Shown here: one piece after another, positions 1-64,000 of the stretch | Layout: each line of letters starts with the position of its first letter | Numbering within the stretch: position 1 is the first letter of the stretch | Assembly: GCA_025526915.1 (NCBI GenBank) | Contig: JAHLKH010000033.1 | Span: 1-64,000, forward strand | Length of the DNA stretch: 64,000 nucleotides | From: Entophlyctis helioformis | Taxonomy: Eukaryota > Chytridiomycota > Chytridiomycetes > Chytridiales > Chytriomycetaceae | Direction: 5' to 3' | Made by a program: the position numbers and the translations under genes | Notes under the pieces: generated by a model | The model's input: only the letters and a program-made list of their open reading frames with translations | What the model was told of the DNA's origin: nothing | The model's database searches: none

Positions 1-714
1 CGGCCATGGCGTGTGTGTCTGCGTGTGTGTCTGTGTGTGTGTGTGTCTGTGGTGATGGGCGAGATCTGCCATGTGGCGAGACGCAGGATCCGGCCCCGCA
101 AGGCGTCGCCAGTGGACAGCGTCCAAGGCACGGAATCAGCCGGCCAAGCAAAATCCACGCATCGTAGATGCACGGGTGGCCGACAGCGTGCAAGGCCCGG
201 CCCAGACAGCCGATTGCACGCCGAATGGCAGAGCGCCGTCCAAGGCCCGATGCACAGATGGGAGCCGCAGCAGCAGCAGTCGGCCGAGACATGGGCAGGC
301 GGGAAGGCAAAGGCGAGGGCGACGGTGTGGGCGACAGGCCATTGAAAAAAAAGTCTGTCAGCCAAAAGTCTATTGCGATGGCTGGCTCGATGGCTGGCTG
401 GCTGGCTGGCTTCATGGCCGGATAGACCTGCACGTCCAGCGGGCGCTCTGCAGACAAACGCACACAAAACACGCAGAACACGCAGGCTGCGGTGCGTACC
501 GGAAAGTGGCGCTCGGAGCAGCGACTGGGCCAGGTGCAGCAGCTCCACGCAGAAGGGCGACGCAGAGCAAGCAGCCAAGACCGCTGCAAGCAACTCAGCC
601 GGGACTGCAGTGTCACGTGACTTGGCAGAAAAAAGCTTTTCATTCGTCCTCAGGACCAGCCGGCCAATCAGCCGTGCCTCGTGGCAACGCATGCCAGACC
701 GCGCCACGCGCGTG
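1..714. other. Region without a recognised gene, with simple repeats
   Basis: No credible coding exon was found downstream of the lipase stop codon. The stretch holds a TG/CT-rich simple repeat (about 13-52), a GGCT-type tandem repeat (about 380-410) and a TCACGTGAC palindromic box at 613-621. Open frames on the plus strand here are compositionally biased and resemble no family I know. Confidence 0.5.
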
Positions 715-3700
715 TCACGACGAGGCCGCGTGCCGCAGAACATCTGCCATGTCGGACCGCCGCTTGGCCACCACGCTCGTCAGCGACACTTCCTGCATCA
801 CGACGGGCGGCGCCGGGCTGGGCTTGGCGGCTGCAGGCTGCAGCTGCATCGCAATGCCTGTGCTGGTGCGGCCGGGGATCGAGCCTGGCCCTCGTGACAG
901 GTTGCCTAAGCTACCTGCAACGCCTGGCGACGGCCCCGACGCTCGAAGAGACGACGCTGTCGGTCCAGATCCAGATCCGGATCCAGAGCCAGATCCAGAT
1001 CCAGATCCAGATCCAGAGCCAGAGCCAGAGCCAGAACAGGGCAATGGCTTTGCCGCACGGCCGGCAGTATCCGATTGTTCGTGAGACTTGGATCGGTTGC
1101 CGGCCTGTCCAGCTTGCAAGGGTGCGCCGCCAGACTCGTTTGAATCGGTCGATACAGCCGTGTCCCAGTGCGTGCTCATGCGCTGGTACGCGACTGCGCC
1201 TGGCGCCACGCCCTTGAGCGGATAGTATGCCATGCTGTTTGTGACGTCATGGCTGCTGTCGGTCCCTTGGTACTCCATGTTCTCCATCTCATGCACCATC
1301 ATTTCCGTCAGCTCGGGAGCGTCATCCGGCGCAACGCCAACAAGCTGCTCCGTCTTCTCGTCCCTGAACAACTCCTGGAACCATCCGCTCGTGAGCCGAA
1401 CGGCCTGCTGTGCTTCCGGTAAAAACGTGACCATCTGGAAAAACGCGTGCGAGATGCCCTCGAGGATCTTGACCTTGACCATCTGGTCCGGGTCTTGCGA
1501 AAACACATGGTGCTCAAAATCGTCATCGAGCGGATTCGCGTCATTGTTTCCACTGGAGCTGCTTTTGGCATTGGAGTGCGTCTTGGACAAGGGGGCCAGG
1601 TCTGAGCCATTTCCATGCTCGCCAAACGATCGGGTACGGGCTCGCATGCCGTTGAACGCCGGTGCATGGCCACTGCTGAACGAGCCAGACCGCTGGCGAC
1701 GCTCGCGCACTCGGTCCCACTCGCGGTGTGCCTTGGCTTTGGCTTCTCGCAAACGTGCTGCAAACACCACCGTATCATCCACAAACGGATCCTTCTCGCC
1801 AACGAGGCAGTAGGTCTTGGGGAATCGAGACAGCACTTCGTCCGGGGCAAGCACGGGCGACAGATAATAGTCGTGTGTGATGTCTGGGACGACCGGCGAC
1901 GCAGATAGGTAGAGAAGAGCCATGCCGCGCAGCACTGCCATACCCCCAACGTTGTTGTGTCGTCAGTGAGGCATTCGCAATAGGCACTGCTTTGCCAGTG
2001 CAATCTGGGTAAAGTCACGCCAACTCACGCTCAGGACTGATGATACGGTCGTTAAAGTAAGACATGCGCGATGTGATGGACAGTGTGCTTGGAATGTAAG
2101 GGCCAGGCGGCTTGGGCTGGAACATCTTTGGGCGGAGACGGTGATACCACGAGACGCTGCGATCAACGCTGTCGTTGATGACGTTGATGGAGCGAGGGGC
2201 CTCCGATGTGCGCAGAGGAGCGAGCTTGTGCATGTGGAGCTTCTTGTCAATCAGAGTGGTGAGCGAGCTGCTCGAGTCGGCGCGGATCATCTGCAGCTGT
2301 GACGATGGCATCCAGCACGCCAAGTCAAACGACAGGCACGGATAGATGGCGACAAGCGACGCAGGTGGCTTGACTCGCTCCTCCACCGATTCGATGCACT
2401 TCATCACAACGCCGATGGCCAGATTGCCTCCGCTGCCATATTGCCATATAGGTGCAACAGGCGGTGCAGATGATCAGCATCCCGCATCTCAGCACTCGAG
2501 TCACCCATCTGGATGCCTGGGCACTTACGCAGAGTCGCCAACCATGACAATCTTGATCTTCTTCTTGGGACGAATGTTGCGGCCGGCGGCATCCTTTTCG
2601 TGCCAGCCATCCAAGCCAATGACTTCACCGTTGGACTCGACAATGCTGCGGTACGCCTCAAAGCATTCTTCCAAAGCCCACGGGTACGGAAACTCGGGTG
2701 CTTTTCCGTAGTTGATGCTGATGATGGGCACATTGACCTGGCGGGCCCAGCTGGATACGTAGTCGTCATGATTCTTGGGCGACATGGTGACAAAGCCGCC
2801 GCCAGGCACCTGGAAGATGAGCTGAGAGGCTTTGGCGAGCTGTGCTTTGGATCCGTTAAAGAACAGACGCGCCTTGACGTGCGGCTTTGGCATGTTGGGA
2901 AACGCAGAGGGCAGCTGGTTCGCGGACAGCGGGATGAGCACGTCCTTGCGGATCGGGAGGAAGCCGCGATCTGCAAAGGTGAGGGCGTACAAGATGGGGC
3001 TTGTCGACTTTTCCCACGAGCAGCGCATGATCTCCACCGTGGCGTTGGTTCTGAATTTGCGGACCTGTCGAGCGTTGCAATGCGAGTCAGCAGCGTGCCG
3101 TGCCCAGACTGACCAGAGAACGGCGGCTGTTGGCTGCATCGCCAAGTCGTGTTTACCGTGGCGTCTGCCGCTTCTGGAAAGAAGAGGTACACAACCGACA
3201 TGATCGGCGATACCAAGTCACGCAGCCACTTTGGACGGATGCCCATGCAGGTCAGGAATCCAGCGTCGAGCGCCGACATGATCCACGTGGCTCTGAAAAA
3301 GTTGCGTGTGTACTGCCAATGCACGAGCCCATGGACGGGTCAGTTTCGCGTCCAGCAGTGGCCGCAGCATATCGGTGGATCCCCCGCTGTGCCGTCGCAG
3401 TGAGTTACCATTTTGGCGAACGGCTCGGGTGCGTTCAGGAACAGCAGGTGCATGCCGTTCTCAAAGACATACGCGCCGAGCAGCGACAGGGCCGCAATCT
3501 TCCATGGCGGCAGACGGCCCAGCAGAGAGTTGATGTAGCGCAGGAAGCGCCACTTGGGTCTGCGATCCGAGTGTCTGAGAAAGTAGATGCTGTTGGCGGG
3601 CGGCGTTGTTGTTGCGGGGCGTGGTGCGACGTGGGCAGGCGGCGTGACGCAGCGACAACGCAACACGAGCATGTGAAAGCGGAGAGTGCGGAGTGCGGTC

Positions 3701-3937
3701 AGTCACGAGCCAGTCTGGCATATGGGCAGGCAGGCATATGGGCAGGCAGGCATATGGGCAGGCAGACGGCGGGCAGGGGAAGCGGCGGCCCGAGGCGGCC
3801 GGCACGTACGAGGCGAGGATCACGACGAGAACCTGCGACCGCTTCCAGCCGGGCGACGGGCGTCCGAGCAGATGGTCCAGCATTCCGTGGCCGCTCTGCG
3901 CGTGGTTTGCGAGATTGCGGGCAACCACGGCGGCCAT
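715..3937 (-). CDS. Hormone-sensitive-lipase-type alpha/beta hydrolase
   Basis: Six exons, read from high to low coordinate: 3937-3810, 3589-3409, 3312-3157, 3064-2529, 2432-2029, 1934-715. All phases agree and give 874 aa. The alpha/beta-hydrolase triad is visible: nucleophile Ser in GDSAGGN (about aa 333, split by the fourth intron), Asp in GEKDPFVDD (about 516) and His in EGISHAFF (about 625). The oxyanion loop reads PGGGF where classical HSL has HGGG. The family hydrolyses acylglycerols or other esters. A hydrophobic segment near aa 75-95 could attach it to membrane or lipid droplets. The C-terminus carries a long Gly-Ser dipeptide tract encoded by GATCCA-type repeats (about 960-1035). 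An in-frame Met at 3991 would add 18 aa; 3937 was chosen because it abuts the divergent HAUS8-like start. Substrate is unknown. Confidence 0.85.
3717..3764. repeat. 16-bp tandem repeat, three copies, inside a lipase intron
   Basis: Unit GGCATATGGGCAGGCA repeated three times head to tail within the first intron of the lipase gene (3590-3809). It explains much of that intron's extra length compared with the others in this gene (about 90-100 nt). Confidence 0.85.
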
Positions 3938-5059
3938 GACGTCTGCAGCAACAGCAACAGCAACAGCGGCAGCTAGACCAAAGGGCCGCACCGTGCAGTC
4001 GCGCTACATGCAGGCTGCTGCCCCGTCGCAGTCTTTGTCGTCTGCCTCTGCCTCTGCTGCTGCTGCGGCTCAAGCGCAGTCTTCCAGACAACCGCCGCGG
4101 CTGTCGTCGGTGTCGGCTGTGCCGGCCACCAGCTCGCGTCCGGCCGCTGCTCCTCCTTCCATTCCGACACCCACACCAGCAACGGCCGCTTCTCAGGCAG
4201 CACTGCCAACACCATCGACAACCACTGCAAGTGCCGCACAGGCGAAGCCGGCCAGGCCGTCCGGCCAAGCATCTGCACCATCGGCCCCAGCACTGAGCCA
4301 CGACGACGAGCGACTGCTGCTCGCCGTACGCTTGCTGCAGATCGAGTACCTTGGCCAGCAGATGCACCAGGCCTTTGCCCGCCAGCAGGAGCAGGCCGAG
4401 GACAGCCTCAAGCGTGTCGCCGATCATGTCATGGCCCTGCAGTCGGAGATTGCAGACCTGCAGCGGCAAGACGTTGTGCGCAGTCAGCTGGTGCAGACGG
4501 TCGAGCGGCTCGAGGAGCAGACAGAGATGACGGCAGAGATGCACAGTGCCGTGGCTGCGTTTGTGGACAACTATGATCGAGTGGCTGCAACGCTTGAGGC
4601 CTCATCAAGGCTCGTGCGGCTGAGGCAGGTTGCAGTGCCGTCCAACACTGGTAAGCCGCCAGATGCTGTCCATACACGGCCTGGGCTGCGACTGCGACTG
4701 CGACTGACACGCTTGCCTGTGCCAGCAGCACCGCTGGTCGATACGCTTGAACGTGCGGTCGTTCTTTCATCAGACCTTGTTCCGCCGGCCATGAATCTTG
4801 ACAAGGTATGCGCCACCCGTCCTGCTGTTTCCGCGTGTTGCGTGCTGCCAAGGAGGCTGACCATTCTGTCGCTCGTTCACAGCTGGTCGGTCTCGTGGAG
4901 GCGACGCGTTCGGAACACGACCAGGTTGCGCAGATGCTGCACGACATCGAGCAAGGATATGCAAAGGCAAATGCGCTCTCTGACGAAACCATGATCCAGC
5001 TCAGTCGTCAAGTGCAGCGCATCGAACTCACGCGCGAGCCCAAAGACGTGTTTGAGTGA
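3936..5059 (+). CDS. HAUS8 (Hice1)-like augmin complex subunit, candidate
   Basis: Three exons, 3936-4650, 4729-4805 and 4883-5059, in consistent phase, give 322 aa. Near the N-terminus is GRTVQSRYM, matching the short conserved element of HAUS8 proteins (GGRVIESRYLQ in human, from memory). It is followed by an Ala/Ser/Pro-rich disordered segment to about aa 120 and then predicted coiled coil to the end. In animals HAUS8 is the augmin subunit that binds microtubules through its disordered N-terminus, so that new microtubules branch from existing ones. Its start overlaps the divergent lipase start. Its 3' end faces MAD1, another spindle gene, across about 110 bp. The coiled-coil part alone is not diagnostic, so the identity rests on the motif plus architecture. 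Confidence 0.6.
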
Positions 5060-5168
5060 GACAGTCTCCTTGTCTCACTCGCAATGTCGCTTCATTGCTC
5101 CCGAGCCAACAACATGCCGTCTCATAGCCAGCCATCACTTTGATGTAAATACAGTCGAGGTTGCCACT

Positions 5169-8100
5169 TTACCGCAGCGATCGCTCGAACCAGTCCAGCG
5201 TCATGGCAGACATGAGTGCCGGAATGGATCCGTGGCGCTCGACATACATCTTCATGGCTTCGTAAACGCGTGCGCGCGACTCGCTGGAACCGCCCGACAG
5301 CTCAAGTGACACTTGGTCGCTGATGGCAGTCGAAAACACAAAGACGGGGTCGTGTGAGGCGTGACCGTACGCGGATGCAAGCCGCACTTGTCCGTCCATC
5401 TGCACGTCAATCTTGAACCCTGCTCCGCCCACGGCAGGGCTGTCAGTCTGCCTGGATATTGCACAGTTCAGGCCCATTGGCAACGGCATCATGGCAGGCA
5501 CCTAGCAACGTGTACACGGCCTCGCGGAATTCTTTGACTTTGGCTGCATACACCTGCATGCAAAAGCCAGCAAGCACGCATATTAGACAAGAGTACAGTA
5601 GAATGCATGCCAAGCATGCCCTTCGTGGGTCACTAGACCAACCTCTTTAAGCCGCAGAATGCGCTTGTCGCGGCCATCCAGCTCTTGCTTCATCATGTCG
5701 CATTCGAGCTCCTTGGCGCGCAGACTCTCGACTGGAATCACGTCGGCTCTGGCACTCGCCACCGTGCTCTCCTTGGCACCGTCGCGTCCATCCACCGCCA
5801 CATCCGTCCGGCCAGCAGCCATCGCAGCAGTTGACTCGACACGCTCCAGCTGTGCACGCAGCTGGCGGTTCTCGTCTGCCAGTGCCTTGTGCAGCGTGCT
5901 CCGTTCTTTGGCTGCCCTCGACTCGGGATTATCAGCAAGCATCAGCACCTGCCACAGGCACCAGAGTGTCAGCTATTCTCTCCTGCGTAAGCATCCCACG
6001 GCAGATACGGTTGGAAACCCGCGTCAGAGCGGAAGGGGCACCAAGACAGAACACGGTAAGAGGCGGTGGGCCGGCTGAACTGCTGCACTTCAATCCGTTC
6101 CAAGTTTGCAAAACACATCCAGACCCACAGATTCACGCCGCAGCAGTCCAATCCAGTCCACCGTCCGTCAGCCGGTCCGTCTGTCCGATCCCACCTCTCT
6201 CAAGCATCCCTCGTCACCCTCAACCCTTGACCGATCCAGAGCCCCAAAACAGTGATGCTATGGATTTACCCGTGTGGTTGTGGGATCAAACTCGCCGCGT
6301 CCAAGAGCATGCTGCAGTACAGCCACTTGACCCTCGAGAGATTTGTTGTCTTGCTTGAGCAGATCATTCTCGCGACGTAGCACGTCCATCTCTGAAGACA
6401 TGCCCAAGCCAGAGCCGCGTCAGTTTGCGTACGCCATCGCAAGCACGGACATGACCGTCAACCATCCACAGACCTTGCAATGCTGCAGTCAAACTCGTGG
6501 CGCCAGCATGCCCTTGGCCAGATCCTTGCTGCTGCTGCTGCTGTTGTTGTTGTGCTACCGCAATACTGGCAGTGTGGCCGGAGTTGTTGGCGCGAATCTC
6601 GGCATCAAGCGCGTGTATACGTGCCTTGTACTCTTCCACAAGCACCTCAAGGTCTGCAATACGTTTTGACTTTTGGCTGTCATACGACCCCATCATGCTC
6701 TGCTCCTCGGTATCGTAGCTCTTCTGTAGACAGGTAGTCCGCAAACCCATGTCAGAATGCTTGAGCGCAGGACATGATCAAGACAAGACATGCTTTGAGA
6801 AACGTACAAGCTGATCACGTAGATTTGCAACCTCCTTTTGAGCGACAGCGTACAGCGATTCGGCACGGTTGAGATTGCGCATGCTGTCATATTGGGCAGA
6901 CTTGAGGCTGCGGATCTGGTCACGCAACTCATCCATCTGCGCAGGTTCAAGGAACAGCAAACACCTTGTCAGCAAGCACAAGTCTGTCCGATCCATGTCA
7001 CCAGCACGACACAACCAACCTCTTGCTCAAGGGATGACGCGTAGCTTTGCGCCGCATCAGCACCAAGCATGCCAATCTGCTGTTTGAGTGACGCAATCTC
7101 GAGCCGCTGCGCCGACAGCAGTTTGGCGAGAGCATACGGCGAATCGACGCCAAGGCCTGTGCCCATGTCGCCAAGGAACGACTGCCACCTCGAACGTTCC
7201 GCTTCAAGACTGGCAAGACGAACTTGCGTCTCACTGAGCTGGCGACGCGTGCTGTCAAGCAGCTCGACCTTGTGCTCGAGTGCCGCCTTTTCTTCCTTGA
7301 GACGCTCGGTGTTTTCTTGGATGGTGCGATAGAAGGATGCCTGGTCATTGAGATGTGCAATGCGACGCTCAAGTGCCTGGATGTGTGTGCCTTGATCTGT
7401 CGTCACATTGTCGCCACAACCAACCACGAGCAGGTTGTCAGTCAACAAACGGTGCTGAGCTGGTGTCGTTCTGATGGACGGAAGCAACCACGGACCGGCG
7501 AGCTGCTTGTGGAGGATGCCCATGTTCTCCTTGTCTTCGTTGCTGGACATGGCGGACTGTACCCGATGGGCAGCACGCAGTTGGTCCAAGGCAGCCTTGA
7601 GATTGGTAACTTGAATCTGCGATTCGGACAACTGGCGAGTCTGTTCGGCCAGCTGCTCACGGCCATGGTTGATTATTGGCTTGCCATTGGACGTTGCAGA
7701 CCGCCGCACATCTTACCTGTGCGCGCGTGTCATTGAGCTGATCGGCCAGCATGGAGTTGTCAGCCGCGTACTGGTCGAGACTTGCCCCCAACTCGCTTCG
7801 CTGGTTTTCAGAGTCGTGTGTGGCCAGAGACAGCGACTCTTGCAGCCGAGCATTCTGTGTGGACAGTTCCAAGATCCGCTTCTCGCTCGATTGCTGACGC
7901 ACGAGGCAGCACACAACAGGGTCAACAGCCGATTCGCGCCGACGCTGCTACACATGAACGACATGACAACAGACCGACCTTGGTTTCCAGCAAGTCTCTT
8001 TGGAGCTGCTCAATCTTGGCAGACTGATCGACATCTCGGTTGAACAGAAACTGGCGGTCGGCGTCGAGGCTCTGCGACTTGACGTTGGCGTTTTCCAGTT

Positions 8101-8784
8101 CGGTCTCGGCGCGCTGCTTGTCGCGCTCCAGACCAATGATCTTGGACTCGAGAGTTGAGCGAGTGTCGGACAGCTGGCGACGGAGGTCCTTGAGCTGCTT
8201 GCGCATTTCGAGCATGGACCCTGTCTCTGCTCACAAAGTCAGCCATGCGTCCCCAGCCTGTGTTCAGCGCGGCAGTCCTGGTGGCGGACGCCGTCCGATC
8301 TCACCAGTTGGGCGGTCCTGGCAGATGCATGAGCAGACCTCGAACGCGATGCGGGCTCGTCATGGATCTGGCGGGCGAGGACTGGCTGTCAGTCACGGCG
8401 GCCCTCGCTGTGCGTCCATTCGCGCCAAGCGACTCTCACCGTCTGGCCAGCAGGCCCAGGCGAAGCGCGAGCGCTGGACGTGGGCGACATCTGGCGGCGC
8501 TGGCTCGGGGTAGCGGCAGGCATGCCAGCAGACGAGCCGGCAGAAACGGCGGTGCCCAGGTCGGCGACAGCCATGAACGTGTGGAAGGTCTCGAGCAGCT
8601 GGTGGGCGGTCTCTTGTGTCGAGACAGCCGCACGGGAGGCCGAGCCCGGTGCAGATGCAGATGCAGATGCGGGCGATGCCCAGAGCGCTGAGGGGGTGCG
8701 GCCGCTTGCAGCAGCAGAGCGGAGGGCAGAGCGGCCGCTGCTGCCGCCGTTGGCTGCCGAGGGGGTTCTGTACGGATGCGACAT
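5169..8784 (-). CDS. MAD1: Spindle assembly checkpoint protein MAD1
   Basis: Eleven exons: 8784-8440, 8224-7979, 7893-7717, 7655-7496, 7390-7020, 6936-6808, 6723-6474, 6391-6270, 5948-5643, 5553-5502, 5419-5169; phases sum to 802 aa. After a disordered head of about 115 aa the protein is almost entirely coiled coil to about aa 700. It ends in the Mad1 C-terminal RWD-like fold (GFKIDVQMDGQVRL ... VERHGSIPALMSAMTL). A Mad2-interaction motif, RVLMLADNP, lies near aa 600; its Arg and Val are separated by the 321-nt eighth intron. An RLK motif, as used for Bub1 binding, occurs in ILRLKEV near aa 700. MAD1 recruits MAD2 to unattached kinetochores and acts at nuclear pores. A glutamine run sits in exon 7. 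Confidence 0.93.
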
Positions 8785-8928
8785 TGGCTTGCGGCGGTGG
8801 TGGTCGGCGACGTTGCCGCGAGGGTTGCCCGCGTTGTCGTCAACCTCGCGGCGATCTGATCGTGCATGGCATCGGCGGCAGCAGCAGGAGCAGCAGCAGG
8901 AGCAGTAGCAGCACGGGCGACCGCCAGC

Positions 8929-9990
8929 ATGGCAGCAGCAGCAGCAGCAGGCAGCATCCGGGGCGTGGTGTTTGATGTGCGTCCATGCGTGCCTTGTCTG
9001 TGCCTGCCGAGCCACTCACCAGAGCCCTGTGCGCGTTCGTGAGCCAGATGGACGGCACGCTGACCGTCCCATACATGGTGAGCTCAAGTGCCACTGGCTG
9101 CTGCTGCCTGCTACTGCCCGCTGCAGGTGCAACCACTGATCGCATGCTGCGTGCGCTCTCGCTTCTGCAGGACTTTCTTGAGATGAAGCGCCGTCTGCGT
9201 GAGTGCCACAGATCCAGCGCATCACGGTGTGGACGTTCGTGCGGGCGAGGGATCTCACCTCGTGCATACCATGGTGCTCGCCACCTCCTGACAGGATTCC
9301 AGCCAACAGACGACATTGTGGCCAAGCTCAACACCTTATCTGGCCCCGAGCGCACCGACGCCGACCGCATCATCAGAGAGATGGAAGGTGCCGTTTCCCC
9401 GTGCTCATTCTTGTGCTCATTCCATGCCGTCTAGCTGCCTGTCCAGCTCATCAGCACTCCGTCGCATCATCCCAGACGAAGCTCTGGCCAACACCAAGCT
9501 GCAGCCAGGCCTCCATGAGCTCATGGCATTCCTCGAGACTCGCAGCGTGCCCAAAGCCATTCTGACGCGCAATGCACTGCCATCGGTCGACCACGTCCTG
9601 CAGAACCATCTGTCCTATGTCTTTCATCCGATCGTGACAAGGTATCAGACTGCCACGCCTGCCCGCCTTCAGCGATGACTGCAGCAAGTCTTGTGTTAGA
9701 CCATCTCTCACACCATCTGCCACGGCGCAAGATCGTTCATCCCTGCAAAGCCGCACCCAGATCCACTGCTCCACATTGCCTCGCAGTGGGGACTGCCGGC
9801 ATCGCAGCTCATCATGGTTGGCGACGGCTGGGACGACATGCAGTGTGGCCGTTCCGCTGGCTCACTTACCGCCCTGCTGCTTAACCCAGCCAATCGCAAG
9901 CATGCCAGCCATGCTGACTTTGTTGTCAACCAGCTCGACGAGCTCATTCCCATCTTCCGCAACCTGTTGGCTGTCGAGGCAAGCTTGTAA
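8929..9990 (+). CDS. HAD-superfamily phosphatase (phosphoglycolate-phosphatase-like)
   Basis: Six exons: 8929-8976, 9048-9077, 9171-9198, 9295-9387, 9476-9641, 9732-9990, giving 207 aa in consistent phase. The HAD motifs are complete: motif I FDMDGT (about aa 15-20, assembled across the first intron), motif II Thr in ILTRNA, motif III Lys in AKPHPDP and motif IV GDGWDDM. The nucleophile is the first Asp of DMDGT. Starting at the later ATG at 8985 would lose that Asp, so the short poly-Ala first exon is preferred. The family removes phosphate from small molecules; the substrate is unknown. It is divergent from MAD1 (about 145 bp apart) and convergent with the MFS gene (58 bp apart). Confidence 0.85.
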
Positions 9991-10048
9991 CAATGAGAAT
10001 ATGCTTGTGCACAAGCGTGTCTCTCAACCATTTCATTCGAGCCGTTTG

Positions 10049-12104
10049 TCACAGAAGCGGCGCGTACCGTTGACGCGATCGCCGCCAAGAGAGCTGAAGA
10101 AGAGACACGACGCTCAGCGCAGCAGCAAGAGAAGCAAACGCAAACGCCCCACGGAAGCAGCCAACGCCCTTGCAGTCCGGCAACTCTGCCGGCCCGTCCA
10201 GACCGCCGGCTCCAGGGCCATGTCCGCTCTTTTGCGAGTCCATCCACAGGCCAAACACCAGGTTCCAAATGTACCCGCCCATCGCCGGCCCCACCTGGAA
10301 ATATCCCCAGTTGCTGCCAAACGTCTGCACGCCAAACCACTGGCTGACAATCGCAGGCGTGCTGGAGAAGATGGATCCGTACCCAAATCCAAGCAGGCAC
10401 GTGCACAGCAGCAGCGTCGGCACGTTGGTGACGAGCAGCAGGCCGATCAGCTGTGCAGCCAGGATGATCATCGCGCCAGCAGTCAGGAAGAACATGCGTG
10501 ATGTGCCGTAGTGCAGCTGGGCCTTGTCGGACACGATGCCCGTAACAATACGGCCGAGACAGTTGAACAGCGAGATGAGCGAGACCATGAGCGCTTGAGC
10601 CGAGCTGACTGGCACTGATCCAGATTCGCCTGGCACGAGAGCAAGGACAATGGATCCGACATCTATCTCGTCATCATGATAATCAGCGAGTGACGTTGGA
10701 GTAGACAGGCGTGGATGCCGGCTGCCACTTACTGTTGATGTACATGAGTCCCAGCCCTGCGAGCGTCATAAACGGCAGAAACAGGTGCCACGCATCGGAA
10801 TCGCGAAGAATAACGCTGCGCAGCAAGATCGGCTGTGAGGGACGAACAGCAGTCACAGCAGGACTGGATCGATTGTGGCCGTGGCTATGGCCGTGGGCTA
10901 TATCGTCATCTTCCTCGCGATCAGAGTCTCGCTCAGCGTGAGCAGACGGGCGAGCATTGCTGTTGCGACGCGCAGCACTGCTCTGCTTGGACAGATCCTG
11001 CAGGCCAACCAGCCCAGCAACCAGATTGATAAGGCCCGTAGCAAGACCCATGAACATTAGGAACCGGACAGCGTCTAATTTGGGTGCACCGGCCGATCCA
11101 ACAGGCGCAGCAGCTGACCGGGCGGCAAAGTCATGGCCAGTGGCTTCTGATGAGGTCGGCAGGACAAACGCGCGGCTGATGGAGGAGAACACGAGAGCGC
11201 TGAGACCAAAGGCGGACACGGATACGCCCACGGCGAATCCATGGTCCTTGGGCTCAAAGTTCTGGATGTTGGTCTTGAGTGCCGAGTTGTAGCAGCCCGA
11301 CGATCCAAGCCCAACCAGCATGTAAAAGAAGGCCGTGACGCCAAAATTGGTCCATGGGACTGCGCCGCTCAGCGTCCATGCTGCCATTCGACGCCTGCCA
11401 GTCAGTCCGCAGCCCCAATAGCCAGGCATCCAGCTGCTGAACAAAGATCTCGTCCATACCCATGCCAGTGTAGCCAGCCCACAGCAGAACGGATGCCGCG
11501 AGGACAATGCGGCGCGCACCATGCTTGTCGACAGCCGCCCCGACAATCGGACCAGACAGATACAGCCCAAACCCGCCGGCGCTGGCAATCATGTTCATCT
11601 GTGTCTGCGTGTACCCAAGAGTCGCCCTGACTGTTGTGCGTGCCAGCGAGAGCCCGATCGGCGCAAGTCAGCGATCGGCGCCACATACAAGCGATCACTG
11701 CGCCACAGGCAAGCCCACCCACGTTCAGACGAGTACGTCCCAAAGAGATAGAGCGTGCCGCCGCAGAGCATGCAGAGCACGGTCGATGCAAACGAGGTCC
11801 ACTTGCGCAGTCTGCTCGCTGCGGCGCCAGAGAGAGCGCCAGCACGAGCACCGGCCGTGGGGCTGGCACCGCCTGCTGCGGCCGTGTCTCCGATGCCGCC
11901 AGACGGGCCGCCGAACAGCAGCCGCCGGGTGCTGGCTGCTGCAGTGCCGTCCGATGCGGCATCGTCGTCCAAGACAATGCTGCCATGGTGGCTGTGGTCG
12001 TTGGCAATGGTGCCGCCATCGGGCGTGTGCGCCATGCCGGCAACGGGCCGCTGCCCAGCACCAGCGGCAGCGACACTGCCAACTCGGCCGCCTGGACTGT
12101 TCAT
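10049..12104 (-). CDS. MFS transporter, Nodulin-like/MCH1-like family
   Basis: Four exons: 12104-11723, 11630-11460, 11380-10733, 10662-10049, giving 604 aa with consistent phase. About 95 disordered residues precede the first membrane helix (LCMLCGGTLYLFGTYS). The segment GYTQTQMNMIAS and the seventh-helix element GLGLMYINNVGSI, rebuilt exactly across an intron, are typical of the MCH1/Nodulin-like branch of the major facilitator superfamily. A long His/Asp/Ser-rich cytosolic loop (about 10860-10960) separates the two halves, as usual in MFS proteins. Yeast Mch1 resembles monocarboxylate transporters but its substrate is not settled, so substrate and membrane remain open. It is a single-unit gene, convergent with the HAD phosphatase. 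Confidence 0.88.
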
Positions 12105-12208
12105 GCGTGTGGCGTCGGAATGGGAAACCCGACAACCTCACGCCAACGCAAGCATTTATTCGCGCGCAGCCCCAGACGCACCACAACGCAAAGCCGCCTC
12201 TCGCAGAT

Positions 12209-16393
<4,185 letters not shown>

Positions 16394-16574
16394 CCAGTAC
16401 GCGTCTCCCTTGTCTATTCTTATCCAACACAACGCAAATGAATCCCAAGACCTCTCCATGGACAGATCACCCCGATTTGCAAATGCCCCGTGCCGTTTGG
16501 GCAGCTTTATTGATGGATGTGCAATGCTCACATCGGGCTCCACCGAGTCCACTGCACATACGCATGAATCGCCA

Positions 16575-18309
16575 CTACTCTGGCGGTGCAACTGGCCACC
16601 ACGAAGGCGCAAACGCACGCATCCGCAGTCCGCTGGCAGTGACCAAGTCCTTGCTTACGGCGCGTTCAAATCCATGGCTGTCTGCAGGCTCGTTGCCTTG
16701 CTGTGCATCACCTGTGCCTTCTGCCGTCTGCGACACTGACCCGCTGGGAGAGTGCACATGCTCAAGGCGGACGAGTGCCAGGCCGACATTGTACATGCCG
16801 CCACAAAACTTGCCAACTACGCCTGATCCACGCGTGCGGACTGGCGTTCCGGCGTCTTTGGCGGCATCCTCGCTGCCGGCAACCTTGATATCTGTCTGGC
16901 TCTCTGGAAGTTCTGCCGTCCAGGACTTGTCGAGCGTGAGAGTCTCGGGAGCCCTGTCGAAGAACCAATCGTCTCTTTGTCAGCCGTTGATGCTACCACA
17001 TCGTCAGAGCGTGCAGAAACTAGTGCAGTCCCGACTCACGGATCGTCCTTGTTGTACAGCTGGACGGGCACAATACGCTTGCGCGTCACGCCAGTGTGAT
17101 ACGTGCGGATGGTCAGTTCCTGTCCAAGATAGCATCCCTTGCGGAAATCCACTGTTGAGACGGCAGGTGTCAGGCATGGCAACTCGAAAAAGTCTGCAGC
17201 ATCCCACTTGCAGGCACGACCCGCTTACCGCCGTTCATGTAGTCGAGGTTGGACTCGAGCGGCAGCGACTGCTCGGCGAAAAAGTCTGACGATCCCTCTG
17301 GGATGCCCAGCAGGATGCGGCGGAGTGCAAAGTCCGAGCGTCGACCTCTTTGAAGGTTGTCGGGAGCTTGGCTGCCGGCATAGATGCACCGCAAAATCAC
17401 GGCGGATCCGTCAGTCCACAGGGCATGCATGCAGATCCGACGCCACGCATTGGTGCACTCACGCGACTGGCTCATGTCCAGGACAAACCGGACGCCGAGA
17501 CTGGCATGGCGCGGATCTCTGCAGCCAACATCGCAGAAACTCTCCTTGGGCACCACAGACCCAGGCGGCATGTTCTTGGCCGACATGCGGTCGACGTAGC
17601 TGCCCCAGAGGAGATGGGCATTGCGGCCCCACGCTTGCCACACAAACTCGTCGCTGGCCAGGTTGGTGACGGTGATGCGGTTGCGCAGCTTGTATCGACG
17701 CAGGTGGGCTTCGAACTTTGGTGCCGTGGCAGTGTCCACATCGACCAGGAAGCTTGGATGCGGAAACTCGCCGCCCTTGTTCTCTGGATACACAAAGGCA
17801 TCGAACAGGATCCGGCCCTGGAGAGCGTTGGCGTCCAGCGTTGTCAGCTCGCCGATCTGGTCAGTGGCCACGAGCATCGACATCGAGGGCACAGACGCAC
17901 CTGCGCACTCAAAAGGCGGCGAGGATGCCTTCGCCGCCCCGCTCGATGCGGGTCATCTGGTTGGTCACCATGCCCTGCAGGAACTTGACGGCGTCCGGGC
18001 CGTCGATGCGGAACACTGTGCGGCCGTCGAGCGGGCAAACTCGTCCTGGCCATGGTCTGCCTGGGTCGCTGTGCTGGCTGCTGTCGAGAATGCTCTTGGC
18101 TGCACAGACGACGACGGCATCTGCACGGTGAGCAGTGCAGGGGCTTGGATCAAGCTGCTGCTTGTGCGTCTGCTTGTGCTGCTTGTGCTGCTTGTGATGC
18201 TGCTGCTGGCACTGCGGGCCGAGGCGGCGGCCGCTCTGACGGCGAGCATGCGCACTGGCGCCGTTGCCAGCCGAGTGAGGACCACTGCGGTCATGCGGAG
18301 ATGAGGCAA
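16575..18309 (-). CDS. IBA57: IBA57/CAF17 mitochondrial iron-sulfur assembly factor, with two apparent frameshifts
   Basis: Exons: 18309-17901, 17817-17463, 17366-17229, 17151-17040, 16974-16575. The C-terminal four agree in phase. The signature KGCYLGQE (folate-binding YgfZ/GcvT family) and [12 protein letters not shown] ... FAPSWWP identify IBA57/CAF17. With ISCA1/ISCA2 it makes [4Fe-4S] clusters in mitochondria. The start region is Ser/Arg/Ala-rich with RAFSTAAS, typical of a presequence. Exon 1 cannot be read through: the segment from [11 protein letters not shown] to GEGILAAF is one frame off the presequence (break near 18035) and the following LSAQ is another frame off (run of four A at 17911-17914, where five would restore the frame). 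Either the consensus lacks two bases or this copy is damaged. Confidence 0.85.
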
Positions 18310-18443
18310 AGCTGACTTCGGTTGTCTTGGCGCATCAATCGTTCAGCTCAGCTTCTGCAGGACATCTGGCGACGACGACCACCCCACAGCAACAGCCACC
18401 ACGACAACGACGACGTCTTTGTGGAAACCCAGTCTCAGCCGCG

Positions 18444-19113
18444 ATGACCACCAGCCACGCCGAGTTCGAGGCGTTCGAGGCATACGACTTTGACGGCGAT
18501 GCCCGGTTCCAGGCGGGCTTGCATCGCTGTTTGGCGGCAAGCAACCCACAGGCGACGATGCAGAGTCTGTTCTGCGGATGCAGCAGGCCAAAGCGTTCTA
18601 CTACAACAAGTGCGTGCATCAGTGGCGCTCCGTTGCCATTGCCGTTGCCATTGCCGTTGCCATTGCCGTTGCCACCGTCGTTGCCATGGCCATGGTGGAC
18701 GATTAACTGACGTTGCATCTGGCAGGTTCTGCGGACGGATCGACTTGGCAGCGTTCCAGGCATGGGCCGCCGCCAAGAAGACTGCCACTGCCGACCCCGT
18801 CGATGCGGCTGTTGCCGAGGAGCCGCAGGCCGCGGCACAGACCGAGCCGGCGGCATCACCAGCGGCGGCACCAGCATCGCTCAATCCTCCGTACTCGCTG
18901 TCGTTCCAAGAGATTGCCGAGCGGGTCTCACGCGGCGAGCCGATCCCTGGCATCCGGTCCATCCCAGACACGGTGCACGGCGAGGGCAGCGTGGCCACGC
19001 TCAAGCCGCGACGCAAGCCGTGGGAGACGGACGGCACTGCCGATGCAGCCGCCCCCGTTGCCGAGGGATCTCCGTCTGTGGCGGATGGCTCTGCAGACAG
19101 TGCCCTGCAATAA
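18444..19113 (+). CDS. PEX39-like protein (KPWE-motif peroxisomal import factor), one apparent frameshift
   Basis: Two exons, 18444-18609 and 18726-19113. Features: Phe/Tyr-rich start (FEAYDFDGDARFQAGL), then ASLFGGKQ and AKAFYYNKFCGRIDL, a disordered Ala/Glu linker, then IPGIRSIPD and finally PRRKPWE. The PIPGIR...KPWE combination is what I know from PEX39 (yeast YJR012C, human C6ORF226), which assists PEX7-dependent PTS2 import. That assignment is from memory of the family and not from a search. In exon 1 the frame shifts after FQAGL (about 18520): one missing G would join it to ASLFGGKQ. With that base the protein is about 184 aa. Its only intron holds a 12-bp minisatellite. PEX12 is also in the window. 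Confidence 0.65.
18631..18673. repeat. 12-bp tandem repeat in the PEX39-like intron
   Basis: Unit CGTTGCCATTGC repeated about 3.6 times inside the intron 18610-18725, with related GTTGCC units just downstream. Confidence 0.85.
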
Positions 19114-19321
19114 ACCAGCGTGGTGCCTGGAAGACGCTTTCGTGGCTTGAACCGGGCCATCTGGCGAGTGCGTCCAGGGGGGCGGCCAGCTTCCAAGCAG
19201 CCGGTGCGATCATCTGGCCACTAGCAAGTGTTGGCATTGTTGGCCGTGTCGGTGTGCTCTCGCGGGCCGCCTTTCCAGTCGAACCGGTTCTTCTAGCACT
19301 TTGCCCGCTTGCATCCTCCAA

Positions 19322-22300
19322 ATGTCAAAATACGAGCCGTCGGGGCTCGCCCGTGCGGCCTACGTCGCAGCCTCAAACGGACTCGCCCTGGGCAACAACG
19401 GCAGCGGGGGCAGCAGCAACTACAGCAGCAGCTACAACAGCTACGGCAACCCCAACGGCGGCACGGGTGGCGGCCCCCCGTCGGCCGGCTATGCGGCGTA
19501 CGGCGGCGGCCCAAAGAGCGCTGCGGCCAGCGAGGCGAGCGGTGGCCGCAAGGGTCGCGACTCCCGCTACTCTGTGGCTGCGCTGTGGTCCATGGCCGCC
19601 GAGAACGACGTCGAGGTCGACGACGAGCTGACAAAGGGCAAGTGTCTGCCCACACCCCTCGCGAGCACTGCACGCACTGTCTGCATGCCTCGTCTGTCTG
19701 CCTCTTCTGCCCCGCCTGCCCTGTCGTTCTGCTAGCCCGTTGGTGCTGACAACCGCACGACGCCACACTACACGTTCGCCGCATCGTGTGCCGCTCGTTC
19801 GCCGTCAAACTTGCCTGTGCCGCATCATCGACAATAACGGCAACAGCACAGCGCAAGCTGCGTGAGATCAAGCTCAAGATCTCGTCACAGTCCAAGCGCA
19901 ACTTTGTGCTCGAGCGCGACGTGCGCTACCTCGACTCTCGCATTGCTCTGCTCATCCAGAACCGCATGGCTCTGTCAGAGGTACATCGACCCGCTCGCCT
20001 CCGTTGAATACGCCTGCCACTCACCCATCTTGCTTGACCCCAACAGCAACAAGAAGTTGCGAGCCGACTTGAAGAAGTCGAGACGGGAGAGGGCTACATT
20101 CGCGACGATCGTCGGCGCCAGCTGTACGCCAATCTGTTCTACCTTCTCCAGTCTGAGCCTCGCCATGTGGCTGGCCTGGCCCGTATCGTGTCGCTGTCCG
20201 AGATCGATCCGCTGCTTCAGACGGTCATGTTTACGCTCTTTGGTAACCAGTACGAGACGCGCGAAGAGTACCTTTTGCTCTCCATGTTCCAGGTGAGGCT
20301 TTACTCGTTTTTATGCAGCATGTATGCATGTATGCATGTACGCATGTGCATGCCCTAAATGTCGATCAACTGACTCGATTTATGCGAAACAGAACGTGCT
20401 GGCGGCAGACTTTGAGAGCGCCACCGACTTTGGCAGTCTGATGCGTGCCAACACCCCCGTCTCGCGCATGATGACGACGTATACGAGGTTTGTCTGTGTC
20501 ATGCCTCTGTGCGAGGCGTCCTGTTAATGCCTTTCCGGCAAACTCACCATGGCCATCTGCCCAGACGCGGCCCTGGACAGAGCTATCTCAAGAACGTGCT
20601 CTCTGAGCGCGTCAATAAGCTGATCGAGCTGCAGGATCTAGACCTTGAAATCAATCCACTCAAGGTGTACGAGCAAATGGTCAAGGACATTGAAGACACA
20701 ACTGGAAGCTCGAGCGGCCTGCCCCGCAGCGTCACTCCTGACGTGGCGACAGCCAATGCCGACGTTCAGGCCATCATCGCGCCGCGTGTCAAGACGCTTA
20801 TGGAGATTGGCACGCTGTTCTTGCAAACCATCATGACCTCTCTCGAGCAGGTTCCATACGGCATTCGCTGGATCTGCAAGCAGATTCGGTCACTTACCAA
20901 GGCAAGTTGCCCGACTGTGCCATGCACCGCCTTGTTTTGCGGCCTTGTCGTGGCAGAAGAGCTGGGCTAATCCTCCATCCGTTCATGGATTTGCTCGTTG
21001 CAGAGAAAGTACCCACAGGCCACAGAGTACCAGATCTGCTCGCTCATTGGAGGATTCTTTATGCTGCGCTTTGTCAATCCCGCCATCGTGACGCCTCAGG
21101 CATACATGCTCATCGAGGCAACTGCACAAAAGAATCCGCGTCGCACACTGACTCTTGTAAGTGCATCCGATTTCCACTTGCTGCCGATCAAATGGCAGCA
21201 TCCAAGGTCTCCCAGCTGACACTTGGCAATGTGTCCAGCTGGCCAAACTGCTGCAGAACCTGGCCAACAAGCCGTCGTACGCCAAGGAGCCCTACATGGC
21301 GGTCCTCGCCCCGTTCATTGACCGCCACAAGCCGCAGTTCAACAAATTCCTCAACGACTTGTGCGAGGTTGGCGATTTTTCCGAGGCGCTCGAGATGGAG
21401 CAGTACATTGCTCTGTCCAAGAAGGAGATTGAGCTCAACATCACGCTCAACGAAATCCACAACACGCAGGGTCTGCTTGTGCAGCACATGGACATTCTGG
21501 TGAGGCGTCCTGGCATCTTGGGTTTACGTGGCAAGTCTCGCGACTGACAATACTCGCCTCACTCGCATAGTGCCCTGACGAAGAGAGCCACTTGAGAATC
21601 TTGCTGTCTGAGCTTGGCCAAGCTCCCGCCCAGGTGCCGCGTGCCGACAACAAGACTGTGTCGCTGCAGCTGTTTTCGCGATGGGACCAAACGACCAACA
21701 TCAACTCGCCCTCGGCCGCAGGAGCGGACAAGCTGACGCACGGCGACTTTTTGTACATGGACACCAAGGCCATTTTTGTGCAGATCCTCCGTATCGCGCC
21801 TGGTCTTGCTGCCCAGAGGCCCGTTGCTCTCGTCAAGGTGGCCGAGTTTGCCTGCACGTCGCGCGACCCCACGCTTGTCCGCAAAGGCCTCAAAGTGCGC
21901 GACATGCTCATGGAGCTCGAGACGCTCGGACTTGTCCAGGCCAGCGACGGCCACAAGCACATGGTTGAAGAAATTCTCCAAGAGCTCACGCATCTAGGCA
22001 ACCTCAAGGAGAACGTCAACACCGAGATCACATCGCTCGAGGCTGTGTACAAGACTATCCAGGACCACAACGACTACTTGCGGTCGCAGCTCGAGTCGTA
22101 CAAGGCGTACTTGTACAATGTACGCAACCAGAGTGGATTGTCCACCAAGACGACACACAAGATGGTGGCGCCAATCAAGTTCACCCACCAGAAGCTGGAG
22201 CAAGAGGGGCTCATTGTCGAGAGCAATATCCCCGAGAACAGGTCTGTTGGCTGTGCTGGCGCCGGCCATGGGGCGACTCCAGCTGCTGTCTACTTACACG

Positions 22301-22688
22301 CTCCGTGCTGCTTGACCGTGTTCCAGACGTGCCAACATCTTCTTCTCCATCTCCTCCCCCAATCCAGGCGCATACCTTATTGCGCTCTGTTTCAAAGGTG
22401 CATTGTTTTTGCCATCCATGGCTTTTCGACTTTGGCTCCATTTTCTTTTGGCTGACAGACTGGCGTGCCGACCGGCGTGCCGACCGGCGTGCCGACCGGC
22501 GTGCCAACTGGCTTTTGCTCAATGTGCGGTACGCAGGCCGCGAGAAACCCATCTTGGAGATGGACCTGAAGCTCGATGACTTGCTTGAGAAGCAGCAGCT
22601 TGGCGTCGAGACACTCGATGTGGAGTATGTGACTCTCAGTGTATCCAGAACCATCACCCTGCTCAACAAGTCCTTTAACAAGAAATGA
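19322..22688 (+). CDS. IQGAP-type RasGAP (Gap1/Sar1-like Ras GTPase-activating protein)
   Basis: Ten exons: 19322-19637, 19847-19980, 20047-20292, 20393-20487, 20565-20901, 21004-21156, 21239-21499, 21571-22241, 22327-22397, 22537-22688; phases agree (811 aa). A Gly/Ser/Tyr-rich head of about 100 aa has no calponin-homology or IQ region. It leads to a basic coiled segment ([16 protein letters not shown]), a RasGAP domain (about aa 175-510) with RRGPGQSYL and the conserved [10 protein letters not shown], and a RasGAP C-terminal domain ending in [10 protein letters not shown] ... LLNKSFNKK. This layout matches S. pombe Gap1 and Dictyostelium IQGAP-related GAPs. It should switch off Ras-type GTPases. 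Introns 1 and 5 begin with GC (GCAAGT). Intron 9 holds a 12-bp minisatellite. Confidence 0.9.
22463..22510. repeat. 12-bp tandem repeat in RasGAP intron 9
   Basis: Four copies of GCGTGCCGACCG, the last one degenerate, inside intron 22398-22536. Confidence 0.85.
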
Positions 22689-23132
22689 ACGTACCGAGGC
22701 GTGCCCCTCCTCATGCAGTGGTCTACCGACACAGTCAGGTCACGTGATTCGGACATTGGATATCTTTGGTTTTGAAAATTTTCGCGGCATGCTGCGGCTC
22801 TATACAAAGGACCAAATGTCGAACAGGCGAGTCTCGTACCATCTGTTTCTTGCCCAGTGGGACTGGAGCAGCAAAGGCGAGGCAGCCAGCAGACAGAGAC
22901 GCAGGGCAGCAAACGGCGCACAGCAGCAGACTGAGACGCGCGGCAGCAGACGCTTTGCGGTGCGGCGCAACGCACACCTTTGCTCGCTTGGAGGCCAAAG
23001 ACGATGCCTGCGACAGAGACTGCGAGGCTGCCTGATGCGGTCATCACCAACATCCGAACACAGCGGGATCCAGACTGCCACACAAAAATGTTTCGGCGTT
23101 TGACACCGGCTAACAAACGAATGCATTGTACC
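22689..23132. other. Intergenic region upstream of the G-alpha array
   Basis: No supported coding exon was found. A TCACGTGAT box lies at 22740-22748. A short extra 5' exon of the first G-alpha gene cannot be excluded. Confidence 0.4.
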
Positions 23133-24518
23133 ATGCCCACGACCACAAACAACAACGACAACGACGACGACAACAGGAGTCTAGAGGCACGCATCTCGCG
23201 CGAGATTGACAGGCAGATTGAAAAGGACCGCATAGCACGGCGCCTTATTGAGCAGCAGCCACTTGTGCTGCTTCTCGGCGCGTCCGACTCGGGCAAAACG
23301 ACTCTCCTCAAAAACTTTCGCATCCTGTACACGGCCGGGTTTACTGCAGAGGAGCGCGCGGCCTTCAAGCGCATCCTGATGGACAATATACTGGATTCGG
23401 TCAAGATGGTGTTGATGACGTGCGCAGCCAGCGGTTCTGAGATGGGCGGCGCGGCAAATGAGGCGGCGCAACGGGTGCTGGCGTACCATCGGAATGTGCA
23501 GGAGAGCGAGTTGCCGCGAGAGGTGATGGACGACATCAAAGCAGTGTGGAGTGACAGCGCAGTTCAGGCTGCTGTGCCATTGGCTAGCGATCTGCAGGAT
23601 ACGGCCATCGAGTATGGGCTGCTTGGCTTGTTCATGTTCATGACATCCGGTGGGGATGGGGGACTAAAACAAACCTGCCGTGGTGGGCGGACAGGTTCAT
23701 TGACAACATCGAGTTGTACAGCAACTCTGGCTACTCACTCACAAATGACGGCAAGTCGTGAACGATGCCATTTGAGATGCACTGACAGATGGGGCTGACG
23801 CTTGGTATGGATGCCTGGGCGGATGTGCGGATGGGCGGATGTGCTTGACAGATATCTTAAGAGTGCGGTTTCGGACTTCTGACATCTCCGAGACCTCCAT
23901 TACGCTCAACAAAGACATGCATACATCGGCGCGGTTTGTGGACGTCAGCGGCATCAAGTTTGACCGCAAGCACTGGCTGCCATACTTTGACAATGCCAAC
24001 ACGATCATTTTTGTTGTGTCGCTGTCGTCGTTTGACCAGATGCTTGTGGAAGACCCAAGCATCAACCGCATGACCGACGCACTCGAGCTGTTTGACCACA
24101 TCTGCAATCACCCGCTGCTCGACAAGGTCGACACGATTGTGTTTCTCAACAAAAAAGACCTGTTCAAGAAGAAGCTCAAGACGCGAAAGATTGCCGACTA
24201 CTTTCCAGTGTACAAGGGCGAGAACGACTACAAGGAGGGCATCAAGTTTTTCCAAAAGGTGTTTGTAAAGCTTAATCGGTCCACCAGCCGCGATATTATT
24301 GTGCATGCAACGACATGCACAGACCAACGGTCCATCAAGATTGTCCTTGCGTCCATCATGTAAGCCTGAGCCATGGCTTGCCTGCATGCTCTCTTGTTTT
24401 CTGCTACGCGCCGTTGCACCGCCCAACTGCAACGGGATGCTGACACCACGCCACGCATGCCTTGTGCAGAACCAACATCACGAAGCAAAACATCATCAAT
24501 GCGGGCATTTCGAATTGA
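23133..24518 (+). CDS. G-protein alpha subunit, array copy 1 (atypical switch II)
   Basis: Exons 23133-23611, 23695-23750, 23852-24359 and 24470-24518 give 363 aa. Ras-like fold with inserted helical domain. P-loop GASDSGKTT; switch I ILRVRFRTSDISET keeps the Arg and Thr used in hydrolysis. Switch II reads DVSGI instead of DVGGQ, so the catalytic Gln is absent. Base recognition is by FLNKKD and TTCTD. The protein ends in NAGISN without a Cys at -4. This is the most divergent copy, with Asn/Asp-rich N-terminus and no MG..C lipidation signal. Intron 2 starts with GC. Family knowledge: loss of the switch II Gln usually abolishes GTP hydrolysis; whether this copy still cycles is unknown. The start at 23133 is a choice among several in-frame Met codons. 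Confidence 0.85.
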
Positions 24519-26721
24519 AGTGGAGTTTTTGAAGTTATCCAAAACAGATTTTATAGACTAGATCGCCGACGGCAGCATCGACAACGCCTTGCCAAACGCC
24601 ATTTGTTTGCATTCGTCGCACGAGGCTCCACCATACCCACACCTGCTACAACCGACACGCCAACCCGCACTGACCCGCATCCCAGTGGCGCTGCAGCAGC
24701 ATCGGCTCGACAGCACCGCCCCCGCCCCCGCATTCGAGCTCAGCAGCACCGTCGCACGAATTTCGCTGCAGCCACACACCTGACCGAAAAGCCACCAACT
24801 CGCGAGCCACATTGCCCGCTGGGCCACCTGCCAAGATTCCAGCCGACAGAAGGCCGTCGATAATCTCGCTCATGACGCCCGAGGATAAACAACTGTAAGT
24901 CTGGCTCGCAGGCCGGGCCGTGTGCGTGTCTGCCCCTCGTCTGCCCGCCGCCAAGCAGCAGCAGCCTGCCCTGCCCCCTCCCTCCCTCCCTCCTCCTCCT
25001 CCTCCCTTTCCCCTTGCGCTTTATTGCATCTTCTCGAGGGCCGCTTCTCGTTGCCACCCGGCACGCTCGACAGGACCAGCGCAATGCAGCAGGCCACGCC
25101 ATCACCACCCGCCACGGCAATGCCACTCACGGCCCCAACGCAAGCCAGATGCCCACTCGGCCAGGTCCACCGGCCAGCCGGCCAGGCCAGGCAGAAGCCC
25201 AACCAGCGAGCAAGCCAGCAGCAGCAGCAGCAGCAGCAGCACCTCTCCTGCGACACGGCCACCAGCAGCCATCGCATCTGCAGCTTCATCGCGCTCTCGC
25301 CGCCAGCCTCCACTTGGCACACTGGCTGTGCCTGCAGCAAACAGTGGCAGCTGCAGCAGACGGCTCGTGCCCACAGGCGGAAGCCTCAGCCCTTGCCCTC
25401 GGCCAGCAGCAACCGCAAGGGAGCATGATGCAGCAGCTGCGTTTCCGCTGCACGGCGCGATGTGGATGCGCACACACGGGTCTGGATGGCAGAGCCTGGG
25501 CTGCACCGTCGTGGTTGAGCCGACAGCGATGAGCCGACAGCGATGGATTAGCAGCAGCAGCACCACCACCACCACAACCACCAGCAGCACCGGCAGCGCT
25601 ATCTTGAGGCTGCATGTCTGTCGGCGCATGACGGCCCTGTCCGCCGACCCGGTCACGCCTTGCACAGATGGCACTTGTGCCAGCACTGCGCTGCATCGAC
25701 AGCCTGCCGGGACGGACCGGTGGACAGCCAGATGCTGGTGGCTCAGCACATACCCAGCCACGTGTCCGCTCGTCGCGGGCGGAGCTGGCCGGATCCTTTG
25801 GGGCGGTGGCAGCGCAAGGACACGCAATGCAACTTGTGCATCCGTCCGCCCGCCATCCGCCATCCGACCATTCGCCCGTCCGCCCATCCGCCCGTCCGGC
25901 CGTTCTTCCGACCGCCGAGCCCGCCTCCATGCTCGCAGCTTGCGCCGCCGCCTCGTCCAACCACATCTCCCCACGCGGTGTCTGCAGCTCTGCCTCGACG
26001 ACCCCTTCCCTCCTTACCACTTTTCCCTTGCTGCGATTACTTGTGCTTCACCCACCCTCTCTGTGGCTGCTGCTGATCTGCTGGGCCCAATGCGTGGTGC
26101 TCAATGCGTGGTGCTCAATGCGTGGTGCTCAATGCGTGGTGCTCAAAGCATGGCGCATGGCGCACGGCTTGGCTCTAGCCCTTTGGCTCTGCATCCAAGC
26201 CCCGCCCGCCCTTCCTTGACACCCTTGTTCCTGTCAACTGACCACTCGTGCATCTTTCATTACCGCTGCTCGTCATCTGCTCGTCATCTGCAACGCCGCC
26301 ACCATTGTCAATACTCCCAACGCCGTCCTGTGCGCACCCGTCTTGCTCTGCATCGCATCGTCTTGTTCGCGTTTCTGGCTGGCTCGCCTTCCTCTCCCCC
26401 TTTGGACTGGCCGGATATGCACTGGCGCGAACCACATCGTGTCGGTTCCTGGCGGGTATCGACTTGGGTGGCGCGGCTTTTCGTGGCGTGACGCGCATCA
26501 TCTCCTCTCGTCGCCATCCACCACTGCTGGGCCTCATATGCCCTCGCAAATCATGATGACGTCGTTGGCTCCACCATGAATGGGGCTTGGTATGGGGCTC
26601 CTTCAATCCACCAACCCACCAACGAAACCGGCCGACCGGCTCCTGTGTTCTCGCGACGCCACCAACGCAACACTCCGCGCCACCAACCCCCCAACCGCCT
26701 TGGATTGCGCATTCGCCTCTC
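24519..26721. other. 2.2-kb stretch without a recognised gene
   Basis: Both strands contain long open frames, but they are low-complexity (Pro, Ser, Arg, Cys, Ala runs), mutually overlapping and without motifs I recognise. The region is C/T-rich on the plus strand, with CTCC runs near 24975-25010 and CCGCC/CATCCG-type repeats near 25850-25910. It could hold a long 5' leader or upstream exon of the second G-alpha gene; nothing in the sequence proves that. Confidence 0.4.
26088..26143. repeat. 14-bp tandem repeat, four copies
   Basis: Four near-perfect copies of TCAATGCGTGGTGC head to tail, in the gene-free stretch upstream of the second G-alpha gene. Confidence 0.9.
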
Positions 26722-28432
26722 ATGTGCGATGCTCAATGGATTCCCTACCCGCCAACTCACCTGCGGACAACAACCATCTCCAGCGTGGCGCTTGAGAAAC
26801 AGCGCTCTCGAGCGATAGACGCCATGATACAAAAGGAGCGCGAGCAACTCAAAAACAACAAGGATCCAAAGATTCTCATCCTGGGAAGCGGCGACTCTGG
26901 AAAGTCTACGTTCATCAAGCAGCTCAAGATTCTGCACGGTGGTGGATACTCGGACGACGAGCGCAAGTCGTTTCGTGGTCTGATTCTGGAAAACATCCGT
27001 GAATCCATCGTGTCTGTCATCTTGGCCGCCAGGGAAATCGGAATCAACATTGGGAATGAGGAGTCACAGGTGCGGCTTGCTCTCGCGTCAAGCATGCCAC
27101 CTGCATCATGTTTGATACTCGCTGCTGCTTCCATGTGCATTAACACTTGATTCACTCGACTGTGTGCCATGTCGGTTGGTATCTGTCTGGTTTAGGCCAA
27201 GATATCAGAGATCCTTGACTACTATCGAGTCGGGTCAGAGGAGCTCGCAAGGTACAAGATCACGCCGAGAATAGCGTCCATGATCGACGAAATCTGGAAG
27301 GATCAAGACTTGCAAAAGGTTTACATTGAGCGCGGGAAGCTCAAACCCACGCTCATGATTCCAGACAATGCTCAATAGTGAGTTGGGAGTATGGACTTGC
27401 CCTGAGTCAAGGCATCCCCTTGCACCCCTGATGGCGTGTTTGGCTACCCAACTGTGGCTCTGCAGACTGACCATACTGACCTCGTGACGCCTAATAGCTT
27501 CCTTGACCGGGTCGTCAAATTTGGCGACATTAAATTCTTGCCGACAAACGAAGGTAACGCCAGGCTGCTGCTCCTGCTGTTCCTTGCACATTTGGCCTTA
27601 CGTTTGCCTTGCAACCGCATGAACAACTGCAAACGCGTGCGTCACAGACATTGTCCACACAAGGTCCATGACAACGCAAATCACCGAGACCATCTTTGAG
27701 ATCGAGCGGGTCGCGTATCACTTCTTTGACGTTGGCGGCCAACAAAAGTACCGCAAGCAATGGACGCCCTTTTTCGACACAGTCGACAGCATTCTCTTCA
27801 TTGCATCTCTCGCCTCATACGACCAGGCGCTGATGGAGGACCCGAGCATCAACCGCATGACAGACGCCATCCAGCTCTTTGCGCAGATTGCGCATCATCC
27901 TCTCCTCAAGCACATCCCCGTCACGCTCTTCTTGAACAAGAAGGACTTGTTTGAGAAGAAGGTGCCTGCGTCTGACGTTGTCAAGTTTTTTCCCGAGTTC
28001 AAAGGCAAGTTGGCCGGCACGCGGAGCCTGCTTGCTTGCCTGCTTGATTGTTCGAGGCAAACCTAGTGCGGCACGCGGCCATTGGCTAACAACAACTCTT
28101 GCGATGACGTACCAACTCGACAGGAGCAATCGGCAATATCAAGCACGCTGCGAAATTCTTCCAAAAGAAGTTTGAATCCGAGTGCACCGACCAAAACAAG
28201 CAACTCTTTGTTCATTTTACATGCTGCACGGACACCGAGGCGATGGAGATTATTGTACTCACAGTCATGTACGATCCTTGACTCGTTTCTGTCCATCTGC
28301 TTTGATCACATCGTCGCACTCTGGCAATGCTCAATGACGAGATACTAACACAATGCGGCTGCGCTTGCAATGGCAATGCCCACCAGTCAGGCAATGCTCA
28401 AGAAGGAGTTTCAGTCAATCGGCATGCTCTAG
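26722..28432 (+). CDS. G-protein alpha subunit, array copy 2
   Basis: Exons: about 26722-27069, 27196-27377, 27498-27553, 27648-28004, 28124-28268 and 28387-28432. All junctions after the first exon agree in phase. P-loop GSGDSGKST, switch I TRSMTTQITET, switch II DVGGQQKYRKQW (catalytic Gln kept), FLNKKD and TCCTD are intact, so this copy looks capable of binding and hydrolysing GTP. The C-terminal tail is EFQSIGML. Intron 4 starts with GC (GCAAGT). The last intron contains a perfect TACTAAC branch site before the CAG acceptor. The 5' end is unresolved: 26722 is an in-frame ATG, but a further upstream exon is possible. Confidence 0.85.
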
Positions 28433-29265
28433 ACACGGACGAATGGGAGTTCAAGGGAAGCAAGGTTGTGGGCATGTATGGAAGCAGGGATGTGGGAATG
28501 GAATGGGAGTGAGACTCGGACATGGACATGGACAAGGACAGGCTGGTGGTCGGAGAAGCGCACTGGAACGGCGGCAACAGCAACGGCGGCATGGATGGAC
28601 GGCATGCGGAAGATGGCAGATCTCTTTTCATTCGCGCATGTCTCGTTTGTTACGCGGTCGACTGCTCCTTCTGGTGTTCTGGCGTTGCTTCTTCGGCCGG
28701 TCCGTTCCATGGCATATGCGTGAGGTACAGCAGAGTCATTCCACACCGCGCTGATCTGATCGAGGGCAAAATGAATTATTGTTCGTCTCAAGGTATCATC
28801 AATATGTGGGATGCAGCGAGTGCACGGGTTGGCAGATGAGCAGACGGTGTTGAGACAGAGATCCAGTGTACTGCTCCCAGTGCGGATGGGCGTGATGCGT
28901 CTGTTGTTTGTGGACGCTCTTGCTTGCAAGCCATCTCAATGCTATCAGCGGATGTCGCTTTGCAGCGGCCCTCTGCATGGGAGAGCCCCAAGCAAGCACA
29001 GCTCAACACGGCCGTCAGCAGACGTGTCGCAAGCCTTGGCGAAGCCTGCCTGTCTCGCCTCTGTTGACCCCTTTTTCAAGATACGCGAGCATTACATGCA
29101 ATGTAAACAACCTGTCTGCATCGCTTTGTCATACATCTCGGCGCGAGGATTCCACCATCTGTGTCGGATATTCGGATATTGACATTTGTTTGCCTTGCCA
29201 CGCCGTGTGCTCCTTCTCGGCTCGATCAAGAAAGGTTTCCGGTCTGACAAACGACAGACACTCTG
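28433..29265. other. Intergenic region between G-alpha copies 2 and 3
   Basis: 833 bp without a supported exon. Just upstream of copy 3 the sequence CTGAC...ACAG resembles a 3' splice site (about 29235-29256), so an additional 5' exon for copy 3 may lie here. Confidence 0.4.
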
Positions 29266-31017
29266 ATGAGCTCGCCCGTAGACCCAAAGCGCATCTCTCG
29301 CGAGATTGATGCGCAGCTTGCTCGCGAGAAAGTGCAGCTCGCACTCAAGGCCAACAAGGAGCCTCGAATTCTGGTCCTTGGCTCTGGAGACAGCGGAAAG
29401 ACGACCTTTATGAAGCAGCTCAAGATCCTCCACGGTGGCGGATACGGCGACGACGAGCGGCGCCAGTATCGCAAACACGCCGCGGACAACATTGCCGACT
29501 CTGTCCAGAGTCTGCTGGCAGCTGCAGAGGCGTTGGATGTCTCGCCAAAAGACAGAGCACTCGAGGTCCGTCTCTCTCTGTTTGCGACTGTGTGCTGTGT
29601 GCGCTGCCGCAGCTGTTCGCGGCTCGTTCGCATGTTTGTTTGCATACTGTGCGGTGGAATAGCCACGAGTCGAACATCTGGGCACTGCTCTTGCTTCCCA
29701 TCGCGATTCCTGCATCTCTGCCGTTTGGTGGCTCAGCACTTGTCGTCGACTGGCTGACTGACGAGGCTTGCTTGTCCAGAGCACCATTACGAAAATCGTG
29801 GATCACTACCAAGATGGTAGCGCCGAGCTCACTCCCGACATCGCTGAGGCCATCGAGAAGGTCTGGGCGGATGAGAACATGTGCGGCATACTACCGTTGC
29901 CGCCCAGCACTGCAATCCAGATTCAAGACACTGCTGGGTAGTACGTGTTGGCTGCATTGCTCCTTGTCGAGGGCAGGGCATTCGCAGTGCTGATCATGAC
30001 TGTTTGCCTGTGTCACGGCAGCTTTCTGTCCAAGGCTGTACAACTCGCTGATCAACAGTACCTCACGACAAACGAAGGTGACGAGCAGACGCTGTGAGCT
30101 ATGCGCGTACGCAGGGCACTGACAGACAGTGCCATCGGCGTTTGGGCCGGCAGATATCCTAAATCTTCGGATCCCGACGACACAAATCACCGAGACAATC
30201 TTTATCATTGAGAAGCTACAGGTGCGATTGGCAGCCAGGCACTGGGGTCATGCCTTATTGGAATCTACCCACTAACTCGCATCGCTCCAAAGTTTAAATT
30301 TTACGATGTGGGCGGGCAGCTCAAGCACCGCAAGCACTGGGTACACCTTGATCCAACCATCGTTGACGTTTTTGAGACGTCGCTGCTGACACGGCACGCC
30401 ACGCTTTCACGACAGGCGCCGTACTTTGACAATGTGCACAACATCCTGTTCTTCATCTCGCTCGCGTCGTACGATCAGGTGCTTGTCGAAGACCCGACCG
30501 TCAACCGCATGCACGACGCGATGAACCTCTTTGGACAGATCTGCAACCACCCGCTGCTCAAGCACATCCCCATCACGCTGTTCATGAACAAGAAGGATCT
30601 GTTTGAGAAGAAGCTTGCAACGTCCGACGTCAAGCGGTTCTTTCCCGACTTTAGCAAAGGTGGGAATCGACTGCATCCGTGTTGCATACGTACTCGCGAT
30701 CGCTCTTTGCTGACGGTTAGGATGCCGACGTGCGTGCAGAGTGCAACTTCAAGAACGCAACGCGGTACTTTGAGCGCAAGTTTCGATCACAGAACCAGGT
30801 CGAAGTCGAGCCTGGCCAGGAAAAGAGCATGTTCTGCCATGTCACGTGCTGCACAGACACGGGCGCCATGGCCATCATCATTGCATCTGTCGTGTGAGTG
30901 GTTGCTGCTCAGTCTTGACTGATTGTGCTTGTATGCACAGTTGTTGACACTCGCTTTGCCTCATGGCGCAGCCACTCGCTTCTTGTGAAAAATCTGCAGA
31001 CAGGCGGCATGATGTGA
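29266..31017 (+). CDS. G-protein alpha subunit, array copy 3
   Basis: Exons 29266-29565, 29780-29940, 30022-30077, 30154-30221, 30293-30340, 30416-30659, 30740-30893 and 30972-31017 give 358 aa in consistent phase. P-loop GSGDSGKTT, switch I LRIPTTQITET, switch II DVGGQLKHRKHW, FMNKKD and TCCTD are all present. The tail is KNLQTGGMM. The N-terminus is MSSPVDPKRISREID, with no Gly2. It has the most introns of the array, including one directly before switch II and one directly after it that other copies lack or share only in part. The seventh exon uses the second AG (before 30740); the first AG, at 30720, would break the frame. Confidence 0.88.
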
Positions 31018-31194
31018 CTGCCCTGTGCTTTTTCATGGCATGTCCGTATGCTAAAGTCTAGATTGAAACGTGCTTTGGTTTGCGGAAGTGTTTCTGTTGA
31101 GATATGATGCCTCAACTATCACATTCCACACGTGTTGTGTGGGCTCACACTTTTAGCTCAACAGTTTCCTTCTTCTATCCACGTGTCCTGTCCA

Positions 31195-32913
31195 ATGGCG
31201 ACGAAAAGGCAAAGTGAGTGTCCTCGGCCGCTTCGCATTTTTCGTGTTGCAGTCTGCGCATTGCTGCCGGCTGCGGCAGAGCGGCTTTGCAGCTTTGGAC
31301 AATGCCAAGACGACCATCTGCAGTTGGCTGATACGGTATCGTCTACCTGCCCAACCAAACCCATGTCGATGGCCACCAAACGCCGGTTCCAGGCTCGATG
31401 CGAGGTCAAAGGAGATTGACGCGGAGCTCGCAAAAGACGCTCGGCTGCGCGCCAAGATCAAGGACCATCCGCATGTGCTTGTCCTGGGCTCGGGGACAGT
31501 GGAAAGACCACGTTCCTCAAGCAGCTCAAAATCCTTCATGGCGGCGGATACGGCAACGACGAGCGCAATGCCTTCCGCAGGCATATTCTCGACAATATCT
31601 CCCTCTCCGCGACCGCGCTTGTGGCGTGGGCAGGCACTCGAGATTTCGGAGCTGGCTCGGATTTGACTGTTCGTTTGTTCGCAGGCTTGACACGGTCAAC
31701 ACGGTCAGTGACACTAACAGGACGTGACAATGCATGCAGAATCGGATCGTGGCGGTAGCCAATCACTTTCAGACCTCGAAAAACACTGAGAATTCGATGC
31801 CAAAGAGTGTTGCAATGGATATCGAGCACATCTGGGCAGATGAAACAGTCAAAGCGGCAGTGGCCAAGGCAGCCCCTGGCGAGCTGGTACTGCAGGACAT
31901 GGCTGATTTGTACGTTGAATGACTATCTTTGACAATGTGTCCGCAATGTGACTGACGTGCGACATGTATTCTCGCTCTCATTGCATCCAGCTTCCTGTCG
32001 CAAGCAGTCAAGCTCTCAGACGTCAACTACGTGCCAACCGACCAAGGTCAGCTGCACGCGGATTGGATCTCATCCAGAAGGCCATGGCATGCGGTGGCTA
32101 ACGCGCAACCGTAGACATTCTCAACCTGCGCGTGCCAACCACCCAGATTACCGAGACGGTCTTCAAGATTGACGGCAAATCCTACCATTTCTTTGATGTG
32201 GCTGGGCAGCAAAAGTACCGCAAGCGCTGGGTACTTTATTGCCAAATGCTATCCTCGCCTTGACCGTTAGAAAGCTGCTGATTGTATGCTCAACTCGGCC
32301 ATTGACACTTCAAATAGGCACCGTACTTTGACACCGTGCACAACATCCTCTTTCTGATCTCGCTGGCGGCCTATGACCAGATGCTCGCGGAGGATCCAGC
32401 AGTCAATCGCATGACGGATGCAATCAACCTCTTTAGTGATATCTGCAACAACGAGCTGCTCAAGAAGATTCCCGTGACGCTCTTTATGAACAAGAAGGAC
32501 TTGTTTGAGAAGAAAATGGCGACCTCGGACATTGCCTTGTACTTTCCAGACTACGCTCGTAAGCCTGTACACGCATGTAACCAGCATGTCGCCTCTACAA
32601 GACTAATCGACGCTGCTCGTCGGTTTCCGTTCATTGCCCTGCACAGAGATTGACCCCGCCAAGCGAGACTTTAAGCGAGCTGTCAGATTCTTTGAGAAGA
32701 AGTTTTCGACCGCTGCGAAAAGCGTGCAGGCCAACCGTATCTTTGATTCACACGTCACCTGCTGCACTGACACCAATGTCATGAAGACGGTGATCCATTC
32801 TGTCATGTACGCTGCCTCGCCCCCAATGTCTGCAACGCCGATCCGCACGCGCTGACTTGTATTGCAGTGACTCCATCATCAGGACCACGATGCGGGATGT
32901 TGGCATTGCTTAG
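31195..32913 (+). CDS. G-protein alpha subunit, array copy 4, apparent frameshift in the P-loop
   Basis: Exons: 31393-31668, 31740-31909, 31991-32046, 32115-32230, 32318-32558, 32647-32806 and 32868-32913. A small first exon at about 31195-31213 is suggested, but its phase does not fit. In the P-loop the run of four G at about 31491-31494 must be five to read GSGDSGKTTF; as given, the frame is lost there. Downstream everything is conserved: switch I LRVPTTQITET, FFDVAGQQKYRKRW, FMNKKD, TCCTD and tail RDVGIA. Switch II has Ala in place of the second-last Gly (DVAGQ). Intact splice sites and downstream frame argue for a consensus error over a dead gene. Confidence 0.8.
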
Positions 32914-32941
32914 TGCGCAATAAAACTCAGCGTCCGATCTC

Positions 32942-34698
32942 ATGAAGTCTATACTGTCCCCGAAAGCGAGCGGACCAGGCGAAATGAGGTCTGCTGCACA
33001 GCATCTCACACTCAACAGCACATGGGCTGACCGTGTGCCTATACCCATAGCCACAGGCGGTCTGCATCTGCAGAGGAACGGGCACGATCGAGGGATATTG
33101 ACACGTTGCTTGCCAAAGACAAACAAGACTGGCAGAGGCTTGTTCAGCAGCCAAGAGTGCTTGTGCTTGGCAGCGGAGACTGCGGCAAGACGACTTTTAT
33201 GAAGCAGCTGCGCATCCTGCATGGCGGCGGGTACGAGGACTTTGAGCGGATGGCCTACAGAAAGTATCTCGTCAGCAACATCCGCGACGGAGCCACTGCG
33301 CTCATTGCATGGGCGACTGGCCTCGGAATGGACAAGACCAGCACAGACCTTGCCGTATGTCGTGCTGCTGGATTCCAGCAGCCACACGGCGTGTTTGCTC
33401 ATCACACGTTGGATATCGCAGCTAACCAATCACCGCATCTGCTGCCCATCACCGGCTCAGAGTCACATACAGACCGTCATGGACTACTATACCCGAGCGC
33501 CACCAAACACAACCAAACTTCCACAGGCCGTTGCAAAGGCAATCGAATCCATCTGGTCAGATGCACACATCAAGGAAGCCGTTCTCACGGCAACGCCGTC
33601 CGAGCTGAGCATGCAAGACACAGGCGACTAGTACGTGGCCACGATGCCGATCACCGTGTTGCACGCCAGACTGACACTTGGCTTTGCCAACTGGCATTCA
33701 GCTTTCTGTCACAGGCCGCCACGTTTGCAAACGACCAGTACATTCCAACCAACCAAGGTCAGCGACAGCAGTAGTCGCTGAGTCACCTTTTGCACTCTGT
33801 GTGTATCGACAAACGCACTCATCCAGCCTCTCTCTCTGTCGTATCGCAGACATCCTCAATATTCGCGTTCCGACCACACAGATCACCGAAACCGTCTTCA
33901 ACATCAGCGGCAAGCCATTCCACTTTTACGACTGCGGCGGACAGCAAAAATACCGGTATGGACACAGCCTTGCATTATTCCGCACATCTAATGAGTATGC
34001 CCGTTTGCGATCAACAGGAAGGCATGGACGCAGTACTTTGACAAAGTGCAGCACATTCTGTTCTTGACATCGTTGGCATCGTACGATCAGATGCTCGTGG
34101 AAGACCCGACCGTCAATCGCATGACAGACGCCATCACGCTCTTTGGAGAAATCTGCAACCATCCGCTGCTCAACCGGATCCCAGTCGCGCTCTTCATGAA
34201 CAAGAAGGATCTGTTTGAGAAGAAGATGGCAACGTCGGACATTGCCAAGCACTTTCCAGACTATGAAAGTAAGTTCTTGGAACTCTATGCATGATATAGA
34301 CGCTCCCTGTTTCTCAACGCTTCTGCACCTGGATCACATGCTTGGCAAGACTTGAGCCCAGAGAAGCGCGTCTTCAAATATTCGGCGCGGTTTTTTGAGA
34401 AGAAGTTCATTGCGGCCATGACGCAGGGCAACGGCGGCGATCGGGGCATGTTCATAGGAACGTACCTCACGTGCTGTACCGACACCAATGTTATGGCGGC
34501 AGTCATCAAAACTGTGCTGTGAGTTCCAGAACGCCTTGCAATCCGGCTTTGTGTTTGTAGCGAGCTGTTGCCAGGGGCCACGGACTCATTGATGGGGCAT
34601 TGCTTCCATGGTTTCTGTTGCCGAATGCTGCTTCTTTGGTGTCTAAACACAGAGAGGCACTTGTGCGCGGAAGTTTGAAGGACGTGGGACTCGTCTGA
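32942..34698 (+). CDS. G-protein alpha subunit, array copy 5
   Basis: Exons: tentative 32942-33032, then 33074-33354, 33473-33630, 33702-33757, 33850-33955, 34018-34268, 34350-34518 and 34653-34698; from the second exon on all phases agree. P-loop GSGDCGKTTF (Cys in place of Ser), switch I IRVPTTQITET, switch II DCGGQQKYR with Gln kept, FMNKKD, TCCTD, tail KDVGLV. It begins only 28 bp after copy 4 ends. About 33163-33957 is nearly identical to copy 6, introns included. The proposed first intron is very short (41 nt), so the N-terminus is uncertain. Confidence 0.85.
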
Positions 34699-34764
34699 AA
34701 TGAACGAACTCGTCTTCCAAATCAAATCTTATGCAAGATTCGTTGAGCTCACCAGCTTCGGCTT

Positions 34765-36469
34765 ATGCTTCGCCAAGAGGGTCGCTGGTTAGCCTCTCGA
34801 GGTGTGGCATCGATGGCAGATACTGTCAATACATCCCCTGCACTTGCCTTTGCATGTGGCCAACTGATGCTTCACTGCATGCTGGTCTGAAGCCGGCAGC
34901 TGGCAGAGGAACGAGCCCGATCAAAGGCCATTGATGACCAGATAGCAAAGGACAGGGCCTCAATGATTGCTCGCGGCTCTGACCCGCGAATTCTGGTGCT
35001 TGGCAGCGGAGACTGCGGCAAGACGACTTTTATGAAGCAGCTGCGCATCCTGCATGGCGGCGGGTACGAGGACTTTGAGCGGATGGCCTACAGAAAGTAT
35101 CTCGTCAGCAACATCCGCGACGGAGCCACTGCGCTCATTGCATGGGCGACTGGCCTCGGAATGGACAAGACCAGCACAGACCTTGCCGTATGTCGTGCTG
35201 CTGGATTCCAGCAGCCACACGGCGTGTTTGCTCATCACACGTTGGATATCGCAGCTAACCAATCACCGCATCTGCTGCCCATCACCGGCTCAGAGTCACA
35301 TACAGACCGTCATGGACTACTATACCCGAGCGCCACCAAACACAACCAAACTTCCACAGGCCGTTGCAAAGGCAATCGAATCCATCTGGTCAGATGCACA
35401 CATCAAGGAAGCCGTTCTCACGGCAACGCCGTCCGAGCTGAGCATGCAAGACACAGGCGACTAGTACGTGGCCACGATGCCGATCACCGTGTTGCACGCC
35501 AGACTGACACTTGGCTTTGCCAACTGGCATTCAGCTTTCTGTCACAGGCCGCCACGTTTGCAAACGACCAGTACATTCCAACCAACCAAGGTCAGCGACA
35601 GCAGTAGTCGCTGAGTCACCTTTTGCACTCTGTGTGTATCGACAAACGCACTCATCCAGCCTCTCTCTCTGTCGTATCGCAGACATCCTCAATATTCGCG
35701 TTCCGACCACACAGATCACCGAGACCGTCTTCAACATCAGCGGCAAGCCATTCCACTTTTACGACTGCGGCGGACAGCAAAAATACCGGTAGGTAGCTTG
35801 AAAACCTCGCGCGAGTCTCCAGCCACTCGACTAAAGGTTATGAGAACATGCAGGAAAGGATGGACGCCCGTACTTTGACAAAGTTCACAATATTGTCTTT
35901 CTGATCTCGCTCGCGTCGTACGATCAGATGCTCATAGAGGACCCGACTGTCAATCGCATGACAGACGCCATCACGCTCTTTGGACAGATCTGCAACCACC
36001 CGCTACTCAAATCCATTCCGGTCACGCTGTTCATGAACAAGATGGACCTGTTTGAGAAGAAGATTGCAATGTCGGACATCGGCAAGCACTTCCCAGACTA
36101 CCATAGTAGGTTCATTGGCTCTTATTGGCCATGTAAGACTGCCTTTGTTAAACATTGCGCCAACATGTAGAGATTAGCGCTGAGAAGCGAGGGTTCAAAA
36201 AGGCTGTTCGGTTTTTTGAGAAGCTGTTCCGAGGCACGATAAACGGAGACCAAACAGGCGAGAAGAGCGGTTTCTTGGTGACATACATCACGTGCTGCAC
36301 TGACACCGAGGTCATGTCTGCGATCGTGAAGCCGGTGCTGTGAGTTCCATTGATCCTTGGCGTGATTGTACGTCCCGCATACTGCTCACTGCTCACTGAC
36401 ACAATTGATCGCCGGTCAAATAGAGCAAGCGTTTTGAGGAGGGGTCTCAAGGATGCTGGATTGATGTAA
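34765..36469 (+). CDS. G-protein alpha subunit, array copy 6, apparent one-base insertion
   Basis: Exons: tentative 34765-34780, then 34907-35187, 35306-35463, 35535-35590, 35683-35788, 35854-36105, 36171-36339 and 36424-36469. P-loop GSGDCGKTTF, switch I IRVPTTQITET, DCGGQQKYR, tail KDAGLM. The guanine-specificity motif reads FMNKMD where the other copies have NKKD or NKQD. After switch II, CCC at 35867-35869 has one base more than the paralogues (TGGACGCCGTAC) and puts the frame out by one just before YFDKVHNI. Everything beyond is conserved. The first half matches copy 5 almost base for base. Confidence 0.8.
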
Positions 36470-36841
36470 TCATAGAGTGGCACTTTTGCGTGGAGATTGC
36501 AGGAGGCTGTGCAGATATAGAATACATGTCGTGGTCGGCCAGGGTTTATGATTGAACTCTTATCATTACAAACTGCCCTCCGACCACGTCTAGCCTTTCG
36601 ATCAACTTGACAGTCACATTCTTGCTGGTGGCATGGTTGCCGATGTGCATTCTCCACTGGCCGCCGATGCAGACTGCAGACTCGAACCGGTATGGGTATG
36701 TTTCGCTAGCCAAATGGAAGACGCCGGACCAATGTGCGCGACCCATTGTCTTCTGCGGCGTGATCACGTGACTTGGATCTGCGGCGTCGTTTCCAATCCG
36801 CCAATCTCGCTCCCTCTCCCGCCTTGTTGCCTTCCGCTGCC
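36470..36841. other. Intergenic region upstream of G-alpha copy 7
   Basis: 372 bp without a supported exon. It carries the palindromic box TCACGTGAC at 36764-36772, 70 bp before the copy 7 start codon. Confidence 0.4.
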
Positions 36842-38475
36842 ATGTCGGGCTCTGTGATTAGTTCTCCAGCTGCTTCGTCTGCAAGGAGCGCACGATCGGA
36901 ACAGAAAGCGGCCGACGGAACAAAGTGAGAGGCGGCTGCATTCCTCTTGGCTGGGGGCATACGAGCTCCCAACCACCAGCCTCCTGTGCGATTGCTGCTG
37001 CATAGTCCCTGCTGACTGGCATTATGACCGTAGGCTAGCAGATGCGCGCGCCAGATCCAAAGCAATAGATGCGATGCTCGCCAAGGACAGACTCGAAAAC
37101 GAAAAGCTCATGAGCGAGCCACACATCCTGCTACTAGGCAGCGGCGACAGCGGCAAGACGACGTTTATGAAGCAGCTGCGGATCCTGCATGGCGAAGGAT
37201 ATTGCGAAGAGGAGCGGCATGCGTTTCGGAGGCACATTGCGCATAACATCCGCACCGCCGTGACCTCATTGGCTGTGTGGGCCGCGAGTAACCATCTGGG
37301 AAGGGAGTCTGAATTCTCGGTATGCACGCCGAAATAGCAGTCACTTGCGCAAGTTGACATGCGCATGCGAGCAATAGTGTTGTTTGGGCACTATGATGTC
37401 GCTGTCGACTACTGACGATCAAACACTGTTTCCAGAAACGCATCGTCGCTATCACCGACCATTACCAAGGTGCGCCAGACGACTGTGATCGGATGCCGCA
37501 CGAGATCGCCAAAAACATCGAGCTCATTTGGGCAGACGACACGATGAGGAAGGAGCTGGCCAGAGCCAACCCAGCCGATCTGACACTGCAAGACACTGCA
37601 GACTAGTGGGTTCGAGTTAGCCATGGTTAATCAATGTATCATAGACTGACCTGCGCATTGTCGTGACTCGTGCCAACCGTCGCCCAGCTTCTTGTCACAG
37701 GCAACCAAGTTTACTGCAGACGACTACCTCCCAACAAACGAAGGCAAGCAATAATGTTGAGATCGGTTCAATATGAGCGTCGAACATATCCGTAACGAGC
37801 ATTCTGTTTTGACACTTGCCAATGCACATGGCATCACAGATATACTGCGGATCCGCCTGCCAACAACCCAAATCTACGAGACTGTGATCCGAATCCAATC
37901 GACACTGTACCACTTCTTCGACGTGGCGGGCCAGCAACGATACAGGAAGCAATGGATCCCATACTTTGACACCGTCCACAACATTCTCTTTCTGATCTCG
38001 CTCGCATCGTACGATCAGGTGCTTGCGGAGGACTTGAGCGTCAACCGCATGCACGACGCCTTGACTCTCTTTGGCCAGATCTGCAACCACGAGCTTCTCA
38101 AAAGCATACCCATCACGCTGTTCATGAACAAGAAGGATCTGTTTGAGAAGAAGCTTGCAACATCCGACGTCAAGCGGTACTTTCCCGACTACAACAACGA
38201 GACGCGCGATCTTCGCAAGGCGTTGCGGTACTTTGAGAAAAAGTTTCGGGCACAGAACCAGCAGCCGGAGAAGCGTCTATGGGTTCATGCAACGTGCTGC
38301 ACGGACTCGAATGCAATGCGAGTTATTGTCATTACCGTCGTGTGAGTGGCTGCTTGGTCGGATGGCTGTGCCGCGCTTCTACACGGACTGACTGGCAGGT
38401 CTTGGTGCTGTTTGGATGCGCGATGGCAGAGACACGATGCTCGCTGCCGAGATCAAAAGCACGGGATTCATGTGA
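36842..38475 (+). CDS. G-protein alpha subunit, array copy 7
   Basis: Exons 36842-36924, 37034-37319, 37436-37605, 37688-37743, 37840-38341 and 38430-38475 give 380 aa with every phase consistent. It is the best-resolved copy, including its N-terminus (MSGSVISSPAASSARSA), which lacks the Gly2/Cys3 lipidation signature. P-loop GSGDSGKTTF, switch I IRLPTTQIYET, switch II DVAGQQRYRKQW (Ala for Gly, Gln kept), FMNKKD, TCCTD, tail KSTGFM. Introns found after switch II and before the alpha4 region in other copies are absent. Intron 4 begins with GC (GCAAGC). Confidence 0.9.
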
Positions 38476-38890
38476 TGGAAAGAGCTGCACGTGTCGGCGT
38501 GGTGCGGGGTGCAAGTGTCTTGGCGGTGAATGCTGCTGGTGCCAGGGTTGTGTTGCGCTGTTCTGCGCTGTACTCGCTGCATCAATTTTGTGGCACCCAG
38601 CGACCGAATTAAGGAGAAAGCGGCCCGATCTGGGTTTGCCACCAAAGTCTTACTCTCGAACAAAATGGAGGCATCAAGGTACTTTGCCACGGCCACACCC
38701 CCTGTAGACCGCCGGTGTGCGAAGCTGCGCCAGATGGGCGGCGCCGGCCAGTGTCCAGCGGTATCGGCAGCGCCGTGTCCTGGCAGAGCGTCCCTTGTCA
38801 TGCATGTCTCCAAACTCGCATTCGTCGCGGATTCGCCACTGACCGTCTCGCCACACTGTCTATTTCGATGCGGCCGGCACCCATTGTTCA
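38476..38890. other. Intergenic region between G-alpha copies 7 and 8
   Basis: 415 bp with no supported exon or RNA gene; nothing distinctive seen. Confidence 0.4.
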
Positions 38891-40550
38891 ATGGATGACA
38901 CTGCAAACCCCTCGGCGCACACGACCAGCAGCGAACAGACACGCAGGAAGTCAAAGGAAATAGAGCAGCAGCTTGCCAAGGACAAGGCCAAGTTCGAGAA
39001 GCTGATGCGCGAACCGCAGATGCTGCTGCTCGGCAGCGGCGACAGCGGCAAAACCACGTTCATTCGGCAAATCAAGATCCTCCACGGTGGAGGCTTTACC
39101 GACGACGAGCGGCGGTCATACCTGAAGCATATTGTCGCAAACACGATGGACTCGATCCTTAGCTTGGTCAAGGCTGCAGAACAAGGCGGCTACGACCTGG
39201 AGGCCAAGGTACGCATGCAGCGCGCACTGTTTCCCCTTCGCCGCTTTCATTCTCGGTTGTCCTGTTGCTTTTCTCCCTTTGAATCCCCAGAACGTGAATC
39301 GATTTGAAGGCCCGCCGCGTCGAGAATGGTGCTGACGTCGACATACTCACAACTCCTTCGTCGGCGCTTTTGCCGGCAGGCCGCTGCCACAAAAATGATC
39401 GACACTCTGAGCGAATACACGTCAAGGCCATCCATCGAAGATACATACACGCTTTTCCGCGAGCTGGCGCCTGATATTGATCTCGTCTGGAGAGACCCAG
39501 CCATCCAGAGGCTGTTTTCCGATAGCGGCAAGCTGCACATTATCGTCCAAGATACTGCGGACTAGTGGGTTCTTTGCTGGCTGCTGCTGAATGCGGCGAT
39601 TCGAGTTTGTGCTGAGCAACGCCGCCTTTCTTCCAGCTTTCTCAACCAGGTGACGGCTATCGCCGATCCCGCGTACCTGCCGACAGATCAGGGTAAGCCA
39701 TGAGGCGATTGCCGCCACAATGCCCAGCAATCACCTCCAACCCCTGCCACAGAGGCTGACATGGCTGTTGCGCCGGACATGCTGCAACAAAGACATCATT
39801 CATGCACGGTTCCCGACAACCCAAGTGTCCGAAACGACTGTGCAGATCAACACAGGAAGGCGAGTGGCTCTTGGAGCACAATGCCTCGCCAAAGCATGAC
39901 GGATCTATTGGCTGATCTATTCTCTTGCTGCAGATTCCACTTTTACGATTGTGGGGGTCAAGTGTCCCACCGAAAGCACTGGGCACCGTACTTTGACAAG
40001 GTACACACGATCCTTTTCGTGGCCTCGCTTGCGTCCTATGACCAAGTCTTGGTTGAGGATCCGACCGTCAACCGCATGCACGACGCCATCACGCTTTTTG
40101 GCGAAATTTGCAACCATTCGCTGCTGCGGCATATCCCGATCACGCTCTTTCTCAACAAGCAGGATCTCTTTGAAAAGAAGTTTAAAAACTCGGAAATCAA
40201 GAAGCATTTTCCAGACTATCATCGTAAGGATACCAATGCTCCTCCATGCCAAACGCTCTGGCTGCGATGAAGACTGATGCACTGCTTACGGCTTGGACGC
40301 GTTTATGCACTGCTTCATCGCGACCAATGCGTCCATCCCTGATCAACTCACGACAGATAGCAGCGATAACATCAAAAAGGCATATCGATACTTTGAAAGA
40401 AAGTTTACGTCACAAAACCAAGAGCCCAACAAGAAAATCTATACGCACGTCACATGCTGCACGGACACCAAAACGATGGAAGTCGTTGTCACGACGGTCG
40501 CCAATAGCATGCTCAACATTGGCTTGCGACAAGGCGGCTTGATGATTTGA
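38891..40550 (+). CDS. G-protein alpha subunit, array copy 8
   Basis: Exons 38891-39208, 39380-39564, 39637-39692, 39793-39859, 39934-40223 and 40357-40550 give 369 aa in consistent phase. P-loop GSGDSGKTTF, switch I ARFPTTQVSET, switch II DCGGQVSHRKHW with Gln kept, FLNKQD, TCCTD. The tail RQGGLMI is read straight through: the intron that splits off the last 46-nt exon in the other copies is missing here. The first exon contains the N-terminus and P-loop together (MDDTANPSAH start). The fourth intron starts with GC (GCGAGT), inferred because only this site keeps phase before FHFYDCGG. Confidence 0.88.
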
Positions 40551-40812
40551 TGGACGCATCCAAATGGACAATGAAACACTTTGCTCTCCGTGGCATGAAT
40601 GGATGCACGTATACAAGCAGCCATCAAGCAATCGCAGCGCATTCCTATAGCGCACCTATGCATGATACGCCTCGTCGGGTAGATTGATGACGCAACAAGG
40701 CGTGTCCTGCACTTGTGTCACGTGACTGTTGCGTGGTGTTGTTTACAGACACGCCCCAAAGATCAGGCTCAATATTCTGCAGACTGTTCGAAACAGGCGA
40801 CATCGCCCCACA

Positions 40813-42690
40813 ATGAGGTACGAGAGTAGGCGGCACAACCGTGCAGATCTGGAAGCGTGTGGGCCTCGGCCTCCCTCAAAGCAGCTGGCCAAGCGATCGA
40901 ACTGCGTGCAGCCTGTGCCATCCTATTCCTGCTGTGCCACCACTAACTGCGTCACTGTCCGACGGCGCTTGCCTCTTGTGATCCCAACGAATTCGCAAAC
41001 ACAGCCAGCCCGAAGACTCAATCAATGCAGAGCACCAGCGAGCAAAATCTAGAGAGATCGATCTCCAGATCTCAAAAGAGAAGGAGGAGCGCGAGCGAAT
41101 CTCCAAGGAGCCGCATATTCTGGTTCTTGGCTCTGGCGATAGCGGCAAGACGACCTTTATGAAGCAGCTCAAGATCCTGTATGGCGGCGGCTACGGCAAC
41201 GACGAGCGTCAACAGTACCGCACTCAGATTATTGAAAACATTCCGCGACTCGTTCACCCGGCTTGTCGATGCATGCGATGGCTATGAGTCTACCATCACC
41301 AACCCGGTCACAAAGGTAAATATCCGCTCAGAATCCACCACATATTGGTATGTTTGCCGACTGCGTTTGGCATGCTTGATGGCTGGTATGGGATATGGTA
41401 CGATCTCGTGGGGGAGTGCTGCGCATCCTGCGACTGCATGTCTTTCTCGATCGCGATCTGCTCTATGCCAGCACCATGCCTGCCATGTTTTCTGAGCAAA
41501 CTAGCCAGGCGATCTACAGTCCTGTGGCCGTCAGAACCGGTAGCCAACTGACTGCATGGCACGCGTCCTTGCTGCAAACCAACGCACACAGAATGCCATC
41601 TCCAGCGTGGAGGAGTTTTGGCGAAAATACGAAGAGGCCAAGGCCCGGCAGCCACTTCCTCTGTCGCCCGAGATCGGTGATAAGATAGTCGATGTCTGGA
41701 ACGACCCGGATCTTAAGGACGTCTATAGCCGCGCGACAAAGGCGCAACTGCAAGACACGGCATACTAGTGAGTGGCGGTTATGTGGATGGTACGGCCTTG
41801 TATGCAGGCGACTGATCGACTGTTTCTGCTTGAAAGTTTCCTTGAGAATGCCAAAAAGTTTGCCGATCCATCCTACAATCCCACAGACGCGGGTATGTTT
41901 GTATGCCAATCAAGCTCTCACAGCCGCCATGCTGTTTCTAGACTAACAGACGGCTCTCTGGCTTGACATTGTCAACAGATATCCTGCATCTGCGCATCTC
42001 GACGACAGCCATCACAGAGACCATATTCAGGATCGGCAAGATATCATACCACTTTTTCGATGTCGGTGGCCAGCAAAAGTACCGCAAGCGTTGGACGCCG
42101 TACTTTGACAATGTGCACAACATCCTGTTCTTCATCTCGCTCGCATCATACGATCAGATGCTTGTTGAAGACCCCACTATCAACCGCATGCACGATGCGC
42201 TCGACCTGTTTGGCAAGATCTGCAACCACCCGCTGCTCAAGCACATCCCCATGATGCTGTTCATGAACAAGAAGGATCTGTTTGAGAAGAAGGTCCAGTC
42301 CTCTGAAATCAAGCGATTCTTCCCCGACTTTGCCAGTAAGTTTGCCAAACACCGATTGAATGACGTGCATGTGCATGTGTGTGCTCACAACTGTAACTGC
42401 GGCGACGGGAATGTAGAAAAGAACACGTATGAACATGCTGTGCGCTTCTTTGAATCCAAGTTCACGGCGCAGAATGAGCAGCCGCAGAAGGAGATCTTCG
42501 TGCACGTGACATGCGCGACCGACACCAACTCGATGAAGATTGTCATCTTGAAGTGCATGTGAGTGCCTGCTTCTATCCTTTTTGTCTTGTTGTGGTGCAC
42601 GACTGACACGGCCAGCACGCACGACTCGTGGGTCATGTGCGCAGTGAGACACTCACCATTCGTGCTGTTCAGAGCAGCGGCATCATGTGA
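40813..42690 (+). CDS. G-protein alpha subunit, array copy 9, apparent one-base insertion
   Basis: Exons: tentative 40813-40825, then 41031-41315, 41592-41767, 41837-41892, 41979-42335, 42417-42558 and 42645-42690. P-loop GSGDSGKTTF, switch I LRISTTAITET, switch II DVGGQQKYRKRW, FMNKKD, TCATD (the animal-like form), tail QSSGIM. In the helical domain ATTCCGCGAC (41241-41250) has one C more than needed for ENIRDSFTRLV; without it the whole gene reads cleanly. It lies 87 bp downstream of a TCACGTGAC box (40718-40726). It is the last member of the array. Confidence 0.82.
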
Positions 42691-42838
42691 TGCGTGCATG
42701 CATTCGGTTTGCCTCTCCCAGAATGAACGCCGACGGGTAGCTGTGTGTTGAGCTCGTCTGAAAGCTGAGGCCGGACATGCTGCCAGTGTTGCTCAACCAT
42801 CTGCCGCCATGCACCACTGCGCTCGACAGGCTTGACAT

Positions 42839-44758
42839 ATGTCAGCAAGTCGCAATCAGAGGCCAGACACCACCAACGGTAGCTGCGACGGATATGCAGC
42901 AGCACTGGACGCCAAGGTGAAGACGCTGCTGCAGGATGTCTTTGCGACTCGGCTTGTGTGCGACACCATTGTCATCAGCGACGATGACGACGACGACGAC
43001 GGCATCGCCATCTCGGCCATCTCGGCCAGCGATAGCAGCAGCGACAGCAACAGCAACAGCAACAGCAACAGCGAAAGCGGCGGCGATGTTTGTGCCTGGC
43101 GATCGGCAGAGCCAGCAGATCAGGCAGCAGCCGCTGCACAGGCAGACTCGCTGGTAGAATACGACACAACGCTTGCCTTGGCAAGCGAGCCTCTCGTAGA
43201 CAGTCCTTCAGCAGCAGGAGCAGCAGCAGCAGCACCAAAGCCGCCTCTGGAAGCCGGGGGATCTTGGTCTGTCGAGCCTGGCGAGATCGTCGAGTCGGAT
43301 GGCGGCGAGCCACGTCTGAATACTCGTGCACACGCAACCGTTGATCGACGGCAACCGCAGCAGCGCCGACAAGGACTCCCCGACCAAGTCGACAGCACCG
43401 GCCTTGTATTGGAACACATTCGGTTTCCCGGCTACGAGTACGAACGGAAGGACATGGAGGCCGCGCTGTATCAAGCTCTGAGGACACTTGGCCGGCTCAA
43501 GGAGTTTGTGCTGGACCGCAACAGAAATCTGTGCTTTGCGATATACATGCAGCCATTCGACGCCGAAGCGGCACTTGAGTCGTTCACTCATCGCGTCCAT
43601 CCGACGGTCCAAGCCGATGCCAAAACAGCGTCAACTCGATACCTTCTTCGACGAATGGCAACTTCCAAGTCCGCACTCAACCTCAAGCGTCTGTGCAGCA
43701 AGTATGGCGTGACATACAACTCGGCGCTGGGATCCTGGATGCGTCGTTACCAGGATGCAAACACCGACCATGACACGCAGCTGCATATCGGTTTGGAGAT
43801 TTACCGTATGCGCAAGATACTGCCCGGATCGCAAAGTAACGCTCTATCCGAGTTCCTTTGCACGCTTGGCTCTCTCGAGACGTTCTACGCCTTGTGGAGC
43901 ATTGGGGAGTGCGGCGCGGTGTTTGAAGCATCACCGTCGACTGGAGATCTCGTGGCATCAGCGGAGCTGAGCAGCAAAGCATATCCAGAGCTGTTTTCCG
44001 AGGAGACGGCGTTCCGTGTTGTGCCAGTCGCCGCTGCACTGCAGCACATCAAGACTCTGGCAGGTGCGCAGAGACGGGAGCAGTTTTATGGCAAGACTCG
44101 GCTGATGGGACGGTCGATTGCACGGCACGGTAAACAGCAGCATCGTGCATGGCAGCAGTATCAGTCGCGAACAGCATCCGCTTCCTTGGACTCAGGACCA
44201 CCCGCACATCCAAGCATGGAACCCGTCGAGCATTTGGCACTCGACATTGGCGGTCTTTCAGAGCCAGCATCAAACAGAATCATGGGCAACAAGGCCATTA
44301 CTGATTTCCTGAGCACTTTGGGGACTCTGGAGGATGCCCATGTCGACTTCAGACGCGGCTCGTGCATGGCAGTGTTCAAGCCGCCGTTTGACGCAAGGAA
44401 AATCGCTGATGATCTGGCAAGCCGAAGGATCGCATTCCCGGTTAATATCAAGCATGGATGGCTCCGGTTCGCTTCCACGTCCAGAGAGCACGGTCTTGAC
44501 ACTATCCGGCTGTGGAAGTACCATCATTTACGGGCAGTAGAGGCTATGAAGGCTTGCAGGGATGGAGACTCGTCGCCAGGGCAGCATGGCAGGGATGATG
44601 ATGATGATGCGGATGGGGCTGAGGTTGCAGACGGGGATGGAGATCATGATGATAGTCATGATGAGGATGATGATGGTGAGGAGGGAGAGGAGGAGGAGGA
44701 GGAGGAGGAGGAGGAGGAGGAGGAGGATGGCCGCTGCCACAAGAAGCGGCGGGAGTAG
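42839..44758 (+). CDS. Orphan protein with three RRM-like repeats and acidic tail
   Basis: Single exon, 639 aa. I do not recognise the family. The head has poly-Asp and Ser/Asn dipeptide tracts. Three divergent internal repeats are visible at about aa 195-255, 325-375 and 465-545. Each has the pattern [A/F]L.TLG.L......[aromatic or hydrophobic].....C.A.[F/Y]..PFD, reminiscent of the beta2-alpha-beta3 part of an RRM where Phe/Tyr residues contact RNA. The C-terminus is a long Asp/Glu tract ending in a basic KKRRE. Acidic tails and RRM-like folds suggest a nuclear nucleic-acid-associated role, but this is inference. It directly follows the G-alpha array, with 148 bp between. Confidence 0.75.
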   Translation: MSASRNQRPDTTNGSCDGYAAALDAKVKTLLQDVFATRLVCDTIVISDDDDDDDGIAISAISASDSSSDSNSNSNSNSESGGDVCAWRSAEPADQAAAAAQADSLVEYDTTLALASEPLVDSPSAAGAAAAAPKPPLEAGGSWSVEPGEIVESDGGEPRLNTRAHATVDRRQPQQRRQGLPDQVDSTGLVLEHIRFPGYEYERKDMEAALYQALRTLGRLKEFVLDRNRNLCFAIYMQPFDAEAALESFTHRVHPTVQADAKTASTRYLLRRMATSKSALNLKRLCSKYGVTYNSALGSWMRRYQDANTDHDTQLHIGLEIYRMRKILPGSQSNALSEFLCTLGSLETFYALWSIGECGAVFEASPSTGDLVASAELSSKAYPELFSEETAFRVVPVAAALQHIKTLAGAQRREQFYGKTRLMGRSIARHGKQQHRAWQQYQSRTASASLDSGPPAHPSMEPVEHLALDIGGLSEPASNRIMGNKAITDFLSTLGTLEDAHVDFRRGSCMAVFKPPFDARKIADDLASRRIAFPVNIKHGWLRFASTSREHGLDTIRLWKYHHLRAVEAMKACRDGDSSPGQHGRDDDDDADGAEVADGDGDHDDSHDEDDDGEEGEEEEEEEEEEEEEDGRCHKKRRE

Positions 44759-44824
44759 GCTGGCAAACGCCAGATGTACCAATACACGCATATAGTCATA
44801 TAGCCACACGACGATCTGCAACAT

Positions 44825-47800
44825 TTATTCGTCTTGTCGCGTTCGGTCCATGCCCGACCCAGACGACAAGCCAGACGCAGATGCAGCTGCAGCCACTGCG
44901 GCAGCCACTCGCCGACTGTCAATAATCAGCGACCGTGCCAGCTGCTTGAGCGGCTCGACTGCAATCAGCCGGTGCGGAAAGTACCCCAGGAAGTTGACAA
45001 ACGGCATCACCTGCAGACAACAAACACGCGATGGTCAGTGTCGGACACGCAGCTCTGCACGCAACTCGTAACGGCCAATCCATCAGACTCACCCATCGCA
45101 TCAGGTTCGGCGGCCAGACAGACATGTCCGTATTGGCAACGTGCTGCAGCAGTGCAGGTGCCGTCTCCTTGAAATGCGACTGCGAAAACAGCATCCTGTT
45201 GGCACACAGGCGTCAGCCATATCCCGAGTCAACAACACCGCGGCCCTCGACTCAAGCAGCACCAGCGAATGCACATACGTAAACAGCAATGTCGCAAGCT
45301 GAAGAAACGGTTCTGCACCCTGCTCCCGAGTGCCATAGTGCACCAGCTCGTCGATCACATACAAGTACAGGAAAAACGTGTTCTGCGCCTTCTCGGCCGC
45401 CTCGGGTGCAAGGTTTCGTCCGCCCTCAAAGTACATGGCAGGAGCCGCCTCGAGCTCGTGCATAAGCCGGATGATGTGCGACTCGATGTTGTAGAAGCTG
45501 CGACGAGACCCAGACGCGAAATGAAACAGATCGACGTTGCCAAATGACAGCTTGACGTGGATGACGTACTTTTCGGATGGCCGTCGCTTGTTGTACAGTA
45601 CCATGTGCTCGAGGATAAACTTCTCCTTGCGGAGCGCGTCGGCATTCTTGGTGAGCACGTCCATAAGCGGCACGACACGGAGCATCTGCGACTGCATGGG
45701 TCCGAGTGTGAACACGCCAGACGATATCCACAGTGGCCGTCCAGCACCTGGCCCTGTCGGCTGAGGCCCGAGTCGTCGCGTTCCAGAGACTGATCCTGGC
45801 CCACTGCCGCCTCCGTTTCCACTTCCACTGCCACTGCCGCCACTACCACTGCCAGCAGCAGCACCAGGAACAGCAAAAGCCGTAGTAGCAGACGCAAGCG
45901 ACATGATCGAGTTGTGTCGTGCCGCATCCGCCTTGAACGCAGTCTCCGAGTCGACAGTCTCGAGCGAAAAGTACATGGAGTCGGTCACGATCTCATACTC
46001 GAGCGTGTCTTGCAGCAGATTCGTGACGGAGAACGTGTCATTGGTTGGCGCAAACTGGATAATGTTGGTGGCTGGCTGCTCTGGCTGAGGTTGCTGCTGC
46101 TGCTGCTGTTGTTGTTGTGATGTTCCCTGATCGGCATCACCCACACGCTCACTGCCTGCATCGCCAAGCTGCGACGTGCCACCTGCAGCCGTCAAATCAT
46201 GCGCACTGCCCGCACTCCCAGCACCACCGCCTCCGACTGACGCGGCAGACAAGACTGACGCAGGAAGCGGCGACGGCACATGCGGCATCATACTCGACTG
46301 TGTAGTGGCCTTGCGTCGTATCATGCCAGAGAACGTAAACGAGGTTGCAGACAGCATGATCTGTGGCTGCCGGAGAACTGCCTTGAACCCAATGATCTTC
46401 TGGTAGTCCTTCACAAGACGACAGTTGACGAGAATCTCGACGCGCTTCTCAACCGCAGACGGCTCGCCAGACGCAAGTGCAGAGCCCGATGGGGCAGGCT
46501 TGCTGCCACCTGGTCCACCGCTCGCTGCCATAGTCACCATACCGGCACTGCTGCTGCTGCTGCTGTTGATGTGGATGTCGGATAAGCCTTCGGCACTTGG
46601 CATCGACTGTCCCGGCCAGAAACGGAGAAACACGCGCGCGTGCGACTCGGGCTCAATAGTGATGCTCCTGAACAGCTTGGCGCTCGTCCGCGACAGAGAA
46701 AACACCATCTCGCTTTCATCTTCGTGCGGCAACGTCGACTTGATGGAGAACTCGAGCGGCACCAGCTCGCGGTTGCAGATGATGATGGACCGTGCGGCAT
46801 AGACGCATCCAAGGTACGCCGGGTCAATGTCGATCCCTGCTTCCTCCCAGTCCATGGCGCCAGTGAACACATCAAACGCGCGGTTGGAGCCGGCGTCTGT
46901 GGGCGGCAGCCGGTTGCTGATCGATCCTGCCAGGAGTCCAGACACAGCCGACCGCCGCACGTTCTGCTTTGCAACGACTTCCATGCTGATGCGGATGATC
47001 TTGGTGTCCTGGCGATTGTCAATGTTTTCCACAAGCAGGTACGTGGAGAACATGCCACGGAACGAGACCATAAAGCTGAGCGTGATCGTGTGGCTGGTCG
47101 GAACACCGTTGGCAGCAGCAGCAGACCGTGGCGCTTCAAGCACGCCCTCGTTACGACTGCACACCATCCAGCTGCGGTCGTTCTCGGTGATCGTGCCAAT
47201 GCGGTACAGGACGCGCGCATTCGACGTGTTCTCAATCGACAGCTTCTTGACGACAGGATTCTGTCCAAGGTCCTGCTGGCCGAGATCCAGCTCGTAGAGT
47301 CCCTCAAAGTCACCGCTGATGGCATCGGCGACCTTTTTGCACCCACGAAGCGACATGTGGCCGCCAAGGCGACGGCCAACTGGACTCGCGACCGACTCAG
47401 ACACGCTCAGGTGCCGTGACGACGGGCCAGATGCATTCGGTCCGAGCGACGACATTGACCGTCCATCTGAGCTCCACGCGTCGTCGTTTTCGCTGAGCAT
47501 ATGCGGATGCGGACTTGACGCCATAGAGCCGCCAGGACCACCACCAAGACCGCCAGCAGGCCCAGCAGGTCCCAGCGTAGGCCCAGACCCTGTGCCAGTG
47601 CCAGACCCCGGCCCGCCCGATCCAGCTGCAGCCGTTCCGCTGGAGCCACGCTCTTCGTCGCCGCCAGTGCCGCTTCCAGGACGAACGCTCGCAACAGAGT
47701 CCGTGCGCCGCATGACTTCGGGTGCGCCATCGGTTGGACTGTACGGCTCAAATAATCCAGAGGGAGGATTGGCAACCGCACTGGTCGGCTCGTCGCTGTC

Positions 47801-50800
47801 GCCATCGGTATAGCCATCGCGACCACCTGCGTTGCCACCCGTCGAGCTGCTGCCAATTACGCCGCCGCCGACGCCCAAACTGCCCATGCTGCCGACACGC
47901 CCGTCATGTCCACGACGCTTGACGGCCTTCAGCGTGCCTGCCGTGTCCTCGACAATGGCGACAAAGACTGTCTGCAACAGCCGGCTGAGAGAGTTCTTGT
48001 CGTAAATGTGCACCTTGACGTCCTCAGACACACCGCCAATGCGGGCATCAAGCAGCTCGACCCGCAGGACATATCGACCGCCAGGCTCCACCGACCCTCC
48101 GATGTCCGCATCCAGCCCCTGCACGCGCAGCTTGTCTGCACCAGCAGACGCGAGCTCGATGGGGTACTCGACAAGCACGCGGAACGTCATGGGGTATTCG
48201 TGCGACACGTTTGTGATGACAATGTCCTCATACTGGATCGGCAGCATCTCCTGAACACGGTTGCGTCGGCCGCGCGATGACGGCATCGAGGCTGACGCTG
48301 CAGACATGCTTTGCGTGTCAGAGTCGTGATGGTGCAGATGGTGGCCGTAGTGCCCACTGGCATAGCTGTATGGATCATCCTCTTCGTCGTCGCTGTCCGA
48401 GGCAACAGCCGACCGAAACTCGATGCGTCGAACGGAGAGAGTAAAGGTGGGACCCTCGACAATCGTGCCCCGGATAGGGATCGTCTCGGTCATGCGCTGC
48501 GAGACAGGCAGGCCAGAAGACAAGGCGCCTGTGGCAGTCGAAACGGGCGACGTGTCCTCAGACTGGTCGGGTGCTACAGCGGCTTGGTTTTTAGACGTCA
48601 CCCAGAGCGTTCCAAAGGTAAGGCCGTCGGGGTTGGTCAGATACTTGGATGTCGTCTCATTGGCATTAAGGCGAGACTTGGCAAGCGCCGACGCGCGCAC
48701 CTTGATCTCAAACGTGCCCTTGGGTCCAAGAGAGAGTGCTCCTGATACGGGCGAGTTGGAGAATCGCGACATGACTTCGATGCTCATGAGGTCAGCAACA
48801 TCCGGTGCAAGCGTGTACCCAATCTCGAACCGCACATCCTCGTCCGTCACGTTGACAATCGTGAACCACGTGTCGCAGGGCAGCGAGTTGGGCGGCGTTG
48901 GATGTGTGAGCACGGGCAAAACGAGCTGGCCGGAGGTCAGCCTGTCGAATCGGAGCTCAAACTGGGTCATGGTTGCTGCGATGGTGAGAGTCATGGCGTT
49001 GCGTGGGTTGTACACGTTCACAATCCCGACAGAAAAGTTGCGCGGGCCGGGTGTCGGTGTCTCGACCTTGCGCGGCTTGAAAACCGCCTCGATGGCGTGG
49101 CTCTCACGCGGCTGGATGCGGCGCTTGAACGTCCCAAGATCGCGCTCGCCGGCAATCGAGACGACATCAATGGCATCCGGCGTCTCAATCTCGTACTGCA
49201 GCTGGCTGTCGGACATGTTGTGGACTGCAAAGTCGAACCGCACGTCTTTCCACATGTTGAAATGCCCAACCTTGCCGAGATCCATAGACGTTGGCCGCAC
49301 CTCGCCCATCGAGTGGCAATAACTGGCTGAGAGCTCGACAAGCTTGACAGCCACTCCCCGGTCAAGGTTCTGGAACAGGAGAATGCCGTCCTGCGTGACT
49401 TTTTGCCCTGCCATGATTGCGTCCCAAATGTCGTCTGCGTACACGGGTCTCGGCCGCGGTGCGGAGATGATGGCCGTTGCCTTTTCGTGTGGATGCAAGA
49501 GAAGCGTCGGGCCGCAAACAGAGAGTCCAGACAAGTCGCCCGCGACTGGTTGCCCAATGCCACTGATGCCGGTGCCTCCAGCAGCCACACGTCCTTCAGC
49601 AGCCAGGGCAGGCGTGTTGTCAACCACAAAGCCCGATCCGTTGGAAACAGCCCACCGCACTGCAATGCCCATGGGGCTCTGCGGCTGCAACTGCACAAGC
49701 TCGTTGGTCAAGTTCTCAATCTCGATGCTGCGCTCGTTCAGGGGCGGAGCCTCTGACCGATGTTTCTTTTGCAGAGCAAGCGTGCGCAGCGGGACCCCGG
49801 ATCCATCCGACACGGACGCGCTCGGCATCACATAAATATTGTCCCATTGCACCACAGGACGGCTCTCGAGAAGAAGCGGCGGCGATCCAGCGAGCGGGCT
49901 TGGGTCTTCGAGAACAGGAGGCGAAAGCCACGAGACATTGGCAAGACCCAAAGAAAGCGGATCGACAAACAGGCGTACAGCAACGCGCGCCAACTGAAGT
50001 GAGTTGTTGAGATTGACCACCTCGATGACCTCGTTGACAAAGCCAAGCTTGGGCGGATCCAGCCAAAAGTCGATGCGCTCGCGTAAAGGACCCGCGTTTG
50101 CGCTGGAACTCGACCCAGTCGAAACAGTCGGAGCCGCCAGACCAGCCGCTCCCGATGCCTGGAAACCTGCAGCGCTTACTGCTGCTGCTGCTGCTGCCAC
50201 GGGTGACGGCTGTTGTTGCTGCTGCTGCTGTTGAGTGCCAACCGCCGAACCGCCAGATCCAGCCGTGACACTGCTGAACCTGTCTGAAGCAGCAAAAACA
50301 GCAGCATCGATGCGTCCACGCATCTTGGAGACCCTTAGAGCAGAGCTGGTTGTGCGCAGCTCGTACTCGAGCGGCATACGTGACGACAGGTTGTAGATCC
50401 AGAACCCGCCAGCAAGCGGCACGGTCGTGGACCGAGAGACGCCAAAGTTGATGACGCCGTGCGATACCATGAGCAGCGACTGGCCAATGGTGGCAGAAAA
50501 CTTGATCATCTGCGTCACAAGGAGCATGAGGCCTTCAGAGGACGGCGTGCTCTTGACTGCAAGAGCGGCATGAATGCTGTCGACACGATCGTGTTTGCAC
50601 ACGGTGAACTTGATGCCGCCAATGAGCATGCGCGAATCCACCTGGCTTGCAATGCGCGACGCCATTTCGCTGGAACTGTTTGCCCAGCTCGAAACAGGCT
50701 GCTGCGACTGCGGCGACCACGTCAAGGCCGAGCCAGATGGCCCGCCTGGCGCTCCACCGCCTGAAGCAGCATTGCCGCCAGAACTGGCAACGCCAGACGA

Positions 50801-53800
50801 CCCCTGACCCTTGTCGTACTTGCGGCTTGTTCCGCCAGACCCGCCAGAAGTCGTGCTGCCTCCAAGACTCGGCTGAAGTGCGATGTACAGCGTGCGGCGC
50901 TCTCCAGACTCCAGCGTCAAGTCTGCCGCTGGATGCTCAAGACCCTTGTCGCCGAAAATGAGGCACTGCTGCGCCAGGTTGGAAAGCGCAGTGACAACAA
51001 GCGTCTCGCCAGCAACATTCTCGACATCAAACGGAACGACCGTCGCGTACTTGCGTCCGGGATCAACGTAGCAGTTTCCAAAGTCCAGCTCTGTGAGCGA
51101 GGCGCCCGTCGCACTATCCACGAGCGATGGGAAGCGAAGGTAACTGGGTCGTATGCCGTAGAATGCAAACACGACATCGCAGACGTCGGCAGTTGTGTGG
51201 CTGTGGATGCGTATCTGGCACGTCTGGAATCCCAGAGCCGGTGGTGCTATCCAGAGATCAAACCGACGCGTCTCCTTTGCGGCAAGCGACCCTGACGGTG
51301 ACGCAAACTGGAGACTTGCTGCCGGCATGTCACCAGCGACTGTAGCAAACGAGAATGCTATGGGGTCGTCGCCGCGATTGGTAAGCGTCACATAGCAGTC
51401 CTTGCGCTCGCCCACTTCGAGTCGTCCCAGGTCAACAAAGGGTGCCTCCACAAAGAGGGCGGCGGGCAGTGGCGGCTGAAGAGGTGGCGACTGCGGCAGA
51501 ATGGCCACGCCAGTTGTCTGGTTGGAGGTGGTGGATGAAAACCCTCTGCTGACCTGATCCTGGCCCAAACCGAGTTGGGCTACGATGTCGAGACCACTAG
51601 ACAGTGCACGCGGTGCAGGCTCGATGGCGGCAAGTGAAGATGCATCGGGTCTAAAGACCGCACTTGCAGGGTCCGATGCAGTGCCAGCTGCGACCGCCAT
51701 CTGAAGCCCGCCATCCATCGCGCCAAAAGCAAGACGCTCGGAGCCAGCCGCGGACGTAACTGCGGACACACGTGGTGATGCGGGTCGACTCAGCAGCGAC
51801 GCTGACTCTATCAGAGACGCCACGTCGCCGCCGCGAGCGACCGCCGATCCAGAGGCCACGCCATCGGCTCCAGCAGCCCTTGCGAGAAGATCGTTGCGTT
51901 CCAAATCCTCTGAAAGCAGCTGCTGGTACGTCGAGTGATCGTAGCACACTGTTGCCTTGCACAGGACGCGCTTGACAATATCCGTGTTCTTTTCCTCGTG
52001 CACATAGATGCGCACTGTGCACACCTCGCTCTGCAGTTCTTGCCACGATTTGCCAGCAGGTGCCGTCTGATCGCTGGGATATCCGCTACCGGTCGCCAGC
52101 GACGCGATGGAGCGAGTCGAGACTTCGTCGAGTGTGGACGGTGGGACATACGATGCCATGGACGAAGAAAGCGCCTCGGAGTCAGAGCGCAGATCGACAA
52201 GCGGCGGTCTTCCTGACGGCGCGGTACGTGGCGTGGCAGATGACGCAGCGCCAACACTGCCATTGGCGGCGGATGGTGCAGTAGAATCGTCGCGGCCGGT
52301 GATGGCGGCTGTGCCTGTGCCTGTGCCTGTGCCTGGCAATGCTGCCTGCCGATACTGTCTGAATAAGACACGGACAGCCTTGATGCATCGCGGCTCAATG
52401 GTGAAGATGATGGAGTGCTTCGTCTTCTTGACCTTGAAACTGCCAGCCTGGGCCGCGGATGTCAAGGCAGTAGAGCTCGACTGGGCCGTCGGAGGAGCCT
52501 TGGTGCCAGCAGCAGAGGCGACAGAGTTGGAATGAGCAGGCTTGGCCGTGGCTGCGGCCTCGTGCGATGATTCTGGCAGCGTCTCCAATGCAGGTCGAGA
52601 CTGGAGTCGTGGCGGCACCATCGCCGGCTGTCGGCCCGTCCGGCGGCCCAGCAGACGGCGTCTTTGACGACGACTTGTCAGTCTCGCCATTGCCACGCTT
52701 TGGTGGCGCAGACTCTTCGCGGTCAGTGGCGTACTCGTCTACAACCTCGCCAGACCTGAGCCGCTCAAGCTTCTCAGCGATCCGCTTGATCTTGTCCTTG
52801 CGACCCTTGCGAGCCGCAATCTTGAGTTTCTGCTCAAGCTGCTCAATGTTCTCCTCGGCCTCCTTGGACAGGATCATGGCTGGCCGCTTGCGAGCCTTGC
52901 GCTTGCCATCAACACCAGCGTCGCCAGCAGCATTGTCCGCCGCGTCTTCGGCGGTGTCGTCCACAATCTCAAACGAAATGTCCACGATGCATCCCTCAAA
53001 AGCCAGCTCTTTGGGATCGACGCGAACCTCGAATGTGCGTGTGTGTCGCTGGCTCGTGTTGGAAATGACAAGCTCCTGGAACACGGTGGTCGGATCGTCA
53101 ATGTGGCGCACACCAAACTCGAGGAGCAGCTTCTCGATGAAGAAGTTGGCCGGCTGTCGGATGTTGGCCTTGACGGTCATGATTTGGTCGTTCTCGCGGT
53201 CATGGATGTTTTCAATGACGAGCCGCTCCTGGAATGGGCCGGACAGCGAGGGATCAAAGATGAACTCGACCTCACGCTTGCCGTAGCCGCGGACAATGCC
53301 CATTCGGTAGTCGCTTAGGGCAATGTCGCCAGACGCGATGGATCCCGACTTGCGGATCGTGTACAGCAGCGGCGCCTCGGAATTGTTGCGGATCACGATG
53401 CTCTTGGTGCGCCGCTCGTTCTTGTCAAGCATGCCAAAGTTGATGTTCTTCTGGCCAAGCTCCATGATAGATCGGCAGAGCGATAGGCGCAGCATGAGCT
53501 CGCGGACTGGAATGCTGGCCAGGTCGCTTTTGAGAAGCTGCTCAAACTGTGGCTGCTTGATGTCGCGGTCAAACTCGCAAAGCCGCAGAAAGACTCGAGC
53601 ATCGTGCTTGCGCGGTTTGCCCTGCCAAATGGCCGAGAGGATTGCCTCGTCAGCCAACCACTCACAGTCACGCCGTGACAGGCAAAGCTAAACACAGACT
53701 ACATTGCCAAATTTACCTGTACGTTGGGCTTGTTGGCTCCCGATGCAGTGAGCACAAGCACAATCGTCACACTGGACTCGGGGGCAATCTCGATTGTGGA

Positions 53801-56800
53801 CGCAGAAGACAGTCGCCCGTCCTGCACCGCACCATCAAGTTGCCTCCGGAGCCTCAGCTGAGCCTTGACGTACGCGTCCTCGAGATTGGCGCGCGGAAAG
53901 AGCGGCGGATGGACGCCAGTGCTCTTTTCGAGAATCGTCAGAAGCGAGTCGATGGGCAGGCGAGTGCTGTCCAACAGGCCAGACAGCTGTGTCGACATCA
54001 AGTCCTCTGACGTGAACTGGACTGCATCGCCCAGCGTCTCATTGGGTGCAACGCTGCTGCCTTTGGATGCAGCTGCGACAGGAGCAGCGCCAGACTGGGA
54101 TGCGGACGAAGCGGCAGGATTGCTGATGCTGGCGATCACGCCAAGGGCCGTGGCCAAACCAGTCACACCTGAGCCAGACGCAGAAGCGGAGCCAAGACCA
54201 GCAGCTCCAGACACAGCAGCAGATGCAGCGGAAGAAGAGGTGGCTCCAAAGCTACTTCCACCATGGCCCTGTCCAGCAGCCGGAGAGGCGTTCTTGGCTT
54301 GCGCTTCGATGGACGACATTTGCAGATCATCAGCATGAGTGCCAAGCCGCAGCAGAGATCGTGCCGGTCCACTGATCAAGCGGGTGCCGTCGTCCTCGTT
54401 GGACAGCTTGCGATCGCGGCCAGAATAGTGCATGCTGAACATCTTGAGCTGTGCGACTGCCGCCACAGTAGGTTTCCGTTTGGGAGACTGCCGTCCAGAG
54501 CTCTTGACGGCCGAGGCAAGGTCCAAGTAGTCGGGCGTGCGTCCGTCGCCATGCAGCAAGCTTGAAGACGCGTCCGAAGCGTGGCGGGATGATCGGCTGA
54601 GACCCGCCAGCCCAAGGCTTGTTGCAGACGTCGGTGGCGCAGTCGTCGACGTCGGTCCCGAGTCGACCCCGACATTGGCAGATGCACTAGATGCTGCCCC
54701 ACCGGTGGACAAAGAGGCAGCCGCGTTGACTGCTGATGATCCAGCTCCTGCCGTCCCCACAACAGTTGATGTACTTGACGATGCACCTGAGCTGCTACCG
54801 CCAGCAGGATTGGAGACCTGTGTCGGCGCAGCCAGGCCTGCCACTCCTAGAGTGGAAATGACAGTCGTCCGCTTGATCTTGCGGCTCTCCTGCAGTGACT
54901 CGAGCAGCTCTTCGCGACGCTGCATGGCATCGCTGGCGCTTGGCGTGAGGTCCAAAGCAGGAAATGCCTCGGTTGCCTTGGCGTAGATGCTGATCTCGTC
55001 AGGCATGGACGACGTCAGCTCGAGCACCAACCGCTTGCGGGAAATGTTTTCGATTGCAAAGGTGCGGACGGCTGGCGAGTTGAGAATGGCAGAGCCAAAG
55101 TCGATAAAGTTGGAAGATGACGGCGTGAGGAGATGGTAGAAGAGCGAATGGAACGTGACGCGGTTCTTGTCAATGTTGGTCGACGACACGTCCACAGTGT
55201 GGTCGTTGTCGCGGTTGAGCAGGTTGGCAACGGTAATCTGCTTGCGGTAGTCTGGGTTGACTTTGCGAGGGTAAATGTCGATCTTGACTTCGATATGCTG
55301 CCGTGCTGGAATGGTCATTTCGTTGCGGACTGTGTTGAGCACCTTGGAGATGAAGCGCATTTCAACGCGCGCCGGCAAGTCGGAACAGTTGGTGATCTGG
55401 ATGGGGAGCGACTTGAGCGTTCCGACATCCGTGTCGCCAAAGTTGAGCGTCTTTGGCGTAACATCGATAAAGGACGTGCATGTGCGTGCAATGGCCTGGA
55501 TCTTCTTCTTCTCGCGTCGCTGGTTGGAGCCCGTCTGGGTATAGAGAATGGTGATGCGGAAGTTGCGACGGACAAGACGTCCGGCACGGTAGTCGGGAGT
55601 GGGCGGATCGCGCTCTGGTTTGAAGCAAACCTCGATCGTGCGCTCCGTGCCAGGCCGCAGCTGTAGCTCTTCGATGCGCATGTACTCTTCCGTCGAGCCA
55701 CTTGCTGCCTCGGTGTTTGAGAACTCGCGCGTACGCATGCTGTCCATGTCTTCGCTGCGGCCGATGCTGCTGTTGTTGGACAGCGTCCGAACAAGATCGA
55801 CTGCTTCGAGAAGTGAGCCTGTGGCACCTGACACGGCACTGGACAATGCTCCGGTGCTGCTGCCCATGCTCGTTGCATTCGCAAATGGTCCGCTGTCGTT
55901 GCGTCTACGCAAGATGGGCGGCGGTGTTGACGCACGCGAGCTGGAAATACTCTGCGTTGGAGAAAATTCGCTGTTTGTGCCGGATATGTTTGTGGTGATT
56001 TCCTGCAGCCGCTCCGGAATGGGTCGTTCCAGAACTTCGGCACCCGAGTCGTCCGGATTCAACTCGGGGCTCACCACCAGCCGCTGGCTGAGGCCCAACA
56101 ATTGCGTCGGAGACTGTTGCTGCACGGCTTGTTGCATCTGCTGCTGCTGCTGCTGCTTTTGATGACCACTTCCCCGACCATGCTGTGAGAGGTGTTGGTG
56201 ATGGTGGTGGTGGTGGTGATAGTGGTGATGATGATGGCCAGAATGGCCTTGATGCTGCTGAGACTGATGCAATGCGGCAGGATCGGTAGTGCCATCGTCA
56301 ATCTTGAGCTGGAAGACGACGCTAGAGTTGTCGCTGGAGAAGCTGACGTCCAGCACTTGATCGCTCATGTTGCGCAACGTGACGCGTTTCTTGCGCCAGA
56401 CGCCAGCGCAGCAGTCGCCAAAGTCGAGCGTGTTGCCGCAACTGATGGACAGCAGCTCTTCGCCGAGCACATCCCGCACAATGGCGTGGATTTGGGTCTC
56501 GACGGTGTTGGCCGAGTCGTTCTGGTTTTCGATCTGGAGATCGTAGTTGAACTCGCCCGTCTCGCGTGGCTTGAACTTGACGCGAATGCGGCGATGTGAG
56601 TAGGCGGGGATGGGCGAGAAGTCCAGAGGCTCGCCCGTGTCGTAGTCTGTAAATTGGAGCCAATTGCCGTCTCTCTGGCTCATCAGGTCGCTTGTGTTGA
56701 TGATCCAGAACAAGTCAATCTCGGAGCGGTTCCAGATGGTAAAGTCCTTGAAGTAGCTTCCGCCAACCACACAGTCGTCAAAGATGATGCCTGTGCTGCC

Positions 56801-58447
56801 AATATCGGTCCAGAGCAGCGACTGGCAGACGCGAGATCTGAACTTGACAGCGAGCTGGTAGTCTGGAATGGCTGTTGCAGGGACAATGGCGGCGTTGGAG
56901 TCGCTCGACACGGCCGGCACAACCTGCCCCAGGTCTTCGGCGTGAGCAGGAAGGACGTCCGTCTGCGAATCACGTTGCTGAAGTGCGCCGTTATGCACCA
57001 TGCCAAGCGGCGTCACAATGACTTCGGAAATGCCATCTGCAGGTGAAAATGCCGGTGGCGAACCGTCAGCGAGGTGATGTGGCGGGTGCGGCTGGCTCGG
57101 CTGGGACACGGATGCGGATGTCGGACGCGACTTTCGCAGCGCGACCTCTCCAGGCTGTGTACCAGCAGCAAGCGTGTCTGACTGTCCAGTCAGGCTGTTG
57201 TGGCGCAGCTGAGTCTCGTCGGCGGCGACCTTGTAGGCAAAGAAGAAGATGAGGCCGTTGATCTCGAAAAAGTCGTGGGTTTCGTCTTCCTCGCCATGCC
57301 CAGCAAAGTGATTGTCGTCGTCGTCGTCATCTGCGCGGCCGCCGGTGATGGATCGAAGACGGCTGTTGGCAGGAGCCTGTGCCGCCAGCACGCTCTCGCG
57401 CGGACCCTTGACTTCAGGGAGAAACGCAATGACGATCTTTTGCGTCTGGCCAGCCTCAAGCAGCACCTCGTCAATGTGGTTGACGTAGTTGAACAGCTGG
57501 TTGAACTGGTGGCCGTGCGCATAGCTGACATTCGAGCCAAAGCTCATGAGGCCCATAGCAGCAGCCTCGACAGTGTTTGTTGTGAGCGTCGGCGAGCTTG
57601 GTATGGAAACACGAGGAGACGACGAAGGTGGCGTGCTTGTGGCTTCTGAAGATGTAGATGCGGACGACGAGCCCATCTTTGGCGAAAAGAGAGGGGAATC
57701 GACCGATCCGGTGCTAGTAAACGACTCCATCGAAGAGTCCAGCGACATGATGGACAGCTCGGCGTGACGCGGATGCTTTGAAGGATCACTTGTCGTAGCG
57801 CTTAGCCTTTCAGGGGCGGCAGACGCGCTGCTGGGCAGACTGCCAAGGCCGATGGCGTTTGAGGCGATGGCCTGCGCAAGGATCGGCGTGCCAGCACCAA
57901 ACGATCCGACGCGAGTTGCCTGGGTTGTGTTGGTGCGCGACAAGCGTTTTGTGCGACGCTGCTCGCGGTGATCCGGAAGGTTTTCGTTTGTAAGCTGAAA
58001 GGCGATCTGCGAGCCCAGATTGGACCTGAGCTTGATGTTGAGGCGAAACGGGGACGTGTTTCTGAGTTCGATGCGGCGCAGAGCGTGCAGGCTGTTGAGA
58101 TAGACATTGTCGAGGACGAGTTTGTTGCTGACGTTGACAATCTCGATGAGTTGCTGCGGTTGCTGCTGTTGTTGTTGCTGCTGCTGTGGGGGTCTCTGCA
58201 AAGAGGTGATTGGCTGTTGCTGCGGCTGTTGCTGCGGCTGTTGCTGCGGCTGTTGCGACGATCCGGTTACAGGAGCCGAATCCAGTAAAGCAGACGAAGG
58301 ATCTGCAGGTGCGGAAATGGGTCCGGATGAAGATGCCGATGCCTGAGCCGATGCCGATGCCGATCCAGATCCAGATCCAGGCCGTGAAGGCAGCACAGCT
58401 CGGGTGCGATCAGACGGGACGCTCATCTGCAGAGGAGCACGTTGCAA
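44825..58447 (-). CDS. Giant ASH/MSP-type beta-domain repeat protein (about 4,451 aa)
   Basis: Five exons: 58447-53717, 53660-52619, 52572-45279, 45195-45093, 45010-44825; all phases agree, giving 4,451 aa. Many segments follow the ASH (ASPM-SPD2-Hydin) pattern of a [L/I/V][N/D][F/L]G start, a hydrophobic strand, then N.S/N.. : LNFGDTDVG, LDFGDCCAG, INFGMLDKN, VDLGRLEVG, LDFGNCYVD, INFGVSRST, MDLGKVGHF. Between them lie long Ser/Gly/Gln/His-rich loops. Such Ig-like repeats occur in ciliary and centrosomal proteins (Hydin, CEP192, CFAP47), but I cannot match this gene to one of them. The two introns at 53661-53716 (56 nt) and 52573-52618 (46 nt) are short; the second is needed to keep the frame. 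Confidence 0.75.
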
Positions 58448-59744
58448 TGCACCCGCCCGTCAGCCGGCCGGCCGGCCGCGCCACACGAAGCCCGATGGGG
58501 GTCATTCAAGCCAGGGCAGCCGGCGCGTGCGCGCACAAGCAAAAGGCTGCGTACCTTGCCAGAGATCTCCAGTCACGAGCCACAGAAGCCTGTGCAAGAG
58601 CGTCGGTGTGTAGGAGCCGGCCGGCGTTGTGGACCCTGGCCCGGCCTGTGCGATTGGTTGGTCGAGGGGCGGTCTGGCCGTGTTGTGGCGGCAGCACGTC
58701 AGTCGGCCAAGTCGCTGCGTTGCGATGCGATGTGAAGCGAGGCGAGGCGAGGCGAGGCGATGTGAAGCGATGAGTTGCCAGGCAACCCACAGCAGACGCT
58801 CTCGCTCTCTCGCTCTCGCTCTTCCACTCGCTCTCGCTCTCGCTCTTCCAGCCGCTCTTCCACTCGCTCACCGTGAGGCTGTTGCTGCTCCCCCAGACAG
58901 GCGCAGAGCGGGCGGCAAAGAGTGTGCGGCAATGGCCACGGCTGGCTGGTCCGCTGGTCCGCTGGCTGGTCGTTTGGTTCGGTGTTCGGTCTGTCTGCGT
59001 CTGCGAGTGCCAGTGCGTCTGCGAGTGCCAGTGCCAGGCAGGCAGGCAGCCGCACCAGGGCAAGGCCCAGACCCAGACCGTCAGTCCCATGGCTTCAGCA
59101 AGCCGGCGGCATGTCCCGCGGGCCTCGGCCGCATCCTCACCGGCCTGTCCGTCGCGCTGTCCGTGTGTCGGTCGGTCGCCCAAATGCACAAACAGCGGCA
59201 ACCCGCGACGGGCGGTGGTGGAGTCAGCCGCCCAGATCATACACCAAGGCAGCCGGACGGACAGCACAGGGATCGTTGGCATGAGGATAGCAAGGGATGC
59301 ATGGCGCAGAGGCGAGTCTGGCGGTCATGCGGAACCTGGCCAGCGTCGCTATCCAGTGAACAGGGCAGGCGAGAGGTGGTGGTGCCACGCCATGTGCGTT
59401 GCCATGATTGGCAATGCAGCATGCAGCCAGTAGAGGGCAGGCTGCGCATAGCACAGGGATGGGCTGCGATGATGGACAAGGCACGGCAGTGAACAAGACC
59501 GACAGAGGCCAGTGCAGGCGTTGGGATCAGGCCGTTTCTCATGCCGAAACGCGTGGCCGGCATGCACAATGCTTTTACAGTTGCATGAACAACCAACAGC
59601 AGATGCGTCTCGTCCATCCACTCGCTGCATCTCGGCAAGCGATGCTGGAATGGCTGGCATGCACCCTCCAGAGTCGCCCATTCCAGCCACTCGGCCAACG
59701 CAAAGCCGCGCTGAAACAGCCATGAGTCACTCGGGTCCGTGCAT
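58448..59744. other. 1.3-kb gene-free region with simple repeats
   Basis: Upstream of the giant gene and downstream of PEX12. It contains GGCGA tandem repeats (about 58738-58770) and a CTCGCT/CTCTTCCA tandem array (about 58794-58870). No supported exon was seen on either strand. It probably contains the promoter of the giant gene. Confidence 0.45.
58794..58870. repeat. CTCGCT/CTCTTCCA simple-repeat array
   Basis: A pyrimidine-rich strand made of CTCGCT hexamers alternating with CTCTTCCA units, repeated over about 77 bp. It lies upstream of the giant ASH-repeat gene. Confidence 0.8.
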
Positions 59745-61322
59745 TTAATATATCTTGCGCAGATCCTCGCCGCCCACAGGTGCATGCGTGACCGGGCAGC
59801 GTCCGTACTCGGCCACGTAGTTGTACGCGCACGGATAGCAAAAGGCGTACCCGGTGGGCAGCACCGCTGGATTGGTGCGGCGCTTGAGGCACAACGGACA
59901 CGTGTGCTTGTCGTCCGGCACCTGCACGCCGTGTTCGTGCGGCTGGTGGGCAGACCGTGGCCTCCATGTCAGTCCAGGCACGAGAAGCGAGGGACCAATC
60001 CTCAGCATGGGATCATCAGCAGCGGCATCCACTCACTGGGATCGGATCGGGCGGCGGTGGGATGGGCTGCACGTCTGCCTTTTTGTGGTAGTCGGACGTG
60101 TACCACCACTCGAGAAAGTTGAAGAAGAAGAATCCCATGGGCACCGCATACCGCATGAACCGGAGCGCTTCTGCACGCCAAACGCGCCGGCCAGCCCCAG
60201 ATACCGCAGTCCAGACGACGCCGCCATGGCCGCTAGAGCCCGTTCACGCGCTGCCGTCACTGCGCTGTCGTGATCGCGCTGTTGGTTGCAGTGCACGGGC
60301 ACATCTGCCAAGTTAGTAACGCCGTCCATCACTTGCTGCTCGTTATCGTGGCACAACTGCTGCAGCAGCAGCAGCAGCATGCAACCAGACTCACAAAGTC
60401 ATCCACACTCATCCGCGTAATCTTCAGGCCGCTCAAAAACAGCCATGGGTCGTAGTGTGGAGTCTTGCCGTAGATGTACGCAACCTGGAATGCAAGCAAG
60501 GTGGCCATGTACGACGCATTGGCAAAGGGATACACTCTCTTGAATGTCCTGAGCAGTGCCTGCTTGATCCGCGCGAATCTCTCTCTCAGTGACGGCGCAG
60601 AACCTGCCGATGCAGGTGCTGCCGATCCAGATGCAGACGCAGTTGGCGCGTCTGTTTCGCGAGCAGCACTTCGTGCCCTGACCATGCCGCCAACAAGCTG
60701 CTGGCGAGACAGGTGCTCGTAGGCCTCGTCCAAAGCGGCCTTGATCAGCGGCACAGCAATCTGCCATGCGGTGGATCGCCGTCAGTCTGCGAGACCCCTT
60801 CGAGCGGTGCTGTTTAGAGTGCGTGTACTCACAAGAGCCAGCAGCGACGACCGGATCTGGCGAGCCGTCAGTGGCTGCCGGGCCTTGCCAGTGTGTCTGT
60901 GCAGCGCGCGGTTCTCGCCCACAGGCGCTCTGCACAGGCCGTAAAAGTTCTCGGCAAAGGAGCCGCCTGCAGCCATCCAAGCGCAGGTCAGAAGGTCAGG
61001 TCGGTCCCGCAGTCGATGCCGTGCGGCGCCCATGCAAGCAGGCAGCCGGCCAGCCAGGCAGGCAGGAAGGCACCAGCCACACACCCCACTCCTTGAGATA
61101 CTGGAACTCGACGGCGGCCATGGCCAGGGCAAAGACCCACTTGTCGAAGCGGTGGATGGGCAGAAACACCCGAGGGTACCGCTGCGCATAGACGGTGAGC
61201 ACGTACTTGAACGCCGGTGCGAGCAGGTCCCGCATGTGCTCCTGCGCAAACAGCTCAAACACCGACGGCCGGTACGCATCGCCTGCCGACGCCGAGCCGT
61301 CCAGATTGGCCAAGAATTCCAT
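59745..61322 (-). CDS. PEX12: Peroxin PEX12, RING-type E3 component, one apparent frameshift
   Basis: Exons 61322-61085, 60966-60833, 60760-60395, 60278-60037 and 59942-59745. N-terminus MEFLANLDGSASAGDAYRPSVFELFAQEHM is typical for PEX12 (shown in two parts: MEFLANLDG and RPSVFELFAQEHM). Hydrophobic membrane segments follow, including VPMGFFFFNFLEWWY. The C-terminal RING-like domain reads CPLCLKRRTNP ... FCYPCAYNYV ... CPVTHAPV, with the reduced zinc-ligand set usual in PEX12. With PEX2 and PEX10 it forms the retro-translocation ubiquitin ligase channel that recycles PEX5. In exon 4, near 60166, AAGCG must be AAGGCG to join FGVQK to ALRFMRYAVPM; with that base the protein has 392 aa. Confidence 0.9.
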
Positions 61323-61637
61323 GTCTGTGCACCTGCGGTTGCCAGATCTGCGGGCAAGTGCATGTGGACAAACGCTCGCAGCAACGCACTGCGGGCTCAG
61401 CCTCTGACGCTGCCGTTGACTCTATGATTGCAGATGCAGTCACCAAGCAGCTGTTTGAGCCTGCATCTGCTGTGTCGTCAGGCCATGTCGTCAGGCCATG
61501 TCGTCAGGCCATGCTGTCCACAACGATCGTTGAACGATCCCTTACCAAACGAGCGAAATCGTTGAGTGCCAGACCGGCCTGGTCATCGCCACTCGAGTTG
61601 GTGACTGACCCTGTCGCCATGGCACAGTGACCGCAGC
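61323..61637. promoter_or_regulatory. Shared divergent promoter region PEX12 / SWP73
   Basis: 315 bp between two divergent start codons. It contains a short direct repeat, GGCCATGTCGTCA, twice (about 61480-61503). No specific factor site was recognised. Confidence 0.4.
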
Positions 61638-63912
61638 ATGCAGCCGCAGCAGCAGCAGCAAGGGATAGTGCCAGGCACGCCCGGTTTCCCCATACAAGGA
61701 CTCGCAGCGCCAGGTGTTGCCGCACCAGGCGTTCCCGGCAACATGCAGGCCGGCGTTCAAGGCATGCCGGCGGGCATGGCCATCCCGCCGCATCTGCTGG
61801 CCGCCTACAACAACGCAGCTGCCAATGCCGGTGCAGGCGGCCGGCCCGGCGGCATGCCCATGGGAGGGTTCATGCCTGGCGCCTTCCTGCAAGGGGCGGG
61901 CATGCAGCCCGGAGCGTCGCCTGCGGGCGGTGTTCCTGGCCTGCACGGTGTCGGTGTCGGTGGTGCGTCTGGCGGGCCGCCTGCTGTTGCTGCCAACGGT
62001 GCTGGTGGGCCTGGTGGGCCGCCCGGCGGTGCTGGCGTGCAGGCTCGCGGGCCGCAGCCGGAGCCGCAGCCAGGCACTCTGGCCAGCGTCATCCACACCA
62101 GCAACAACCAGAAACGGGCCTCGGCAGCGGCATCGGCGGATCCGGCAACGCATCGCAAGTGAGTTGAGCCTGCAGATCTGCTGCGCTTGGTGCATGGTGT
62201 CGTCCACTGACATGACCGATACGCCGGCCATCGCAACGGTTCCAACGCGCCGTGTAGACGCAAGCGCCCGACTGAAAAGTCTCTCCCACGCAAGGTGAGT
62301 GTCGCTGCCTACTTTGGTCTCCTTTGCGCAGACAGCGGCTCCTGCGTACTGACCTGCCATGGCATGGTGTGCACGGCGGATGCGACAGATTGAAGCGTTT
62401 GTGCCCGAGTCGCTGCTGTATGTGCAGATGCAAGAGTTTGAGAAGCGGCTGGACGCCACCATCACGCGCAAGACGCTGGATATCCAGGACTCGCTCATGA
62501 AGTCGGGCAAGCGCACTAAGCGCACTCTGCGCGTGTTTGTGTCGAATCTGGCGGTCAACCAGCTTGCGGATACACAGGACGGCCTCACGTCCAAGCTGGA
62601 GGATGTGTACGACATGTCGTCGGCACGTATCCCCGAATGGACGCTCAAGATCGAAGGCCGTCTGATTGATGTGAGTGCTGGCTCGAGTGTGTTAGGGATG
62701 CGAGTGAACGCGTGTCTGGCAGAGCCAGCCGGGCTGACTGCATGGACTGGGCGTTGGGACAGGCACTGTACATGCGCAAGCCGCCGCCATACCAGCCCAA
62801 GTTCTCGTCCTTTTTCAAGTCTGTCGTTGTCGAGCTCAAGCGCGACGCCGAGCTCTACCCCGACGGCAACCTGGTCGAATGGCACAAGACAAGCACGCAC
62901 CAGGAAGTGGACGGGTTTGAGATCAAGCGCAAGGGCGACACGGACGTGCCGGTGCGCATCCTGCTGCACCTCGACCACGTTGTGCCAAAGTACAAGCTGT
63001 CGCCGATGCTCGCCAGTCTGCTTGACATCCACACGGACGTGATGGCCAATATCATGACGGCGATGTGGCAGTATGTCAAGCAGCACCGCCTGCAGGACGC
63101 AGACGACAAGCGGATCATCAACTGCAACGGGTACCTTGAAAAGGTGGGATAGAGGATGCGTTTGGCGTGTGAGTCGGGGGGATAGAGAGAGAGTCCACCT
63201 AACGACTGGCCTGGTGGCTCGCTAGATTACGGGTGCATCCAAGTTTTCGTTTGCACAGCTGCCGGAAGCCATCAAGAAGCATCTGATGCCGTGCGATCCG
63301 ATTGTGCTCGAGTACACTGTGCGGTGAGTGAATTGTTTTGCGTTTGTGGCTGCTGGGGGTGCTGGATGCTCTTGGACGCGCAGCTGCTGACACGCGTGGG
63401 ATGGACGGATGGACGGATGGACACCGAATGGCGAATGGCAGGGTGGACAAGCAGCACCACATGCACCCGCAGGCGTTTGACATTGAGGTTGAGTTGGAGG
63501 ACCCGATCCGCGACCGACTCAAGGCAGCAACGAACCCCAACCCGGCGGTGCTGCGCGACATTGCACAGTTTGACGAGGGGATTGCGACGGTTGTGCAGAT
63601 GATGCACGTGTCGAAGCTGCGGCGCGACTTTATGCTTGCGTTTTCCAAGGATCCGGTCGGGATGCTGAACCAGTGGATTGCGAGCCAGAGCCGCGACATT
63701 GAGGTATGCCGCGTGGTCTGCTGAGGGTGGTGGTGTTTTCTGAGCGTGTCTCAGTGCATCGAAGATGCTGACCCACCGGACCGCCGACGCTGCAGGGCAT
63801 TCTGGGCGACACGCGCATCAACGAGGACGAGATGCAGCGGTCCGAGTTTTACGCGCAAGACGGCGTGAGCGAGACGCTGTTCCACTACCTGCGGCAACAG
63901 GAGAGCCTCTGA
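61638..63912 (+). CDS. SWI/SNF-RSC subunit SWP73/RSC6 (SMARCD/BAF60)
   Basis: Exons 61638-62158, 62258-62294, 62389-62670, 62763-63143, 63226-63323, 63442-63703 and 63796-63912; phases agree (565 aa). A Gly/Pro/Ala/Met-rich head of about 170 aa is followed by RKRPTEKSLPRKIEAFVPES and FEKRLDATITRKTLDIQDSL, diagnostic for the SMARCD family. Next come the beta region (WTLKIEGRLID, FSSFFKSVVVELK), a SWIB/MDM2-like domain (about aa 330-430, RILLHLDHV ... KLSPMLASLLDIHTD) and the C-terminal helices ending in EFYAQDGVSETLFHYLRQQ. These proteins are core subunits of SWI/SNF-type remodellers, which slide nucleosomes. Whether it belongs to SWI/SNF or RSC cannot be told from sequence. Confidence 0.92.
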
Positions 63913-64000
63913 ACCTCTGAGCCTCTGAGCCGTCGATGGCCCGTCAATGCCGATGGCCCGTCTGTGGTCTGCGCCATGTGCTGCTTGGCCGCGCTCGCCT

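What the first reader, a model, noticed from the sequence alone, without database searches (positions are those of the whole stretch)
23133..42690. Tandem array of nine heterotrimeric G-alpha genes in 20 kb
Nine consecutive same-strand genes encode the full G-alpha fold: P-loop GxxDxGK[T/S], switch I Arg/Thr, switch II, NK[K/Q/M]D and T[C/T][C/A]TD. Most fungi have three or four G-alpha genes in total, dispersed in the genome. Shared intron positions show local duplication from one ancestor, while sequence divergence shows that most copies are old and diversified. A cluster of this size suggests a lineage-specific signalling expansion, perhaps matched to many receptors.
Basis: partly seen in the sequence, partly recalled or inferred. 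Interest (0 to 1): 0.9.

Follow-up and report, generated by a model that had tools for sequence, protein, structure and literature searches.

The report
Conserved nine-gene G-alpha array in chytrid
A chytrid fungus carries nine neighbouring genes for G-alpha signalling switches, an old array partly shared with related species, whose receptor-contacting tails look specialised gene by gene and whose first member lacks the residue normally needed to switch itself off.

Summary
In detail: nine same-strand G-alpha genes fill 23133-42690 of the Entophlyctis helioformis genome. Three copies (g4, g6, g9) each show a one-base frame break in this assembly. I count 16 G-alpha loci: these nine, five dispersed divergent ones, two canonical Gi-like ones.

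The array is older than the species. Orthologues of g2, g3, g8 and g9 carry successive locus tags in the same order in Polyrhizophydium, and Batrachochytrium keeps some. g4-g7 group only with each other. AU tests reject the nine as one clade (p 0.013) and g2-g9 as exclusive (p 1.5e-6).

The seven most orthologue-specific of 317 protein windows all lie in helix alpha-5, the receptor contact. I read the array as transducers each kept for its own receptor class; this is inferred. None of the nine shows an N-terminal lipid-anchor signal. The catalytic Gln is replaced in g1 (Ile), its B. salamandrivorans orthologue (Met), C54 and its Polyrhizophydium orthologue (Met), and 14 of 14 Kappamyces-group rows (Leu). 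g5 and g6 share a 796-nt conversion-like tract. New variant of a known kind.

The parts
23133..24518 (+). g1: divergent G-alpha; switch II DVSGI (catalytic Gln replaced by Ile, codon 23953-23955); one intron with a GC donor
   Evidence: AlphaFold model pLDDT 93.8, nearest solved structures G-alpha; orthologue in B. salamandrivorans BASA50_002798, 56% identical. The public model P0077 has a different first few residues
24872..28432 (+). g2: G-alpha with a first intron of about 1.9 kb; orthologue of Polyrhizophydium HK105_203782 and B. dendrobatidis BDV3_000755
29266..31017 (+). g3: intact G-alpha of 358 aa, eight coding exons; orthologue of Polyrhizophydium HK105_203783 and B. dendrobatidis BDEG_20315
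   Evidence: phmmer to solved G-alpha E 1.3e-63
31195..32913 (+). g4: G-alpha with one single-base frame break near 31491, at the P-loop
32942..34698 (+). g5: G-alpha; 28 nt after g4 and 32 nt before g6
34731..36469 (+). g6: G-alpha with one single-base frame break near 35867
36842..38475 (+). g7: intact G-alpha of 380 aa
38665..40550 (+). g8: G-alpha; orthologues in Polyrhizophydium (HK105_203785, first unit), Homolaphlyctis and Batrachochytrium
40813..42690 (+). g9: G-alpha with one single-base frame break near 41243; orthologues in Polyrhizophydium (HK105_203785, second unit) and B. salamandrivorans (BASA50_002792)
33163..33958 (+). g5 side of a tract shared with g6: 796 nt with one mismatch (33890), introns included, abrupt ends
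   Evidence: codon comparison
34996..35791 (+). g6 side of the same tract

Best explanation
An old tandem cluster of G-alpha transducer genes. A core with g2, g3, one or two middle genes, g8 and g9 (and probably g1) most likely existed before Entophlyctis, Polyrhizophydium and Batrachochytrium separated (supported by tree and locus tags). The middle slot was then duplicated to g4-g7 in the Entophlyctis line, with recent sequence exchange between g5 and g6 (tract shown, mechanism inferred). By sequence the proteins are GTP switches. They share a small Gbeta-gamma set, and each orthologue keeps its own C-terminal receptor-contact helix, so different members most likely couple different 7TM receptors, perhaps in zoospore or substrate sensing, to shared partners (inferred). 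Without myristoyl or palmitoyl sites they would be held at the membrane mainly through Gbeta-gamma and could leave it on activation (inferred). g1 keeps its GTP-binding motifs but not the catalytic Gln, so it should hydrolyse GTP slowly and act as a long-lived switch or as a sink for partners (inferred).
For: Nine-gene array and motifs. Orthogroups with support 100/99 (g1, g2, g3), 97/97 (g9) and 96/98 (g8); Polyrhizophydium tags 203782-203785 in the matching order; middle genes as one clade not rejected, p 0.295. Four B. salamandrivorans members (P0009, P0012, P0021, P0082) list a longest contig of the same length, 1,914,327 b, with tag pairs nine and six apart. Purifying selection: g5/g6 outside the tract dN 0.28, dS 1.06. 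Alpha-5 windows rank 1-7 of 317 for within-minus-between-orthogroup identity; with complete tails only, the last 15-residue window ranks 1 of 313. Many 7TM places against two Gbeta loci over the cut-off, one Ggamma gene and one Ric8 gene. No Met-Gly start and no Cys in the first 25 residues in 9 of 9 (read; g4 from my own model), whereas canonical C21b starts MGCTSS.
Against: No expression, binding or enzyme data. Three of nine frames are broken in this assembly. The alpha-5 test rests on 17 within-group pairs and overlapping windows; with 8-residue windows the tail shares the top with a helical-domain site at 138-140 and the last window ranks 13 of 320. G-alpha and GPCR numbers show no clear relation across fungi (PMC12842992, passages). 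In B. dendrobatidis two members carry tags 38 apart (QVD99_001683, 001721), so the cluster is looser there. Order in relatives is read from tags, not from DNA. A g1 orthologue was found only in B. salamandrivorans.
Confidence: 0.55

Rival explanations
1. Birth-and-death family: largely interchangeable copies kept up by tandem duplication, conversion and drift, with several members decaying.
For: Frame breaks in g4, g6 and g9; g5/g6 tract; g4-g7 recent relative to the rest.
Against: Orthologues with their own tails kept across genera; nonsynonymous well below synonymous differences in all pairs tested, broken copies included. Breaks in short G or C runs could be assembly errors.
Confidence: 0.25
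2. Receptor-independent switches: unanchored, self-activating G-alphas whose main control is RGS, as described for plants with 7TM-RGS.
For: No lipid-anchor signals in 9 of 9; Asp instead of the P-loop Glu in 9 of 9; a five-gene RGS array with hydrophobic stretches upstream of each RGS domain. Plant precedent: PMC3386157 (start of abstract in listing).
Against: Alpha-5 is the most orthologue-specific segment, unexpected if receptors do not matter; the -3 Gly of the tail is kept in 9 of 9 tails shown by my models; exchange rates unknown.
Confidence: 0.12
3. Assembly artefact: one or a few genes multiplied by mis-assembly.
For: The assembly keeps haplotigs (C345 with C126, 97.5-99.7% identity); the 796-nt tract with abrupt ends.
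Against: Copies are 34-57% identical except g5/g6; order shared with Polyrhizophydium; different introns and flanks per copy.
Confidence: 0.03

Closest known systems
Canonical heterotrimeric G-alpha (Gi/Go; here C21a and C21b of the same genome)
   Same: Fold, GTP-binding motifs, catalytic Arg, one shared intron position
   Different: 34-40% identity to g1-g9 at most (31-36%); P-loop Asp for Glu; no N-terminal Met-Gly; tandem array; g1 lacks the catalytic Gln
Expanded G-alpha sets of Mucor circinelloides (12 genes)
   Same: Many G-alpha genes in an early-diverging fungus (PMC6936849, passages)
   Different: There placed in the fungal groups I-III by its authors; here a chytrid clade with a collinear tandem array. 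Whether the Mucor genes are in tandem was not checked
Tandem G-alpha duplicates of animals (GNAI-GNAT and GNAQ pairs, Trichoplax triplet)
   Same: Tandem duplication with shared exon borders (PMC5896119, passages)
   Different: Pairs or a triplet, not nine
Laboratory Gln-to-Leu, GTPase-deficient fungal G-alpha mutants
   Same: Hydrophobic residue at the catalytic Gln (PMC3285607, passages)
   Different: Natural and kept between species here: g1 type Ile/Met, C54 type Met/Met, Kappamyces group Leu in 14 of 14 rows; slow hydrolysis not shown

Membership tests
Heterotrimeric G-protein alpha subunit (PF00503) | Profile match over the curated cut-off | tested here: met
   At least one exon hit over the cut-off, alone or with its neighbours in the frame, in each of the nine units
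Heterotrimeric G-protein alpha subunit (PF00503) | P-loop, catalytic Arg, switch-I Thr, NKxD, TxxTD | tested here: met
   9 of 9, g4 read through its frame break
Heterotrimeric G-protein alpha subunit (PF00503) | Catalytic Gln of switch II | tested here: inconclusive
   8 of 9 have it; g1 has Ile
Heterotrimeric G-protein alpha subunit (PF00503) | Ras-like plus helical domain fold | tested here: met
   g1, the most divergent copy, modelled at mean pLDDT 93.8; the 50 rows shown by Foldseek are G-alpha entries or complexes, TM 0.82/0.91 for the first. One of nine modelled
Heterotrimeric G-protein alpha subunit (PF00503) | N-terminal myristoylation or palmitoylation signal | tested here: not met
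   No Met-Gly and no Cys in the first 25 residues, 9 of 9. Common in the family but not used here as a defining feature; a missed first exon is possible
Heterotrimeric G-protein alpha subunit (PF00503) | Gbeta-gamma binding, GTP hydrolysis, receptor coupling | not testable with these tools
   Needs purified proteins or cells
   AU p 0.0126; g2-g9 exclusive p 1.5e-6
Conserved syntenic array | Same gene order in a related genus | tested here: inconclusive
   Polyrhizophydium tags 203782-203785 match g2-g3-middle-g8-g9; read from tags and fused models, not from DNA

The most novel reading that the evidence does not exclude
Rhizophydiales-type chytrids run a distinct, unanchored class of G-alpha built around a conserved tandem switchboard of receptor-specific members, and have at least three times replaced the catalytic glutamine by Leu, Ile or Met, so that GTPase-deficient G-alphas, known mainly as disease or laboratory mutants, are normal conserved parts of their signalling.
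Probability: 0.3. Interest if true: 0.8.

Novelty: new variant of a known kind. Interest (0 to 1): 0.62.

Why it matters
Fungi mostly have a few scattered G-alpha genes (three in Aspergillus oryzae; four in A. flavus and in Flammulina, abstract starts). A nine-gene array whose order appears to be kept in a related genus, and whose receptor tail is the most orthologue-specific part of the protein, is a natural system for asking how G-protein selectivity evolves against a nearly fixed Gbeta-gamma. The recurring, conserved loss of the catalytic Gln makes it testable how a cell lives with G-alphas that may not switch themselves off. The family reaches into the amphibian chytrids, whose zoospore sensing is little understood (recalled).

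Tried and rejected
Assembly artefact: rejected on divergence and shared order. 'Nine genes are one private clade': rejected. C27 hit of the G-alpha profile: Arf-like on reading its sequence, dropped from the count. C345: counted with C126 as one locus (haplotigs). C54 needed a frameshift in my alignment, but the public model P0024 covers it without one, so I do not call it broken. Two-unit G-alpha proteins in Polyrhizophydium (P0072, P0073), Homolaphlyctis (P0074) and Kappamyces (P0075, P0076): treated as merged gene models, because the junctions lack the end of the first unit; real fusions are not excluded. Other splice sites to explain the g6 break: looked for by eye, none found. Dicty_CAR and secretin-type receptors: no hits, but neither search rang in any control genome, so absence is not shown. 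The stop-free stretch inside the first intron of g2 (24899-26491) looks low-complexity on reading its translation and is not proposed as a gene.

Literature: the listings showed no paper that by title or abstract start treats a chytrid G-alpha array or natural Gln-less chytrid G-alpha; most subscription journals are not held, and one survey that I wanted (10.1093/gbe/evu038) is not held.

Rows dropped before counts: the tree used 72 rows that I chose from the proteins plus my own models; many animal, nematode and unnamed metagenome hits were left out, and so were the later hits. The alpha-5 test used seven orthogroups, then six without rows that lack the tail.

Full report
WHAT IS THERE. The window is the first 64 kb of a 183,513-base contig (C33) of a 29.6-Mb, 482-contig genome. 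A protein spliced from the window is identical to a public Entophlyctis helioformis protein on a contig of that length, so I take the organism to be that chytrid. The G-alpha profile hits nine successive + strand units; a repeat search finds nine copies of one exon stretch without any protein model. Public models exist for all nine, but those of g4, g6 and g9 are distorted where my alignment needs a single-base frame break. The breaks lie in short G or C runs; whether they are assembly errors or young mutations cannot be told without reads. Two large stop-free frames in the window, 2545 and 1586 codons, speak mildly against a high error rate.

FEATURES. P-loop, catalytic Arg, switch Thr, NKxD and TxxTD are present in 9 of 9, the catalytic Gln in 8 of 9. 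g1 reads DVSGI; AlphaFold gives a confident complete model for it (mean pLDDT 93.8), and the 50 Foldseek rows shown are G-alpha entries or complexes with G-alpha. All nine have Asp where canonical G-alpha has Glu in the P-loop, as do most other chytrid rows of the tree. None starts with Met-Gly or has a Cys in its first 25 residues (g4 by my model), whereas canonical C21b starts MGCTSS. One intron position is common to all 16 loci, a second to the nine plus C39, C126, C130a and C130b.

GENOME CONTEXT. The 45 exon hits resolve into 16 G-alpha loci: the nine; C21a and C21b (canonical); C54, C39, C126, C130a (cut by the contig end) and C130b (divergent). C345 is a haplotig of C126 (97.5 and 99.7% over two adjoining pieces), and the C27 hit is Arf-like. 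Partners: two Gbeta loci over the cut-off, one Ggamma gene on C2, one Ric8 gene, 17 RGS exon hits; class-C 7TM 50 exon hits in 30 places by my grouping, at least three of them haplotig copies; rhodopsin-type 7TM 28 exon hits in 25 places by my grouping, 17 with a hit over the cut-off, C169 apparently duplicating C22.

PHYLOGENY AND ORDER. A 72-row maximum-likelihood tree puts the nine in a 52-row clade of chytrid G-alphas (100/98), away from C21a/b, which join animal and amoebozoan rows (100/95). g2 goes with Polyrhizophydium HK105_203782 and B. dendrobatidis BDV3_000755 (100/99); g3 with HK105_203783 and BDEG_20315 (100/99); g8 with the first unit of HK105_203785 and Homolaphlyctis and Batrachochytrium rows (96/98); g9 with the second unit of HK105_203785 and BASA50_002792 (97/97); g1 with BASA50_002798 (100/99). 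The two units of HK105_203784 group with B. dendrobatidis and B. salamandrivorans rows. So Polyrhizophydium 203782-203783-203784-203785 follows the order g2-g3-[g4 to g7]-g8-g9. g4-g7 form a group of their own (100/98); putting them together with the middle genes of the relatives is not rejected (p 0.295), while the nine as one clade (p 0.0126) and g2-g9 as an exclusive clade (p 1.5e-6) are rejected. Order in relatives is read from locus tags and contig lengths only. In B. salamandrivorans four members list a longest contig of the same length with tag pairs nine and six apart; in B. dendrobatidis two members carry tags 38 apart, so the cluster looks looser there. I found a g1 orthologue only in B. 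salamandrivorans.

RECEPTOR-TAIL TEST. For seven orthogroups I compared identity within groups (between species) with identity between groups. Over the whole protein the means are 0.57 and 0.45; over the last 11 residues 0.55 and 0.25. Of 317 windows of 11 residues, the seven with the largest difference start at 338-344, in alpha-5. With complete-tail rows only, the top five 11-residue windows and the top three 15-residue windows are in alpha-5 (last 15-residue window rank 1 of 313), but with 8 residues the tail shares the top with a helical-domain site at 138-140 and the last window ranks 13 of 320. Alpha-5 is the main receptor contact in animals (established knowledge). With 17 within-group pairs and overlapping windows this supports, and does not prove, receptor-specific roles.

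EXCHANGE BETWEEN g5 AND g6. 33163-33958 and 34996-35791 differ at one of 796 positions, introns included, with abrupt loss of identity on both sides. In the tract 168 codons show pS 0.009 and pN 0; outside it dS is 1.06 and dN 0.28. Gene conversion or a similar exchange is the simplest reading; an assembly slip is a lesser possibility.

NATURAL LOSS OF THE CATALYTIC GLN. g1 has Ile, its B. salamandrivorans orthologue Met; C54 and its Polyrhizophydium orthologue HK105_203773 have Met; 14 of 14 rows of the Kappamyces-Globomyces-Terramyces-Boothiomyces group have Leu; one basidiomycete row has Ala and one Ser; the tree needs at least four changes. A further Kappamyces protein not in the tree also has Leu (P0190). 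Gln to Leu is the standard GTPase-deficient mutation of fungal G-alpha (PMC3285607, passages). That the natural proteins are slow GTPases is inference.

STATUS OF THE MECHANISM. Shown by sequence: array, motifs, introns, clade, tract, tail conservation; shown by tags: order in a relative. Inferred from family knowledge: GTP switching and Gbeta-gamma binding. Inferred and untested: different members serve different receptors, perhaps in zoospores (the sole G-alpha of an oomycete affects zoospore mobility, PMC7010300, abstract start); release from the membrane on activation; long-lived signalling by g1. Against a simple receptor-number rule: no clear relation between G-alpha and GPCR counts across fungi (Pearson -0.256), though class-C receptors are enriched in Chytridiomycota and Blastocladiomycota (PMC12842992, passages).

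NOVELTY. The Mucor circinelloides group calls its set, with 12 G-alpha genes, the largest in fungi (PMC6936849, passages); 16 loci here exceed that, though I did not survey other fungi. Animal tandem G-alphas seen in PMC5896119 (passages) are pairs and a triplet. The eight searches named under Tried and rejected list no paper on this array. I rate it a new variant of a known kind.

Noticed in passing
G000:C76:90031-99107 (L039, L040): Five RGS genes in tandem at about 2.2-kb spacing. Three to five hydrophobic 19-residue stretches lie in the 1.6 kb upstream of each RGS domain (4, 3, 3, 4, 5) against 0, 4, 1, 1, 0, 0, 1, 2, 1, 0 in ten control stretches of the G-alpha array; possibly 7TM-RGS proteins like fungal class VI receptors (PMC10794492, passages).
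   Followed up: partly
G000:C33:70656-72547 (L041:6656-8547): A DEP domain in one reading frame and GGL plus RGS domains in the next one, on the same strand about 28 kb downstream of the array: the domain set of animal R7-type RGS proteins (recalled). Not spliced into one model here.
   Followed up: partly
public proteins P0031, P0044, P0075, P0076, P0190 (Kappamyces): Gln-to-Leu G-alphas with near-neighbour tags (HDV03_000587/000589, HDV03_002424/002426) or two units in one model: a second kind of tandem G-alpha cluster in that genus.
   Followed up: partly
window 31195-36469: Only 28 and 32 nt separate g4 from g5 and g5 from g6, leaving little room for separate terminators and promoters; shared transcripts are conceivable.
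   Followed up: no
window 45101-58459, strand -: Two very long stop-free frames (2545 and 1586 codons) with weak to moderate ASH/Cep192/CFAP-type Ig-like matches, perhaps flagellar or centrosomal proteins.
   Followed up: no
window 13931-16390, strand +: MYST-type histone acetyltransferase (MOZ_SAS, zf-MYST, Tudor-knot).
   Followed up: no
whole genome: NCBI files E. helioformis under Chytridiales, but its divergent G-alphas group with Rhizophydiales genera and not with Chytriomyces, Obelidium or Rhizoclosmatium; a B. dendrobatidis genome paper used it alongside Batrachochytrium, Homolaphlyctis, Polyrhizophydium and other genomes (PMC11797018, passages).
   Followed up: partly
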